From positions 1 to 64,000 of the forward strand of contig NZ_CANLRL010000007.1 of NCBI RefSeq assembly GCF_947493595.1: DNA of 64,000 nt, written 5' to 3'. Within the stretch, counting starts at the first letter, position 1. Each line of letters begins with the position of its first letter. The DNA is from an uncultured Shimia sp. (GTDB taxonomy: Bacteria; Pseudomonadota; Alphaproteobacteria; Rhodobacterales; Rhodobacteraceae). Below, piece after piece: positions 1 to 64,000 of the stretch. The position numbers were made by a program, and so were the translations under genes. The notes beneath the pieces are model-generated. The model saw only the letters and a program-made list of their open reading frames with translations, was not told the origin of the DNA and ran no database searches.

Positions 1-1708
<1,708 letters not shown>

Positions 1709-1734
1709 GAGGTCCCTCCCGCAGTTTGTTTTGG

Positions 1735-2022
1735 TCAACTCTGGTTGTGATCTTGTCTGGCCTTGTCACGTGCAAGTGCACGCAAGAGTTGATGAAAGTG
1801 TTCTTTCAACTGGGAGTCCGCATCTGGTTTTACAAGTGGGGGCGAATCCGAAGGCAGGGAAGCAACAGAAGGCGATCGGCGGTTTGCACCACCGTTTGCT
1901 GCCGTCTTGATGTTGGTCCGCTTGGCCAAGATGTCTGTCTCCAAAAAAATGCGCGACAAAGGATCTCTTGCCGCTTGGAGATGACGTATGCGGAAAATTT
2001 TAGGTCTGCATGGTTTAGTCAA
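1735..2022 (-). CDS. possible small protein upstream of the recombinase
   Basis: A 95-codon frame with a TTG start, whose stop overlaps a possible TTG start of the recombinase (TTGA overlap). This arrangement would allow translational coupling. The product is basic and polar with no recognisable domain; the C-terminal part (about residues 70-95) looks helical. No convincing ribosome-binding site was seen. It could be a real accessory protein of the recombinase or chance open frame; I lean slightly to chance. Confidence 0.3.
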   Translation of the reverse strand: MTKPCRPKIFRIRHLQAARDPLSRIFLETDILAKRTNIKTAANGGANRRSPSVASLPSDSPPLVKPDADSQLKEHFHQLLRALARDKARQDHNQS

Positions 2023-2394
2023 TCCTTTATGTGGATAACTCGAATTCTCGCAGGGTGGCCCAAGGCGTTCTGGAAGGCCTCAACTGGAAATCCGGACATC
2101 TCACGCAATCAGACAATTTGATCAGAAATAGGCTGACAGACAGGGGAGTGGAGAGGGGGCACGCCTTTCCTCAATCCAACAGACTGTTGGTCGCAGCGAA
2201 AAATCCGGAGGATTTGTGAGCGAGAAGGGGTCGAGGGGGTATCCCCATCGCGAACAGAGAAGTTGCAGATTGCCGGAGGAAAATTGCAACTTCTCTAGTG
2301 AGTACAGCGAGTTGCACATAGATGAATTAGGGGCGCGGTACTTTCTTAAGCCTGACTTAGACTCTGAGCACAGCAAGAAGCCCGTGAGACCACC
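2023..2394. other. non-coding region upstream of the relaxase gene
   Basis: No convincing gene in about 370 bases between the recombinase side and the relaxase gene. It contains a 12-bp perfect inverted repeat (listed separately) and a G-rich stretch at about 2222-2240. Position just upstream of a relaxase is where a mobilization origin is usually found. Confidence 0.6.
2256..2296. repeat. 12-bp inverted repeat, candidate oriT or regulatory hairpin
   Basis: AGAGAAGTTGCA at 2256-2267 is repeated as its exact reverse complement at 2285-2296, with a 17-base spacer. MobV-type relaxases act at origins containing inverted repeats close to their own gene, and this one lies about 100 bases upstream of the relaxase start. 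No nick-site consensus was identified, so oriT is inference; an operator or RNA hairpin is the alternative. Confidence 0.5.
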
Positions 2395-4044
2395 ATGACC
2401 AAACACCCCAGATTCGACAAGACGTCCTCGGAAACCGTTGGCGATGTGCAGCACCCGATTGTGTTGCGCTTTGCGAGGTTGAAGCCATCTCAGCTCTCCC
2501 GATTCCGGATGCATGACCTGAGAACTGGCGGCCATCTTGCGCACGTGGATCTCTCGACAAGTTCAGAAAACCGGATTGAGTTTGGTCCAGCTGACTGGAT
2601 TGCGCGGTTCCAAAAAAGACTGATGAGGGTGGCTCGGTACAATCATCGGCAGGAACTGGCGGCTTTGGAGGCGCGTGGGCGGCGGAAGCAAATTGCGGAT
2701 CGGCAGGCGGCAGGCCCGCTCAATCCGTGGCATGGCAGCACTGACGCACCACTGCGAGAAGGCATCCTCACAGTAAACAAAGACTATTTTGGCGGATCTG
2801 GTGCAGATGTCTGGAGTATCTCTCAGGTTGATTCATTCCGTGAGGCGGCCATGGCATTCCTGGAAGAGAACTTCGCGGGTGGTCAGCTGCTCTATGCCTC
2901 TTCGCATTCAGATGAGGAAGCCTTCCACATCCATTTTGTCACTGCGACCTGGTCTCGCAAAACGACAGCAAACCGAGGTCGACAGTATCTTCTCAAGGCT
3001 TCTGAAAACCCGCTTCTCAGGGACTACGAGCATGCCCAGAATTTAGCTGGAGAACACTTCAAGGAAATTGGGATAACCAGAGGCAAGCGGTCGGCAGAGG
3101 CGCGGCGTGAGGCGATTGCAGAGGGCAAGCGACCGGAGAAGAAACGGCGGCATGTGCCGCCTTCGGAATACAGAGAAATGGAGAGGGAGGTTGGGGCCGC
3201 CGAGGCGGCGGTTCTTACTGAGGCCGGCCGTGAAACGGCCGAGGTTACGTTGAAGGTGGCGCGCAAGCGCGTCTCAAAAGAGGAGCGCCGCCTGCGGCGG
3301 CGCAAAAGACAGGCAGAAAAGCTGCGCCAGAGCGCAGCAGAGGACCTGTCTGTATCTAAGAAAAAATCGGAGCAGATGCGGCAGAGGGCGCGGGCAAAAG
3401 CCGTTAGGGAGGCGGCGAGGCTAAGGGTCGAGCAGGAAGAGGCATTGGCGGAGGAACGCAGGGCGCACCAACGGGAGATGGAGCTGCGACAGCAGCAGGT
3501 GGATGCGGTCGTGGCAGAGGCAAAGGCCATTGTAGAGGAAGATAAGGCGCAGGCCATGCGGTTCCTGCAGCAAGCGGAAAAAGCTGTGGAGATAAGGGAC
3601 GATGCGGTGACGCGGGCTAAGGAAGCCGAGGGGGTTGTCCAAGAGGCGGAGAAGGCCGTCGCACGTGCCAAGGCAGAAGAGCGGGCGGTGACGTCGAGGG
3701 TGGAAGCTCTGTTGGTCGGGATGGAAATGATAGCTGAAGGATGGGTGCGGTTTAGACCCAAGCGGAAGGACAAGCCGGCGGGAATCCGGTTTGGTGAAAA
3801 TGCTCCACAGGATCAACATCAGAGGTCAGAAATTGATGCAACCATGACGTCCGGCGGCAGACTTCTCATGAGGTTGGCGCAGGTGGTGTATGAAACCGTC
3901 AGCAAGTTGCTGGCAGCTGAAAAGGCGCAGATCAAACACGATGCAGAGGAGGTGCAGCGCAAACGTGAGGAGCTGCAGATGGCTGAGGATCAAAGGCTCA
4001 AGGTGATTGTGGAAAGGTATGGACTTGGTGGGAGCAGCCAGTGA
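2395..4044 (+). CDS. MobV/Pre-family relaxase (plasmid mobilization protein)
   Basis: Relaxase that would nick the element's transfer origin and pilot the strand during mobilization by a helper conjugation system. Near the N terminus FARLKPSQLSRFRMHDLR aligns with the MobV/Pre motif I (key His40 and Arg43), followed by an HVDLS...N segment like the family's 'IDhSRs..N'. The metal-binding motif HSDEEAFHIHF (His171, His178, His180) matches the family's HxDE..PHxHx motif with Phe replacing Pro. From about residue 230 the protein is a long, charged, Ala/Glu/Arg-rich coiled coil, common in MobV proteins. 549 aa. No strong ribosome-binding site, but the ATG fits the start of homology. No mating-pore genes are seen, so the element would be mobilizable and not self-transmissible. 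Confidence 0.82.
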   Translation: MTKHPRFDKTSSETVGDVQHPIVLRFARLKPSQLSRFRMHDLRTGGHLAHVDLSTSSENRIEFGPADWIARFQKRLMRVARYNHRQELAALEARGRRKQIADRQAAGPLNPWHGSTDAPLREGILTVNKDYFGGSGADVWSISQVDSFREAAMAFLEENFAGGQLLYASSHSDEEAFHIHFVTATWSRKTTANRGRQYLLKASENPLLRDYEHAQNLAGEHFKEIGITRGKRSAEARREAIAEGKRPEKKRRHVPPSEYREMEREVGAAEAAVLTEAGRETAEVTLKVARKRVSKEERRLRRRKRQAEKLRQSAAEDLSVSKKKSEQMRQRARAKAVREAARLRVEQEEALAEERRAHQREMELRQQQVDAVVAEAKAIVEEDKAQAMRFLQQAEKAVEIRDDAVTRAKEAEGVVQEAEKAVARAKAEERAVTSRVEALLVGMEMIAEGWVRFRPKRKDKPAGIRFGENAPQDQHQRSEIDATMTSGGRLLMRLAQVVYETVSKLLAAEKAQIKHDAEEVQRKREELQMAEDQRLKVIVERYGLGGSSQ

Positions 4045-4144
4045 AGTGCAAGAAAGAAGCTCTGAGTAATATCGGCCTAAAACAGGGGCATATTGGACGC
4101 GCCAGTCATGGGTAAGTTACAGAAGCCCAGGCAAACCACCGATC

Positions 4145-4318
4145 CTAAGTTGGCCGGTTGTCTTCTAACCAACGCTGGAGGATACGACGAAGCATCTCAG
4201 GGCGGGTAGGGAGATCTGGCTCCAATTTGCGCGCCTCATCAAGTTCCCTGATTTGGTCCACATGCAGTCTGACATTGACTGCTTCTGTGTCGACTCTGGG
4301 GCGGCCCAGCTTAGCCAT
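4145..4318 (-). CDS. small ribbon-helix-helix-like DNA-binding protein
   Basis: 57 aa from ATG at 4318, preceded by an AAGAGGAAAA ribosome-binding site; an upstream TTG at 4348 would add ten residues lacking homology features. The pattern MAKLGRPRVDTEAVNVRLHVDQI followed by a helix (LDEARKL) and a second helix (PEMLRRILQRWLED) resembles CopG/Arc ribbon-helix-helix proteins: a short beta strand 'VNVRL' then two helices. It could be an autoregulator of the element or a mobilization accessory protein. The gene is convergent with the relaxase gene. No toxin-like partner is visible next to it. Confidence 0.65.
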   Translation of the reverse strand: MAKLGRPRVDTEAVNVRLHVDQIRELDEARKLEPDLPTRPEMLRRILQRWLEDNRPT

Positions 4319-4427
4319 ACAATTTTCCTCTTGACTTGTTGGCGCCATTAAATCATATAGGGCGTGTGATGCAAGAGCTGCAACTCCCGCACCACACTGA
4401 CCACAACGATCTTACGAGGAGATCAAT

Positions 4428-4937
4428 ATGGCTGATATGCCCATTAACACAGCGGCAGCTGTGTCTGCACCCCTGAATCCATCTTTGCCCTGCGGGTCTC
4501 ATGACGCCTTCGGCGTTGTCTTGGAACAACTGGAAGAAGCACTTTGGCTTGAGCAACTGGCATTTGGGGGATTTGGCGATCCGTCTATGTCTCAGGTTTA
4601 TGAGGATGCCTCAAATGCTTGGACGCAATGCGAAACGTCTTTGCTTCAGTTCGTTGCGTCCCCGGATGCGCGCCCTTTGACCAAGGCGGCAGCCGATCTT
4701 CTATTGTCGGCCCTACTCGATGAAGGCAGATCAAAGGCGGACCTGTGGGGATATGTGGAAGAGGCACAAGAGCTTTCCTGTCTGGCAACTTTGGTCGGAA
4801 AACCGATCAGCACAAGGACGGTCACACAATTGCGCTGCGCCACCAAGCTCATTGGTGAACTGGTTGAGGCGGCAATGCGAGATGCAGCAACTTCCGACGT
4901 CGTTGAAAGGGTCTCTTTGACCGCCACCGCAGCTTAA
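4428..4937 (+). CDS. hypothetical protein of the mobile element
   Basis: 169 aa, not recognised. A good ribosome-binding site (ACGAGGAGATCAAT before ATG) supports translation. The sequence is mostly alpha-helical by eye, without signal peptide, membrane segment or cysteine clusters; the region LLLSALLDEGRSKADLWGY and the C-terminal helix (LIGELVEAAMRDAA) look like helical-bundle elements. It faces away from the small DNA-binding protein gene, with which it shares the 4319-4427 upstream region, and is followed by a GIY-YIG-like gene whose ribosome-binding site closely resembles its own. Probably accessory cargo. Confidence 0.6.
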   Translation: MADMPINTAAAVSAPLNPSLPCGSHDAFGVVLEQLEEALWLEQLAFGGFGDPSMSQVYEDASNAWTQCETSLLQFVASPDARPLTKAAADLLLSALLDEGRSKADLWGYVEEAQELSCLATLVGKPISTRTVTQLRCATKLIGELVEAAMRDAATSDVVERVSLTATAA

Positions 4938-5087
4938 ATCCCGCACACCGCACAATGCTTTCCCGTCCGTTCATCGCGGGCGGGGTGGGGACGTGCGTCC
5001 AGATATTCTCAACGAGGAGTCATCACATTCAGCAAGAAAAATTTTAGATTTCCAGAAGGCAACCCAGGCTTCTCTATTGACGGTCAA

Positions 5088-5987
5088 TTGGTGCCGGCCT
5101 TCGCAGGGGTAGTGAAGAAAGAGTGGCGCAAGGCCGCCTTGAAACATGGCTTTGAAATCCTCGGTCGAGCACTTGATCGATACTGGCTCGTGCTGAACTG
5201 CAAAGTTTGTAAGACTGTCCAACTGAAGCGTTTGAATGTGGTGCGCGATCACGCCCCCATTTGCCACCACTGCATCCACATTCGCCGTATATCTGAAGCC
5301 GAAGCGGCAGGGGCTGCGCTTTTGTCGGAGCCTTCCGGTGACCGCAAGTATGGTCTGTACAAGCTGACATGTGGGCACACCGTCAGACGTCAATACAGCC
5401 GCGTTCAAACCGCGGCAGCGGGTGGGTATAAGCTCGGCTGTGATGAATGCCGCGAAGCCCGATACGCACGCGAAGCGGAAGTCCATGGCTGGCGTCTCAT
5501 AGGGCCCGCAAGCGATGGTCGGCTAGGATATCGCCAATATCAGCACTCAACCTGTGGTCATACGCAAGACGTGATGATTGGTAACATGGCTTGGGGCGAC
5601 TGCAGTTGTGGCAAATGCGGACAAGGCTGGCCGTCTAAGCCTTCTTTTATCTATCTGTTCAAGATTGATCTGCCTGGCAATCCAGTGCTGAAACTTGGCT
5701 ACAGCGCTCGGCCGCAAAAGCGGTTGAAACATCAACTCGGGCTGGATCGGGCGGTCAATGTAGAGGTGCCGCGAGTCCTGCCGATGCTGTCAGGCCATGA
5801 TGCGCTGACTGAAGAAACAGCGTGTCACCGGTCCCTGCTGAAAGAACGGCCTGATTTGATCGTGCCCAAAGACGAGTTCGGCAGCGCAATCAATACCCAG
5901 TCAGAAATCTACAAGCTTGAAGCCAGCGAAATCATCAATGGCTTGTTGGATCGCATTGAGCAGCGAAATCCATCTGATCGCATCTAG
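5088..5987 (+). CDS. GIY-YIG-like (T5orf172-type) protein with Cys/His clusters; start uncertain
   Basis: About 299 aa from TTG 5088 (GTG at 5091 also possible). Residues about 185-220 (IYLFKIDL...LKLGYSARPQKRLK) match the core of the T5orf172/Mug113 branch of GIY-YIG nucleases, with the typical 'KlGys..p.kRlk' end. The N-terminal part carries several CxxC/CxxCH pairs (CKVC, CHHC, CGHT, CDEC, CSCGKCG) that would bind zinc and may recognise DNA. The reading frame stays open upstream to an AACGAGGAGT ribosome-binding site at 5011-5020, but the codons behind it are ATC/ACA/TTC, not a standard start. The true start may be a rare ATC/ATT or may have been lost. Likely a nuclease or DNA-binding cargo protein of the element. 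Confidence 0.65.
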   Translation: MVPAFAGVVKKEWRKAALKHGFEILGRALDRYWLVLNCKVCKTVQLKRLNVVRDHAPICHHCIHIRRISEAEAAGAALLSEPSGDRKYGLYKLTCGHTVRRQYSRVQTAAAGGYKLGCDECREARYAREAEVHGWRLIGPASDGRLGYRQYQHSTCGHTQDVMIGNMAWGDCSCGKCGQGWPSKPSFIYLFKIDLPGNPVLKLGYSARPQKRLKHQLGLDRAVNVEVPRVLPMLSGHDALTEETACHRSLLKERPDLIVPKDEFGSAINTQSEIYKLEASEIINGLLDRIEQRNPSDRI

Positions 5988-6048
5988 CTCAGTTTGATCC
6001 GCCTTGTTCTCAAAACAACTCTGACGAATCCCATTCTAGGAAACGCAT

Positions 6049-6885
6049 ATGTCCCAAACCAGTTCCCACAATACATCCGAAATCCAGAACCATACAGTAC
6101 CAGACTCTCCGGCTTTTGTTATGCGACGCTTGCTCGGCACAATCATGCAGCGATTTGCCAACGCACGTGATCCCGAGTTCGTAAAGAAAGACACCCAAGG
6201 TTACGACTTGGTTGAAGACTCTATCGACTATGTAGATGTCACCGACGATGATCCTGCGCCCAAAAAAGTCTATCTGGGTACGCCGAAATCAGAAAGCTTG
6301 ACGCAGGCGGAAATCCTAGCCGCAATCGAATCTGGGATTGACCCCTTTGCCTCTGATGTGAATGGCGAACCAGATCGTCAATTTTTGCACCCACCATTTA
6401 CAGATCTTCTTGTGGGGGCACGAATTGCCGATTGGATCACTTCTACAGGACAGTTTGAGAGCTTGGTTGCTGATGACGCGTTTTATGTTGTCGTCGAAGC
6501 TGATGAGCAATTCCGCAATGTGTATGAGGCATCATTAGAAGCCGTTTGTATGCTTTCTGCACAACTATTTTTGGCGCAAAGAGACGACTTTGACGGATTC
6601 GAAATATGCGTGAAAGACTGCGACTGGCAGCGATTACAGTCGAGCAGAAAATCCACGTTAAAGGAGCCGGGTTGGCGCTACAAACGGTATGGTTTTGAGA
6701 AATCAGTTCGGGCGGCGCTGGTCGAAAACGTGCCCGTTGTCGCAGTCGTCAAAACCTCGAATGACATTCCAGAAGACTTGCGGGTCTTTCAACCTGTTGA
6801 GTTGGAGCTTCCGGCTTTGTCGCGAGAAATGCTCGTTGAAATCTTACGTGTAACGCATACTTCCACAGGCCACCTGGCCGAATAG
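6049..6885 (+). CDS. N-terminal part of an AAA+/M41 protease (ends at in-frame TAG)
   Basis: 278 codons from ATG 6049 with an AGGAAA ribosome-binding site. No known domain is seen in residues 1-200. The end (about 225-278, VPVVAVVKTSNDIPEDLRVFQ...) reads like the part of a large AAA+ protein just before its ATPase core. The stop TAG (6883-6885) is in the same frame as the following 493-codon gene, with only ATT and GCC between the stop and its first TTG. A single G-to-T change of GAG (Glu) would explain it. The two frames together would encode one protein of about 774 aa. Alternatives are a true two-gene arrangement or amber readthrough. Confidence 0.75.
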   Translation: MSQTSSHNTSEIQNHTVPDSPAFVMRRLLGTIMQRFANARDPEFVKKDTQGYDLVEDSIDYVDVTDDDPAPKKVYLGTPKSESLTQAEILAAIESGIDPFASDVNGEPDRQFLHPPFTDLLVGARIADWITSTGQFESLVADDAFYVVVEADEQFRNVYEASLEAVCMLSAQLFLAQRDDFDGFEICVKDCDWQRLQSSRKSTLKEPGWRYKRYGFEKSVRAALVENVPVVAVVKTSNDIPEDLRVFQPVELELPALSREMLVEILRVTHTSTGHLAE

Positions 6886-6891
6886 GCCATT

Positions 6892-8373
6892 TTGGCGCTG
6901 TTGCCCGGTGAGGAACAGTTGGCAAGTCTGTCAATAGCAGCATTTGAACGTGCATTCTGCGCGCCAACCACTTTGCAAGTAGCGAAACGGCTACAGGACT
7001 ACGCCTCCAACCTTGAGGAAATGCCCTTGGCGCCAGTGGAGAATGCATCGACGGGCAAAACCTTGGATGACATGTACCTCAGCGATGACGTGCGGCGGTT
7101 ATGCAAGCAAATGCTTGCGGATTTGAAAGCGCATCAAGGGGGCATGATCGATTGGGCTGAAGTCCCGTCATCGCTGTTTCTGTCGGGGCCTCCGGGTAAC
7201 GGAAAGACTATGCTGGCCGAAGCGCTGGCGGGGTCGGCCGGAGTGAAACTCTTCACCACAAGCTACGGCGACTGCCAAAAACATGGTCACCAAGGCGATT
7301 TCCTGAAATCCTTGGCGGCGAAAGTCGAATGGGCAATCAAACACACACCTTGTGTCTTGTTCATCGACGAGTTTGACAGCTTCAATCATCGAAACAAACG
7401 CGACCGCAATTCTGACTATATCGTAGGTATTGTGAATACTCTGCTCGAGCATTTGACACGTCTTAACGAGACACCCGGTTTGCTTTTGGTTGCAGCAGCG
7501 AACCACAAAGACATGATCGACCCAGCTCTGCTACGGCCCGGACGATTTGATTTGCATGCGACGATCGACAAGCCCACCAAAGAAGGCGTCCGCAAGCTTT
7601 TGGAGATGGCGCTGGCGATGGATTTGCCGGACGGGCTTGTGGGCGATCTGGTGAACGGGTTGTTTGGGCCATCCGGCGCGGAAGTCGCTGGCTTCGTCCG
7701 CCAAGCAAAAGCTGCTGCGCGGGCAACAGGAGCGAAACTCCAGGAACAGCATTTGCGCGACACATTGCCAAAAGTGACGAACCCGTTTGCCGATCCAGAT
7801 CTCAATCGCATTGCCGTTCACGAAGCCGGGCATGTGATCGTGGCACGCCACTTGAAGCGGCCGCTTCCGGATGTGGTGCGGCTCACCAACTCAGGCGGAC
7901 ATGTTGCGTCACCGCGGGCAAGAATTGCGGCTTTGGAAAACACGCTTGATGACGTTGCTATTGACCTTGCTGGACGAGCTGCGGAAGAGGCGATGTTCGG
8001 AAATGTCTCCGCCGGCGCCGCGGAAGATCTGCTCTATGCCACGGAAATGCTATTTGCCGCCCGGAACCATTGGGGGCTTTATGATGACCAGCTTGTTGTG
8101 CTGCCAGCAGATGTCGGTCGACCAGTCGAGACTGAGGCGAGAGTGAACGCGCAAATCGATGCAGAGCTTCAGGCGCAATATCAGCGTGCCTTTGAAATCG
8201 TGTCGGTGAAGCTGGATCCCCTGGTATTGCTTGCTGGTGTGCTGTTGGAGAAACGGGAAATGGATCGGGCAGCGCTGAAAGCCTTCTTTGAGGGCGGCAT
8301 TAGTGGAATGGTAGGGCAACTGTCGGATGGCAAAACGGAGACTGGCGTTCATCCGAAGGATCTTGCGGAATGA
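6892..8373 (+). CDS. soluble AAA+ ATPase with FtsH-like M41 metalloprotease domain
   Basis: ATP-dependent zinc protease. Walker A GPPGNGKT (99-106), Walker B LFIDE (156-160) and a second region LLRPGRFD (213-220) define the AAA+ module. HEAGH (310-314) plus the Asp in AGAAEDLLYATEM (Asp379) supply the M41 zinc ligands. FtsH has N-terminal membrane helices; none is present here, so the enzyme should be cytoplasmic. The apparent start is a TTG at 6892 without a ribosome-binding site; the frame is continuous with the upstream gene except for one TAG, so this is probably the C-terminal two thirds of one protein. The stop overlaps the next start (ATGA at 8370), indicating coupled translation with the exonuclease-like gene. 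The substrate is unknown. Confidence 0.88.
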   Translation: MALLPGEEQLASLSIAAFERAFCAPTTLQVAKRLQDYASNLEEMPLAPVENASTGKTLDDMYLSDDVRRLCKQMLADLKAHQGGMIDWAEVPSSLFLSGPPGNGKTMLAEALAGSAGVKLFTTSYGDCQKHGHQGDFLKSLAAKVEWAIKHTPCVLFIDEFDSFNHRNKRDRNSDYIVGIVNTLLEHLTRLNETPGLLLVAAANHKDMIDPALLRPGRFDLHATIDKPTKEGVRKLLEMALAMDLPDGLVGDLVNGLFGPSGAEVAGFVRQAKAAARATGAKLQEQHLRDTLPKVTNPFADPDLNRIAVHEAGHVIVARHLKRPLPDVVRLTNSGGHVASPRARIAALENTLDDVAIDLAGRAAEEAMFGNVSAGAAEDLLYATEMLFAARNHWGLYDDQLVVLPADVGRPVETEARVNAQIDAELQAQYQRAFEIVSVKLDPLVLLAGVLLEKREMDRAALKAFFEGGISGMVGQLSDGKTETGVHPKDLAE

Positions 8374-8969
8374 ACGGTGGATGGAGGCAGTTCCTATTTG
8401 TGTCATTTGAGGCCAGCTCTTTGAGTTCGGAAAGCTGGCCAATTGAAGTTGGGATCGCTCGCCTTTATGGCGATAGGGTTATGCAGGCGTCTTGCCTCAT
8501 TCGACCTCGCAAGGCGTGGCCGTGGGATGACTGGAGTTTTGAGAGGCAGCGCCTTCATGGCATCAGATTGAAGGCATTGCGTTCTGCACGGCCTGCAGCT
8601 GAGGTTGCGGATTGGCTTGAGAGAGAACTGGTCGGGCGAAAATTGGTGTGCGGCAATGCGTTTTTTGACCAGTGGTGGCTGGATCAGTTGGTAGGCGCTT
8701 TGTCGCCGCACATTTTGGAATTTGAGCAAGCAGCGGATTGGGCTTTTGGGGCAAAAGGAGTTTTGGTGCCCAATCGGTTGAGCTGTGTCCAGCGGAGCTT
8801 ATCCCGACAGGCTATGCGGTATCGCGTCGGCGAAGATGCTGCCCGGTTGTGTAGGGCCTGGAGGGCTGGGCTTCTTGGTGACAATGGAGTTCTCCGGAGT
8901 GGAAACCAGCCTACAGAATTGCCTCCGTCTCTCAAAGCCGCCCCCCAAAAAACGCGAGCAGAAATATGA
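8370..8969 (+). CDS. DEDDh exonuclease-like protein with altered catalytic residues
   Basis: 199 aa. The fold is recognisable from FVSFEASSLSSESWPIEVG, which aligns with motif I of DnaQ-type 3'-5' exonucleases (usual form FxDFEASSL...PIEVG), from NAFFDQWWL (motif II) and from YRVGEDA (motif III, usually HRAxxDA). Two expected catalytic residues are missing: the first Asp of DxE is Ser, and the motif III His is Tyr. The protein may therefore bind nucleic acid or nucleotides without cleaving them, or have decayed. ATG overlaps the protease stop, and its own stop overlaps the next ATG, so it is the middle gene of a coupled operon. Confidence 0.72.
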   Translation: MNGGWRQFLFVSFEASSLSSESWPIEVGIARLYGDRVMQASCLIRPRKAWPWDDWSFERQRLHGIRLKALRSARPAAEVADWLERELVGRKLVCGNAFFDQWWLDQLVGALSPHILEFEQAADWAFGAKGVLVPNRLSCVQRSLSRQAMRYRVGEDAARLCRAWRAGLLGDNGVLRSGNQPTELPPSLKAAPQKTRAEI

Positions 8970-9532
8970 AAAATTGGTACACGGCAGATTGTCACTTTGG
9001 CCACGGTAACGTCATCAAGTTTTGCGGTAGGCCGTTTGAGACGGTTGACGAGATGGATGCAGCAATCATTGAGAACATGTGGAAAGTGGTTGGTCCGGAA
9101 GACCGCCTCTTCATACTCGGCGATTTTGCGTTCGGCGCACGGACCAAAGAACGGGCCTTTTTGGAGCACATGTTTGCGCAGCTGCCAGGGGCGGAGCGCC
9201 ACTTGGTGGTTGGCAATCACGACCAGAAGCAGACGCTTGAGTTGCCATGGGACACGGTATCGCAAGTGTCGGAAGTGCGGGACGGGCCGCATCAGCAGCG
9301 CAATACGTTGTGCCATTACCCACTTATCACATGGAACCATGCTCGCCGGGGAGCGCTCCAGATGTTTGGTCATGTGCATGGCAATTGGCTCGGATCGCGG
9401 AACTCAGTGAACGTTGGTGTTGATGTTTGGGATTTTGCACCGGTTGATTTTGACGCCGTACAAAGGCGTGCGTCTACCTTGCCGCCTAACAAACATTGGC
9501 ATGATGTGGAGCCGGGGGCGGATCTGGAATAG
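8966..9532 (+). CDS. calcineurin-like metallophosphoesterase
   Basis: 188 aa member of the two-metal phosphoesterase family. Metal ligands appear in order: ADCHFGH (Asp and His near residue 8-10), LGDFAFG (Asp about 53), VGNHDQ (Asn/His about 83-85), CHYPL (His) and GHVHG (His pair near 135). All the canonical blocks are present, so the enzyme looks active; substrates of the family include phosphodiesters of nucleotides and nucleic acids. The start overlaps the stop of the exonuclease-like gene by four bases (ATGA). It closes the protease operon and is the last gene before the right flank of the element. Confidence 0.88.
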   Translation: MKNWYTADCHFGHGNVIKFCGRPFETVDEMDAAIIENMWKVVGPEDRLFILGDFAFGARTKERAFLEHMFAQLPGAERHLVVGNHDQKQTLELPWDTVSQVSEVRDGPHQQRNTLCHYPLITWNHARRGALQMFGHVHGNWLGSRNSVNVGVDVWDFAPVDFDAVQRRASTLPPNKHWHDVEPGADLE

Positions 9533-9741
9533 CGGGGAGGAATTTGTCTGTGGCGGGCACGTCTATCCCAATTTGGTAGAGGCAAGACGGCGATAAATTG
9601 CGCATCTTGCTGGATGGCTGGGACCTGGTTGTTTGGGAACTTCGGCCAAATGCAGGCATAACAATTTGGTGCGGTGAAGGTCCGCTTTTCGTTCGAAGAA
9701 CCCCGCGGTTTCGATAGTGATGGCAGCAGGCTATCGTGGCA
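9533..9741. other. non-coding right flank of the element
   Basis: About 210 bases with no recognisable gene. It holds a short GGTGAAGGTCCGCTTTT stretch (about 9673-9689) that resembles dispersed intergenic repeats elsewhere in the window. The right boundary of the mobile element probably lies in or near this interval, but no copy of the tRNA 3' end was recognised. Confidence 0.45.
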
Positions 9742-10035
9742 TTAGAACCCGTACAGCTGTGCCGGGGTGTCCACAAAGATTTGCTGAATGGTTTTTGTTT
9801 TGCCTGTCCAGGCCATTGCCAAGTCAAGCAAATGCACGTCGTCGGGATAGGCTTCAGCGGTCGTGGCCATATTGTGGGGCCAGTTGCTGCCCCAGATGAT
9901 GCGATCAGGGGCGTGGTGGATCAATGCCTGGGAAAGTGCGGCCACGTCGTCGTAGCCGGGATAGCCGTTGCGTGACGTTTCATAACACGCGGCCATTTTC
10001 ACATAGCAGTTGCCGCGATCGATCAATGGCCGCAA
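9742..10035 (-). pseudogene. C-terminal remnant of a galactarolactone isomerase-like amidohydrolase
   Basis: About 95 residues (from LIDRGNCYVK to AQLYGF) match the last third of the full amidohydrolase at 20838-21692, including HAPDRIIWGSNWPHNM. Homology stops abruptly at about 10030, and no upstream part or start site is present. The two DNA copies look about 80% identical by eye, so this is not a fresh duplication. It lies downstream of the oxidoreductase gene on the same strand, so an amidohydrolase may once have belonged to that operon, or a deletion joined it to the mobile element's edge. Confidence 0.85.
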
Positions 10036-10118
10036 ATATAGGTCATTTCACCTATCCAACGCACAATTGGAAACTGTGATACTACACTACCACGTTGAAC
10101 CCGCATTCGCCGTTCCAC

Positions 10119-11225
10119 CTAACCGATCTCCGACATCTCGACAGATCGCTTTTCTTGGATGGATGTTTGCGCCGCGATCCCCATCAGGACAGCCATTTTC
10201 CCGTCGGTCAGGCTCACCTGGGGTGTGGACCGCTCGCCGCGTACCAATTCCAGGAAATACTTGTGTTGGTAAAAGGTTGAGCCATTGTGGTCGCCTGCAT
10301 CGAGGATGTCCGGATCCACAGGGATTTCCTTTTCAATCGGCCCTTTGGGCGCACGCGGAGACAGGATGAGTTTGGGGGTAGGCGCAGCGCCAAGGTGCGC
10401 GGGCCAGAAGCGGCCCGGCCCTGGAACCAGCGCTTCGATTTTACCTTTCGAACCGACGGCCGCGATTTCTTCCTGATATTCGGCGCCTTCGGCAAACATG
10501 CACAGTTCCAGCATCGCACGGGCGCCGTTTGCGAAATCGACGATGACGTATCCATTGTCGAGAATGTCCGGCACTCGCCCGTCATAGTTTTCGTCCAGAT
10601 GGTTTGCGTCCTGTCCCCCCGAGGCCATCACGCGCACCGGCTCCGATCCAAGCGTCAGGCGCATGAGGTCAAAGAAGTGGCAGCATTTTTCCACAAAGGT
10701 GCCACCGGATTTGGCGTTGAAGCGGTTCCAGTCATCGACCTTTTCCAGAAAGGGAAAGCGGTGTTCACGGATGGTCAGCATTTTGATGCCGCCGGTGACA
10801 TCTGCTGCGTTTTCCAGGAATGCCGCGACCGGCGGCATATAGCGGTACTCCATCGCGACCCAGGCCGGGGCGGGATAGCTGGCGATGAATTCGTCGATTT
10901 CGGACAGGTCCTGCGGATCCGTGTACAACGGTTTCTCGACAAGGATGGGCAAAGGACGGAGCCGGGCAATCTCTTGCAGTTGCGCGACATGGCAAAAATT
11001 CGGGCTGGCGATCAGCAGGCAGTCCAGCGTGTCCACGGCCAGCAGCTCTTCCAGGCTGTCGACAAACTGCGCATCGGGCGCGAAACGAGCGCTCTCCGTG
11101 CGCATTTGGGCGTTGGGTTCGAAGATGGCCCCAACTTCCGTGTTCGGAAGGAGTGCAATGTTGCGCAGATGCTCTTGTCCCATCATGCCGCAGCCGATGA
11201 TCCCGTAGGTGGTGGGTTTCGTCAT
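10119..11225 (-). CDS. Gfo/Idh/MocA oxidoreductase; possible NAD-dependent sulfoquinovosidase
   Basis: 368 aa with an N-terminal NAD(P) Rossmann motif GIIGCGMMG (8-16), the family's EKP motif (97-99, in LVEKPL) and a C-terminal alpha/beta domain containing GGTFVEKCCHFFDLM. Family members oxidise or reduce sugars, and some act as NAD-dependent glycosidases. The strong AGGAGG ribosome-binding site and a nine-base gap place it in an operon behind the GntR regulator gene. The opposite operon carries an SsuD-type monooxygenase, aldo/keto reductase and flavin reductase, so a role in releasing sulfoquinovose from glycosides (GH188-like chemistry) is attractive. That assignment is inference from context; a plain sugar dehydrogenase is the alternative. 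Confidence 0.85.
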   Translation of the reverse strand: MTKPTTYGIIGCGMMGQEHLRNIALLPNTEVGAIFEPNAQMRTESARFAPDAQFVDSLEELLAVDTLDCLLIASPNFCHVAQLQEIARLRPLPILVEKPLYTDPQDLSEIDEFIASYPAPAWVAMEYRYMPPVAAFLENAADVTGGIKMLTIREHRFPFLEKVDDWNRFNAKSGGTFVEKCCHFFDLMRLTLGSEPVRVMASGGQDANHLDENYDGRVPDILDNGYVIVDFANGARAMLELCMFAEGAEYQEEIAAVGSKGKIEALVPGPGRFWPAHLGAAPTPKLILSPRAPKGPIEKEIPVDPDILDAGDHNGSTFYQHKYFLELVRGERSTPQVSLTDGKMAVLMGIAAQTSIQEKRSVEMSEIG

Positions 11226-11233
11226 ATTGCCTC

Positions 11234-11944
11234 CTAAGTCAGGCGTTGGATGTAGATTGAGTGTTCCGGGTCAAACCACGTGCGTGAAAACTCTACTGGC
11301 AAGGGGGCTTGTGACCAACTCAGGCGTTCTATGTAGCCAGAAATTTCCCCCGGCGTTTGGCCGAAGGCCTCTGGCGCCCAGTCCGGCACGTGCCCGATGG
11401 AGACGCGGTCTTCGGCGCGCCGGATCCAGAAACCGAGCTGTTTCTGATAATAGTGGTACAGCGACTCCGAAAGTTTGGCCGGGTCCACTTTGCCCGCGTC
11501 GCCGTCCAACCAGATTTCTTCGACGGCGATCACAACCTCGTCCAGATAGCGCAACCTGCGAATCCGTGTGCCGTGATTCGACGTGCCAAAGGCTGGCAGG
11601 TCGGACGGCTTCTCCATGTCATGCACCGAGAGGATGTCCGCAGTGGGCAATCCGCCACCCTCGGGCAACTCCAATCGGAACATGGAGTAGACGCTGCGCC
11701 CGCTTTGGGTGGCGCGCACGTAGTTGCCGGATCCCTGAACCCGCTCCAGCATACCTTGCTTCTCCAGTTCGGCAAGGGATTTGCGCAGTGTACGCACGGT
11801 GGTTCCGTATTGCTTGGCCAGCTCGCGCTCAGGCGGCAAGCGCTCTCCGTCCACCAGACGGCCAGCCGCGATCTCTCGGATCAGGGTTTCGCTGATCTGC
11901 AAATAGAGCGGCAGGGCCGAACTGGAGAGGTCTGGATTTGACAT
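11234..11944 (-). CDS. GntR family regulator, HutC/UTRA type
   Basis: 236 aa. Residues about 10-75 form a GntR winged helix (LYLQISETLIREIAAGRLVDGERLPPER...LAKQYGTTVRTLRKSL), and the rest resembles a UTRA ligand-binding domain typical of HutC-type regulators of sugar and amino acid catabolism. It is divergent from the monooxygenase operon and upstream of the oxidoreductase in its own operon, so it probably controls both. A near-palindrome with TTGAT/ATCAA arms in the shared promoter region is the likely operator. In sulfo-SMO clusters a regulator occupies a similar place. Confidence 0.88.
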   Translation of the reverse strand: MSNPDLSSSALPLYLQISETLIREIAAGRLVDGERLPPERELAKQYGTTVRTLRKSLAELEKQGMLERVQGSGNYVRATQSGRSVYSMFRLELPEGGGLPTADILSVHDMEKPSDLPAFGTSNHGTRIRRLRYLDEVVIAVEEIWLDGDAGKVDPAKLSESLYHYYQKQLGFWIRRAEDRVSIGHVPDWAPEAFGQTPGEISGYIERLSWSQAPLPVEFSRTWFDPEHSIYIQRLT

Positions 11945-11959
11945 AGATCATCCCGAAAA

Positions 11960-11984
11960 TTGATACACCATTGATCTACATCAA
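11960..11984. promoter_or_regulatory. candidate operator of the HutC-type regulator
   Basis: TTGATCTACATCAA (11971-11984) has inverted arms TTGAT/ATCAA and a four-base centre; a further TTGAT begins at 11960. It lies in the 90-base interval between the divergent regulator and monooxygenase genes. Binding by the adjacent regulator is inferred from position. Confidence 0.5.
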
Positions 11985-12034
11985 ATCGCGGTTTATTCAA
12001 GGGGTAAGGAAAACGAGATTTTGGGAGGAACTCG

Positions 12035-13189
12035 ATGACCGTCGTGCCGGTGACATCTGCGGATTTGGATGCAGTAGAAGTGTCGTGGTTTGCCGCGCTG
12101 TGTTCAGACGATTACCAGTTCCTTGGCGTGCCAGATGGCGATCTGCGGTCGTCCTGGGCGCATTGCTCCAACATCGTGAAAGAAGCGGAAGCGCAAGGCT
12201 TTCGCAACATTCTGTGCCCGTCTTCTTATCAGGTAGGCCAGGACACGCTCAGCTTCGTGGCGGGTTGCGCTCCGATTACCAGCAAGATCAACATGCTGGC
12301 CGCCGTGCGCTGTGGAGAGATGCAGCCGATCATGCTGGCGCGTACGCTGGCGACGTTGGACCACATGTTGGAAGGTCGGCTGACAGTGAACATCATCTCG
12401 TCCGACTTTCCTGGTGAAAAGGCCGAGAGCAGCTATCGCTATCAGCGCTCGCGAGAAGTTGTCGAGATTCTCAAACAGGCCTGGACCCAGGGTGAGATCA
12501 ACCACAAAGGTGAGGTCTACAACTTCCAGAGCCTGACAGCTGATCCTGTGGTTCCGTATCAGACCGGTGGGCCATTGCTGTATTTTGGTGGCTATTCGCC
12601 GGATGCATTGGAACTCTGCGGGCAGCATTGCGATGTGTATCTGATGTGGCCGGAGAAGATGGATGAGTTGGCCGGGCGTATGAAGGCAGTGAACGCGGAG
12701 GCGGAACGCTATGGCCGGACACTCGATTACGGCTTGCGCGTGCATGTGATTGTCCGCGACACCGAGGCTGAAGCACGTGAATATGCGGACTACATTGTGT
12801 CTAAGCTTGATGACGAGCAGGGGCGCGCCATCCGGGAGCGTGCGCTGGACGCGAAATCTCTGGGTGTGTCGCATCAGGCGAAGAACCGCGATGTGGCCGA
12901 CGACGATGGCTTTATCGAACCACATCTCTGGACCGGCGTGGGCCGGGCGCGATCTGGCTGTGGCGCGGCACTGGTCGGGTCGACCGATCAGGTTTTGTCC
13001 AAGCTTGAGGCCTATAAGAAGATGGGGATGCGGGCTTTCGTTTTGTCTGGCTACCCGCATGTGGATGAGGCCAAGCATTTTGGCGCCCGCGTGATGCCCC
13101 ACCTCAACACTGTATCGCTGCCACATGCCTATGGGCGCGTGCCAGCATCTACGCCGCAAACCCCCCTTGGTATCGGAGAACGTCGCTGA
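12035..13189 (+). CDS. SsuD-like FMNH2-dependent monooxygenase, probable sulfosugar desulfonase
   Basis: 384 aa luciferase-like monooxygenase of the alkanesulfonate monooxygenase branch. The LRVHVIVRD stretch (Arg235, His237) matches the SsuD segment holding its active-site Arg and His, and VGRARSGCGAALVGS aligns with the later RGGxGTALVG loop that contacts flavin phosphate or sulfonate. Such enzymes use reduced FMN and O2 to convert a sulfonate to an aldehyde plus sulfite. GGGAGGAA precedes ATG. It is first in an operon with an aldo/keto reductase and a flavin reductase, the same trio as SmoC-SmoB-SmoA of the sulfoquinovose monooxygenase pathway. Sulfoquinovose as substrate is inference; another sulfonate or a non-sulfonate substrate cannot be excluded. 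Confidence 0.86.
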   Translation: MTVVPVTSADLDAVEVSWFAALCSDDYQFLGVPDGDLRSSWAHCSNIVKEAEAQGFRNILCPSSYQVGQDTLSFVAGCAPITSKINMLAAVRCGEMQPIMLARTLATLDHMLEGRLTVNIISSDFPGEKAESSYRYQRSREVVEILKQAWTQGEINHKGEVYNFQSLTADPVVPYQTGGPLLYFGGYSPDALELCGQHCDVYLMWPEKMDELAGRMKAVNAEAERYGRTLDYGLRVHVIVRDTEAEAREYADYIVSKLDDEQGRAIRERALDAKSLGVSHQAKNRDVADDDGFIEPHLWTGVGRARSGCGAALVGSTDQVLSKLEAYKKMGMRAFVLSGYPHVDEAKHFGARVMPHLNTVSLPHAYGRVPASTPQTPLGIGERR

Positions 13190-14079
13190 TGAACCGCGTC
13201 GAGATCGCAAACGGGCTGACTTTCAGCCGTCTGGTGTATGGCATGTGGCGCGTGGCCGATGATGCGGATACGTCGCCAGAATACGTAGAGGCAAAAATCC
13301 AAGCCTGTTTGGATCAAGGGATCACGACCATTGATCAGGCGGACATCTATGGCGACTACGGCGCCGAGGCGGTGCTTGGCGGGGCGCTAAAAGCCAACCC
13401 GGCGTTGCGCAATCAGATCGAGATTGTGACAAAGTGCGATATCGTCGCGCCCATCGGGATTTATGCCGACAAGCCGGTCAAATACTACGACACGTCGCGC
13501 GCCCACATCGAAGCCTCGCTGAACCGGTCTTTGCGTGAAATGGGTGTGGATCACGTGGATCTTCTGTTGATCCACCGACCCGATCCTTTGATGGATCACA
13601 ATGAAACCGGGGCAGTTCTGGATGATCTTGTGGCGTCAGGCAAGGCGCGCGCCGTCGGCGTCTCCAATTTCCGTCCATGGAACTGGAAGCTTTTGCAGTC
13701 TGCGATGAAGACGCCGCTTGCCACCAACCAAATCGAGATATCATTGGCGGAACTGTCTCCTTTCACAAATGGGGATTTGGCCTTCCATCAACAGCATGAT
13801 CAGCCTGTCATGGCATGGTCGCCGCTTGGTGGCGGCAGCCTGATGACCGGAACAAGGGATGTAGCGGACCGTTTGGATCGTATCGCGGCAGAGCAGGGCG
13901 TGGATCGCGCGGCTGTGGCCGTGGCGTTCCTTTTGCGCCATCCGGCCCGTATCCTGCCGGTTTTGGGCACCAACAACCTTGATCGTATCAAGATGATTTC
14001 GGACGCGGAGAAGGTCACACTGGACCGCGAAACCTGGTTCTCTCTCTACGAAGCCGCGCTCGGCAAGGAGGTCCCATGA
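13189..14079 (+). CDS. aldo/keto reductase, SmoB/YdhF-like
   Basis: 296 aa TIM-barrel NAD(P)H oxidoreductase. The catalytic tetrad is visible: Asp49 and Tyr54 (in IDQADIYG), Lys82 (TKCD) and His129 (LLIHRPD). The C-terminal cofactor-binding loop is present. It overlaps the monooxygenase stop by one base and the flavin reductase start by four bases (ATGA), so the three are made together. In the sulfo-SMO pathway the equivalent enzyme reduces 6-oxo-glucose, the desulfonation product, to glucose; I propose the same role here. Confidence 0.88.
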   Translation: MNRVEIANGLTFSRLVYGMWRVADDADTSPEYVEAKIQACLDQGITTIDQADIYGDYGAEAVLGGALKANPALRNQIEIVTKCDIVAPIGIYADKPVKYYDTSRAHIEASLNRSLREMGVDHVDLLLIHRPDPLMDHNETGAVLDDLVASGKARAVGVSNFRPWNWKLLQSAMKTPLATNQIEISLAELSPFTNGDLAFHQQHDQPVMAWSPLGGGSLMTGTRDVADRLDRIAAEQGVDRAAVAVAFLLRHPARILPVLGTNNLDRIKMISDAEKVTLDRETWFSLYEAALGKEVP

Positions 14080-14603
14080 TGTCTGCTCACACTGTCGGGG
14101 GAAAGTTTAGCTTTGTGCCCGACCCGAACAACACACGGCTCTTGCGTGACGCGTTTGGGCGGTTTGCCACCGGTGTGACCATTGTCACGGCGGCCTCGGA
14201 AAACGGTCCGGTGGCCATCACCGCCAACAGTTTTTCCTCGGTGTCATTGACCCCGCCTCTGGTGCTGTGGTCCCCTGACAAGAACTCACGCCGGTTTCCG
14301 CATTTTGAACGCGCAGCGCACTATGCGATCCATGTTCTGTCCGCTGAACAGGATGAGCTTTGCTGGACGGTGGCCAAAGATGCCTTTGGCTTGGCGGACG
14401 TAGAACATCAGGTGAATGACTGGGGCGTGCCTATTTTGGACAATTGCCTTGCACGGTTCGAATGCACTCGGTCCGCGATTTACGAAGGCGGCGATCACGC
14501 GATTGTTCTGGGACATGTTGATCACGCGACCATGCGCGAAGACGGAGATGCGCTGACTTTCTACAAGGGCCAAATGGGCCAGATTGCCGCTGTAAAACAA
14601 TAA
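14076..14603 (+). CDS. flavin reductase supplying FMNH2 to the monooxygenase
   Basis: 175 aa with the DIM6/NTAB flavin-binding split-barrel pattern: FGRFATGVTIVT, GPVAITANSFSSVSLTPPLVL and a C-terminal GDHAIVLGHV block. These proteins reduce FMN with NAD(P)H for two-component monooxygenases. The position directly behind the SsuD-like and aldo/keto reductase genes, with a start overlap, identifies the partner. Two ATG codons stand at the start; either gives nearly the same protein. Confidence 0.9.
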   Translation: MMSAHTVGGKFSFVPDPNNTRLLRDAFGRFATGVTIVTAASENGPVAITANSFSSVSLTPPLVLWSPDKNSRRFPHFERAAHYAIHVLSAEQDELCWTVAKDAFGLADVEHQVNDWGVPILDNCLARFECTRSAIYEGGDHAIVLGHVDHATMREDGDALTFYKGQMGQIAAVKQ

Positions 14604-14660
14604 GATCGGCGACCTGCATTCTGAAGAGGACAGAATGCTAAACGGGAGGAGAAGAACACG

Positions 14661-15251
14661 ATGAAGGCAGTCTTTGCTGTCTTGAATCTGTTGCGTTCAC
14701 TGAATTCCGGACTGTTGACAGTCGGGCGTTGTCTGGGCGTGTTCGCCATAGGCGTGATGGTCGCGGCGATCCTGATCCAAGTTTTCTTTCGTTACGTTCT
14801 GGGCAGTGCATTGCCCTGGCCCGACGAAGCCGCCCGTTTCTTTATGCTGTGGATGACAGGTCTGATGGCGCCCACGGCTTTCCGAAATGGCGGCTTTGTG
14901 GCGATTGACTTCATTGATGCGGTTATCAAAGGCAAGGCAATGCATCTCCTGCAGTTTGTCTTGTTGTTGATCAGCCTGACGGTGCTGATCGTCGGGGTGC
15001 AGATTGGCTACAAAGAGGTCACCGGGCTTGGTGGGCGTTTCACCACCGCGTCTTTGTATCTGCCGACTTCTCTGACGTTTGACGGTTGGTACCGAATACC
15101 ACGCAGTTGGATGATGCTGTCCCTTCTGGTGGGCATCGTGCTTCTGATCTTAGTGAACATCGAGCTGTTGCTGGAGCGCTTTGTGCGCCTGTTGGGCATG
15201 GGCGACCGTTTGCCCACGCGTTCAGGCCTCCCCGTCGGAGGGACTGAGTAA
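14661..15251 (+). CDS. TRAP transporter small membrane subunit (DctQ type)
   Basis: 196 aa integral membrane protein with four predicted helices, including the conserved FFRYVLGSALPWPDEAARFFMLWM region after the first helix. It bridges the binding protein and the large permease in TRAP secondary transport. GGGAGGAG precedes ATG. Its stop overlaps the DctM start (TAATG), and it lies 57 bases behind the flavin reductase, so uptake and catabolic enzymes are likely one transcript. Confidence 0.92.
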   Translation: MKAVFAVLNLLRSLNSGLLTVGRCLGVFAIGVMVAAILIQVFFRYVLGSALPWPDEAARFFMLWMTGLMAPTAFRNGGFVAIDFIDAVIKGKAMHLLQFVLLLISLTVLIVGVQIGYKEVTGLGGRFTTASLYLPTSLTFDGWYRIPRSWMMLSLLVGIVLLILVNIELLLERFVRLLGMGDRLPTRSGLPVGGTE

Positions 15252-16720
15252 TGCTGATCTGGTTTCTTCCACTGTTTTTGTTCCTTCTTCTGGTTGGTCT
15301 GCCAGTGTTTTTCTGCCTTCTGGCTGCGCCGGGGGCGTTGCTTTGGTTAAACGGACAAGAACGTGACATCACGTTGCTGTACCGGAATCTCTATAACGGT
15401 ATGGACAGCTTCCCCTTGATGGCCATTCCGTTTTTCATGTTGGCTGGCGAGCTGATGAACCGGGGTGGGATCACAGTCCGGTTGGTCGAGTTCTCGCAAG
15501 CCTTGATGGGGCATCTGCGGGGCGGGCTCGCACAGGTGAACATCCTATCGTCGATCCTGTTTGCAGGGCTGTCTGGTTCGGCGGTGGCGGACACCTCCGC
15601 GCTTGGCTCCATGCTGATCCCGGCGATGGAGCGTGAAGGCTACACCCGCAAATTTGCCGCAGCTGTGACCGCAGCCAGTTCTGTCATCGGCCCAATCATT
15701 CCGCCTTCGGGCATCATGATCATCTACGCCTATGTAATGGGCGAAAGCGTCGCCGCGTTGTTCCTTGCTGGCATTGTACCTGGCATTCTGGTGGGTGTTG
15801 GCCTGATGGTGATGGTCCGCGTCATGGCCGACAAATATGATCTGCCCGCGGCGCGCCGTGTCACGTTTGAGAACGTTGAGATTGGCGGTTTGGAAAGTTG
15901 GGTATCCTTTGTGCTGGTGCGGCTGAACCTCGGGCTTTTGCTGGCGCAGTTTGCCCCGGCGGCTGACACAACCCTGTCCAAATGGCTGACCTTCCTAGGC
16001 GCGGTGCTTCTGGCGCATGGATTGATGCTGGGGCTACGCCGAGTGGTCAGCCCCGAGTTCCGCATTGTCTGCAAGCGCGCCGTGGTGCCACTGCAGACAC
16101 CTATCCTGATCCTGGGCGGTATATTGGCCGGTGTGTTCACGCCAACCGAGGCCGCTGCGGTTGCAGTTGCCTATGCGCTGTTGGTTGGGTTTCTGGTGCT
16201 GCGGACCATGAAGTTGAAAGACTTGCCGGAGGTTTTCACCCGTGCCGGGATCACGTCCGCTGTGGTGCTGCTGTTGGTGGGGGCGGCCATGTCGTTCAAA
16301 ACAGTAGTTAGCCTCAGCCATGCACCGGAAATTCTGGCCGAGTTCATTCTGACCCTGTCGGAAAATCCTCTGATCTTGCTGTTCCTGATCAATCTACTGC
16401 TGTTCGTAGTGGGCATGTTTCTGGACGCAGGCCCTGCGATCATCATCCTTGGCCCCATTTTGGGACCTGTCTTTGAAGGGCTGGGGGTCGAGTCCATCCA
16501 CTTTGCTATCATCATGTGTGTGAACCTGACCGTGGGCTTGGCCACGCCCCCCATGGGGCTAGTACTCTTTGTCGCCGCGTCCGTTTCACATGAACGGGTG
16601 ACAACAATCGCCAAAGCAATTCTGCCATTTCTTGCAATTGAGGTCGCCGTGATCTTCTTGATCACTTTTGTGCCTGAAATTTCTCTGACCATTCCGAAGC
16701 TAACGGGGTTCTTGAACTGA
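15251..16720 (+). CDS. TRAP transporter large permease (DctM type)
   Basis: 489 aa, about 12-14 membrane helices, with the DctM hallmark blocks PFFMLAGELMNRGG, SGSAVADTSALGSMLIP, VIGPIIPPSGIMI and FAIIMCVNLTVGLATPPMGL. It is somewhat longer than many DctM proteins because of an extra segment around residues 205-270. It forms the ion-coupled channel of the transporter with the DctQ and DctP proteins encoded on either side. Confidence 0.94.
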   Translation: MLIWFLPLFLFLLLVGLPVFFCLLAAPGALLWLNGQERDITLLYRNLYNGMDSFPLMAIPFFMLAGELMNRGGITVRLVEFSQALMGHLRGGLAQVNILSSILFAGLSGSAVADTSALGSMLIPAMEREGYTRKFAAAVTAASSVIGPIIPPSGIMIIYAYVMGESVAALFLAGIVPGILVGVGLMVMVRVMADKYDLPAARRVTFENVEIGGLESWVSFVLVRLNLGLLLAQFAPAADTTLSKWLTFLGAVLLAHGLMLGLRRVVSPEFRIVCKRAVVPLQTPILILGGILAGVFTPTEAAAVAVAYALLVGFLVLRTMKLKDLPEVFTRAGITSAVVLLLVGAAMSFKTVVSLSHAPEILAEFILTLSENPLILLFLINLLLFVVGMFLDAGPAIIILGPILGPVFEGLGVESIHFAIIMCVNLTVGLATPPMGLVLFVAASVSHERVTTIAKAILPFLAIEVAVIFLITFVPEISLTIPKLTGFLN

Positions 16721-16756
16721 CACCAAAAAAACGACGTGCAACAGGAGGAAACACGC

Positions 16757-17815
16757 ATGTTTATGAAACTGGCAAAGACGGTGGCACTGTCGGCCTTGAT
16801 GGCCGGCACAGCGCTGACCGCAAGTGCGGCTGACTACACGATCCGTGCAACAGCAAACTCGAATGAAAACGATGAAGACTATGATGGTCTCGTTGTCTTC
16901 AAAAACTATGTCGAAGCGGCCTCTAACGGCGCCATTGAGGTGGAGCTGTTTATTGGCACACAGCTGTGCTCCAACGGCGCCGAATGCCTTCAAGGCGTGG
17001 CGGATGGGTCCATTGACGTCTACATCTCTACCTCTGGCGGCGCGTCCGGTTTGTTTCCCTATGTGCAAGTTCTCGACCTGCCATATCTGATGGCGGATGA
17101 CCGCATCGCGGAACATGTTCTCTCCGGTGACTTTACCCGCAAAATGCGCGCGATGGCTTTGGAGGACAGCGGTGACGCAATCCGCCTGATGACCATTGGC
17201 AATACTGGTGGCTGGCGCAACTTTGCCAACACCAAGCGCCGAGTGGCTGCGCCGGCCGATATGGAAGGTCTGAAGATCCGGACTGTTGTGGCTGACCTAC
17301 CACAGGAGCTTGTGAAAGCGCTTGGCGCGTCCCCGACGCCAATCCCATGGCCTGAACTGTTCACCAGCTTCCAGACTGGTGTTGTTGAAGGCTCCAAGAA
17401 CGGCATCACAGACATCATGGGCATGAAGTTCCCAGATGCGGGTCTGCAATATGTGACTTTGGATGGCCACGCGTACATGGGTGCGCTGTGGTGGATGTCG
17501 AACCAGACGTTCATGGACATGCCAGAAGACATGCGCCGTGTTGTGGTTGACGGGTTCTATGCCCTGCAACAGGCCACCTTTGCATCGCCAAAGCGTAAGT
17601 CGATCCAGGCCTATGAAGACTTCGTTGCCGGTGGCGGGGACCTCTATGTTCCAACCCCAGCAGAGAAAGACGCGTTCAAACAGGCGGCTTCCCCAGTTTA
17701 TGACTGGTTCAAGTCAAACGTGGCTCGTGGCGATGAGGTGTTCACTGCTCTGACCGATGCAGTTGCCTCAGCAGAAGCGGACGTGAACGGCGCTCGTGAC
17801 GCGGACCTGAACTAA
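16757..17815 (+). CDS. TRAP transporter solute-binding protein (DctP type)
   Basis: 352 aa periplasmic binding protein. ATG at 16757 follows a strong ACAGGAGGAA site and gives a signal peptide ending at ASA/ADY. The family block with the ligand-binding Arg is near KIRTVVADLPQELVKALGASPTPIPWPELFTSFQTGVVEG. It shares limited motif detail with the second DctP of the window, so the ligand probably differs; context suggests sulfoquinovose or a related anionic sugar (inference). Confidence 0.92.
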   Translation: MFMKLAKTVALSALMAGTALTASAADYTIRATANSNENDEDYDGLVVFKNYVEAASNGAIEVELFIGTQLCSNGAECLQGVADGSIDVYISTSGGASGLFPYVQVLDLPYLMADDRIAEHVLSGDFTRKMRAMALEDSGDAIRLMTIGNTGGWRNFANTKRRVAAPADMEGLKIRTVVADLPQELVKALGASPTPIPWPELFTSFQTGVVEGSKNGITDIMGMKFPDAGLQYVTLDGHAYMGALWWMSNQTFMDMPEDMRRVVVDGFYALQQATFASPKRKSIQAYEDFVAGGGDLYVPTPAEKDAFKQAASPVYDWFKSNVARGDEVFTALTDAVASAEADVNGARDADLN

Positions 17816-17820
17816 GCACA

Positions 17821-17854
17821 AACGGCGCGGGGGCAGACCCTCGCGCCGTTTTTT
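17821..17854. terminator. rho-independent terminator (likely bidirectional)
   Basis: AACGGCGCG (17821-17829) pairs perfectly with CGCGCCGTT (17842-17850) and is followed by a T run. It follows the TRAP operon and also faces the end of the convergent Sel1-repeat gene. Confidence 0.9.
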
Positions 17855-17863
17855 GTCCGGCAT

Positions 17864-18355
17864 TTACCGGAACGGATACATCCACACGCGGTAGTCCTCG
17901 ACCAGAATATGCGCTTTATCAATCTCTTCCTTGGTCATTTTTTTCACAACCTCTTCAAGGCTGATCGCCGCGTCGGGGTCACCGCCGATCGCCGACAGCG
18001 TGTACCACATGTAGGCTCGGACCAAATCCGGCGCGGGCATGCCGCGCCCGACCTCATAGTACCAACCGATCCCAGATTGCGCGCCGGGGTGACCTTTCAT
18101 GGCGCTGCGCAGATACCACTCAAACGCGCGCTGATCGTCGCGCTCAACACCAAGCCCCATCGCATACATTACGCCGATAAGTTCCTCGGCGTCGGCATTA
18201 CCCGAACGGGCGGCTGGCCACATTGCTTCACGCGCGGCCTCAAAATCCCCGGCTTCCATAAGATCGCGCGCGGCTTCGATTTCGGCGAGGGCAAATTGGG
18301 TCGTTCCCACGACCAACGCGGCCGCCAGAAGAAGCTTTTTTGTATGGTGTCGCAT
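17864..18355 (-). CDS. exported Sel1-repeat protein
   Basis: 163 aa with a signal peptide (KLLLAAALVVGTTQFALA) and Sel1-like repeats: GNADAEELIGVMYAMGLGVERD and GHPGAQSGIGWYYEVGRGM are clear repeat units of about 36 residues. Such proteins are periplasmic scaffolds for protein contacts. ATG 18355 has a GGAGAG site. Its 5' end overlaps that of the divergent peroxidase gene. Confidence 0.85.
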   Translation of the reverse strand: MRHHTKKLLLAAALVVGTTQFALAEIEAARDLMEAGDFEAAREAMWPAARSGNADAEELIGVMYAMGLGVERDDQRAFEWYLRSAMKGHPGAQSGIGWYYEVGRGMPAPDLVRAYMWYTLSAIGGDPDAAISLEEVVKKMTKEEIDKAHILVEDYRVWMYPFR

Positions 18356-19666
18356 GCACTCTCCGTGATCCTGTTTACTGCCCCATCTTTCGCCGAATTG
18401 CCTGCGTTGCCAACACCACTGAGTGCCAGTGACTTCATGGGTGTAGACGCCGAAAAGGCGGAACTGGGACGCCTGTTATTTTACGACAAGATCCTGTCCG
18501 GGAACAGAAATATCAGCTGTGGAACCTGCCATCACCCGCGATTTGGAACCTCTGATGGATTGTCGCTCGGATTGGGGGAAGGCGGGCAAGGTCTTGGGCC
18601 GGATCGGGTCTCGGACATGGGCAGCAATAAAGTCCAGAAACGTATTCCGCGCAACGCGCCCGCGCTATGGAATTTAGGCGCCAAGACCATTGACACGTTG
18701 ATGCATGATGGCCGGGTCAGCGTGGACCCCATATTTGGCAATGGCTTCAACACGCCCGCAGAAGAGTGGCTTCCCGGCGGGCTAAAGTCAGTTCTGGCGG
18801 CGCAGGCGCTTTTCCCCATGACATCCGGCTTTGAGATGGCCGGAAACGTCGGCGAAAACGAGGTTGTGGGTGCGACGCGCGACCGGATTGATGCGGCTTG
18901 GCCCATCATTGCAAAAAGGGTCAGGACGCTGCCGGACTATGGTGCCAAATTTGTTTCGGCTTTTGACGGGATTGAGGCGGCCGAAGAGGTGACGATTGTC
19001 CAAATCGCCGATGCCTTGGCGCATTTCATGGTGCAAGACTTCACGTCCTTTGACAGCCTATTTGATGCCTATCTGGAGGGTGATGATCAGGCTCTGTCCG
19101 CGGTGCAAGTTCAAGGCATGGAGCTGTTTTTTGGCAAAGCCGGATGCAGTAATTGCCATTCCGGAAATCTGTTTTCAGATCAGCAGTTTCACGCTTTGGG
19201 ATTGCCGGCATTTGGACCAGGCCGCACCCGAAGGTTTGACCCTTATGCGCGAGATGTTGGGCAGATGGGGGAAACGGACGACCCTGCGGATGCTTATCGC
19301 TTCCGGACGCCGATGCTGAGAAATGTCGCCCTCACAGCGCCTTACGGACACAATGGCGCGTACCCGACGTTGGAGCGGATGATCCGGCATCACCTCGATC
19401 CCCCGGGGGCGCGAGCCACGTGGAATGCCGCTGATCTGACATTGCCCGACGTACCTTGGCTCAGTCCCATCGATTTTGTCATCCAGCAGGACCGTATCGA
19501 AATGGCGCGGCATGCCAAGTACCGCGACATTCATATTCCGCCCCGCAGTGATGCTGAGATTGCAGCCTTGGTTGCCTTTCTGGAAAGTCTGACTGGGGCG
19601 GCAGCTAAGTCGGTAGAAAGCCGGGTTCCCGAACAGGTTCCCAGCGGTCTCAGAGTGGATCGGTAA
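18344..19666 (+). CDS. di-haem cytochrome c peroxidase / MauG family protein
   Basis: About 440 aa. Two haem-c motifs, CGTCH (59-63) and CSNCH (268-272), and the GHNGAYPTLE segment fit the bacterial di-haem peroxidase family, which reduces H2O2 or oxidises proteins in the periplasm. The start ATG 18344 yields a short signal peptide ending in PSFA; the open frame continues upstream but crosses the divergent Sel1 gene and is not credible. The first twelve bases overlap the Sel1 gene's start, so the true start could be slightly downstream. Confidence 0.87.
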   Translation: MVSHALSVILFTAPSFAELPALPTPLSASDFMGVDAEKAELGRLLFYDKILSGNRNISCGTCHHPRFGTSDGLSLGLGEGGQGLGPDRVSDMGSNKVQKRIPRNAPALWNLGAKTIDTLMHDGRVSVDPIFGNGFNTPAEEWLPGGLKSVLAAQALFPMTSGFEMAGNVGENEVVGATRDRIDAAWPIIAKRVRTLPDYGAKFVSAFDGIEAAEEVTIVQIADALAHFMVQDFTSFDSLFDAYLEGDDQALSAVQVQGMELFFGKAGCSNCHSGNLFSDQQFHALGLPAFGPGRTRRFDPYARDVGQMGETDDPADAYRFRTPMLRNVALTAPYGHNGAYPTLERMIRHHLDPPGARATWNAADLTLPDVPWLSPIDFVIQQDRIEMARHAKYRDIHIPPRSDAEIAALVAFLESLTGAAAKSVESRVPEQVPSGLRVDR

Positions 19667-19720
19667 AAGGTCGAATTTCTAAAGAGTGACTCGCGCCTTG
19701 CGTGTCTAGATCTGGCAGCA

Positions 19721-20332
19721 TTATGTCACTTCCGAAGGAGTTTTTTCCCGCTTGGAACATTCACCGGGCATTTCTATTTTGGTGGTTAGCAATCGATAGA
19801 GGGATAAGGTGTGAAAAGCGATCGGCTTGGGGAAGCACTTCGTGGCTCCCTGTGGCATCTTCTTGAGGGGCTTCTTGCTGTTGATTGCTGCTTGGATGTC
19901 CTTCTTGATCCCTGACCGGCTGGACATAGGAATGCCGTACGCAGAGAGGTCGTATAGGTCTCCCTCTGGTGGCGAGGCCTCAGCCAAGCCATACTCATCA
20001 CTGGATTTATGAACAAAACAAAACGCGCCTACCATCTCTGCATTGCTGCGGGTTATCGTATCCTCGGAGGCGGAAAGCACAATAACCTGTACTCCCATGT
20101 CGCGGGCGCGCAAGGCACCGATCAGCGCAATCCCATTGATCTGTTTCATGGCCAGATCCGTAACGACCACATCCCATTTTTGGCCATCATCGGTCGCATT
20201 CAAAAAGCTGGTCGCCGTTGTGAAACTCTGCACTTCGAGATCCAGATCACAATTCTCAAACACATAAGAGAGGCCCTGCAAAAACAGCACATGGTCATCA
20301 ATAACGGCCAGACGGATTGAAGAATTTCCCAA
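19721..20332 (-). CDS. orphan response regulator receiver, no output domain
   Basis: 203 aa from a TTG start preceded by AAGGGAAG. Residues 1-115 form a receiver domain: acidic pair Asp12-Asp13 (VIDDH), phosphoacceptor Asp59 (VVTDLAM), Ser88 (LSAS) and Lys109 (HKSS). The remaining about 85 residues do not resemble the LuxR helix-turn-helix usually joined to this receiver type, and no such domain appears in the neighbouring frames. It may be a truncated relic or a stand-alone receiver. No histidine kinase is nearby. Confidence 0.7.
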   Translation of the reverse strand: MGNSSIRLAVIDDHVLFLQGLSYVFENCDLDLEVQSFTTATSFLNATDDGQKWDVVVTDLAMKQINGIALIGALRARDMGVQVIVLSASEDTITRSNAEMVGAFCFVHKSSDEYGLAEASPPEGDLYDLSAYGIPMSSRSGIKKDIQAAINSKKPLKKMPQGATKCFPKPIAFHTLSLYRLLTTKIEMPGECSKREKTPSEVT

Positions 20333-20837
20333 TTTTGGCTTCCCTTTTCAACCGCCAGTTTTGTAGCACACGCATAAACGGCGGTTTGCTCTGTGGTTTA
20401 CTTGAAAGTTTTTGAGTGAGTGGCGCTATTGATCAACGTCTGTGCGTCCCTTCGCACCCGAGGACGCGGGTGAATGTGTGTAGCTGTTCTGTCTTGCAGC
20501 AAATGACCGCTGCCCGTCTTTCGAACCGCTTCTGATGCCGGCCCAAAACGGACGTAGCTCTTGCCTGCGGCGAAGGTCCGTTTCTATACCGAGGTACTTA
20601 CCATCTCGCCAGTGGGATAGTGCGCAATCACGCATCTGAAAGTGATTGATCCAAACTATTGGAAACAATTGGTCATTTGATTTGAGCGAGGGGAATAAAG
20701 TGTTCGCGCTCCCAAGTTTACTGACACGGGGAGTAGGCGCAGTGCCTCAAAGCCAATTGGATGTCGGTCACTGCCTTATAGATGTCCAGCAAACATCACT
20801 TGGCATTTTCTGGCACATTTTTTCAGATTTCACGACC
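20333..20837. other. intergenic region without recognised gene
   Basis: About 500 bases. It includes a CTGCGGCGAAGGTCCGTTTC stretch near 20567-20586, resembling repeat copies elsewhere in the window. No promoter, RNA or gene was recognised. Confidence 0.4.
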
Positions 20838-21692
20838 TTAGAACCCGTAGAGCCGCGTGGGGGTATCCACAAAGATCTGCTGAAGGGTCCCGGTTGACTC
20901 AGCCCAGTCCATTGCCAAATCCAGCAAATGTACGTCGTCTGGATAGGTTTCCGCGGTGGTGGCCATGTTGTGGGGCCAGTTGCTGCCCCAGATGATGCGG
21001 TCAGGGGCATGTTGAATGAGCGCTTTGGAAAGCGCAGCCACGTCGGTGTAATGGGGAAAATTGCTGCGCGAGGTTTCATAGCAGGCAGCTATCTTTACGA
21101 AGCAGTTGCCGCGATCAATCAGGCGCAGCAAGGCCTGGAACTCTGCGCTCTCGACGCTAGGCGGGGTTAGGAACTTGCCTGCGTGGTCAATCACATAGGG
21201 GCCTTTGATGCGCGTGAGAAGATCGTAGTGCTGGAGTATCTCGCAGCCATCGAATTGCACAATCACAGACCAGCCAAAAGGCGCCACCCGTGCGTTGACC
21301 TCGAGCAATGCCTCCAGGCCAACGGCGCCTTGCAGGATGTCCATGATCCGGGCCCCGCACACGCCGCGTGCGGTCATGGTTTCGAGGTCTTGATCCGCAA
21401 CATCTGGTTTGACGGCGGCAATGCCCCGTGCCGTGTCGCCAAAATGATCCAGCCCCTCCAGGAGGCAGCGGTTGTCTGTTTGGTAGGCATTGCCCTGCAC
21501 CAGCACCACACGCTCCAGCCCAAGCCAGCGTTGAACACTTTCATAGTGCGGGATCAGCGCGTCGGCAGGGGCGGGTGGCCCGCCGGGTTGGCTGCTGTAT
21601 TTGGCGCTGTCAAACAGGTGGATGTGGCAATCGGTGGCCTGCGGCGGCAGCGGGCGCTTTGGCGGCCGGCCGGTTAGGGTGCGAAAGGTCAT
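20838..21692 (-). CDS. amidohydrolase-superfamily D-galactarolactone isomerase
   Basis: 284 aa TIM-barrel protein of the COG3618 amidohydrolase group. DCHIHLFD gives the first metal/active-site His pair, VIDHAGK the later His, and IIWGSNWPH the final Asp/Ser-type region. In Agrobacterium a homologue isomerises galactaro-1,5-lactone to the 1,4-lactone in the oxidative uronate pathway. Here it is third in a minus-strand operon behind the dehydratase and the cycloisomerase, which is the same set. A degraded C-terminal copy lies at 9742-10035. A lactonase role remains possible. Confidence 0.83.
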   Translation of the reverse strand: MTFRTLTGRPPKRPLPPQATDCHIHLFDSAKYSSQPGGPPAPADALIPHYESVQRWLGLERVVLVQGNAYQTDNRCLLEGLDHFGDTARGIAAVKPDVADQDLETMTARGVCGARIMDILQGAVGLEALLEVNARVAPFGWSVIVQFDGCEILQHYDLLTRIKGPYVIDHAGKFLTPPSVESAEFQALLRLIDRGNCFVKIAACYETSRSNFPHYTDVAALSKALIQHAPDRIIWGSNWPHNMATTAETYPDDVHLLDLAMDWAESTGTLQQIFVDTPTRLYGF

Positions 21693-21695
21693 GCT

Positions 21696-23740
<2,045 letters not shown>

Positions 23741-23812
23741 TCAGGACCATGGCTGCAGGTCAACAGCAGCTTTGGTGCGTTTGCGCGCCACCTAACGCAA
23801 AGGGATGGCTTG

Positions 23813-23827
23813 TTGTCAATATTTGTT
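23813..23827. promoter_or_regulatory. candidate operator site, copy 1 of 3
   Basis: TTGTCAATATTTGTT agrees at 12 of 15 positions with the two identical copies at 24948 and 29555. It lies in the divergent promoter region between kdgD and the uronate dehydrogenase gene. The FadR-type regulator encoded at 28683 is the likely binder (inference). Confidence 0.45.
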
Positions 23828-23891
23828 TGGAAAGTTGACGTAAGTTGTTTGGGTGTGCCAAGTGCACGGAAGTAATTTAGGGAGAAATTGG

Positions 23892-24686
23892 ATGACACGG
23901 GTTTTATTGACCGGAGCAGGGGGGAATTTGGGCAGGGTGCTGCGGCAGTCTTTGGCGGGGAGCTACGATTTGTTGCGCTTGTCAGACCTGTCCGACATGG
24001 ACCCGGCGGGGCCGGGTGAGGAGGTTGTGCGCTGTGATCTGGCAGATGCCGAGGCGGTTCAGGCTGCGGTAGATGGCTGTGACACTATCCTGCATTTGGG
24101 GGGGATGTCGGTGGAGAGTACGTTTGAGATTATCCTCAACTCCAACATTCGTGGCACGTATAACATCTATGAGGCGGCCCGCAAAACCGGGGCGCGGCGG
24201 GTGCTGTTCGCCAGCTCAAACCATGCAATTGGTTTTCACACCCGAGAGACCCAGTTGGATGCCTCAGCGGATTTGCGCCCCGACAGCATGTATGGTGTGT
24301 CCAAGGGGGTCGGAGAGATCTTGGCGCGGTATTACTTTGACAAGTTTGGCATCGAGACGGTTTGTGTGCGGATTGGCTCCTGTTTTGAAAAACCCAAGAA
24401 TCGTAGGATGATGTCCACCTGGTTGAGCTTTCGCGATTTCACAAATCTGGTGAAATCCGTCGTCGCGGCGGACAGGGTTGGGTTTGCCGTGGTTTACGGC
24501 GCGTCAGACAATGATCCTCAGTGGTGGGATAACCGACAAACCTCCTTCCTCGGCTGGCGGCCGCTGGATAGCTCGGCAGCTTTTGCCCACGAGCTGCATA
24601 TTGTGAATGAGACCACAGATCCCAGCGATCCGGCGATCAAGTTCCAGGGCGGTGGCTTTGCTGCGGCAGGGCATTTCGAGGATTAG
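23892..24686 (+). CDS. udh: NAD-dependent uronate dehydrogenase
   Basis: 264 aa extended short-chain dehydrogenase. TGAGGNLGR is the NAD-binding motif, and SMYGVSKGVGE holds the catalytic Tyr and Lys; FASSNHAIGFH and DNDPQWWDNRQT are typical of uronate dehydrogenases. It oxidises galacturonate or glucuronate to the aldarolactone, the entry step for the enzymes encoded on the opposite strand. ATG 23892 follows GGGAGAAATTGG; a longer upstream reading lacks a start signal. Confidence 0.9.
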   Translation: MTRVLLTGAGGNLGRVLRQSLAGSYDLLRLSDLSDMDPAGPGEEVVRCDLADAEAVQAAVDGCDTILHLGGMSVESTFEIILNSNIRGTYNIYEAARKTGARRVLFASSNHAIGFHTRETQLDASADLRPDSMYGVSKGVGEILARYYFDKFGIETVCVRIGSCFEKPKNRRMMSTWLSFRDFTNLVKSVVAADRVGFAVVYGASDNDPQWWDNRQTSFLGWRPLDSSAAFAHELHIVNETTDPSDPAIKFQGGGFAAAGHFED

Positions 24687-24690
24687 AGCT

Positions 24691-24767
24691 TACCGCCTCA
24701 GAGGGCGGTGTGTCGGTTGGGCCGTGAAGCGCGAATCTCGCAGCTTCACGGACGCGTTGAGGCGGTA
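24691..24767. repeat. nested inverted repeat after udh
   Basis: TACCGCCTCA (24691-24700) pairs with TGAGGCGGTA (24758-24767); inside it CCGTGAAGC (24722-24730) pairs with GCTTCACGG (24743-24751). Both arms are perfect. It lies five bases behind the udh stop, without a T run, so it may be a processed or protective RNA structure, a terminator or a REP-like element. Confidence 0.7.
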
Positions 24768-24947
24768 GGTTTAGGGCCGCCCGTCGTGGTTTTGCCAAAT
24801 TGGTTTGGTTGATTTGACAAGTTTTTGAGCGTGTTTGGTTGGTGATTGTCGATCCGGAAGATAGAAAATTTCCTCCAAAAATTAGCGCCTTAGGTGTCGG
24901 AGTCCCAGGATTTCGCTTGTCTTAATTTCTATTGTAAAAGAAAATAG

Positions 24948-24962
24948 TTGTAAAAATTTGTA
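24948..24962. promoter_or_regulatory. candidate operator site, copy 2 of 3
   Basis: TTGTAAAAATTTGTA, identical over 15 bases to the site at 29555. A further TTGTAAAA lies at 24932-24939. It sits about 50 bases before the TRAP binding-protein start, suitable for control by the FadR-type regulator of the cluster. Confidence 0.55.
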
Positions 24963-25009
24963 ATTACTGTGAGGTTGTTCGCAACAAATTGTCTAAGGAG
25001 GAGATGACA

Positions 25010-26005
25010 ATGACGTTCAGCAACCTTATCGCTCGCGGGGCCTTTGCCGTTGCCGCAGCGGCGGCCATCACAACCGCGCCAATGCAGGCGTCCGCCAAAG
25101 ATTGGCGTGGGTGGAACATCCACGTTGAGGACTATCCGGTGTCCCACGGCATGGAAGCCTTTATGGCCGAAGTGGAAGAAAAGACCGGTGGTGCGCTTAA
25201 AGGTAAAACTTTTCACGCCGGTGTTCTGGGCAACCAGCCTGACGCCATCGAACAACTGCGCCTCGGCGTGCTGGATTTCGCTGTGTTCAGCCTCGGCCAA
25301 ATGGGTCGCGCTGTGCCTGAAACCGACGTTGTGTCGCTGCCATTCATCTTCAAGGGCGTGCCTGAGATGTATGAACTGATGGATGGTGCCGGTGGCGAGG
25401 CTCTGGCCTCCGCGCTGGAAGAGAAAGGCATCGTGCCTCTGGGCTACTACGACGCCGGCGCCCGTTCTTTCTACAACTCCATTCGTCCTATCAACACACC
25501 AGACGACGTGTCCGGTCTGAAAGTGCGTGTGATGAGCAACGACTTGTTTGTGGGTATGGTGGAAGCCATGGGGGGCAATGCCACGCCAATGGCCTTCTCC
25601 GAAGTGTATCAGTCGATCAAGACCGAAGTTGTGGACGGCGCGGAAAATAACCCACCTTCCTATGAATCCACCAACCACTACGAAGTTGCGAAATACTACT
25701 CGCTGTCGCAGCACCTGATCATTCCAGAGGTTCTGGCGATCAGCAAAAAAACTTTTGATGCGCTGACGCCAGAGCAGCAAGAGATCGTACGTGAAGCCGG
25801 TCGCAACTCCACCGAGCTGCAGCGTAAACTGTGGAAAGAGCGCGAGGCTGCCTCCATGGACAAAGTGAAAGCCGGTGGTGTTGAAGTGAACCAGGTGGCT
25901 GACAAAGGCGCCTTCCAAGCGGCGATGAAGCCGGTTTATGATGACTACCTGGCGGCCAATCCACAGATGCAAGAGCTCGTGGATCTGTTCCGTAGCTCCC
26001 AATAA
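25010..26005 (+). CDS. TRAP solute-binding protein, probable uronate binder
   Basis: 331 aa periplasmic protein. ATG 25010 follows CTAAGGAGGAG and gives a signal peptide ending near MQASA. GLKVRVMSNDLFVGMVEAMG contains the ligand-clamping Arg, and VVDGAENNPPSYEST is a block frequent in hexuronate-binding TRAP proteins. It heads the operon with DctQ, DctM, an RraA-like protein and the regulator, within the uronate pathway cluster. Galacturonate or glucuronate as ligand is inference from these neighbours. Confidence 0.9.
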   Translation: MTFSNLIARGAFAVAAAAAITTAPMQASAKDWRGWNIHVEDYPVSHGMEAFMAEVEEKTGGALKGKTFHAGVLGNQPDAIEQLRLGVLDFAVFSLGQMGRAVPETDVVSLPFIFKGVPEMYELMDGAGGEALASALEEKGIVPLGYYDAGARSFYNSIRPINTPDDVSGLKVRVMSNDLFVGMVEAMGGNATPMAFSEVYQSIKTEVVDGAENNPPSYESTNHYEVAKYYSLSQHLIIPEVLAISKKTFDALTPEQQEIVREAGRNSTELQRKLWKEREAASMDKVKAGGVEVNQVADKGAFQAAMKPVYDDYLAANPQMQELVDLFRSSQ

Positions 26006-26090
26006 TCCAAAGTCATTTTGAACCCCGGCTGTGCCCCGCCATGTGTGGGGCACATCCTTCCTAAAGAACGAACAATAAAGGAGCGGGCGA

Positions 26091-26621
26091 TTGGAACAGC
26101 AATCAGGTTCCCTTTCCAAGGTTGAGCGGTTTCTGGACCGTTTAAGTGGCCTTTGTATCTTTTTCGCGTCCATTGCTCTGGTGGTGTTGATCTCAACGTT
26201 TGGCTGGCTCGTATTTGGGCGATACGTGCTGAACTCGACCCCCACATGGGTTGAACAGCTTGCGTTGCTACTAATCTGCTACATTGCATATCTTGGAGCT
26301 GCTGCAGGTGTGCACGAGCAGAGCCATTTGGGGGTAACCCTGTTTCGCGACATGCTTGGCGAGACAGTCAGCAATCTTCTCAAGCTGTTCAACGACGTCA
26401 TCCTAGCAGTCTTTGGCTTGGTGATGATGCTCGCATGTATGGAGCTCTTCAGCTTTGGCTGGGCCACGTTGCTGCCGATGCTCGATATCCCCGAAAGTTT
26501 CCGGACATTGTCTGCACTTCTGTGCGGTGGGCTTGTCTTTGTCTTCGCCGGTACCCGTGCCGTACTGCGTTTTATCTACTTGCTGCATGGACAATCCTAC
26601 AGCGGAAAAGAGGTCTACTAA
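26091..26621 (+). CDS. TRAP transporter small membrane subunit (DctQ type)
   Basis: 176 aa with four membrane helices; FGRYVLNSTPTWVEQLALLLICYIAYLGAA is the conserved DctQ block. The start is TTG 26091, supported by AAAGGAGCGGG upstream. It is followed two bases later by the DctM gene. It pairs with the neighbouring binding protein for uronate uptake. Confidence 0.9.
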   Translation: MEQQSGSLSKVERFLDRLSGLCIFFASIALVVLISTFGWLVFGRYVLNSTPTWVEQLALLLICYIAYLGAAAGVHEQSHLGVTLFRDMLGETVSNLLKLFNDVILAVFGLVMMLACMELFSFGWATLLPMLDIPESFRTLSALLCGGLVFVFAGTRAVLRFIYLLHGQSYSGKEVY

Positions 26622-26623
26622 CC

Positions 26624-27907
26624 ATGGGTTTGGCTATTCTATTGGGTGTCTTTTTTGGCACCGTCATTTTGGGGCTACCAGTGGCCTTTGCCATGGGCAT
26701 TGCCGCGCTTGTCACCTTTGCCTACGAAGGCTTCCCGCTGCTGTTGACGTTCCAGCGCTCCGTGTCCGGCATCTCTGTGTTCTCGCTGTTGGCAATTCCT
26801 TTCTTTGTCTTTGCCGGTGAGTTGATGATGCATGGCGGCATTGCCAAGCGGCTGGTGACTTTTGCCTCGGCTTTGGTTGGCCATGTGCGCGGCGGTCTGG
26901 CCTCGGTGAACATCTTCTCCAGCATGTTGTTTGGCGGCATTTCCGGCTCTGCTGTGGCGGACATCTCGGCGCTGGGCTCGATCCTTGTGCCGGTGATGAA
27001 AGAACGGGGGTACAAACCTGACTACGCGGTGAACGTGACGGTGACGTCCTCCATCGCGGGCATCGTGATCCCCCCAAGCCACAACATGATCATCTTCGCT
27101 GTTGCGGCTGGCGGCGGCATCTCCATCTCCAAGCTGTTTTTGGCAGGTGTGATTCCCGGCATCCTGATGTGCGTCTGTCTGGCGATTGCAGCTTATGTCA
27201 TTGCCATCAAACATGAATACCCTGCGGAGGCCTTTCCTGGATGGCGCGCGGTGGGTGTGGCTGCATTGGGTGCGATCCCTGGCCTGATCACCGCCGTGAT
27301 CATCGTGGGTGGGGTATTGTCTGGTGTGTTTACCGTTACAGAATCTGGTGCGTTTGGGGCGATTTACGCGCTGTTGTTGACATTCTTTGTCTATCGGACT
27401 TTGGATTGGCACGGCTTTAAAACCGCTGTGATCTCTTCGGTGCGCACCACTTCTATGGTGATGGTTCTAATTGGCTTTGCCAGCTCCTTTGCCTACTTGC
27501 TGGCGCTTTATCAGGTGCCGACCAAGCTGAGCGAGTTTATGCTGGGCATTTCGCAGGAGAAGATCTTTGTTCTGCTGATGATCAACGTGATGTTGCTGGT
27601 TCTGGGCATGATCATGGACATGGCGGCGCTCATCCTGATCTGCACGCCGATTTTCCTGCCTGTGGTTAAAAACCTCGGCATGGACCCCACCCAATTTGGC
27701 ATCATGCTGCTGGTCAACCTTGGCCTCGGCCTGTGCACCCCGCCAGTTGGCACCTGCCTCTTTGTTGGCTGTGCGGTGGGCAAGATCAGGATCGAGGAGA
27801 CGTTGAAATCGATCTGGCCTTTTTACATTGCGATCTTGGCGGCCTTGATCCTGGTCACCTATGTTCCAGCGGTGTCGCTCTATCTGCCATCTCTGCTGAT
27901 CAAATGA
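26624..27907 (+). CDS. TRAP transporter large permease (DctM type)
   Basis: 427 aa, about 12 helices. PFFVFAGELMMHGG, SGSAVADISALGSILVP, SIAGIVIPPSHNMI and NLGLGLCTPPVG are the DctM signature blocks. ATG 26624 is chosen because the longer open frame upstream lies inside the DctQ gene and does not resemble a membrane segment. It is the standard length for the family, shorter than the DctM at 15251. Confidence 0.93.
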   Translation: MGLAILLGVFFGTVILGLPVAFAMGIAALVTFAYEGFPLLLTFQRSVSGISVFSLLAIPFFVFAGELMMHGGIAKRLVTFASALVGHVRGGLASVNIFSSMLFGGISGSAVADISALGSILVPVMKERGYKPDYAVNVTVTSSIAGIVIPPSHNMIIFAVAAGGGISISKLFLAGVIPGILMCVCLAIAAYVIAIKHEYPAEAFPGWRAVGVAALGAIPGLITAVIIVGGVLSGVFTVTESGAFGAIYALLLTFFVYRTLDWHGFKTAVISSVRTTSMVMVLIGFASSFAYLLALYQVPTKLSEFMLGISQEKIFVLLMINVMLLVLGMIMDMAALILICTPIFLPVVKNLGMDPTQFGIMLLVNLGLGLCTPPVGTCLFVGCAVGKIRIEETLKSIWPFYIAILAALILVTYVPAVSLYLPSLLIK

Positions 27908-27990
27908 TCTCTGTGCGCGGTTGGCCACCGATCGGTCGCGCAACTTCCCTAACGTTCACTCCCCGACCCCAAATAACAAAGGTGTCTCCC

Positions 27991-28707
27991 ATGACCAAGT
28001 TAAAACAAGAAACTCGGGATATCCTGATGACTGTCAGCACAGCAACGCTGACAACCGCACTTTTTCGCCGTGGTTTTCGCAACATCTTTATCCAAGGGCC
28101 ACATCGCATGAACCCCGGCAAAAACATGGTCGGCCCGGCTTACACCCTGCGCTATATCCCCGCACGTGAGGATCTGGATGGGCTGGACTCCTTTGCAGAC
28201 CGCGAAAATCCACAGCGCAAAGGCGTCGAAGAGTGTCCCGAAGGCGCGGTGTTTGTGATCGACTCCCGCATGGATGCCACTGCGGCTTCAGCTGGCTGTA
28301 TCCTTGTGACGCGCCTACAAGCGCTGGGCTGTCAGGGGATTGTGACGGACGGCGGCTTCCGCGACACGCCGGAGATCTCTGTTTTGGACATGCCCGCCTA
28401 CCACACCCGTCCCAGTGCACCAACAAACTTGACCAAACACCATGCGGTTGCGATCAATGATGCCATAGCATGTGGTGGTGTTTCCGTGTTTCCCGGCGAT
28501 ATACTGGTGGGTGACAACGAAGGGGTGGTTTGCATTCCTGTGCACCTCGTTGATGAAGTGGCCGTTGAGGCTAAAAGTATGACTGTCTTTGAGGACTTCG
28601 TTCTGGAGATGGTGCAGCAGGGGGCGTCTACATTTGGCCTTTACCCGCCAACGGACCCCGGAACGATGGATAAGTTTGCGCAATGGCGACAACAAAACAA
28701 CCGGTAA
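27991..28707 (+). CDS. RraA-like aldolase/decarboxylase family protein
   Basis: 238 aa. The family core is visible: a GPAYTLRY segment, then GCQGIVTDGGFRDTPEI, in which the Gly-x-x-Arg-Asp residues bind the metal and substrate in 4-hydroxy-4-methyl-2-oxoglutarate aldolases, and GDILVGDNEGVVCIP. RraA-like members with these residues often act on 2-keto acids and not on RNase E. In this operon a side reaction on keto-deoxy-aldarates is plausible but unproven. ATG 27991 gives the normal start of homology. Confidence 0.82.
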   Translation: MTKLKQETRDILMTVSTATLTTALFRRGFRNIFIQGPHRMNPGKNMVGPAYTLRYIPAREDLDGLDSFADRENPQRKGVEECPEGAVFVIDSRMDATAASAGCILVTRLQALGCQGIVTDGGFRDTPEISVLDMPAYHTRPSAPTNLTKHHAVAINDAIACGGVSVFPGDILVGDNEGVVCIPVHLVDEVAVEAKSMTVFEDFVLEMVQQGASTFGLYPPTDPGTMDKFAQWRQQNNR

Positions 28708-29405
28708 AGATCGCAACCAAATCAGGGCGGGATCGCACCCTGTCTGACCAAGTATACGAGAAGATCCTTTCCATGATCTCCAAAGGGGAGACGCCGGTGG
28801 GCGCTAAGCTTCCAACCGAGCACGCCTTAAGTGAACAATTGGAAGTGTCGAGGCCGGTGCTGCGCCAAGCTTTAAAGCAACTGCGTGAAGATGGAGTGAT
28901 TGTGTCTCGTCAGGGCTCCGGGTCTTTTGTTCAGCGGCGTCCTGAAGGGGCGGTTCTGGATTTTGCGCCGGTTGGGTCGATTGCCGATATTCAGCGGACG
29001 TTTGAATTTCGCGCCGCAATTGAAGGGGAGGCGGCCTATCTGGCAGCGCAGCGGCGCACCGACGCGGATCTTGCCAAAATGCGTGCGCTTTTGACGGAGC
29101 TGGACCGGTGCATTCGGGAAGGGGAGCTGGGGGTCGATACTGATGAAGACTTCCACGAAGCGATCTGTGCTGCCTCCGGCAATCAGTATTTCTCCGCCGC
29201 GCGGTCGTCGATGAAGAGCAATATTCTCACGGGGTTGAATCTAACCCGCAACCTCTCGCTGACCAAACCGCAGGAGCGGATGGAGAGGGTGCAGCGCGAG
29301 CATTACGCGATCATTGATGCGATTGAGAAGCAGGACGCGGACGCCGCACGGATTGCGATGCGGGCCCATGTCGAGAATGCTCGTAAGCGGGTTTTTGAGG
29401 GTTAA
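28683..29405 (+). CDS. GntR family regulator, FadR type (FCD domain)
   Basis: 240 aa. The winged helix spans about residues 20-85 (LSDQVYEKILSMISKGE...LPTEHALSEQLEVSRPVLRQALKQL), followed by an FCD domain (EFRAAIEGEAAYLAAQR, DEDFHEAI, AIIDAIEKQDADAARIAMRAHV) whose Asp/His residues bind metal and carboxylate ligands. It overlaps the RraA-like gene by 25 bases and ends the TRAP operon. It is the probable regulator of the uronate genes; three copies of a TTGTA-type motif upstream of the cluster's units are candidate sites. Confidence 0.9.
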   Translation: MATTKQPVKIATKSGRDRTLSDQVYEKILSMISKGETPVGAKLPTEHALSEQLEVSRPVLRQALKQLREDGVIVSRQGSGSFVQRRPEGAVLDFAPVGSIADIQRTFEFRAAIEGEAAYLAAQRRTDADLAKMRALLTELDRCIREGELGVDTDEDFHEAICAASGNQYFSAARSSMKSNILTGLNLTRNLSLTKPQERMERVQREHYAIIDAIEKQDADAARIAMRAHVENARKRVFEG

Positions 29406-29474
29406 ACAGCCGTTGCAAGCCGGCTGTGGAGGGTCTTGGTTCCCGTAGAGAGACTTGTTGTTAGTATTTGTTAG

Positions 29475-29510
29475 AAGGGTGCCCCTTACTTGGGGCGCCC
29501 TTTCTGTTTG
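29475..29510 (+). terminator. rho-independent terminator after the FadR-type regulator
   Basis: GGGTGCCCC (29477-29485) pairs with GGGGCGCCC (29492-29500) with one G-T wobble; flanking AA/TT extends the stem, and TTTCTGTTTG follows. Confidence 0.82.
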
Positions 29511-29554
29511 TTTCCGGAACTCTTTGAAAACAAAATTTTGACGAATTTTCATAT

Positions 29555-29569
29555 TTGTAAAAATTTGTA
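29555..29569. promoter_or_regulatory. candidate operator site, copy 3 of 3
   Basis: TTGTAAAAATTTGTA, identical to the copy at 24948. It lies upstream of the SDR and aldehyde dehydrogenase genes and downstream of the terminator that ends the regulator operon, where a new promoter is expected. Confidence 0.55.
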
Positions 29570-29725
29570 TTGTTGATTTGTTGGCCGTGAGGTAGGTCTG
29601 GAGCAAATCCGGTTTTGGGCGGATTGACTATGCGTTGATTTGTTATGCGCAGGGCCTGGCGGCGGCGCGTGATCTATGCGGCCCAACTCGCGGACAATCT
29701 GCCGCCAACAAAAACGGAGACAAAA

Positions 29726-30472
29726 ATGGACTTGAACGGCAAAACAGTGATTGTGACTGGCGGCGGGCGTGACATTGGTCGGGCCACCGTGATGGAACTC
29801 GCTGCGCGGGGTGCAAACGTGGCCATCAACTATTTCGCCAGTTCGGAAGGCGCAGATAGTGCTGTTACGGAGATCACCGCAGTCGGCGGCAAAGCTCTTG
29901 CGATGCAGGGCGACATGACAAAGGAGGCGGACGTCAAAGCGCTTGTGGCCAAAACCGTTGAAACCTATGGGCAGGTGGACAGCCTGATCCATGTGTCTGG
30001 CGGCATTCTGGCCCGTGTGCCGATGGCGGAAATGACGCTGGAACACTGGAATGCGGTGATGGATGTGAACCTCACCTCTTTTGTGCTCGCCGTGCGCGAG
30101 TGCATTCCGCACATGCCAGAGGGCTCCGCCATCGTGGGGCTGGCCTCACAAGCTGGGCGCGACGGCGGCGGCCCCGGCGCCTCAGCCTACGGCGCCTCCA
30201 AAGGCGCGCTGATGACCCTGACCCGTGGCCTTGCCAAAGAGCTTGGCCCCAAAATCCGCGTCAACTCCCTGTGCCCCGGCATGATCGACACCGATTTCCA
30301 CAACATTTTCACCAAGCCGGAGGTGCGCAGCCATGTGGCCAACATTACGCCACTGAAGCGTGAAGGCACCTCTGAAGAAGTGGCCAAACTGGCGGTGTTC
30401 CTTGCTTCTGACGAAGCGTCGTTTGTCACCGGCACCAACGTCGATATCAACGGCGGAATGCTGTTCTCCTAA
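29726..30472 (+). CDS. short-chain dehydrogenase/reductase
   Basis: 248 aa classical SDR. The nucleotide motif is TGGGRDIGR (an Asp replaces the usual Gly), NVN/MDVNLTSF provides the Asn, and SAYGASKGAL the catalytic Tyr and Lys. ATG 29726 after GGAGACAAAA is the best start. It lies in the uronate cluster before the aldehyde dehydrogenase; it may act on a uronate, aldonate or keto sugar, but the specific reaction is unknown because the canonical pathway is already complete without it. Confidence 0.88.
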   Translation: MDLNGKTVIVTGGGRDIGRATVMELAARGANVAINYFASSEGADSAVTEITAVGGKALAMQGDMTKEADVKALVAKTVETYGQVDSLIHVSGGILARVPMAEMTLEHWNAVMDVNLTSFVLAVRECIPHMPEGSAIVGLASQAGRDGGGPGASAYGASKGALMTLTRGLAKELGPKIRVNSLCPGMIDTDFHNIFTKPEVRSHVANITPLKREGTSEEVAKLAVFLASDEASFVTGTNVDINGGMLFS

Positions 30473-30538
30473 GCAATATACGCCGCTGAGGCTCTCCGGT
30501 CTTGGCGGCACACCTCACCCAAACCAAGAGGGAAGGCC

Positions 30539-32038
30539 ATGGCATTGCACGGCAAACATTTGATCGCGGGCGCGTGGCTTGGAGCAGATGACTCCTTTGT
30601 CTCTGATCCAGCAATTGGCGAAAGCCGCACCTTTGCAGCGGGTACCACAGCTCTTGTGGATCAGGCCGCACAAGCCGCTGAAGACGCCTTTTGGAGCTAC
30701 AGCACCACCTCGGTGGAAACGCGCGCGGTCTTCCTCAACACCATTGCCGACGAAATTGAGGCCCGTGCAGATCTGGTTACACAGTTTGGCTGTGAGGAAA
30801 CCGGCCTTCCGGAAGCGCGGCTTCAGGGTGAACGCGGGCGCACCACCGGCCAATTGCGCTTGTTTGCCTCCCATATTCTGGACGGAGCGTACCTGGGCGA
30901 GAAGCATGATCCTGCCTTACCGAACCGTCAGCCGCTTCCGCGCCCCGATCTGCGTTTGACCAAACGCCCGATTGGGCCTGTGGCGGTGTTTGGGGCGTCC
31001 AACTTCCCGTTGGCCTTCTCCACTGCTGGCGGAGACACCGCCTCCGCTTTGGCGGCGGGGTGTCCTGTGGTTTTACGCGGGCATTCGGCACATCCAGCAA
31101 CCGGAGACATCATTGCGCAAGCCATTGATGCTGCCATTCAGAAATGCGGCCTGCACCCCGGGGTCTTTTCTTTGATCCAAGGCGGTGGCTTTGAGGTGGG
31201 GCAGACGCTGGTCCAGCATCCGCTGATCACCGCGGTTGGCTTTACCGGCTCCCTGCGCGGCGGCCGCGCGCTGTATGATCTCTGCGCCCGAAGGCCAGAA
31301 CCCATTCCGTTCTTTGGCGAGCTGGGCTCCGTGAACCCGATGTTCCTGATGCCGGAAGCGCTCTCGGCTCGTGGCGCAGAGATTGGCGCGGAGTGGGCGG
31401 CGTCCTTGACCATGGGCGCTGGGCAGTTCTGCACCAACCCCGGTGTTGTTTTTCTGCTGGAGAGTGATGGCGCAGAGGCCTTTCTTGCGGCGGCGCAAGA
31501 CGCACTTGAGGGTCAGGCTGCACAAACCATGCTGACGTCTGGCATTGCCGAGGCTTTTTACAAAGGCCGCGACCATATGGCGCGTTTGGACGGCGTGACC
31601 TGTCTTGTGAAGGGGCAGGCTGCGTCAGATCGGTCCGCTGCACCAAGCGTGTTTGTTACCTCGGTGGAAGACTGGTTCCGCAACGACGACCTGTCCGAAG
31701 AAGTGTTTGGTCCCCTTGGTCTTGTGGTGAAGCTTTCCAGTCTGGATGAGATGGAAGAGGTGGCGACTTCTTTGAAAGGTCAACTGACCTGCACAGTGCA
31801 GTGCAATCAGGGAGACCAAGATGCGGTCCGAACTCTGCTGCCCATTCTGGAACGAAAAGCGGGACGCCTGTTAGCTAACGGCTTCCCAACGGGTGTCGAG
31901 GTCTGCGACGCGATGGTACATGGCGGACCTTTCCCTGCTTCAACCAATTTTGGTGCAACCTCGGTGGGCACGATGGCAATCGAACGCTGGCTGCGATTGG
32001 TGTGTTATCAGGACATGGCGGAGTTTGTGGGGACTTAA
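30539..32038 (+). CDS. 2-oxoglutarate semialdehyde (2,5-dioxovalerate) dehydrogenase
   Basis: 499 aa aldehyde dehydrogenase. Cys298 in GQFCTNPG is the catalytic thiol; FGELGSVNPMF holds the general-base Glu, and EEVFGPLGLVV the cofactor Glu. The NFPLAFSTAGGDTASALAAGCPVV block is typical of the oxoglutarate-semialdehyde branch. It oxidises the product of KdgD to 2-oxoglutarate, completing the pathway. GAGGGAAGG precedes ATG. Confidence 0.92.
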   Translation: MALHGKHLIAGAWLGADDSFVSDPAIGESRTFAAGTTALVDQAAQAAEDAFWSYSTTSVETRAVFLNTIADEIEARADLVTQFGCEETGLPEARLQGERGRTTGQLRLFASHILDGAYLGEKHDPALPNRQPLPRPDLRLTKRPIGPVAVFGASNFPLAFSTAGGDTASALAAGCPVVLRGHSAHPATGDIIAQAIDAAIQKCGLHPGVFSLIQGGGFEVGQTLVQHPLITAVGFTGSLRGGRALYDLCARRPEPIPFFGELGSVNPMFLMPEALSARGAEIGAEWAASLTMGAGQFCTNPGVVFLLESDGAEAFLAAAQDALEGQAAQTMLTSGIAEAFYKGRDHMARLDGVTCLVKGQAASDRSAAPSVFVTSVEDWFRNDDLSEEVFGPLGLVVKLSSLDEMEEVATSLKGQLTCTVQCNQGDQDAVRTLLPILERKAGRLLANGFPTGVEVCDAMVHGGPFPASTNFGATSVGTMAIERWLRLVCYQDMAEFVGT

Positions 32039-32432
32039 AGCTTCAATAAGTTGAGAGGGCGGTTGTGCGCCGGTGACCGCTGCTGCAAAAGCGGGATCAG
32101 CTGATGCGTCTCATTTGACAGTGTTTTTCTGCTGTTGGACGGTGGTTTTAGCCATTTTTTGAACCGTGCAGGTTCGGCTTTTAGGCTGTGATAGAGTTTG
32201 GTGGAGCGCAAGTCTTTGCGGACGTTGATCGAACGTGCAGCGAAGGTCTGCTTCCCGCCCAAAGTCACGATTGGCTATAAGGGCGGAAAGCAGACGTTCG
32301 CTGCGCATTCGTCAATGGTCAGCTATTTATGACGAGGGATGCAAAGCTTTGCGCCGCGTTGATCTTGCGATTTCGTGGCTGCAAAAATGCGCGTGAAATT
32401 TTGAACATAGAAGTTCCGAACTACGCTGGAGG
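32039..32432. other. intergenic region with long inverted repeat
   Basis: About 390 bases without a recognised gene. A 24-base inverted repeat (32237-32260 and 32281-32304, two mismatches, 20-base loop) is its main feature; the arm begins GCAGCGAAGGTCTGC. Confidence 0.6.
32237..32304. repeat. 24-bp imperfect inverted repeat of a dispersed type
   Basis: Two 24-base arms with two mismatches form a long hairpin around a 20-base loop. The arm motif (GCGAAGGTCYGCTT) recurs in shorter form near 9673 and 20567 and, more loosely, near 39583, always between genes. Confidence 0.6.
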
Positions 32433-33134
32433 CTATTTCGCCAAATATAGAGACCGGTACCACAGATCATCCATTACGCGAATGATGAGTTCGAGATCGA
32501 TCGGGCCGTCAGTGTCATCCCAGCCTGACAGCCGATGCACGTCTGACAGCAATGTATCAGACATATTGATCACGGCGCGGGCTTTGAGGCGGACAAACTG
32601 ATGGTCCGAATTATCTGGTGAGGTCAAATCGCGTTTGACCAAGTCGCGCACAATCCGCTCTGACCACAATCGGTTCACTGTAGCCATGCGCTTGGCCACC
32701 TCCGGGTCTTCGCGCAAAAGCATCTCGCGGGCCTCGAGAAGACGTGGGTTTTTGGCAGCCAGCATCACAGAATACCGGTTTGCGCGGTGGATGGAGTCCT
32801 TGAGGTCCAAGCCGCCGCCGCGGGGGCGGTGGATACGCATCAAAGCCCAGTACTTGTGCAAAACGGCGCGGACAATGGCGGAGCGGCTTTGAAAGTACAA
32901 ATAGAAGGTGCCGCGCACCATTCCTGCCGCGCCGGCGAGGTGATCCACCGTGAGTGAATCATAGCCAACCGCTTCCAATTCCCGCGCAGCAACCGCCAGC
33001 AAAGCGGCTCGAGTGCGTACGCGTTTGCGTCGCTTTTGCATTGATCGGGCACGGCTCTCCAAAAGGTCGGCAACGCTAAACCCCTCTAAGGAGTAACTTT
33101 TTTCGTTTGACGTTTGGGCATTTGTTAGCTGCAT
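32433..33134 (-). CDS. TetR/AcrR family regulator
   Basis: 233 aa. The N-terminal helix-turn-helix spans about residues 38-85 (RTRAALLAVAARELEAVGYDSLTVDHLAGAAGMVRGTFYLYFQSR), preceded by an unusually long 35-residue leader. The ligand-binding domain has no recognisable specificity. It is divergent from the ABC transporter operon, and a GACACAGTGTC palindrome between them is the likely operator. Confidence 0.87.
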   Translation of the reverse strand: MQLTNAQTSNEKSYSLEGFSVADLLESRARSMQKRRKRVRTRAALLAVAARELEAVGYDSLTVDHLAGAAGMVRGTFYLYFQSRSAIVRAVLHKYWALMRIHRPRGGGLDLKDSIHRANRYSVMLAAKNPRLLEAREMLLREDPEVAKRMATVNRLWSERIVRDLVKRDLTSPDNSDHQFVRLKARAVINMSDTLLSDVHRLSGWDDTDGPIDLELIIRVMDDLWYRSLYLAK

Positions 33135-33143
33135 GGAAATTTA

Positions 33144-33158
33144 TTGACACAGTGTCTA
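33144..33158. promoter_or_regulatory. candidate TetR operator
   Basis: GACACAGTGTC (33146-33156) is a perfect palindrome around a central A, overlapping a TTGACA that could serve as a -35 box. It is the only clear palindrome in the 55-base divergent interval. Confidence 0.5.
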
Positions 33159-33188
33159 ATTTTGGTCAAGGTGAGAAAATAAGACACG

Positions 33189-34265
33189 ATGTTCAAAAAT
33201 GGATCACACATGCAGGGTTCCCGCGTTCACTTCGAAAATGTGACCAAGTCCTTTGGGGCCACGGTGGCGCTTTCCGATTTCAACCTCGACATTGCACCGG
33301 GTGAATTTGTGACGTTGCTGGGGGCATCCGGGTCCGGGAAATCCACAGCGCTGAACATCCTTGCAGGGTTTTCGGACGCAACGTCCGGCGAGGTGTTTAT
33401 TGATGACCGTCCCCTGACAGGCGTGGCACCGGAGCACCGCAATGTGGGTATGGTGTTTCAGAACTTCGCGTTGTTTCCGCACAAAACCGTTGCGGAGAAT
33501 GTCGCGTTTCCACTCAAGATGCGCAAAGTGGCGCAGGCCGAGATCAACACACGAGTAAAGGCCGCACTGGACATGGTGCAGCTTGGAGATTTTGCGGCTC
33601 GCAAGCCGGCAGCGCTTTCTGGTGGTCAGCGCCAGCGTGTTGCCCTTGCGCGGGCGGTGGTGTTTGAGCCGCCAGTTCTGCTGATGGATGAATGCCTCAG
33701 CGCGCTGGATCTGAAGTTGCGGGAAGAGCTGCAGGAAGAAATCCGCCGCATTCACCGCGAGATCGGCACCACCGTCCTTTTTGTCACCCACGATCAAACC
33801 GAGGCGCTGACCATGTCAGACCGAATTGCCATTCTGGCAGGGGGCGAGATTGTGCAGATTGATGCGCCAGAAGCGCTTTACGATCGTCCCCGCACGCGGT
33901 TTGTCGCCGACTTTATCGGTCAGTCTAACATGTTTGATCTGGCCAATGTCGTGGACGGCAAGGCCAGCGTACCGGACATGGGCATCGAAATTCCAATGCC
34001 AGATGCCAATGCGGTGGCCATCAGCCTGCGCCCCGAGCGCATCCGTGTGGTTCTGGGTGATGCGCCGACCGACAAAACGATCTTTGAAGGCACTGTGCAG
34101 GACGAGACCTTTTATGGCCCGGTGGTGGCGCAGATGGTGCGCCTGTCTTCGGGGCGGCTGCTGGAGGTTCGCAGCCAACGGTCTGGCCATGATCGCATGC
34201 CGCACACCGGGGAGGCTATCAAACTGGCCTTTGATCCGGCGGATGCAGCGCCTTTGGCCGACTGA
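33189..34265 (+). CDS. ABC transporter ATP-binding protein, PotA-like
   Basis: 358 aa ATPase of the spermidine/putrescine class. Walker A GASGSGKST, signature LSGGQRQRVALARA and Walker B VLLMDECLSALD are present; the Pro usually in DEPLSALD is Cys. The C-terminal TOBE-like region (about 260-350) is present. The start may be ATG 33189 or the in-frame ATG 33210; neither has a clear ribosome-binding site. First gene of a six-gene operon. Confidence 0.9.
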   Translation: MFKNGSHMQGSRVHFENVTKSFGATVALSDFNLDIAPGEFVTLLGASGSGKSTALNILAGFSDATSGEVFIDDRPLTGVAPEHRNVGMVFQNFALFPHKTVAENVAFPLKMRKVAQAEINTRVKAALDMVQLGDFAARKPAALSGGQRQRVALARAVVFEPPVLLMDECLSALDLKLREELQEEIRRIHREIGTTVLFVTHDQTEALTMSDRIAILAGGEIVQIDAPEALYDRPRTRFVADFIGQSNMFDLANVVDGKASVPDMGIEIPMPDANAVAISLRPERIRVVLGDAPTDKTIFEGTVQDETFYGPVVAQMVRLSSGRLLEVRSQRSGHDRMPHTGEAIKLAFDPADAAPLAD

Positions 34266-34289
34266 CTTGTGACTTTTAGGGAGAGAGAC

Positions 34290-35342
34290 ATGACACAGCT
34301 ATCCAAATTGACCGCACTGACCGTGAGCGCCACGCTGGCTGCATCGGTTGCCTTTGCTGACGACACCTTGACCTACGCCGGGTCCGGCGGTGGTCTGGCG
34401 CAGGTGATGAAAGGCGTGTTTGACGATCCGTTTGCCGCCGAAACCGGGGTGACCGTGAATGCTCTGGCCACCTCGGACCGCGCCTCCGCGCTTAAGGCGA
34501 TGCAGGTGGCCGGCAAGGTTGCCTGGGATGTCGCAGAACTGAACCCCATCGAGTATGCCACTGCATCTTTGTCGGGTTGGCTGGAACCTTTGGACTGGGC
34601 GGCAATTGATCCGGACGGCGTGCTTCCACAGGATGCAAAGCTGGCAGATGCTGGCATTGCCGCAACCTTCTCCACCATTATGGCGGTGCGCACCGACCAG
34701 TTGCCAGAAGGCAAACAGATGACCTCCTGGGCCGACTTTTGGGATGTTGAAACCTTCCCAGGCGGCCGCGCGCTGCAGAACCAGCCGATTGACAACCTCG
34801 AGTTCGCGCTGATCGCGGATGGTGTCGCGCCCGCCGACGTCTACACCGTGCTGGCCACCGAAGAGGGGCAAGACCGCGCTTTTGCCAAGCTTGACGAGAT
34901 CAAGCCTTACATCACCGCTTGGTGGACCGCAGGCGCACAGCCGGTGCAAATGCTGTCGGACGGAGAAGTGGCTTACACCTCGGCTTGGAACGGGCGCATC
35001 ACCAAGCTTGCCGAAGAAGGCGTGCCAGTTGAGATCAATTGGAACGGTGGCGGCATCAAGGCGTCCTATGTGGCGATTGTGAAAGGCTCGGAGAAAGCCG
35101 ATCTCGGCCAGAAATACATCAGCTATATGATGACCAGCCCGGAGCGCAGTGCGCAGTTTGCCTCAATGGTGCCATACCCGGCGATGGTCAAAGGGCTCTA
35201 CGATCACATCCCTGAAGAAAAAGGTGTGATGATGCCGACCCATCCCAACAACATCGACGGCCAGTTTGTGACCGACGCGGTGTTCTGGGGCAAGAACCTC
35301 AGTGAGCTGAAAGAACGCTGGGAAGACTGGATCTTCGAATAA
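34290..35342 (+). CDS. ABC transporter solute-binding protein, PotD-like
   Basis: 350 aa periplasmic protein. ATG 34290 after GGGAGAGAG gives a signal peptide ending in VAFA. The domain order and AGSGGGLAQVMKGVFDDPFAAETGV start fit extracellular solute-binding family 1 proteins of the polyamine class. The ligand is unknown; CoA-ligase and crotonase genes downstream suggest a carboxylic acid, perhaps a quaternary amine acid, and not a polyamine. Confidence 0.9.
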   Translation: MTQLSKLTALTVSATLAASVAFADDTLTYAGSGGGLAQVMKGVFDDPFAAETGVTVNALATSDRASALKAMQVAGKVAWDVAELNPIEYATASLSGWLEPLDWAAIDPDGVLPQDAKLADAGIAATFSTIMAVRTDQLPEGKQMTSWADFWDVETFPGGRALQNQPIDNLEFALIADGVAPADVYTVLATEEGQDRAFAKLDEIKPYITAWWTAGAQPVQMLSDGEVAYTSAWNGRITKLAEEGVPVEINWNGGGIKASYVAIVKGSEKADLGQKYISYMMTSPERSAQFASMVPYPAMVKGLYDHIPEEKGVMMPTHPNNIDGQFVTDAVFWGKNLSELKERWEDWIFE

Positions 35343-35429
35343 TCCGTCTTCCTCGGGCCACCGTTTACCCTCCTCCTCATTCGCGGTGGCCCGCCCTTTT
35401 TCAAAACGCAAGCCAATCGGAGCCAGAAG

Positions 35430-36251
35430 ATGCGCAAACGGCTGACATTGATACCGGGTATCGTGCTGATTGCTGTGATGTTCCTGATCCCCGTCGGGAT
35501 TGTGTTTCAGCAGGGCCTGTTTGACCCGGTCTTTTCCCTGGATCATTTTGAGCGCTTCGCCACGCGCGGCGCCTATATGCGGATCTTCTGGAACACGTTG
35601 CAGGTGTCTGCGGTGGTTGCCCTGGTTTGCCTGCTTATCGGCTATCCGATTGCCTATTTCATCGTGCGGCAACCGCCATCTCGTCGCCCGTTTCTGATGT
35701 TTCTGGTGTTGGTGCCGATGTGGATGTCCATTCTGGCGCGCACCTATGCCTGGATGGTGGTGCTCGGCAAGGAAGGCATCATCAACCAATCACTGCTTGC
35801 CGTCGGCTTGATTGACGCTCCCATCAAAATGCTCTTCACCACCGGCGCGGTCTATGTGGGCATGGTTCAAATCATGCTGCCGATCCTGATCGTGACCTGC
35901 TTTTCGTCGATGACCGAAATCGACCAATCCTTGCTGCGGGCCGCCCGCATTATGGGCGCCAGCCCACGCAAAGCTTTTCGTGAAGTTTTCCTGCCGCTGT
36001 CTGCTGAAGGCGCGATCACCGGCACGTTGATTGTTTTCATTCTGTCGATAGGCTTCTTCATCGTGCCGGCCCTGATTGGTGGCCGCAAAGATGTGCTCAT
36101 GGCCAATGTGATCAGCAATCAGGTCAGCCAGACAAACTGGGGCTTTGCCGCCGCCTTGGCCATTGTCCTGCTGGTGGCTACGCTCGCTATTCTGACCGTT
36201 GTGCGCACAGCTTCAGCCAAACTTGTGCACCACAACGAGGAGGCTCACTGA
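35430..36251 (+). CDS. ABC transporter permease, PotB-like
   Basis: 273 aa with six predicted helices. The EAA-type loop is in DQSLLRAARIMGASPRKAFREVFLPL. GGAGCCAGAAG precedes ATG. Its stop overlaps the next permease start (TGATG), so the two are made together as the membrane heterodimer. Confidence 0.92.
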   Translation: MRKRLTLIPGIVLIAVMFLIPVGIVFQQGLFDPVFSLDHFERFATRGAYMRIFWNTLQVSAVVALVCLLIGYPIAYFIVRQPPSRRPFLMFLVLVPMWMSILARTYAWMVVLGKEGIINQSLLAVGLIDAPIKMLFTTGAVYVGMVQIMLPILIVTCFSSMTEIDQSLLRAARIMGASPRKAFREVFLPLSAEGAITGTLIVFILSIGFFIVPALIGGRKDVLMANVISNQVSQTNWGFAAALAIVLLVATLAILTVVRTASAKLVHHNEEAH

Positions 36252-37039
36252 TGCGTGAGAGAAATCCACTCCTGCTGGCGTTCTATGTGCTGGTTGTGCT
36301 GTTCCTGTTCTTCCCGATCCTGATCGTTGTGCCGATCTCTTTTTCCAACGGGCGTTTTCTGAGCTTCCCGCCTGAGGAGTTTGGCCTGCGTTGGTACAAA
36401 GCCTACTTCAGCGACCCGGTCTGGATGTCTGCCACATTCCGCTCCCTGCGTGTGGCTCTTGGGGCAAGCCTGCTGGCCACCTTTGTCGGCACCCTTTCGG
36501 TGGTTGGCCTCGGCCGTCGCCGCAGCAAGACCTCCGGCATTCTGACCGGCATCTTTGTGGCGCCTGCCATCGTGCCCAATATCATCGTGGCGCTTGGGGT
36601 GTTCATCTTTGCCATCCGCATGGGGGTGAGCGACAACGAACTCACCCTGATCTGTGCCCATGCCGCGATCGGCCTGCCGTTTGTGGTGCTGATGGTGGGC
36701 ACTGCTTATCGTCAGATCGACCCAACCCTCGAAAAAGCCGCCCGCATCATGGGCGCGGGGCCAATCCAAGCCTTTTTGACCGCTACCCTGCCGCCACTCA
36801 CACCGGCAATCCTGTCGGCAGGGATCTTTGCCTTCTTCGTCAGTTTTGATGAGCTCATTATCTCGCTCTTCCTGATGTCGAGTGCCGAGACCCTGCCGAT
36901 GCGGATCTGGAACGACCTGCGGTTTGAAATCAACCCAACCATCGCGGCTGTGAGCGTGTTCTTTGTGCTGGTGACCACCGTTGCCATGACCGGCGCGGAA
37001 TTCTTGCGCCGCCGCGCAGAAGCCAAACAAAACGACTAA
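36251..37039 (+). CDS. ABC transporter permease, PotC-like
   Basis: 262 aa with six predicted helices and the EAA loop DPTLEKAARIMGAGPIQAFLTATLPPL. It is the second permease of the polyamine-type transporter. The crotonase gene follows after 17 bases, indicating one transcript. Confidence 0.92.
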   Translation: MRERNPLLLAFYVLVVLFLFFPILIVVPISFSNGRFLSFPPEEFGLRWYKAYFSDPVWMSATFRSLRVALGASLLATFVGTLSVVGLGRRRSKTSGILTGIFVAPAIVPNIIVALGVFIFAIRMGVSDNELTLICAHAAIGLPFVVLMVGTAYRQIDPTLEKAARIMGAGPIQAFLTATLPPLTPAILSAGIFAFFVSFDELIISLFLMSSAETLPMRIWNDLRFEINPTIAAVSVFFVLVTTVAMTGAEFLRRRAEAKQND

Positions 37040-37056
37040 GACCGGAGACCCAAACC

Positions 37057-37839
37057 ATGTTGAAATACGAAAAATCCGGCCATATCGCCACAATCACCAT
37101 CGACAACCCGCCGGTGAATGTTTTCACCCCGGCAATGCACAAACAAATGTTTGAAGTGCTGCAAGAGTTTGTCGCGGATCGGGAGGTGCGTTGCGGTATC
37201 CTCACAGGTGCAGGTGAGCGGTCGTTCTGCGCGGGGGATGACATCAAATCCAAGAGGCCAGACCGCACCCGCGAGGAGATTGTCGACCGTCATCTCAACC
37301 CCTCGCGTTCGTTTGATACGCAAGAATACCCCGGATGGGAGCATGAGGTGATGACGCTGGCGCGCTATAAACCCATCGTCGGCGCGGCCAATGGCTACTG
37401 CTTTGGCCAGGGATTCATCTACTTCAACCTGCTGACCGATATCCGTTATGCCGCGTCCAACGCTGTGTTTGGCATGCCCGAGATCGCTTATGGCATGGGC
37501 GGCGCCGGGGCGGCGCTGTCGCTGGGTCGGATGATCCCGCACACCGCAGCTATGGAGCTACTGCTGCTTGGCGGCAAAATCGATGCCGAAGAGGCCGCGC
37601 GCATGTTCCTCGTTAACAAGGTTGTCGCACCGGAAGACCTCTTGTCCACCGCGCAGGCCGCAGCGGAACGCATCGCGTCCCACCCGCCGCTGGGCATTCG
37701 GGTGGAAATGGAAAGCTATCAGCGCAGTTTTGACATGAGCCGCGCCGATGCCATGGCCACCGCAGGCCACATGTACCGCCTCGCGCGCTCTGTTCAGTCC
37801 ACGCAGCCCCCATTGGCGGACAAGGAGGCGGCAGAATGA
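37057..37839 (+). CDS. enoyl-CoA hydratase/isomerase family (crotonase)
   Basis: 260 aa crotonase fold. SFCAGDDIKS forms the first oxyanion-hole segment; GMPEIAYGMGGAG is the second active-site block, with Glu in PEIAYG and a changed glycine pattern compared with fatty-acid hydratases. It is coupled (ATGA overlap) with an acyl-CoA ligase and lies downstream of an ABC transporter, an arrangement reminiscent of CaiD/CaiC-type activation and hydration of carnitine-like acids, or of hydroxycinnamate side-chain removal. The substrate is not determined. Confidence 0.88.
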   Translation: MLKYEKSGHIATITIDNPPVNVFTPAMHKQMFEVLQEFVADREVRCGILTGAGERSFCAGDDIKSKRPDRTREEIVDRHLNPSRSFDTQEYPGWEHEVMTLARYKPIVGAANGYCFGQGFIYFNLLTDIRYAASNAVFGMPEIAYGMGGAGAALSLGRMIPHTAAMELLLLGGKIDAEEAARMFLVNKVVAPEDLLSTAQAAAERIASHPPLGIRVEMESYQRSFDMSRADAMATAGHMYRLARSVQSTQPPLADKEAAE

Positions 37840-39473
37840 CCTCCCACGCCGGACAGTTAGAAATTGATGCGCTTGCAAAAAAGCTCGACGCCACAGGCTT
37901 TCCAGAAAGCCTGCCAGCCTTTTGTGCCGCCCAAGCGGAGCGGTATGGCGATGCCATTGCGATTGATTACTTTCAGGACGGGGCGCAACTCAGCTACCGC
38001 GCGTTACACGAGCGCTCTAACCGCGTCGCCGCCAATCTGTTAGGGGCCGGCTATCGCAAAGGCGCACATATTGCCGTGATGCTGCCGAATGGTCCGGCCT
38101 CGGTTTTGCTTTGGTTTGCAATCATGAAAATTGGCGCGGTGATTGTGCCGGTCAACACCGCATACGGTGGCAAAGAACTGGACTACATCCTGAATCAATC
38201 GGACGCGCAGGCCTTAATCCTGGCTGCTGAATTCATGCCAGCTTTTGAGGCCATGCAGAACCGACCGGTATTGCTCAACGATCCCATTGTGCTCGAAGAC
38301 GGCGAGTTGGGGTGTTTGGAAATTGGCGGACCGCTGGCAGCGTTTGATCCCGGCTATCCCATTGCCGCAACGGATCTGGCCAATCTGCAATACACCAGCG
38401 GCACCACGGGTTTCCCGAAAGGCTGCATGCTGACGCAGGACTACTGGATTGTGTTGAGCCATTCGATTGCGCAGGTGCACAACCACTATGGCAATCGCAA
38501 CCTCTTTTTCTGGGCGCCGTTTTTCTACATGGACGGGCAGTGGTCCTTCCTGTCCGCCATGGCGATCGGCGGCAAAGCGATTGTCGCCTCCAAAATGAGC
38601 CTGACCAAGTTCCTCGGCTGGATGCATGACCATGAGGCGCATTACTGTGTGCTGCCGGAGCCCATCCTGAAAACGGTGCCGCCGTCAGAGCGTGACGCGC
38701 AGATTCCACTGAAATTCGTGCATGCCTTTGGTTGGCGCCCCTCTGCGCGTGCCGAAGCAGAAGCGCGGTTCAATCTTGCCGCCCGCGACAGCTTTGGCAT
38801 GACCGAGGTTGGGCCCGCCATCATCTGCCCGGAAGCGGCCGGAGACATCTTGAAAACCAACAGCTGCGGGTTGGCTGCCCCGTACCGCGAGACGCGCGTT
38901 GTGGATGAGAATGGTAACGAATGCCCGCCCAACACGCCAGGCGAACTGCAGGTCCGCGGACGTGCGATCATGCTGGGCTACTACAAGCGCCCGGACGCCA
39001 ATGCGGACAGCTTTGATGGCGATTGGTTCCGCTCCGGCGATTTGTTTGTGAAGGATGAAAACGGCTATCACCGGATAGTGGGCCGCCTCAAAGAGATGAT
39101 CAAACGCGCTGGCGAAAACATCTCTGCTTCCGAAGTGGAGGCAGCCATGCGCGAAGCCCCTCAGATTGCCGAAGCCGCCGCCTTTGCCGTTCCGGATGAC
39201 ATGCGCCGGGAAGAGGTCATGGTGCTGGTCAAGCTCGCAGAAGGCGTGTCTGTGGATGAAATGCCCGCAACGGCAATCAAAGACCACGCCGCTTGTCTCG
39301 CAGCCTTCAAGCGCCCACGCTACATTGGCTACGTGCAGGACTTTCCACGCACCGCCACCAACAAGATTGCCAAGTCGCAGATAGCTGTCGGCAACGTGTC
39401 TGGACCAGTCTTTGATTGCCAATTGATGGCTACTATCAGCGACAAAACGGTTTTTGACCTTCTCAATCGCTAA
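37836..39473 (+). CDS. acyl-CoA ligase (AMP-dependent synthetase family)
   Basis: 545 aa. The phosphate-binding loop YTSGTTGFPKG, DSFGMTEVG, the Asp of GDWFRSGDLFV and the catalytic Lys region TATNKIAKSQI are all present, so it should be active. The general pattern resembles CaiC-like crotonobetaine/carnitine-CoA ligases and other ATP-dependent acid:CoA ligases. It would activate the acid imported by the upstream transporter for the crotonase. No terminator was seen directly behind it. Confidence 0.89.
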   Translation: MTSHAGQLEIDALAKKLDATGFPESLPAFCAAQAERYGDAIAIDYFQDGAQLSYRALHERSNRVAANLLGAGYRKGAHIAVMLPNGPASVLLWFAIMKIGAVIVPVNTAYGGKELDYILNQSDAQALILAAEFMPAFEAMQNRPVLLNDPIVLEDGELGCLEIGGPLAAFDPGYPIAATDLANLQYTSGTTGFPKGCMLTQDYWIVLSHSIAQVHNHYGNRNLFFWAPFFYMDGQWSFLSAMAIGGKAIVASKMSLTKFLGWMHDHEAHYCVLPEPILKTVPPSERDAQIPLKFVHAFGWRPSARAEAEARFNLAARDSFGMTEVGPAIICPEAAGDILKTNSCGLAAPYRETRVVDENGNECPPNTPGELQVRGRAIMLGYYKRPDANADSFDGDWFRSGDLFVKDENGYHRIVGRLKEMIKRAGENISASEVEAAMREAPQIAEAAAFAVPDDMRREEVMVLVKLAEGVSVDEMPATAIKDHAACLAAFKRPRYIGYVQDFPRTATNKIAKSQIAVGNVSGPVFDCQLMATISDKTVFDLLNR

Positions 39474-39901
39474 AGGTTTGGGGGTGGGGGGAGGTGCGCA
39501 TACAAACGCAACGAAAACTCACTTTTGCTGGGGTGTCGGGCTACGCTTTGACCCAAAAGCAACCATTGCTCAGACTTAACAGCAAAGGCCGCTTTGGGCC
39601 GGAAGCTACAGTCGATACAAGGGCGGTTTCCGGAAGTTCGCCGCGCGTTGTTCCAAAGGCTTCTATCCCGAATAAAGCGGCCTTTGAAGGAGAAGTTCCT
39701 GAAGTCAGTCCAAAGAATTAGTTTGGCAAAGGGCCCAAAAAGCTTCCCATGTCACCAAGTCCTATTGCGCCACGAAGTCGCGTTGAAATGTTAGAAACAG
39801 GACTGAGCAAAATTTCAAAACTTCACCGCGCAGATGGTACGGCAACTTGCATCCCAAAAAGAGTGGCCCCGTTTTAGGGGCCGCTCCTAGATAACCACGT
39901 G
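39474..39901. other. intergenic region with inverted repeats
   Basis: About 430 bases without a recognised gene. AAAGGCCGCTTT (about 39583-39594) recurs inverted as AAAGCGGCCTTT near 39674-39685, another member of the window's dispersed intergenic repeats. A minus-strand terminator lies near its right end. Confidence 0.5.
39854..39886 (-). terminator. rho-independent terminator for the dimethylformamidase-like gene
   Basis: Read on the minus strand, AGCGGCCCC and GGGGCCACT form a nine-pair stem (one G-T) around a short A-rich loop, followed by CTCTTTTT. Confidence 0.85.
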
Positions 39902-41761
39902 CTACGCCGAGTAGCGGTCAATCACCGTGCGTGTCACCGCTTCGACAAAGCGTTCGCCTTGCGTCAGCCCGTGCACCCATTGCAACGTGCCAACACAGAA
40001 GACTTCGCCTTTGCCTTTCTTCATGTTGGTGATCGCCGCACAGCCGCGTACAAACTTGTCGAGGTTTTCGGGAGTAACCTCCAAACCAAGTGTTTCCACA
40101 TATTGCACCGCGTCGCGCTCCGCTGGCCCAAGGAAATGTGCTTCTGGCGGATGGCCGTGGTCGGTCTCTTCCCCCGCAATGGCAGGCGCCAATGCCAGGA
40201 TTTCCAAATCCATCGGCGCACCGTCTTCGCCCGTTGGATAGGGCAGCCCGTAGCGGAAGGTGTATTCGATCCCGTCCACTTCAGATCCAATCACCGGCAC
40301 CGATCCGCCAAGGATGTCACCGTAGTACTGATCCGCATCCGCAAAGGCCCAGTGCTTGTTGCGATAGACGGTAAAGCCGCCCGCGCCACGCGGCGTCGCG
40401 CCACCTATCATCGCATAGACCCCCTTGTGGCCGTTCACGCCCCAAGTGGTCACCGGCGGGTTGTTGGCCCCATCATGCTGATGCCACCAGGTCGACGCCA
40501 GATGCCGCGTTGAAGGGTCGGCCCAGACCGGGTCTTTCTCGTGCTGGTGTTTGTAACAGATCTGCACGCCATCTTCGTACCGCACCTGCCAGTTGATGTT
40601 GCCGGCAAAGCGCGCAAACTTACCGCCGGCCTCGATAAACCGGTCAAAGGCGTTGCGGTTTTCCGGCGTGACATACTCGTCATGCCCCACCGTCACGCAC
40701 ATCTTGTATTTGTCGAGCAAGTTGGGGTGCTCAACAAAATCGTGCTGGCTGGCGTATTCGATGTTGTAGCCTTCCCGCTCCGCCCAGCGTGCAAAATGGC
40801 TGTCATAGCCAGCCCAACCGGCCAGCATGTTTTTGAAGCTCAGACCGTTGGCCAGATAGTACTCTGTGGACGGGTAACGTGGCGGGGAGCCAATTGGGAA
40901 ATCCTCATAGCGGCGTGGTTTCCAGCCCCAGGTTGGCGTGCCTTCGGGTTGACGGATAAACCCACGCGCCCACGGGCGGTGAATGTGCTGTGTCACCGAG
41001 TAGGCCGTGTCACGGGTTTCCATGCCGCCGCCGCCGGCTTCGGGTGGGATACGATAGGCGCTGCCGCCGCCAAAATCGGTATAAGCCAGCCATGTGCCCG
41101 TCGATAGAATGAACAGAATATCGCTGTTTGCGCCCGGATCTTTGGCCCGCAGGGTGAAGAACGCCTCTTGCTCAATGGTCACGCCATCACGTTCAACCTC
41201 AAGCACAAGGACATACCTACCGGATTTCCAATCTTCTGGAATGGTGAAGCGGTGGCTTACTGGCCAGCCACAGCCCTTTTCGTAGCAATCAATTGGCGTT
41301 TCATAATAGCCCGCCGTCAGCCCCTCTGACACCTGAACCGTCTCAAGTTCAGCGCCATCGCGTTGGATGGTCAGCTTATAGCTCTCTGCCGTGGTGTTCA
41401 CATGCAGCGCCACTTCGTCACCGGGCACGTAGCTCATCTTGTCGGTATAGCCCCAGACCTCCAGATCGTTGGGATCGTTGGACGGGAACTCGTACCAATA
41501 CGGCAGGTTCATCACCCAGTTGCGCGCGCCTTGACTTGGCGGAATGCGGTCGCGTTGCAGCGGCGAAGCCAATGCGTCTGCCAGCCCGTCAAACTCTGTT
41601 GCCCCAGCGTCTGAGGCCATTAGGCCAGCAGTGGCCCCGGCCGCAACACCAGCCGCAGACTTCAATACGGTTCTGCGGTCTATGTTGGTCTGAGACGCCG
41701 TGTCTTTGTTTGGCGCTTCCGGGCTCGGGCTGGATGACTTGCTTTCAAGCTCGTCTGACAT
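39902..41761 (-). CDS. Tat-exported N,N-dimethylformamidase large-subunit-like protein
   Basis: 619 aa. The N terminus has a twin-arginine signal, DRRTVLK followed by an Ala/Gly-rich stretch ending near SDAGA. The C-terminal half matches the DMFA2_C domain: VGHDEYVTPENRNAFDRFI and GGKFARFAGNINWQVR correspond to the family's 'GHPEYWT' and 'GGNGFYW' blocks around the iron-binding Tyr. Characterised enzymes hydrolyse dimethylformamide in the cytoplasm with a small partner subunit; here no small-subunit gene is seen and the protein is exported folded. A GGGGGT site precedes ATG. The substrate is unknown. Confidence 0.8.
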   Translation of the reverse strand: MSDELESKSSSPSPEAPNKDTASQTNIDRRTVLKSAAGVAAGATAGLMASDAGATEFDGLADALASPLQRDRIPPSQGARNWVMNLPYWYEFPSNDPNDLEVWGYTDKMSYVPGDEVALHVNTTAESYKLTIQRDGAELETVQVSEGLTAGYYETPIDCYEKGCGWPVSHRFTIPEDWKSGRYVLVLEVERDGVTIEQEAFFTLRAKDPGANSDILFILSTGTWLAYTDFGGGSAYRIPPEAGGGGMETRDTAYSVTQHIHRPWARGFIRQPEGTPTWGWKPRRYEDFPIGSPPRYPSTEYYLANGLSFKNMLAGWAGYDSHFARWAEREGYNIEYASQHDFVEHPNLLDKYKMCVTVGHDEYVTPENRNAFDRFIEAGGKFARFAGNINWQVRYEDGVQICYKHQHEKDPVWADPSTRHLASTWWHQHDGANNPPVTTWGVNGHKGVYAMIGGATPRGAGGFTVYRNKHWAFADADQYYGDILGGSVPVIGSEVDGIEYTFRYGLPYPTGEDGAPMDLEILALAPAIAGEETDHGHPPEAHFLGPAERDAVQYVETLGLEVTPENLDKFVRGCAAITNMKKGKGEVFCVGTLQWVHGLTQGERFVEAVTRTVIDRYSA

Positions 41762-41808
41762 TGGGGTACCCCCTTTAAATAATTGTAGAAAAAAAGAGAC
41801 ATCGGTGG

Positions 41809-42584
41809 TTAGGGCAGGAACCAGGACACGCCAAACTTCAGCTGCCAGTCATTGCCACCGGCAGGCGCATCCAGCAATGTGTAGGCCCCCATATTCACAT
41901 CAAGCGCATGACCATTGGCCAAGACAAAGGTTTTGCCGAAGGTGGCGCCCAACGGAATGGTCCAGTCCTTGCTTTGCCAATCATAACTGAGCGTGTTGGA
42001 GTAGCCGATGTAAGAGCCCCCGAGAAAATTCTCTAGGTTGTAGAAGGCGATGGGCTGGATCGTTGTCACCGAAAAGTCGTTTTCGCCCCACAAGTGCCCA
42101 ATAACCCCACCGTAGGCCAGATCGCCAGAGAAACCAAAGCCAACCAAGGCAAGTCCGGCACCGTTGCCGGGGCCGCCGAAGCCCGTTTGGCCGTGTCCAA
42201 AGAGACCTGCGCACCGTAGCCAAGCTTGAAAGAGCCCGGCTCAACCTCAGGCACATAAAACGCTTGCAGCACAGTGTCGCTTAACCCGTAGTTGGTCCCG
42301 CCGCTGCCGTCCGGCACCCCAATACAAGGAATCAATCCACGCAGGATCAGATTAGCGTTTTCACCTTTGAACGTGTGCACCGGTTGCAGTTGGTAGTTGT
42401 AAGTTGTGTCGACGTTAGTAGGCCCGTAGCCAATGGTGTTGTCCGTCAACAGTCCGGTGACAGGCGCAAGCGGGTCTTGCGCCTTTCGCGCCGCTTGGCA
42501 GGCCGCATCGCAGTGGTCTTGAGCAACCACTTGTGTTGCAAAAATCGTCATTATCGCAAGGTATGAGGCGAGCCATTTGAGCAT
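41809..42584 (-). pseudogene. frameshifted outer-membrane-like beta-barrel protein
   Basis: ATG 42584 has a GAAGGAAG site and a signal peptide (MLKWLASYLAIMTIFATQVVA). The frame runs well to SLDTAK, then the homology-like reading TGFGGPGNGAGLALVGFGF continues in another frame to a proper stop at 41809, ending in a C-terminal aromatic motif (FGVSWFLP). One missing A in the AAA run (plus-strand TTT, 42185-42187) joins both. The repaired product of about 258 aa looks like transporter-type outer-membrane proteins related to the phenol MetA group. It may be a real frameshift or a sequence error. It lies behind the dimethylformamidase-like gene's start. Confidence 0.7.
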
Positions 42585-42867
42585 CTTTATAACTTCCTTC
42601 AGGAAAACCCACTGCGCGATTCATATGTGAATGCATACTGCCAGAGAGAGATTTGAAAGGCATCACCGAAGTGGTCGCTTGATAGGTGAAAAAGTCCGAA
42701 ACTTTCCCTCTTGATTGGCCGTCGTTGGTGGGGCGAAGCTAAAGTGACGCACGCGTCGGTTGCCAACCTCTCCGCATTGAGAGTTGTCATTTTAGCGAGG
42801 CTGACATTGTGCAGCCAAGTTATGATCTTAGCGGCACATCAGCGTCGGCCGCAGAAAGGGTGTCCCC

Positions 42868-44598
42868 ATGTTTCCTATTCTTCGCACCACAGTCACATCA
42901 TGCGCCGTTGGTTTTTTGTCCGGTATCAGTGTTTTGGCGCAGACTGCTGACACCGTTTACACCAATGCGCAAATCTACACAGTGAACCAGCGGCAACCTT
43001 GGGCCAGCGCCCTTGCCATAAAGGACGGCAAGTTCCTTGCCGTTGGTTCGGACAGCGAAATCATCGCGTTGGCGGGTGCTGAGACGGAGAAAGTCGACCT
43101 TGGCGGGCAGTTTGTGATGCCGGGCTTTATCGACACCCATACTCACCCGGTGCGTGTGATCATGCTCGAAGATATTCTGTTCCGGAATGACAATTTTGTG
43201 CAGCGGACGCCCGACGAGTTTGGTCAGGTGCTCAAGGAATATGTAGCGAACAATCCAGACAAGGAATGGATCTACGGAGCGTCTTTCTCCTGGTCCTATT
43301 TTGAAGGCACCGACGTGAAAGTAGATCGCCATTTCCTAGACAAATACGTCTCGGACCGGCCAGTGGTGATTGAAGATGATGGCGGCCACGCCGCTGTTGC
43401 CAATACAGCGGCCCTGCAGGCTGCGGGTATTACAAAAGACACCCCTGACCCGATTGGGGGCACGTTGGTGCGAGACGAAACAGGGGCGCCGACCGGCATG
43501 CTCTATTCCGCGCCCGCCATGAAACTGGTTCTGCGCCACCATCCGCGCTACGACATTGATGATGTTGTTTACGCGGCGGAAAAGGCCTCCGGCATCATCA
43601 ATGCGTTTGGCTACACCGGCATCAAGGTTCTCGAAGGAGACCGTGAGCAGATGCAGGCCTTCAAGCGGCTGGACGAGGAAGGCAAGCTGAAGCTCGATGT
43701 GCGCATGACGCCCTATCAAGAAGACTTTTTCTTCGCCTACAGCAACGAAGACGCAATTCTGGATCGAGACCAATACGAGACAGAACATTTCAAAGTGGAC
43801 GGCGTGAAGTTGTTCATCGACTCCACGCCCTTTGGCCGCGCCATTGCCGTGAAGCAACCTTACAAAGGGGATGGCACCGATTTTGGCAAGCCTTTCACAA
43901 CCTATGAAGCCTTCCGCGATGATTACGTGCGCTGGAACAGCCTGGGGCTGTCCGTTGCCACTCATACGATGGGAGATCGCGGTTTTGAGATGGTGGTCGA
44001 CGCCATGCTTGCGTCAGCGGCGGCCAATGGCCTCGAAAACGTTCGCGCCCTGCGCAACCATATTGCGCATGCGATGATGGTTGACCCCTTGGATCTGGCG
44101 CGCCTCAGAGATGTTGGCGGGTATCTGGAATTCTCCCCCAATGTTTTTCTGGGGTTACAGTTGATTGATACGGTGAAGAAGGACATGGAGATGAGCCAGA
44201 TCAGCCGCTTCTGGCCGGCGCGTGATGTTGTCGCCTCTGGTGTGGGCTTCACCATCGCCACCGATTGGATTCAATCGCCAATGCACCCGTTCCTGCACAT
44301 CGAGCAGGCCATGACCCGTCGCCCTGCCGGCGACCCGGATGCAGAAGAGATCTTCGCCACAGATCAGACCATCTCACTGGCAGAAGCCATTCGGGCCTTT
44401 ACAATTTACGCAGCACGATTGGCACGTATCGAAGACCGCGCAGGCAGCATCGAGGTGGGCAAAAACGCGAACTTCATCACAGTCAGCGGCAATCCTTTCG
44501 ACACCCCTGTGTTTGAGATCCACAAGCTGTTTGCCAAAAAGGTGGTGTTTGAAGGGGAGCTGCTGCTTGAAAACCAAGCGAAGCTGGATCGGAATTAA
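42868..44598 (+). CDS. exported YtcJ-type amidohydrolase
   Basis: 576 aa amidohydrolase-3 family enzyme with a signal peptide ending near SVLAQ. Metal-binding features are FIDTHTHP (His-x-His), later His in SVATHTMGD and NHIAHAMM, and Asp in FTIATDWIQSP. Relatives act on N-formyl or other amide and carbamate bonds, and several are called N-substituted formamide deformylases. The neighbouring dimethylformamidase-like gene makes formamide chemistry attractive, but this is inference. AGAAAGGGTG precedes ATG. Confidence 0.86.
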   Translation: MFPILRTTVTSCAVGFLSGISVLAQTADTVYTNAQIYTVNQRQPWASALAIKDGKFLAVGSDSEIIALAGAETEKVDLGGQFVMPGFIDTHTHPVRVIMLEDILFRNDNFVQRTPDEFGQVLKEYVANNPDKEWIYGASFSWSYFEGTDVKVDRHFLDKYVSDRPVVIEDDGGHAAVANTAALQAAGITKDTPDPIGGTLVRDETGAPTGMLYSAPAMKLVLRHHPRYDIDDVVYAAEKASGIINAFGYTGIKVLEGDREQMQAFKRLDEEGKLKLDVRMTPYQEDFFFAYSNEDAILDRDQYETEHFKVDGVKLFIDSTPFGRAIAVKQPYKGDGTDFGKPFTTYEAFRDDYVRWNSLGLSVATHTMGDRGFEMVVDAMLASAAANGLENVRALRNHIAHAMMVDPLDLARLRDVGGYLEFSPNVFLGLQLIDTVKKDMEMSQISRFWPARDVVASGVGFTIATDWIQSPMHPFLHIEQAMTRRPAGDPDAEEIFATDQTISLAEAIRAFTIYAARLARIEDRAGSIEVGKNANFITVSGNPFDTPVFEIHKLFAKKVVFEGELLLENQAKLDRN

Positions 44599-44616
44599 CC
44601 GAAATTTTCAGAAGTA

Positions 44617-44641
44617 AGGGCGCCCATTTGGCGCCTTCATA
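44617..44641 (+). terminator. possible weak terminator
   Basis: A GGCGCC/GGCGCC stem with flanking AAGG/CCTT and a bulge follows the amidohydrolase stop. The downstream T content is low, so termination is uncertain. Confidence 0.4.
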
Positions 44642-44863
44642 TCTCCTGCAGCGCTGTCCAGTTGATCGTGGTGCGCGACGCAAGTGCGTTCCCTGCTCTA
44701 ACCACTTACAACCTGCCCACAGCACCGATTTAGATATTCGAACGGCGTTGTGACACTAATACGTCGCGTTGTCGTTTTGGAACAATAGCTGACGCCCGCT
44801 CTTGCTAAAGCTTACGTCAGCTTTGGGCCGAAATTTTCCTTATGACATCTGTTTTCAGGCAAC

Positions 44864-46530
44864 TTATGGGGAGCATATCCCAGTAGAGCGTACTTTGCGC
44901 AAACAGTGTCCAAATCGAGCTCCCGCAAGCAATACAGACGAACAACAAGCCGCCGCAAGGCGGCTTCGTTCGTTCCGAGACAATCCCAACGACAAAATAC
45001 CCGCCAATTCTACATGTAGATCAATGCCAAAGGCGCCCGAAGCGTTAGGCACAAGGCGAATGCTCTCAAGCAGGGACCGGATGATCGTTGTCGCTTCAGC
45101 TTTGGTTGCCGGGTCGTTCAATGCTTCCGTCAGGTTCGCGACTTTGTTCCGGTACACTTCTGACATGTTGGGTGCAGTAAAACGGGGGCAGCGGGCTCAA
45201 CATTGGCCAAGTTAGCTTCGAGGTCGCGCTTGCGGGTCTCAAGGCTGCCCATCTTCGCCTTCATGCTCTCGTGAAACATTCCTTCGGCAATTGCCTCGAT
45301 GATACGGTCAATCTGGCGCGTGACCTGCACCAGCTCCCGTTTGGTCTTGGCTTCTTCAACAGAGTTTTGCGCTGTGAGGCGGTTGTGTTCCTCCTGATAG
45401 GCTTTGACGAACTCTGCGATGAGGTCGGGATGCAGAAGCTGGTCTTTGAGGCCGGTGAGGACACGGTCTTCCAGATCGGTGCGTTTGATCGTAAGGCGGT
45501 TGGAGCAGGTACCCTTGTTGCGGCTGGCTGAGCAGCCATAGTAGTGCTTTCCAACTTGAATGGCGCCGCCGCCGCATTCTCCGCAGGTCAACATGCCCGA
45601 GAATAGGTGTTTGGCGCGTTTGGTGCGACTGAGTTTGCGCACCCCGTCGCTAATCGCGGCGTTGCGTGTGGCTTCTTGACGGGCTTTGACAGCGTCCCAC
45701 AGGTCTTGCGGAACGATCCGCAAGTGAGGGACTTCCTTAATGATCCAGTCTTCGGGCGGATTGAGCCGTGCCTGACGTTTGCCGGTGTTAGGGTCTTTGA
45801 TGTACCGCTGGTGGTTCCAGACGAGGCGTCCGGTGTAGAGTTCGTTGTTGAGAATGTCAGTTTTGCGCTTGTGATTGCCGTAGATCGTAGAAGCGCCCCA
45901 AGTGCCGCGTGGCCCTGCGACACCTTCGCCGTTCAAGGCCGTTGCGATGGCACGCGGGCTAATGCCGTTGGCGTAGTCTCTGAAAATAGCGCGGACGATC
46001 CCAGCCTGCTCTTCGTTGATGATGCGGTCGCCGGTGGCCTTCTCGCCATCGGCTCGCAGTGTACGCACCATGTCATAGCCATAAGAGATTCCACCCGCGG
46101 ATTTACCTTGGAGGACGCGGCCCTCGAGACCGCGATGGGTCTTGAGGGCAAGATCTCTGATGAAGAGGCTGCTCATGGTGCCTTTGAGGCCGATGTGCAA
46201 CTCACTGATCTCGCCCTCGGCCACGGTGACAATCGGAATGCTCAAGAACTGCATTTGTTTAAAGAAAGCTGCGATGTGTTCCTGATCTCGGCTAATGCGG
46301 TCGAGACCCTCGGCGACAACCACGTCGAAGACTTTGTCGTGGGCATCCTCCAGCATGCGTTGAAAGTCGGAACGCAGGTGGGAGGATCCGCTGATCGCGT
46401 GATCCGCGTAGGTCTTGGCTTCCCGCCAGCCGTTGCCTTCGATCAGGCGGGCACAGAGGCGGTGTTGATCCTCAATGGAAGCATCTGTCTGAAGGTCAGT
46501 GGAATATCGAGCGTAAATGGCTGCGCGCAT
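44864..46530 (-). pseudogene. second large serine recombinase, one-base frameshift
   Basis: From ATG 46530 (GAGGGA upstream) the protein has the catalytic IYARYST (Ser10), the recombinase domain and a zinc ribbon (CGECGG, YGCSASRNKGTCSN). The first frame ends at 45130 with a short off-frame tail after VLLHP. The expected continuation, MSEVYRNKVANLTEAL, lies in the next frame and runs to a stop at 44864. One missing base in GGG (45170-45172, plus strand) explains it. The N-terminal domains are complete, so a truncated enzyme could still be made. It resembles the recombinase at 29-1708 throughout but is clearly diverged. Confidence 0.85.
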
Positions 46531-47394
46531 TGAAATGTGTTCCCTCAAGATATCGGAAGAATCTGAGGTAATTGCGCGACCCTAAGGGTCCCTGGAAGGA
46601 TCGCGCAAGTTCGATTTATAGTGATCAGTAGGCGCCGGCCGAGATTTGAAGTGCTCATTCGCGGCTTGGCGCCCCATCAATCGCGCAAGTTCGCAGGGGC
46701 CTGAAGCGGGCGTGCGCTTGCGGGTTTGGGCTTGTGGGTACACCGTCATCGCAGCCCCCTGTCATTGAGGGATCGGCGTTCACCTCTCTCCGCCACACAC
46801 GGATCAAGAGGGGGGCTGACGCTTCTCGGCCGGTGCCGGATGTCGAAGAAATGGAACTTAAAGGGTGGAAGGTCGTGCTTCTTGTAGAGGTGCATTTGCG
46901 CCTAAGGTTGAGGTGCTTACTGAATAGGCTGCGCAAGCTTTTGAAAACATACACTTTTGACGTGCGGCGGAAACACGCCGATGACGGGTTCACGATTGCG
47001 CAGGATGAAAAGAAGAGTGGAGCAGGGAGAGGCGAGGGGCAGGGAGGCAGATCGGTGGAGCCGTGCTCAAGCGCAGTGACGCCACCTCAGGCAATTTCCT
47101 CACGACAACGACTGACGGAAAAGGGCGGACAGCGGCTGTTCGCTGCTAATCTCACGAACAACCGCAATGCGCACAGAGCGGAGTTTGGAACGTCAAGCGG
47201 ACGGCTCTTTGCGGGCGTTGTTCATTTGAAAATCAGAGGCCGGTTTGTTCGCGAAAGTACCAAATAACTCACGCGAACGTGGACAGTACTTTATTTGGAG
47301 GCGGGGCTGGTATGGCTTGAGCGCATTACGAGAGACCAGCCTAGAAGCTGAGCACATTTTGTAGGGGCCGCTTGCCGCACTGTGGACGGCATCA
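46531..47394. other. non-coding or decayed interval with 14-bp direct repeat
   Basis: About 860 bases in which no gene is recognised; a 177-codon open frame at 46734-47267 lacks protein-like features. ATCGCGCAAGTTCG occurs at 46600-46613 and again at 46680-46693. Just upstream, TTGCGCGA and TCGCGCAA form a hairpin. Placement directly upstream of a recombinase start suggests an attachment or regulatory site. Confidence 0.5.
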
Positions 47395-48285
47395 CTAAAA
47401 CACCGCGACGCGTTTGATGCGCGCACCTTTAATAGGAGAGATCACAATCTCTACAGAGGCTCTGTTTCCGTAGTGGGATAGGCTGCTTCTTAAGCTGGGC
47501 GCACGCATGTTGACAGGAACAGAGTTTCGGCGCCCGAGATAGACTTTGGCAGATGATCCATTGTCGAAGCGTACCTCTATATAAAAACTCTGTTTTGTGA
47601 TGTGCTCAGCCTCTATTTCGATGCCGGAAGTCGCCACGCCTTCTGCAAGTTTGACCAGGGTTGCCTGAGATTGCTTTTGCAATTCGACGGCTTTGATTGG
47701 TGCGCGGCTTTCGCTGAGGGCACCCAGCAATTGGCGTAAAAAAGGATTGCGAGTTGAAGCTTTCAGTATAGGGCAGTTCCCACACCACAAGGTTGTGGTC
47801 TTTGCGATCCAACGCGCCGGACATCACATAGGCCTCAATGGCGCCAATTGGGCCTCCGCCTGACACGGAGAAGTTCTCGACATCTGCATCAAATGCACGG
47901 GCCAACGCGTCCGCGACCCTGTAGTGGTCTCGTTTGTAGCGATTGGAAAAACTGCTTCCAAGCAGGGCAATTGCGGGCCCGTCCACGGGTGTGTCCAGAA
48001 GGTCGCCGCTTCGCGACAGGTCGAAAGTCTCCGACGTTTCTGGGGGTAAGACTGTTCCGCAAGCATTGTGAACAACTTCGGCAAGAGATCCTTCTTCCTG
48101 TATCGCGCCAGAGGCCTCGAGTTCCCGGAAGGCCAGGTCTCCATCGTTGGCAAAGAGATCAGGTGTCTGTGTGTTCACGGTGTGAGCGAGAGCAGTGGCG
48201 CTCACGGCACTTCCGACGGCGGTCCAATGCGTGTCGCGCCGAAAATAGAAACGGTCCACGAGATCATAATGGGAAGGTCCATCTT
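47395..48285 (-). pseudogene. broken AlgJ/AlgX-like SGNH acetyltransferase
   Basis: Two frames together give the C-terminal part of an alginate-O-acetyltransferase-like protein: YFRRDTHWTAVGS (the DxHW motif), ALLGSSFSN (nucleophile Ser) and LVVWELPYTESF, then in the next frame PFLRQLLGALSES and a beta-rich tail. The switch occurs at a six-base A run (47738-47743). The N-terminal part, including a signal sequence, is missing; an in-frame stop lies just upstream of about 48285. It is therefore truncated and frameshifted. Confidence 0.7.
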
Positions 48286-48487
48286 AGGACGGTCCAGTCT
48301 CCGGGTAGCAGGTCAATGGAACTGGCCTTTAGGTGAAAATTTACGATTGGGAGCGGCGAACACGGTAAGGAGAAACTGACATCGTTACTGGCCCTCCCCT
48401 CAAGAAATTGAAGGATCCAACAGTATCTACGTGATGTATCGAACCTAGCAGACATGAGTTTGAGACCGGCTGAGGTCCTTCGTTGCA

Positions 48488-49540
48488 TCAATCGGCCACG
48501 GTGAATTCAATCCTTCGGTTCTTTCGGCGTCCCTGAGCTGTTGCATTGTCGGCGATGGGCCTGCTTTCTCCACGGCCGACAATCTGTAGTCGTGCGGCAT
48601 TGATGCCTTGATCGGTCAGGAAACGCTCAACCGAGGCGGCACGCCTTTCAGACAGTCTCTGGTTTGCCGTTCGCGACCCCACGTTGTCAGTATGGCCGGC
48701 GAGTAAAATTTTGAGATCAGGGCATCGCGCAACAATGTCGGCCACTTGGCTAAGCAGTGGCGTCGATTCAGGTTTCAATTTTGCAGATCCAGACCGAAAG
48801 TTGATATTGCCGCTGCGAGACAGTATCTCAAATCGCCCCTTGCAAGCTTCAATGCCAAAGTTGCCTTCCGCCTCTAGGGCCACAGTCACAGGTTCTTTCA
48901 GTGATACGGCAGCTGCTTTCGGGACCTCCTGCGCGTCAGGAAAAGTCGCTTCAAAAATCAGATCAAAATTCACGGTTGTGGACTGCACGATGGAAACATT
49001 TGCGGCCTCTTCGAGCTTTAGCAGCCCGTCGACCAGGTCGTAATCCGCTACCTTTAGCGTCAAAGGTTCTGCGCTCGACACCGCCAACAAGTTTTCCCCA
49101 ATCAATGTTAAGGATAGTTGGGCGATTTCTTGGCGCTTTACGCCGTGCAGGTCCAATTCAAATGGCAAGCTTATGGTTTTTCTTTTGACCTGAGCCAGAT
49201 CAGCAATCAGGCTTGGAGCGATTTGCGCGTTTACTGTTGCTTGAGGATAAAGAAAGGTTTCAAAAAACAAGAAACGCATTCGGACATTGCGCAAATCAAC
49301 TTTCGTATCGACGCTATCGAGCAAAACGGACAGGCTTGCGTCCCCACTGGCGTCAATACCGCCAGAAAGTTTGGCAAATGACGAGGTTTCAATCACTGAT
49401 TGGTTCTTGATCGAACTGAACTGGATGGATGAAGTTTCCGGGGCGAGACGCCAGCCATTGCCAAATGGGCTCTCCTCGGCCAGTGCCGGCACCGAGAGTA
49501 CGCACAGAATTGGAGTGGCCAGAATGGTGGCTCGTAGCAC
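48488..49540 (-). CDS. YceI-like domain fused to OmpA peptidoglycan-binding domain
   Basis: 350 aa from GTG 49540, preceded by AAAGGAA and giving a signal peptide ending in VPALA. Residues about 25-210 resemble the YceI lipocalin-like fold (WRLAPETSSIQFSSIKN... typical start; later a FELDLHGVK-type strand). Residues about 240-350 are an OmpA C-terminal domain: INFRSGSAKL, LLAGHTDNVGSRTANQRLSERRA and GRGESRPIADN. It would sit in the periplasm bound to peptidoglycan. It is divergent from the first caspase-like gene. Confidence 0.85.
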   Translation of the reverse strand: MLRATILATPILCVLSVPALAEESPFGNGWRLAPETSSIQFSSIKNQSVIETSSFAKLSGGIDASGDASLSVLLDSVDTKVDLRNVRMRFLFFETFLYPQATVNAQIAPSLIADLAQVKRKTISLPFELDLHGVKRQEIAQLSLTLIGENLLAVSSAEPLTLKVADYDLVDGLLKLEEAANVSIVQSTTVNFDLIFEATFPDAQEVPKAAAVSLKEPVTVALEAEGNFGIEACKGRFEILSRSGNINFRSGSAKLKPESTPLLSQVADIVARCPDLKILLAGHTDNVGSRTANQRLSERRAASVERFLTDQGINAARLQIVGRGESRPIADNATAQGRRKNRRIEFTVAD

Positions 49541-49681
49541 TGTAGTTCCTTTCACGGCAGCGACGCGAACCTGAAAAGTATCGGCAAGTTGGGCTCGCAA
49601 TGCAATGGCTCTAATTTGTTGCCATATCGTAGGGATCGGATAGGGTTTTGGCTCTGCGACTGCACAAAAGGAGACCCGCAC

Positions 49682-51154
49682 ATGCGTGCACTGTTCCTGT
49701 CAATCGCTTGTGTCCTTGGCTTGACTGCCAGTGGGCGCGCGGAGCCGCGAGTGGCGCTGGTCATCGGGAATGCAGTTTATTCCGACGTTACACCGCTTGC
49801 CAATGCGGGAGCGGATGCGGCACTGATTTCTGCTGCGCTGTCTGAAGTTGGCTTTTCGGTCACGGTTGTCTCGAACGGCACTCAAAACGAGATGAAGCGC
49901 GCCATTGCAAAGTTTGGCGCGGCCTTGCGTGCTGCCGGCCCGGACGCGGTCGGTCTGTTTTATTATGCAGGGCACGGCATTCAGTCATTTGGGGCAAATT
50001 ACCTTTTGCCAGTGGATGCGCGCCTGACGGTGGCAGCCGATCTTGATTTGGTGGGCTTAGAGGCTGCATCCGTTCTTCGCCAGATGGCGTCTGCTGCCAA
50101 CCGAACAAATATCGTTATTCTTGATGCTTGCCGTGACAACCCGTTTGAACATGTACCCGATATCAATGATAGCGGGTTGGCTGAAATGAAGGCGCCTACT
50201 GGGACCTTTTTGGCGTACGCGACGGCGCCAGGACAGGTGGCGTTTGATGGTGCGGGCGACAATAGTCCATTTAGCAAGGCACTTGCGCGTGAACTTTTGG
50301 TCCCTGGAGCACCAGTGGAACAAGTGTTTAAGCAAGTGAGGGTATCTGTCCTGTCAGAAACCAATGGTCAACAGACCCCTTGGGACACCTCTTCCTTGAC
50401 GCAAGAGTTTGTTTTTAAAGCAAGCGTGCCAATGTTGGCAGAAGGTGTTGCCGAAGCGCAGCTTTGGCAAACTGTGGAGGAGAGTCGAGATCCCGTCCAA
50501 ATCATGTTGTTCATGAGAACTCATCCAAACGGCCAGTTCATTGAGGATGCAAGGCGACTTTTGGCAACAACTCTGGAAATGGAATTGAACCAGAGCAGAG
50601 CAGAACCCACTGAGCCAATGGCATCTATGCCTGCACCAAAAGAAGTGGAAGATGAAGAAACGGCCCTCATGGAACGTGCGCGGAAATCCGGAGATATCGC
50701 AGATTTTGAAGCTTATCTCGAAGTATTTCCCACAGGTGTTTTTGCAGAGTTGGTGAAGAAGGAGGTTGCTGCGTTGCACAGTTCGGGCGCAAGCAATCCC
50801 CCCACGCTCTCGGACGGCGGTGATGATGTTACTCAGCCGATTGGTTTAGAAGCCATGGATTGGGACGTGGCTTTTGATGCCCCACTTGAGATCGGTCCGC
50901 CGGAGCTCATCGGATTGACGCTTCTGGAGGCCACGGCAATCAGCCCCTTGTTCCCACCAATTGAGGGGCTGCCAGATGAAATGTGGAAGCACCAGACCTG
51001 CGGCAATTGTCATAATTGGACACGCACAGCGCTGTGTGATCAGGGGAAATTCTATCAAAAACAGGCTGCGGTTCGTCACCTGGAAAAAAATCACCCATTT
51101 GGTGGCGATTTCAAAAGGAACCTCAAAAACTGGGCAAGGGGCGATTGTCAGTAG
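49682..51154 (+). CDS. exported caspase-like protein with C-terminal CxxCH
   Basis: 490 aa. ATG 49682 after AAAAGGAGAC gives a signal peptide ending in GRA. The peptidase C14 (caspase p20) domain covers about 22-240 with the catalytic dyad His98 (YYAGHGIQ) and Cys150 (ILDACRDNPF). A less conserved region follows. The C terminus has CGNCH (440-444) with more Cys (452, 489), which could bind a c-type haem or a metal. Such proteins cleave after basic or other residues and may act in periplasmic signalling or killing; the function here is unknown. It is followed by a lipoprotein and a second caspase-like gene. Confidence 0.88.
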   Translation: MRALFLSIACVLGLTASGRAEPRVALVIGNAVYSDVTPLANAGADAALISAALSEVGFSVTVVSNGTQNEMKRAIAKFGAALRAAGPDAVGLFYYAGHGIQSFGANYLLPVDARLTVAADLDLVGLEAASVLRQMASAANRTNIVILDACRDNPFEHVPDINDSGLAEMKAPTGTFLAYATAPGQVAFDGAGDNSPFSKALARELLVPGAPVEQVFKQVRVSVLSETNGQQTPWDTSSLTQEFVFKASVPMLAEGVAEAQLWQTVEESRDPVQIMLFMRTHPNGQFIEDARRLLATTLEMELNQSRAEPTEPMASMPAPKEVEDEETALMERARKSGDIADFEAYLEVFPTGVFAELVKKEVAALHSSGASNPPTLSDGGDDVTQPIGLEAMDWDVAFDAPLEIGPPELIGLTLLEATAISPLFPPIEGLPDEMWKHQTCGNCHNWTRTALCDQGKFYQKQAAVRHLEKNHPFGGDFKRNLKNWARGDCQ

Positions 51155-51819
51155 CGTTTGAAACGCCTTGATGAGACCTTGCAAGAGGGATTGCGCGTGA
51201 AGCGACCAATCAGTTTCTTCGCATTGCCACATGTCAAATCTCAGCTCTTTCTGTGACGTCCGCACTTTGACGTGGCGCCACTTTTTCGCACAGGTTTGCT
51301 GTGTTTCTGAGATGTATCGGGTTTAGGTTTCAGTTTGCTTGGTATGTTCCAAGCGGTCTCGATATGCGGCCTTCGGCGTCTGCCGATCAAGCGCGGAATG
51401 AGGTCTCTGGGTACTGTCGAATGCCATCTACTTCTGATGCCTCGCCGGCCTCGCAACCCACTATTGCGATGGAGGCCAGACCAATCATGAACCAATATTC
51501 AAACTGGGCCACTCCCGTGAAGCAGATCAGAACGGTCCAGATACAGGAACTCAAAGCAACATGAATTTTACTGTAGCGCTCCTTTTTCCAAATGGTGGGA
51601 TGACCTCTTTAAGGTGAGTTAAACTTGGGGAAGTGCCGCCGAATGCCTGTTTTTCCTGATTGGATCGGACGATTGCAGGTGAGAAAATTAGACAGCAGGC
51701 GGTTTCTGTGGTCTACTTTAGGAGCCTGTAGGGGCTGCCTGTGCCTGCCGTATTTTAGGGCAAGAGGCCTTTTTTCTCACCCTGACAGGTCGATCGAATT
51801 TGTAGGTGAGGTACTTTTG
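51155..51819. other. intergenic region without recognised gene
   Basis: About 660 bases. Open frames on both strands (for example 51241-51495 minus) lack start signals and recognisable domains. No clear promoter or RNA was identified. Confidence 0.4.
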
Positions 51820-52164
51820 ATGAGAGTTTTTCTATTAGCAACATCTGCAGTGGCGCTAGTTATGGCCGGTTGCACTGAAATATTGCCTCCAGAGGGCGAG
51901 GGGAAAAACGTGCGTGTCCCCCACAGTGACGTTTCCGATTCCTCTAGCAGTTCAGGGGGAACGAGTGGCAGCTCCAGCAGCTCTTCTTCCGGAGGTTCAA
52001 GCTCAAGCTCAAGCTCAAGTTCGGGGGCGAGTAGCTCCAGCGGCTCGGGTTCCGGAGACAGCGGGTCGAGCGGTAGCAGCGATGATGACGACGATTCCGG
52101 TAGCTCTGGCAGTTCTGGTGGTGATGACGGCGGATCAGACAGCCCCGGCGGATGGAGCGGCTAA
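51820..52164 (+). CDS. Ser/Gly/Asp-rich lipoprotein
   Basis: 114 aa from ATG 51820 (GGTGAGG upstream). A lipoprotein signal ends in VMAGC, so Cys18 would be lipidated. After about residue 38 the chain is nearly all Ser, Gly and Asp, with a run of five Asp, and so is intrinsically disordered. The coding DNA has four tandem TCAAGC-type hexamers (51997-52020), prone to length change. Its stop (TAATG) overlaps the start of the second caspase-like gene, implying co-translation. It may be a surface linker or calcium-binding spacer (inference). Confidence 0.8.
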   Translation: MRVFLLATSAVALVMAGCTEILPPEGEGKNVRVPHSDVSDSSSSSGGTSGSSSSSSSGGSSSSSSSSSGASSSSGSGSGDSGSSGSSDDDDDSGSSGSSGGDDGGSDSPGGWSG

Positions 52165-54494
52165 TGCCAATGCGCGGCAGATCAGCCATTCTAAGGAGAA
52201 TGGTTCCGCTTGCTTTTGCCACGAGTATGTCCGCAATTGCCACCGGAGCTGTGGCGCAAGCTGAGCCAGCCCGACTGGCAGTTGTGATTGGAAATCAGGA
52301 TTATGTCGGCATCGACGATTTGGCCAACGCCAAGCATGATGCGGAACGTTTTTCTGCAATGTTGCGAGATTTGGGGTTTACCGTATTTGACGGTTACAAC
52401 GTCGACCGACAAGGGTTCGAAGATCTGCTGCGCGCGTCTATTTTGAATGTGACAGAGGGCGCGGAGATCGTTTTTTTCTATGCGGGTCATGGCATTCAGA
52501 TAGGACGCCGCAACTATTTGCTGCCGACGGATGTTGCTTTTGACTCTGTTTACGACTTGCCGGTGGAATCCGTGACGCTTGACCGCGTGATTGAACTTCT
52601 TTCGGCCCGCGGCAAAGTGCATGTGGCCATTATTGATGCATGTCGGGACAATCCGTTTCCCGACAAAGTTTTGGCCGGGAATTTGGACGCCAGCCTTTTT
52701 GAGACCAAATCTGGATTTGACGTTTTTAAAACGCCGCTCAACTCTTTGGTCGCCTTTTCAACTGCTCCTGGCATGGTGGCGTATGATGGAAAGGGCAGCG
52801 AGAACAGCCCCTATACGGCGGCTATTGTGAACGCGGTGAGTGCTGCGCCCGAGCGCGATATCTTGTCGGTTTTTGCCCAAGTCCGTGAGGCGGTTTACAA
52901 CGCGACTGAAGGCAAGCAAGTGCCATGGGAGAGTTCCACTCTGGTGCAACCCTTTCAATTTGGACGTTCTGCGGAAGCTCCGGTGATGGCGTCGGCTGAA
53001 AAAGACGTTCCAGTTCCCGAAAGTGGCAACACAACGCGTCAGGTAGCGGCATCTGATTTTCCGTCGGAAGTGGCTCTCTCAGTGGCTTTTGACCGGCAAA
53101 TCCTCCTGGGCACGGCCTTGGCAGCGGCTTTGGATCAATCTGAACTGCCTCCGATCACAGTGACCACCGTGCCCGATCAAGGATTGGTTTCGGTGCGCGC
53201 AGATGGGCTGATGTATAGACCGGTGCTGGGTGAAAGGCGCGCCACTGCGCGCGCAGCAACCTTGCGAGATAACTTTTCTATAACGGTGCAATCCAATGGG
53301 ACAGAAATCCCGGTTAGGGTCCTGCTGGAAATGGAGGTCAACGCTTGCGATTTGGCAGCGGGGGACGCACTGGATCCGGGCAGTGTTGGATTTTATCGGC
53401 TGCCTAATGAAATTGAAGTGGCCTATGCGCTGGAGATCTGCCGGGCTGCGGTGCAGGACTATCCTGAAGAAGGACGGTTTTCATATCAACTGGGCAGGGT
53501 GGAACAAGCGGCGGGGCAATTACGAAAGAGCTTTCAGAGTTTTCAAACCGCGGTCACTCAGGGTCATATTCGCGCTTTGAACGGTACGGGGCGTTTTTTG
53601 ATTTCGAAGCGCATCGACCACCAGACCACTGGTATTCCCCAAAACCCTGCCGGCGCGTTGGCGCTTTATGAGAAGGGTATAGAGGCTGGGGATCCGTTTG
53701 CCATGCACTCCAAAGGCTTGCATTTTCTGCGCAATGGAAAGGACACGGCAGAGCGAGAGGTGGGATTTGAGTTGTTGGACCGAGCGGCGGAACTTGGCCA
53801 CACCTATTCGATGAACGAACTGGGCATCTATTTCCTGACAAAAGATACAGACCATTTTCTGCCAGAACGGGGTTTACGATATCTGCAGGCCAGTGCCGCA
53901 CGCCGAGATATCTATGGCTACTATAATCTTGGATTTGTCGAGGCCAATGGCCTCAATGGACCCAAAGACCTAGAGGCGGCTTATCAGTGGTATTTGAAGG
54001 CCAGCGAGGGTGGGCATCCGTTTGGCCCGTCCACTTTGGGGCGAATGATCCGGCGCGGTGAGGTGCCAGGTCAAGGTGACGCTGATGCTCTTGTTTGGTA
54101 TGATGAAGGCCTGTCCCGCGGTGATGGTTGGGGCGGTGTAAATGCCGCGCGTATGGTTCTGAAAGGCGAGGGCACTACAGTGGATGTGCCTGCAGCACTC
54201 ATCCGCTTTGCCAAGGCTCGCCACCTTTCAAACAAGAAAGCGGCTGAGGCGGCCTTGGAAGGGTTGCAAGGACATTCGGCGACTGACGTGGCCAAAGCCA
54301 CTCAGATGCTCTTGAGGGATATGGGGGCCGAAGTTGTCGTGGATGGTGTAATAGGTCCGGCGACTCGACGTGTTCTTGCGGCTATGGCGGTCGAGGCAAA
54401 CCTGCTCGCGCCTGGGAATGACCGGCTGTCGGAATTGGAGGTGGCTGCCAGAGTTTATTGGGCAAAAAGCCCGACGCGTCCTGATCTGTTTTAA
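52164..54494 (+). CDS. exported caspase-like protein with Sel1 repeats
   Basis: 776 aa if started at ATG 52164, which overlaps the lipoprotein stop (ATG 52152 is possible but less likely). Signal peptide ends near AVAQA. The caspase domain spans about 35-275, with His109 (FYAGHGIQ) and Cys160 (IIDACRDNPF). A beta-rich middle region follows, then Sel1/TPR-like repeats from about residue 430 to 680. The C terminus (VVVDGVIGPATRRVLAAM) resembles a peptidoglycan-binding domain. It would combine proteolysis, protein contacts and wall binding in the periplasm. It is the second caspase in a T6SS-flanking cluster. Confidence 0.88.
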   Translation: MPMRGRSAILRRMVPLAFATSMSAIATGAVAQAEPARLAVVIGNQDYVGIDDLANAKHDAERFSAMLRDLGFTVFDGYNVDRQGFEDLLRASILNVTEGAEIVFFYAGHGIQIGRRNYLLPTDVAFDSVYDLPVESVTLDRVIELLSARGKVHVAIIDACRDNPFPDKVLAGNLDASLFETKSGFDVFKTPLNSLVAFSTAPGMVAYDGKGSENSPYTAAIVNAVSAAPERDILSVFAQVREAVYNATEGKQVPWESSTLVQPFQFGRSAEAPVMASAEKDVPVPESGNTTRQVAASDFPSEVALSVAFDRQILLGTALAAALDQSELPPITVTTVPDQGLVSVRADGLMYRPVLGERRATARAATLRDNFSITVQSNGTEIPVRVLLEMEVNACDLAAGDALDPGSVGFYRLPNEIEVAYALEICRAAVQDYPEEGRFSYQLGRVEQAAGQLRKSFQSFQTAVTQGHIRALNGTGRFLISKRIDHQTTGIPQNPAGALALYEKGIEAGDPFAMHSKGLHFLRNGKDTAEREVGFELLDRAAELGHTYSMNELGIYFLTKDTDHFLPERGLRYLQASAARRDIYGYYNLGFVEANGLNGPKDLEAAYQWYLKASEGGHPFGPSTLGRMIRRGEVPGQGDADALVWYDEGLSRGDGWGGVNAARMVLKGEGTTVDVPAALIRFAKARHLSNKKAAEAALEGLQGHSATDVAKATQMLLRDMGAEVVVDGVIGPATRRVLAAMAVEANLLAPGNDRLSELEVAARVYWAKSPTRPDLF

Positions 54495-54513
54495 ATGGTG
54501 CCGGGGCGTTGGC

Positions 54514-55191
54514 TTAACTGAGGGCCTGGAATTCGACGCGACGGTTTTCGTCGGCGCGGGGGTCATCAGAGTTGTACGGGAAGCGTTCGCCCATGCCTAA
54601 AGTTTCTAGGCGGGCAGGATCAATGCCGCAGTTGTCCACAAGATGGCGCGCCACTTCTTCTGCGCGCAAGATGGAAAGGCGTTCATTGTATGCCTCTGTG
54701 CCTGAGGTGTCGGTATGTCCCACGATCCGCACCAAGTTAATGCTGCTACGTTGAAGCACCAGACACATTTTCTCAAGCTTGGGCGCCTCCTCGCTAGACA
54801 GGGCCGCAGAGTCAAAGCCAAATTTGATTTGTAGGTTGACTTGTAGCTCCGGATCCAGCTGTCCAAACACCAGCGGGGCATTGGGATCGCTTGAGGCCTG
54901 GACTACTTCCGCTTCGCTTTGGGTGCCTCCTTGGGAGGAGGTTTCGGCGGTTGTCTCGGTGGACACGTCAACAGTATCAGCTGTGCTGTTTGCGCTATCT
55001 TCTACGGTGACCAGTTTGAGGCCGCGCGTGGCACCATTTCCGCTGGCCTCAGCCTCTTGGAAGACTTCGCGCTGGCGCTCAAAAAGAGACATCAGCTCAT
55101 CAACGCTGAGATCTTCCTGCGCCGTCAAAGGGAAGGAAAAGCCAGCAAAAAACAGCACTACAGCAAAGGGTTTTGTTCGAAAATTCGGCAT
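54514..55191 (-). CDS. OmpA family protein
   Basis: 225 aa with a signal peptide ending in PLTAQ, a short helical and Ser/Thr-rich linker (about 25-100), and an OmpA C-terminal peptidoglycan-binding domain (FGFDSAALSSEE, IVGHTDTSGTEAYNERLSILRAEEV, GMGERFPYNSDDPRADENRRVEF). It is convergent with the second caspase gene and divergent from the phosphatase gene. In T6SS loci such proteins can anchor the membrane complex to the wall. Confidence 0.88.
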   Translation of the reverse strand: MPNFRTKPFAVVLFFAGFSFPLTAQEDLSVDELMSLFERQREVFQEAEASGNGATRGLKLVTVEDSANSTADTVDVSTETTAETSSQGGTQSEAEVVQASSDPNAPLVFGQLDPELQVNLQIKFGFDSAALSSEEAPKLEKMCLVLQRSSINLVRIVGHTDTSGTEAYNERLSILRAEEVARHLVDNCGIDPARLETLGMGERFPYNSDDPRADENRRVEFQALS

Positions 55192-55383
55192 GTGAGCCTC
55201 GATGAAAAATGATTTTGTGCACCTATTATGCTAGGCTATACTGGGTTCGTTTTCAATTCTGCCTTTTTTGAAGTGCCAATTAAGACTACGCCCCCTCGCT
55301 CCGGCTCAGTGCCGTGATGTGGTCTGAATTCAGCGCAATCGCGTTGCCTGGGTGTTGGCGAAATTCGCCATTGGGAGAGTTAA

Positions 55384-56133
55384 GTGAGTAAAGCCACGAC
55401 AGTAATTCCCCGAATAGTGCCAGCGCAGCCTGTGTTTAGCGGTGCGGGGCTTACCCATGTTGGTGTGGTTCGAGAGAAAAACGAAGACTCAATTTTGACG
55501 GACCCGACCGGCGTTCTTTGGGCGGTTGCTGATGGCATGGGCGGCTATAGCTTTGGTGATGTGGCCTCGGACATGGTGATCGATGCTTTGTCCGAACTAA
55601 GCGATGATGGATTGGCTGGACCCAGCTTACAAGCTGCGCTGCGTGACGCAAACGCCCGTATTTATCGTGAGACGCAAACACGCGGCAGCATGGGGTCGAC
55701 AGCGGTCGCCTTGATGATTCAAAACGCCATTGCCACTATCGCATGGGTTGGGGATTGCCGGGCTTATTTGCAAAGAGCGGGGGCGTTGCGCCTATTAACC
55801 CATGATCACACCGTGGTTCAGGATATGGTTGACCGTGCCCTGATTGGGCAAGAGGAGACACGCAATCATCCGGAACGGCACGTTGTGACACGCGCCATTG
55901 GTCATATGGCGGAGGTGGAGGTGGACACGACCGTGGTGCCTTTGGTGCCGGACGATCGGTTGATGTTGTGTTCCGACGGGTTGACCGGGTGTTTGAGCGA
56001 TCAGGATATTGCCCAGCATATGGCGCGCGCGGGCTCCCCGAAAATGCTGTGCACCACGCTACTGGCAGCTGCTTTGGAGGCCGGCGCTACAGATAATGTG
56101 TCTGTGGTCGCAGTTTTTGCAGAGAGGCGATAG
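55384..56133 (+). CDS. PP2C-type protein serine/threonine phosphatase
   Basis: 249 aa from GTG 55384. Metal-binding Asp residues appear in VREKNEDS, WAVADGMGGYSFGDVASDM and CSDGLTGCLSDQD; GSMGSTAVALMI and WVGDCRAYLQRAG complete the PPM fold. In many T6SS loci a PP2C phosphatase opposes a kinase that controls assembly; no kinase is in the window. It is followed four bases later by the M15 peptidase gene. Confidence 0.9.
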   Translation: MSKATTVIPRIVPAQPVFSGAGLTHVGVVREKNEDSILTDPTGVLWAVADGMGGYSFGDVASDMVIDALSELSDDGLAGPSLQAALRDANARIYRETQTRGSMGSTAVALMIQNAIATIAWVGDCRAYLQRAGALRLLTHDHTVVQDMVDRALIGQEETRNHPERHVVTRAIGHMAEVEVDTTVVPLVPDDRLMLCSDGLTGCLSDQDIAQHMARAGSPKMLCTTLLAAALEAGATDNVSVVAVFAERR

Positions 56134-56136
56134 GCA

Positions 56137-57009
56137 ATGCGTGAAGGCACGTTTATTGGGCCAATCATTATTGCCATTGGACTACTCGTGGCGGCCATTG
56201 CTTTTGCTGTCGTAGGGGCGGTGATGGAAACGGCAGACGGTTCCGCTGAGTTAAGGATGTCACGTAGTGAAGCAGACATCGCGGCCCTGGAGCGCGAGTT
56301 AGGTGATCTAAAGAAATTGATGTCGGAATTGCAAGAAGAGCAGGCGCGGCTCTCAGAGGAGCAGGCACTGGCGGTTGCAAGAGGCGAGGCGTCATTAGCG
56401 GGCCAGCTTGAAGTGTCTGCCAGTGACATTACCGGCGGTGGCGATGAAAACTTTGGCCCAAGTATTGAGCGCATGACTGAAGTGGGAACTTTGGACAAGA
56501 TGGCGTTTAACCAAGGTATCAGCCAGCCACGTAACCGCATCATGCTTGAAGTCCTGGGTCACCCGCGGTCCAGCTATACTCAGGACTGTGCGCCGGTGAC
56601 CCAGGAAAAGCTAAAGGCTTTGATGGAGACCCGGCAAGTGGGGCCGATCAAGGTGACGATGATCCGCCCAGCATTGGCGTCGCTTGAGCGGATCATGACC
56701 AAACTGGAAGCTACAGAGCCGGAGGTGCACGCGGCTTTGGGCACGGCCGGAGCACTGTGTGCCCGACTGGTGCGAGGGTCAAAGCGGTCTGTTTCGAACC
56801 ATAGTTGGGGCACCGCAATAGATTTGAAACTCGAAGGTCGGTTGGATGGGTTTGGCGATGGTGGCACGCAGTTTGGACTGATCCTGCTTGCGGAGTTGTT
56901 CAACGAAGAAGGGTGGTATTGGGGCGCGGCCTATAACCGAGAAGACTCGATGCATTTTGAAGTCGGCGTAGAGACTTTGCGGCGCTGGCAGGCCGAAGGG
57001 GACCTCTGA
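56137..57009 (+). CDS. membrane-anchored M15-type D,D-carboxypeptidase-like protein
   Basis: 290 aa. One N-terminal membrane helix (FIGPIIIAIGLLVAAIAFAVVGAVM) is followed by a coiled coil (about 40-90) and a zinc peptidase domain with SNHSWGTAID (His222, Asp229) and MHFEVG (His273), the M15/VanY ligands. It would trim peptidoglycan stem peptides, perhaps opening the wall for the secretion apparatus. It lies between the phosphatase and TssL-TssM hybrid genes with gaps of only three bases on each side. Confidence 0.86.
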   Translation: MREGTFIGPIIIAIGLLVAAIAFAVVGAVMETADGSAELRMSRSEADIAALERELGDLKKLMSELQEEQARLSEEQALAVARGEASLAGQLEVSASDITGGGDENFGPSIERMTEVGTLDKMAFNQGISQPRNRIMLEVLGHPRSSYTQDCAPVTQEKLKALMETRQVGPIKVTMIRPALASLERIMTKLEATEPEVHAALGTAGALCARLVRGSKRSVSNHSWGTAIDLKLEGRLDGFGDGGTQFGLILLAELFNEEGWYWGAAYNREDSMHFEVGVETLRRWQAEGDL

Positions 57010-57012
57010 GCT

Positions 57013-59469
57013 ATGGCGAAAGCTGGGCGGGAAAACACCAACGCGGTGACCGTGTACCAGCATGCCGCGAGACCGGTTCTGGATTGGACTGATACGCTTG
57101 AACGTCGTGCACGGCAACCGATCGGGACCCTTGTCACCGAAGCTGAGAGGGAGTTGGAGCAGTTTGAGGCAAGGCTGGTTCGGGCACAGGTGCAGGGCCA
57201 GTCCATCAAACCGGCGCGTTACGCGCTGGCGGTCTTGATGGATGGGCAAGTGCGCCAAACACCAGGCATCGATCTTGGTGGGTGGTCTGTTCTGGCGCAT
57301 CGGCAACTGTTTGAAGGTCGTGATATGACCGTTGCTCGGATCAGAGACTTTGAGGAAACTGCCGCGCACGCCGGCGATGACTATAGCGACTTAGCGATTT
57401 TTCTGAAGCAGATCCTTGCGTTGTCGCAGGAGCGCAGACATGGGCATAAGGCCCCGGATTCTGGAAGCTGGGGGTGGAGAATTATCGGATCTGTCATGCT
57501 TCTGGTTGCTGCACTGATCGGCTATGCGGCATTCTTCGAATACAAATTTCAAAGGGACTTGCGGGCTGGATTTGAAGACGAGGTTCTTTCTTTGGGATTG
57601 GATAGGCCGCAGGCGGGCGCCGAGCTGGTTGCTCGGCTAGATCAGATGCAAGCGGCGTTGGTACGAGTGCAAAAGGCGGCGGAGCGCGCACCACTGAAAC
57701 GCAGATTCCGACTGCCGGTATTGGACAGTGAAACCTATGCCCAGCGGGCCTATTCGGACGTGGTTGCCCGCCAAGTTCCTCCAGCGATAGCTGATGCCAT
57801 TGAAACGATCGTGGCCACGGAAGGTGACGGTTTGGTGCTTTACGATACGCTGCGGGCTTGGGTCATCCTGACTGGCGAGGATGAGTGGCAAACCACATGG
57901 TTGGCGGGCTGGTTGCGCGATCACACTGCTGCGCTTGGAGTGGGAGGGTTGGCTCGACATGTCGCGCCTTTGGCTGGACCTATTGTGAAATTGGCTCCAA
58001 GTGACGCGGTGTTGATGGATCAAGCCCGGGCGTTTGCCGCTGAAGTGGCTGAATCGGACAGAACATGGTTGGAGCTGAAGCGGGCGCCTGAAACTGTGGA
58101 ACTCTCAGATTGGCACCCGGAGCAAGCTGTGCCGCTGTTGGCAGACGTGATGGTGCGACGCTCCGGGCAACCGGTAACCGAACCAATACCAGGGATATAT
58201 ACCGCTGAGGGGTGGCTGTATGCGCGTAATTTTGGGATTGGCGTGGCGGTGCAGAAAGCGCGAGCTATTGGTCCCATTGTCACGGAGCAGGTACTTACTC
58301 GGAACAATAAGACGCCAGATTTGCTTGCCAATCGGCTGCAGGAAGAAACCATCGCCGTTTGGCAAAATTGGCTTGCCGATTTGCGGGTCCGCCCGTTTTC
58401 GGACCGTGACGCGGCCATCATTGTGTCTGGTGCGCTTAGCCAGGCCAACAACCCTCTCAGTCAGGTTCTGCGAGCGGTTTTTGTGGAAGCGGGTGGTGGG
58501 GATCGTAGACGCAGCCATGAGCAGCAATTGGCGCTGGCCCGTATTTTTGGACCAACAATTCAATATCTGGATCAGGGGCGGATGGTAGAAATGGCGCGGC
58601 TTTTTTCGTCTCTTAACGTCGCGTTGGGTGCTGCAGACAGCAGCCAAAAGCAAAGCAATCTGCGCTTGATGTCCGTTCAGGATCGCGCGCGGTCGATTTC
58701 GGCGCTGAATGCTGCGCCTGCAGTTGTTGCGCAGTTGACCGAAGATGTTCTGGTGCAGTCCGGGATGCTGGACGCGTCGGATGAAGGCGGCAACGCGCTG
58801 ACACGAGCATGGCAGCGTAGTGTATTTCCTTTGTGTCAACAGACGATCAAGGGGCGCTATCCGTTTGGCGCCGGGGCCGATGTAGCGCTGGCAGATGTGG
58901 TCGCCATGTTTGGCCCGCAAGGCGTGATGGCCGGTTATTTGACTGGAGTGGCGGGCCCTTATCTTGAAACCGGCCAAAGTCCTTGGCGTTGGAAACCTGA
59001 GGCGAGGTTTGCGGGGGTTTCACCTGAGAGCGCGGCATACCTGGAGCGCGCCGCAGTGATTTCTGAAGCGTTGTTTGATGAAAATGGCAAATTGCGGCAG
59101 CAGGTGACGCTGAGCGCGCTTGCCGAACTGGGGCAAACATTGGTTGCCTTTGGGGGAGAGGCGCGGCCGGTGCGGGCGCAGGGAGAGCCTGTCGCTTTGG
59201 TGTGGCCAGGTCCGCAGCCTGAGCTGGGCGTTGAAGTGAGCTTTCGAGAGAGCGCAGATGCCGCACGTTTGCAGAAACCTGGCCCTTGGGGATTGCTACG
59301 TTTGGTGGACAGCGTTCGTTTGCGTCTGCGTGATGAGGGGCAGCGTGCGTTGCTTGATTTGCGCACGGAGTCAGGTCGGGTATTTTTGAGCCTCACGTTT
59401 CATGACGAAATCAATCCGGTGTCCGCGCGCCGCGCCATTTTGGAGTTTCCCTGTCCACCCGCATTGTGA
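57013..59469 (+). CDS. TssL-TssM-like hybrid of the type VI membrane complex
   Basis: 818 aa. The N-terminal 150 residues are cytoplasmic and resemble part of DotU/TssL (ARYALAVLMDGQVRQTPG...GGWSVLAHRQLFEG). One membrane helix follows at about 155-175 (IIGSVMLLVAALIGYAAFF). The rest is periplasmic and shares blocks with the C-terminal half of TssM: GRYPF near residue 615, FGPQG, PWRW, VWPGP and GPWGLLRL. The standard TssM encoded at 62404 has the same blocks, so the window holds two TssM-like proteins. Standard TssM has three helices and an ATP-binding domain, both lacking here. It may be a separate envelope component or an alternative TssL. Confidence 0.72.
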   Translation: MAKAGRENTNAVTVYQHAARPVLDWTDTLERRARQPIGTLVTEAERELEQFEARLVRAQVQGQSIKPARYALAVLMDGQVRQTPGIDLGGWSVLAHRQLFEGRDMTVARIRDFEETAAHAGDDYSDLAIFLKQILALSQERRHGHKAPDSGSWGWRIIGSVMLLVAALIGYAAFFEYKFQRDLRAGFEDEVLSLGLDRPQAGAELVARLDQMQAALVRVQKAAERAPLKRRFRLPVLDSETYAQRAYSDVVARQVPPAIADAIETIVATEGDGLVLYDTLRAWVILTGEDEWQTTWLAGWLRDHTAALGVGGLARHVAPLAGPIVKLAPSDAVLMDQARAFAAEVAESDRTWLELKRAPETVELSDWHPEQAVPLLADVMVRRSGQPVTEPIPGIYTAEGWLYARNFGIGVAVQKARAIGPIVTEQVLTRNNKTPDLLANRLQEETIAVWQNWLADLRVRPFSDRDAAIIVSGALSQANNPLSQVLRAVFVEAGGGDRRRSHEQQLALARIFGPTIQYLDQGRMVEMARLFSSLNVALGAADSSQKQSNLRLMSVQDRARSISALNAAPAVVAQLTEDVLVQSGMLDASDEGGNALTRAWQRSVFPLCQQTIKGRYPFGAGADVALADVVAMFGPQGVMAGYLTGVAGPYLETGQSPWRWKPEARFAGVSPESAAYLERAAVISEALFDENGKLRQQVTLSALAELGQTLVAFGGEARPVRAQGEPVALVWPGPQPELGVEVSFRESADAARLQKPGPWGLLRLVDSVRLRLRDEGQRALLDLRTESGRVFLSLTFHDEINPVSARRAILEFPCPPAL

Positions 59470-59589
59470 GCCCGGCTACGGCTCAGTAAGGAAACCACTT
59501 CGGATTGGGTCCAATTTCGCATATGATTGGTTACAGACGAATTTTTATGAAGATCAATTTGTGACTGCATTGACAAGGGGAGGCGCCTT

Positions 59590-61902
59590 ATGGCGATCGA
59601 CCGCATTGCCCGTTTGACCACTCCGTTGCCCGACATTGAGGGACAACCGGCGCTGATCTTTGGCAGGTTGACTGGACAGGATTGTGTCAGCCGTTGTTTT
59701 CAATTTGACGTTTTGGCCTTTAGCACCAGTCCTGACATCATATCTGACGATTTGTTGGGATTGCCGGTCACGGTAGATGTGACCACCAACGAAGACGCCC
59801 CAGATTTGTGCCGCTATTTTCACGGCATTGTTGATCAGTTCCGATTTGAGGGGAACGATGACGATGCCTTGTTTGCCTATCGTCTGGTTTTGCGGCCGTT
59901 CCTGTGGATGCTGTCCAAGACGTCGGATAATCGAATTTTTCAGGAAAAGACCTCAGTTGAGATCATTGAGCAGATCTTGGGTGAATATGGATTTGGTGAT
60001 TATGAGCTGCGCCTATCTGGTAGTTACGATACGCGAGAATACTGTGTTCAGTTTGGCGAGAGCGACCTGAATTTCCTGCAGAGGTTGATGGAGTTTGAAG
60101 GCATCTTTTATTTCTTCGAGTTCGAAGAAGGTGTGCATAAACTGATCTTTGCGGACGCAGACAGCAACGTGGTGGATTGCCCAGAGGCACCGGAGTTGCG
60201 CTTTGAGCCCAACGTGATGGCTGGCACCGAAGGTATTGGCGTGATCAGTGCATTGATGCGCGAAGACATGGTGGTCACGGCCAAACACGCACTAAACGAC
60301 TACAATTTCGAGACCCCTTCGACAGATTTGTTATCGGCAGATACGGCACCGCCCAAACACGCGCGGGCCGACTATGAGCGCTACGACTATCCCGGCACTT
60401 ACGAGGATGCCGGGGGAGGGGGCGCATTATCAAAAGTAAGGCGTGCTGAGGATCAGGCGCTGCGCCATCAAGTCTTTGCACATTCTACAGCCAGCATGCC
60501 TTGCTCCGGTCATCGCTTTAAGCTTTTTGACCATGCGCGCGAAGCCGAGAACATTCCATTTTTTATTCTTGAGGCCAAATATCAAATTTGGGACGGTCAA
60601 TATGTTGCGGGCGGTGAGATGGATCAGGACCGTGGCTTTGAAGCGCGGTACATACTGGTACCATCTGACAATGAGTTCCGGCCAGCGCGGACGACACCAT
60701 GGCCGGTTATGAAAGGCCCGCAGACAGCTATCGTGGTTGGCCCTGCCGGCGAAGAAATCTACACCGATGAGTACTCGCGGGTGAAGGTGCAGTTTTACTG
60801 GGACAGAGAGGGCACCCACGACGAAAATTCGACGTGTTTCATCCGGGTCAGTTCTGCATGGGCTGGGTCGGGCTGGGGCTTCATTCAAATCCCGCGCATA
60901 GGCCAGGAAGTGATTGTGGACTTTCTGGATGGTGATCCTGACAGGCCAATCATCACTGGCCGAGTGTATAATGCTGAACAAATGCCGCCCTATGCCTTGC
61001 CGGGTAACGCAACTCAGTCCGGTTGGAAATCTAACACGTCGCTTGGCGGTGGAGGCTGGAACGAGCTCCGTTTTGAAGACAAGGCCGGGGATGAAGAGGT
61101 CTATTTTCAAGCTCAAAAAGACCACAACGAATGGATCAAGAACAACGAGACCCGCAATGTCGACAATGATTTTGCCGAGACTGTGGGACACGACGCCAAA
61201 CAGGATGTTGTGAATGACCGCGACGAAACTGTAGGCAATAACAAGACTACACAGGTTGGTGTCGATCGCACGGTCAGTATCGGCAACAATGACACGGAAA
61301 CCGTGGGCGTGGATCGTAGCCTTTCGGTGGGGGCAAATGAATCAATTGTGGTTGGGGTCAACTCGACGGAAACGATTGGATCGAACCATACACAGACCGT
61401 TGGCGCCAATCAGGCAGTGACGGTTGCAGTGGCCCGTGCGGACACAGTTGGGGCCTCTGAAGCTCGGACTGTAGGTGGGCCGCAAACCAATACAATCGGG
61501 GCGACACGATCGGTCTCTGTTGGATCCACGCAAAGTCATAGTGTGGGCTCAACAGACAGCTGGGAAGTCGGTGGCAATCAAACCGTGAAGATCGCGAAGA
61601 CACAAGCAAGCGAGATCGGAAAAGATCAGGACGTCAAAATTGGCGAAAACATGGTTGAGGCGGTTGGCAAAGACAAATCCGCGACCATTGGTGAGAACTT
61701 GAATATCGATGTTGGAAAGAACATTTCGATCAAGGCTGGCGACGAGATCACGCTGACCTGTGGCAAGGCCAAAGTCCAGCTCAAGAAAGATGGGACCATT
61801 GTGCTGGAAGGCAAAGACATCAGCCTAAAAGGCAGCGGCAAGATCGTTGGTGAAGCGGGGGGCAACATGACGTTCAAAGGCAGCAAGATCGATCTGAACT
61901 GA
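59590..61902 (+). CDS. type VI secretion spike protein VgrG
   Basis: 770 aa. Residues 1 to about 370 match the gp27-like base, followed by a gp5 OB-fold (about 385-460: GPAGEEIYTDEYSRVKVQFYWD, WGFIQIPRIGQEVIVDFLDGDPDRPIITG). A long beta-helical stalk of ETVG/xxVGxN-type repeats runs from about 540 to 700, and the C terminus (about 710-770) is the usual gp5 tip. No extra effector domain is seen. GGGGAGG precedes ATG. It is convergent with tagF. Confidence 0.95.
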   Translation: MAIDRIARLTTPLPDIEGQPALIFGRLTGQDCVSRCFQFDVLAFSTSPDIISDDLLGLPVTVDVTTNEDAPDLCRYFHGIVDQFRFEGNDDDALFAYRLVLRPFLWMLSKTSDNRIFQEKTSVEIIEQILGEYGFGDYELRLSGSYDTREYCVQFGESDLNFLQRLMEFEGIFYFFEFEEGVHKLIFADADSNVVDCPEAPELRFEPNVMAGTEGIGVISALMREDMVVTAKHALNDYNFETPSTDLLSADTAPPKHARADYERYDYPGTYEDAGGGGALSKVRRAEDQALRHQVFAHSTASMPCSGHRFKLFDHAREAENIPFFILEAKYQIWDGQYVAGGEMDQDRGFEARYILVPSDNEFRPARTTPWPVMKGPQTAIVVGPAGEEIYTDEYSRVKVQFYWDREGTHDENSTCFIRVSSAWAGSGWGFIQIPRIGQEVIVDFLDGDPDRPIITGRVYNAEQMPPYALPGNATQSGWKSNTSLGGGGWNELRFEDKAGDEEVYFQAQKDHNEWIKNNETRNVDNDFAETVGHDAKQDVVNDRDETVGNNKTTQVGVDRTVSIGNNDTETVGVDRSLSVGANESIVVGVNSTETIGSNHTQTVGANQAVTVAVARADTVGASEARTVGGPQTNTIGATRSVSVGSTQSHSVGSTDSWEVGGNQTVKIAKTQASEIGKDQDVKIGENMVEAVGKDKSATIGENLNIDVGKNISIKAGDEITLTCGKAKVQLKKDGTIVLEGKDISLKGSGKIVGEAGGNMTFKGSKIDLN

Positions 61903-61911
61903 CGCGCGTAC

Positions 61912-62403
61912 TCAGAACCATTCGCCAAGCGCTTCATCTACATCTTTGGGTGTGTCATGGTCTTGCCAGACTGCGGGTACCGTCAGGGGGCTTCCCGACG
62001 TTTCTGGGTTTGGCACGGTGCTTAAAGCTTCAAAAAGCGCGTCCACATTGTCTTCATGCCACAGCGGATCAATCACAGTTTCAGCCCAGATGTTGGCTGC
62101 GGTTTGGTCTGCGCCATTGAGCGCGACGCAGGCAGCCACAGGGAAGGCACGCTTGTGTGCGTCCAATGACGGGACAACACACAAAAGCAATGGACCCGCG
62201 GGGCCGGCGATGACAGCGCGAATGCCGCCTGCGGGCCAGCGCTCTGGATGATGTGCCGCCTGGCCAAGTTTTTTTGTCAGAAAGCGATCCAGTACCCCAC
62301 GTACCCCCGACGACAAGCCGCGCGCAACAAAGTCGCCCGCACATGGCACCTTACCAAAAAAGCCTGTTTGGTCTTGATAAGCGGACGAGTGCTTAGTTCC
62401 CAT
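61912..62403 (-). CDS. tagF: type VI secretion accessory protein TagF
   Basis: 163 aa. GFFGKVPCAGDFVARGLSSG and the following FLTKKLGQAA segment match TagF (DUF2094) proteins, which repress T6SS activity after translation in characterised systems. The family's later Trp-containing block (IDPLWHEDNVD) is present. The ATG directly follows the TssM stop (TGAATG), so it is in the tssM operon. Short compared with TagF proteins fused to PP2C domains; here the phosphatase is encoded separately at 55384. Confidence 0.9.
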   Translation of the reverse strand: MGTKHSSAYQDQTGFFGKVPCAGDFVARGLSSGVRGVLDRFLTKKLGQAAHHPERWPAGGIRAVIAGPAGPLLLCVVPSLDAHKRAFPVAACVALNGADQTAANIWAETVIDPLWHEDNVDALFEALSTVPNPETSGSPLTVPAVWQDHDTPKDVDEALGEWF

Positions 62404-64000
62404 TCAAAAACCACGCGGGCAGGAAAAGCCCGAAAAAAGTTGTAAATCAAATGGGTTTTCCACTGAGTTAGCTCTCAGGTCAAAGCGAGCAGAGTAGCCG
62501 CTAGCCCCCAGCGACAACTTGAAAACTTCGGGGAGCGTGGTCTTGGACAAGCGCCCCTTGCGCAACAGGCGCAGCAGCGCCCAGCTACCGGTCTCGGATG
62601 TGATCAGCTCAGAAGATCCGTCCACCGGCGCAAATGTCAGAGTGATCATATTGGTGCCATCCGGCCCCGGCCAGGTCATGGGCAAGGGGCGTGTTGCGGC
62701 ATTGAAATAGCTCAACACTTGCCCGTCCACATTGAGCGTCACGCGGGAGGCATTGGCGCTTAGATCCTTGGGTTCCAAGGCAAAGGCCACCACTGGCCCC
62801 GCGCCTCCGGGGAACAGCGCATCACGCATCGAACGGGCATTTTCAAATGGCTTTAGCAATTCGGCATCCAGACCAAAATCCGCCCGCCATTGCCACGGGC
62901 GCACGGCAGTGTCGATGTAAGCCCCAAGGTTGTCGTCGGTGAAACTGTCAACCAAACCGCCGGGGCCAAACAGACGCGAGAAGTCGAGCGTGTTCACGTC
63001 AATCGCGCTGGATGGGTCAAACGGATACCGGCCCGCGGTCGCGGATCGACAGAACGGCAATACATCGGCGCGCCAACGTGCATTGAGCTGTGCGAGCACC
63101 GCGTCTCTGGTGACGCTGATGGCGTCACCTGCGATACCTGCGATCCACTGGTCAATTGGATCGGGTAAGGTGGCAGCTTCATTGGCAATTGCGCCAGTCA
63201 ACTGCGGCAGCCCTCCTCGGGCTAGTAATGCGGATTGTGGATCTGGACTGGCGGCAACGGTCTGTAATTCATTTGAAAGCGCAGTCAGCGCCACTACAGC
63301 GTCATCGAGTGATGGTGGCACGCCATCCACTTCTTGAACTGTGCCTCGGATGGGAGCGAAGTGGTCTGACACGGGTGTGCCTGGCGGCAGTTCCGGGGGG
63401 CCTCCACTGCTGCTGTTACCAACGCCGGACTTGCGTGCAATCCGGCTGGTTGATTTCACCAGCTTACCAATTTTTCCGAGTTTGGAGGCGGCTTTAAGGC
63501 CCGCCTTTTGGGCGGCTGCACCGCCGTCGCCTTCGGGGGCGATGTAAGCCAAATGCGTCTCGGCAACGACCGAGAGCAGAAGACGTTTGAGTGAGGAATC
63601 GACAGAGGAAAGATCTTTGAGATTGGCGCGGGCCTGATTGAGATCACTGATTGGTGTCAGGCGAATGTCGCGCAGGAAACTGTCCCACTGCGCAATGTAG
63701 TCGTCATAGTAGAGCTTGAGGATGTCTTTCTCTAATGTATCGGCGTTGGCCTCAGCACTTTCTGCGCAACCACCGGCGAAGACCGCGCGATCCAGTAAGG
63801 CTTGCGCCGCGACTTCGGGCAACAGCGGCAGCACGCTTTCGTGAAAGGCATTATAAGTGAAGGCCCCTGGCAAGCCCACGCGTAGGGTTTTCTCAGAGAG
63901 ACGAGAGAAGACTTGTGTGCCTTTTGGTCCGGTCTGCTCTGCCGGGATCCAATCCGGCAGTCCCGCCAATGCCGGATCGCTGCGAAGCGCACGATAGGCC
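62404..64000 (-). CDS. tssM: TssM (IcmF), C-terminal part, cut by the window edge
   Basis: About 530 residues of the periplasmic C-terminal region; the frame is open to base 64000, so the start is outside. Typical blocks are WRADVLPFCRSATAGRYPF, FGPGG, PWQW, ALEPKDLSANASRVTLNVDGQ, MTWPGPDG and GSWALLRLLRKG. TssM spans the inner membrane and periplasm in the T6SS membrane complex. tagF follows directly. A first codon inside the window would not be the real start. Confidence 0.92.
   Translation of the reverse strand, partial: AYRALRSDPALAGLPDWIPAEQTGPKGTQVFSRLSEKTLRVGLPGAFTYNAFHESVLPLLPEVAAQALLDRAVFAGGCAESAEANADTLEKDILKLYYDDYIAQWDSFLRDIRLTPISDLNQARANLKDLSSVDSSLKRLLLSVVAETHLAYIAPEGDGGAAAQKAGLKAASKLGKIGKLVKSTSRIARKSGVGNSSSGGPPELPPGTPVSDHFAPIRGTVQEVDGVPPSLDDAVVALTALSNELQTVAASPDPQSALLARGGLPQLTGAIANEAATLPDPIDQWIAGIAGDAISVTRDAVLAQLNARWRADVLPFCRSATAGRYPFDPSSAIDVNTLDFSRLFGPGGLVDSFTDDNLGAYIDTAVRPWQWRADFGLDAELLKPFENARSMRDALFPGGAGPVVAFALEPKDLSANASRVTLNVDGQVLSYFNAATRPLPMTWPGPDGTNMITLTFAPVDGSSELITSETGSWALLRLLRKGRLSKTTLPEVFKLSLGASGYSARFDLRANSVENPFDLQLFSGFSCPRGF

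Follow-up and report, generated by a model that had tools for sequence, protein, structure and literature searches.

The window, a 64,000-nucleotide stretch of contig NZ_CANLRL010000007.1 from an uncultured Shimia sp., carries in positions 10119-17815 all eight open reading frames that an earlier note had described there, and each of them scored above the cut-off of its family Pfam profile. Two further genes follow downstream, and the ten features are as follows.

10119..11225, minus strand: Gfo/Idh/MocA protein, putative GH188-type NAD-dependent sulfoquinovosidase, SqgA-like (Pfam and solved-chain matches)
11234..11944, minus strand: GntR/UTRA transcription regulator (Pfam GntR and UTRA above cut-off)
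12035..13189, plus strand: luciferase-like monooxygenase, predicted SmoC-type FMNH2-dependent sulfoquinovose monooxygenase (Pfam, solved-chain bits and tree)
13189..14079, plus strand: aldo/keto reductase, predicted SmoB-type 6-oxo-glucose reductase (Pfam and solved-chain bits)
14076..14603, plus strand: flavin reductase, candidate SmoA-type (Pfam Flavin_Reduct and position)
14661..15251, plus strand: TRAP small permease DctQ (Pfam DctQ)
15251..16720, plus strand: TRAP large permease DctM (Pfam DctM; NCBIfam TIGR00786 above cut-off)
16736..17815, plus strand: TRAP binding protein DctP (Pfam DctP)
17864..18355, minus strand: Sel1-repeat protein (Pfam Sel1)
about 18344..19666, plus strand: MauG/bCCP-family di-haem protein (Pfam CCP_MauG)

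The start codon of smoB overlaps the stop codon of smoC, the regulator gene is divergent from smoC, which it adjoins in most loci, and DctQ, DctM and DctP are encoded together (3/3 above their Pfam cut-offs). The probable start of DctP is the ATG at 16757, since its homologues begin at residue 8, and the MauG-family gene probably starts near 18344. The cluster unit probably extends past 17815 because the Sel1 and MauG genes are kept beside the cluster in many relatives.

Comparison of the monooxygenase with solved chains gave full-length matches to 7olf (674 bits) and 7oh2 (669 bits), which we take to be the sulfoquinovose (SQ) monooxygenases (SmoC) studied in sulfo-SMO research, although the names of these PDB entries are silent on SQ; the third-best chain, another alkanesulfonate monooxygenase, reached only 188 bits. 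Phylogenetic analysis of 29 rows, which returned long-branch warnings, placed the window sequence in a 24-row clade (support 100/98) with 7olf, 7oh2 and SquD-like proteins, outside which fell the remaining five rows (SsuD, SfnG and others). In the phylogeny proposed as a check by the earlier note, the enzyme thus groups with SmoC chains and not with non-sulfonate enzymes, the result that would have told against that note's reading. The Arg235/His237 pair to which that note had drawn attention is present, but its value as a mark of SQ specificity was ruled out, as three of the five outgroup rows (SsuD and SsuD-like) have both residues. A general SsuD enzyme for sulfur scavenging, in a cluster that does not serve SQ, would share the fold family and these two residues with SmoC, but is very improbable here given a score of 235 bits against a cut-off of 518 for TIGR03565 (SsuD), the position of the window protein in the clade of SmoC chains and not with SsuD, and the GH188 and SmoB orthologues beside the monooxygenase gene. 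The aldo/keto reductase matched the solved chain 7bby, presumably SmoB, at 414 bits (runner-up 220), and the flavin reductase can be considered SmoA-type by family and position only, its best NCBIfam match being FerA at 189.7 bits, below the cut-off of 260.

The Gfo/Idh/MocA protein, proposed previously as a possible NAD-dependent sulfoquinovosidase, had 8zn9 as its best solved-chain match (526 bits), followed by SqgA chain 8qc2 at 371 bits, SqgA chain 8qc3 at 361 bits and then a chain at 63 bits. Residues R166, L170 and K172 are involved in sulfonate binding in SqgA, and K107, Y136, E189, H193 and H321 are substrate or catalytic residues (PMC10755693, in part). Our alignment showed that the sulfonate-binding residues are kept in the window protein as R156, L160 and K162 and the others as K98, Y127, E179, H183 and H313, giving eight of nine compared residues; K98 and Y127 are overlooked by an automatic offset owing to a one-residue gap in the alignment. 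For the ninth, Glu163, the count that places the other eight falls on a Val of the solved chain and on Arg153 of the window protein, each directly followed by a Glu. These matches and kept residues support the proposed identity as a GH188 NAD-dependent sulfoquinovosidase with putative activity on SQ glycosides. A search of the window's genome for a GH31 sulfoquinovosidase gave a sole match of 22.2 bits, below the cut-off of 23.5.

Overall, the SmoC, SmoB and GH188 matches and the SmoC tree support the sulfo-SMO-like reading with which the earlier note began, and the cluster very probably imports and breaks down SQ, as judged by homology. The sulfo-SMO pathway of Agrobacterium tumefaciens, as reportedly described by Sharma et al. 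2022, is said to use the ABC importer SmoE-H and a GH31 sulfoquinovosidase. Both systems have SmoC, SmoB and a flavin reductase in one operon together with a sulfoquinovosidase and an importer, but the window differs in its TRAP transporter, GH188 enzyme, GntR regulator and Sel1/MauG pair. Closer counterparts are the sulfo-SMO clusters of Roseobacters, a clade in which this pathway is prevalent (PMC13372026, in part) and in which GH188 is near-universal in such clusters (PMC10755693, in part); lineage, SMO enzymes and GH188 are alike, whereas the portion of PMC10755693 available to us names no transporter or MauG-type gene. Because GH188 and sulfo-SMO in Roseobacters are already published, the enzyme part of the window cluster is a known pathway, here in TRAP form. 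Plasmid pMaD9 of Marinovum algicola carries homologues of the GntR regulator, GH188, SmoC, SmoB and flavin reductase, but has a sugar ABC importer set in place of TRAP. SQ import has been called poorly characterised (PMC8873060, in part), and the SQ importers named in the accessible text of three articles are ABC systems (PMC8873060, PMC12421959, PMC9594981). A non-exhaustive literature search, covering parts of the sources, found no TRAP or MauG-type protein tied to SQ uptake; Liu et al. 2023, Ma et al. 2025 and Sharma et al. 2022 could well describe the TRAP.

The search for SmoC loci gave a set of the best 80 of 538 confirmed, which leans to close relatives; the closest named records among these best 80 were Rhodobacteraceae bacterium Alg238-R152 and Shimia. 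Importers were counted in 116 loci, two of the 118 (L147 and L150) having dropped out of the ORF family; of these, 99 were left after removing SmoC sequences at least 97% identical and 88 had at least 9 kb downstream. TRAP was found in 64 of these 88 dereplicated loci, one ABC type in 10 and neither in 14, where ABC denotes similarity to that one type and L125 and L092 (by eye) may have another ABC system. Dereplication at 90% gave 35 TRAP, 7 ABC and 11 other loci (n = 53). TRAP is the usual importer form of sulfo-SMO loci in the Roseobacter-type lineage; what had been put forward as a variant of the ABC-importing pathway is real, but rare it is not, being the commonest form in the lineage. 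TRAP was absent from 24 of the 88 SMO loci and MauG from 45, which shows that the pathway can do without either. Annotated plasmids with the TRAP genes include those of Ruegeria TM1040, Rhizobium SL42, Salipiger, Paracoccus and Roseivivax, the Ruegeria TM1040 cluster being the same as that of the window, and ten of the 12 plasmid records matching DctP (E limit 1e-60) were also SmoC records.

Presence of DctP, SmoC, GH188 and MauG was additionally scored in 147 related genomes, with identity limits of 68% for DctP and 52% for MauG that were chosen after gaps were visible. DctP of at least 68% identity occurred in 37 genomes and SmoC in 31, with both in 21, and GH188 was present in 36 of the 37 genomes with this DctP; genome G072 has TRAP and SmoA without a GH188 or SmoC match. 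A MauG copy of at least 52% identity was found in 30 of the 147 genomes, all 30 of which have GH188 and 29 of which have DctP. Fisher tests of these genome associations gave p values of 5e-24 and 6e-20, in which common ancestry is not corrected for.

Genomes that possess this DctP and lack SmoC were informative on the role of the transporter. We examined 15 regions: 14 came from the set of 16 genomes that have this DctP and no SmoC hit, and one from G034, whose DctP is 36% identical. G014 and G017 were read by their coordinates only. DctQMP, kinase, SQ-isomerase-like and GH188 genes were found together in 11 of the 15 regions, an aldolase family in nine of those 11 and the Sel1 and MauG genes in 10. 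At locus L160, one of the 11, the kinase scored 174.5 bits against an unnamed sugar kinase and, marginally lower, 174.0 bits against a solved sulfofructose kinase; the sole NCBIfam match of the isomerase was SQ isomerase at 248 bits, below the cut-off of 700, and a sequence search for solved relatives of this protein gave none. Two sulfopyruvate decarboxylase subunits at this locus scored above their cut-offs. We read the 11 SmoC-less GH188 clusters as putatively encoding a sulfo-EMP-type pathway. They resemble the window in DctQMP and GH188 (11/11) and in Sel1/MauG (10/11), and differ in that SQ-isomerase-like, kinase and aldolase (9/11) genes replace smoA-C; conversely, no SQ isomerase, SF kinase or SFP aldolase was found among the ten proteins of 10119-19666. 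The remaining four of the 15 regions depart from this pattern: L165 carries TRAP and the Sel1/MauG pair, GH188 not being in the stretch, L170 has everything except SmoC and the Sel1/MauG pair, in L171 only TRAP and SmoA are present, and L172 has a distant TRAP. Within Shimia, 7 of 25 genomes have SmoC, 7 have the SmoC-less DctP and GH188 set (the regions of five of these were examined) and none has both.

The sulfo-SMO and sulfo-EMP-type pathways have the substrate, its uptake and glycoside release in common, and little else. Median DctP identity to the window was 84% in sulfo-EMP-type loci (n = 11) and 85% in SMO loci (n = 87), and GH188 identity was 52% in the former in comparison to 70% in the latter. 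A DctP tree of 95 rows, kept after exclusion of short, duplicate and stop-bearing rows, resolved neither kind of locus as a clean single group, with the labels requiring 5 and 3 changes; taken alone, the starred branches are still compatible with the sulfo-EMP-type rows having arisen once. Since two pathways with little in common but uptake and sulfoquinovosidase share this transporter, and since DctP stays constant while the catabolic genes differ, the most likely substrate of the TRAP system is SQ itself or one of its glycosides.

DctP itself shares only about 20–25% identity with solved TRAP proteins, whose ligands are many, and its second-best profile match among solved chains was the isethionate binder IseP (8t9t, 8te9), which is likewise a TRAP binding protein for a sulfonate but shares about 20–23% identity with the window DctP and holds a small C2 ligand, not a hexose. 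R182 of DctP aligns with an arginine of SiaP and IseP, the residue that holds the acid group of a TRAP ligand (PMC4646407, in part). Assignment of the ligand from a predicted structure was dropped, as the model (mean pLDDT 74) matches TRAP proteins of many ligands. Alternatively, the sulfo-SMO enzymes may be as assigned and the TRAP system may import a different compound, for instance a sugar acid or small sulfonate, with SQ entering by another route. This would be consistent with most characterised TRAP proteins binding carboxylates through the conserved arginine (PMC4646407, in part) and with the DctP model matching sugar-acid and other binders just as well as IseP, but we consider it improbable because the same DctP is kept beside GH188 and two different SQ pathways and because IseP demonstrates that a TRAP protein can bind a sulfonate.

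The Sel1 protein has a signal-peptide-like start (by eye) and is 70–99% identical to its counterparts in 58 SMO loci and 73–80% in 10 sulfo-EMP-type loci, and the di-haem protein has CXXCH motifs at residues 59 and 268. In a MauG tree whose rows were picked by hand, covering 29 of 60 SMO copies (among them that of the window) and eight of 10 sulfo-EMP-type copies, the SQ-linked copies lay on one side of a branch with 100/100 support and 11 paralogues on the other; a short second copy in G088, labelled a paralogue, fell on the SQ side. Sel1 was found beside neither of the two paralogous MauG genes (L180 and L142) that, of the 11, had flanks long enough. In G044, G081 and G082 the pair lies outside the cluster with Sel1 still adjoining MauG, and in L093 and L117 MauG directly follows smoA without TRAP and without Sel1. 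Given these two TRAP-less loci, the linkage of the MauG-family protein is to SQ genes rather than to TRAP alone, and Sel1 and MauG can be described as an accessory pair linked to SQ use that is probably periplasmic.

What the pair might do was approached through a model of the di-haem protein (mean pLDDT 67), for which Foldseek gave 68 matches at E ≤0.001; the 50 matches listed were all of the bCCP/MauG family. By sequence and model the protein resembles plain peroxidases, MauG and also 6e1c, a copper-linked MauG-like protein, and assignment of a reaction from structure was dropped as peroxidases and MauG-type proteins match alike. The pair could accordingly be read as a common type of periplasmic peroxidase unit whose place next to SQ genes reflects shared descent only and which has no role in SQ use, and plain bacterial cytochrome c peroxidases matching as well as MauG and MauG-like proteins, the absence of the pair from 45 of 88 SMO loci and its position outside the cluster in three genomes all agree with this. 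We regard this explanation as possible but doubtful, because the SQ-linked copies are split from the paralogues by the 100/100 branch, genomes with the at least 52% copy have GH188 (30/30) and DctP (29/30), and the gene accompanies both SMO and sulfo-EMP-type clusters and directly follows smoA in two loci that lack TRAP. A more speculative interpretation, which we think rather unlikely in its full form, is that DctQMP and Sel1/MauG form a portable periplasmic SQ-acquisition set that bacteria of the Roseobacter type couple to oxidative desulfonation or to sulfoglycolysis, in which an as yet undescribed di-haem oxidation, acting on Sel1 or on a sulfolipid-derived substrate, would be needed for uptake of SQ compounds. 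If Sel1 were the target it might be the protein partner, by analogy with MauG-family enzymes. Fatty-acyl oxygenation by the di-haem protein was also considered, by analogy with Pseudomonas diol-synthase enzymes that oxygenate fatty acyl chains (PMC4496055, in part).

In summary, we interpret the window cluster as a sulfo-SMO cluster for SQ with a TRAP importer, at a probability of about 0.85. The sequences show the enzyme families, the kept GH188 residues and the fact that TRAP and Sel1/MauG genes are linked with the SQ genes of both pathways; we infer the DctP substrate, transport, regulation and the place and reaction of the Sel1/MauG pair. In the proposed mechanism DctP would act in the periplasm, binding SQ or one of its glycosides, for example SQ-glycerol, DctQM would import this ligand, presumably with an ion gradient, and the GH188 enzyme would free SQ from the glycoside. 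SmoA would then supply FMNH2 to SmoC, which would cleave the C–S bond to give sulfite and 6-oxo-glucose, and SmoB would reduce the latter to glucose. The GntR protein would control the divergent promoter, and Sel1 and the di-haem MauG-like protein would act as an accessory redox pair for SQ use, probably in the periplasm. A putative sulfate exporter adjoins 24 of the 88 loci; the profile PF03601, presumably the label of this exporter family, had no match in the window's genome, and PF00174 had five matches there, three of them strong and none assigned to sulfite oxidation.

SQ is a plant and algal sugar, and Roseobacters are notable among its marine users. Its output is about ten billion tons a year (PMC10755693, in part). 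What gives this locus added interest is that two SQ pathways have the TRAP and Sel1/MauG genes in common. The di-haem pairing, if true, would point to a step absent from the SQ literature found, as far as the portions of those sources extend. Should the TRAP assignment be confirmed, DctP would be a pathway-independent marker of SQ uptake, and it would serve a lineage in which the one recognised ABC type covers only 10 of 88 loci.

Among the relatives, incomplete forms of the sulfoquinovose cluster were found at two loci that represent cluster remnants. Locus L170 (genome G064) retained matches to GH188, GntR, SmoB, SmoA and TRAP components across 4226-10845 and lacked a SmoC match, while locus L171 (genome G072) had matches to SmoA and TRAP components only (7075-10775), and it is possible that the monooxygenase was lost or replaced at these loci. 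On a Qingshengfaniella plasmid (locus L148, 8209-13310) SmoC was followed directly by the TRAP genes, and no SmoB, SmoA or GH188 was annotated near this SmoC-TRAP arrangement. A SmoC relative with 53% identity and one in-frame TGA was also observed (G098:C1:617864-618958; loci L030 and L133).

In the window, the sulfoquinovose cluster is adjoined at 20838-24686 by genes of the amidohydrolase, enolase-superfamily, DHDPS-family and NAD-dependent epimerase/dehydratase types, a set possibly involved in uronate or sugar-acid catabolism. The region upstream of the cluster (2395-4044) is possibly mobile, and a weak Mob_Pre match was recorded there (23.5 bits, under the cut-off of 25.5). The window's genome also encodes a second, 48% identical MauG-family protein (L180; G000:C4:150576-151826) that fell on the paralogue side of the MauG tree, and the Phaeobacter relative adjoins an aldose epimerase with sugar ABC genes nearby.

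In 24 of the 88 dereplicated SmoC loci, the sulfo-SMO cluster has beside it a gene that annotation places in a putative sulfate exporter family, for example:

L139 (sulfo-SMO locus), 18079-19104: putative sulfate exporter family gene, by annotation

We take its family to be PF03601, for which a search of the window's genome returned zero matches. Beside the sulfo-SMO clusters, this gene plausibly provides an outlet for sulfite or sulfate.
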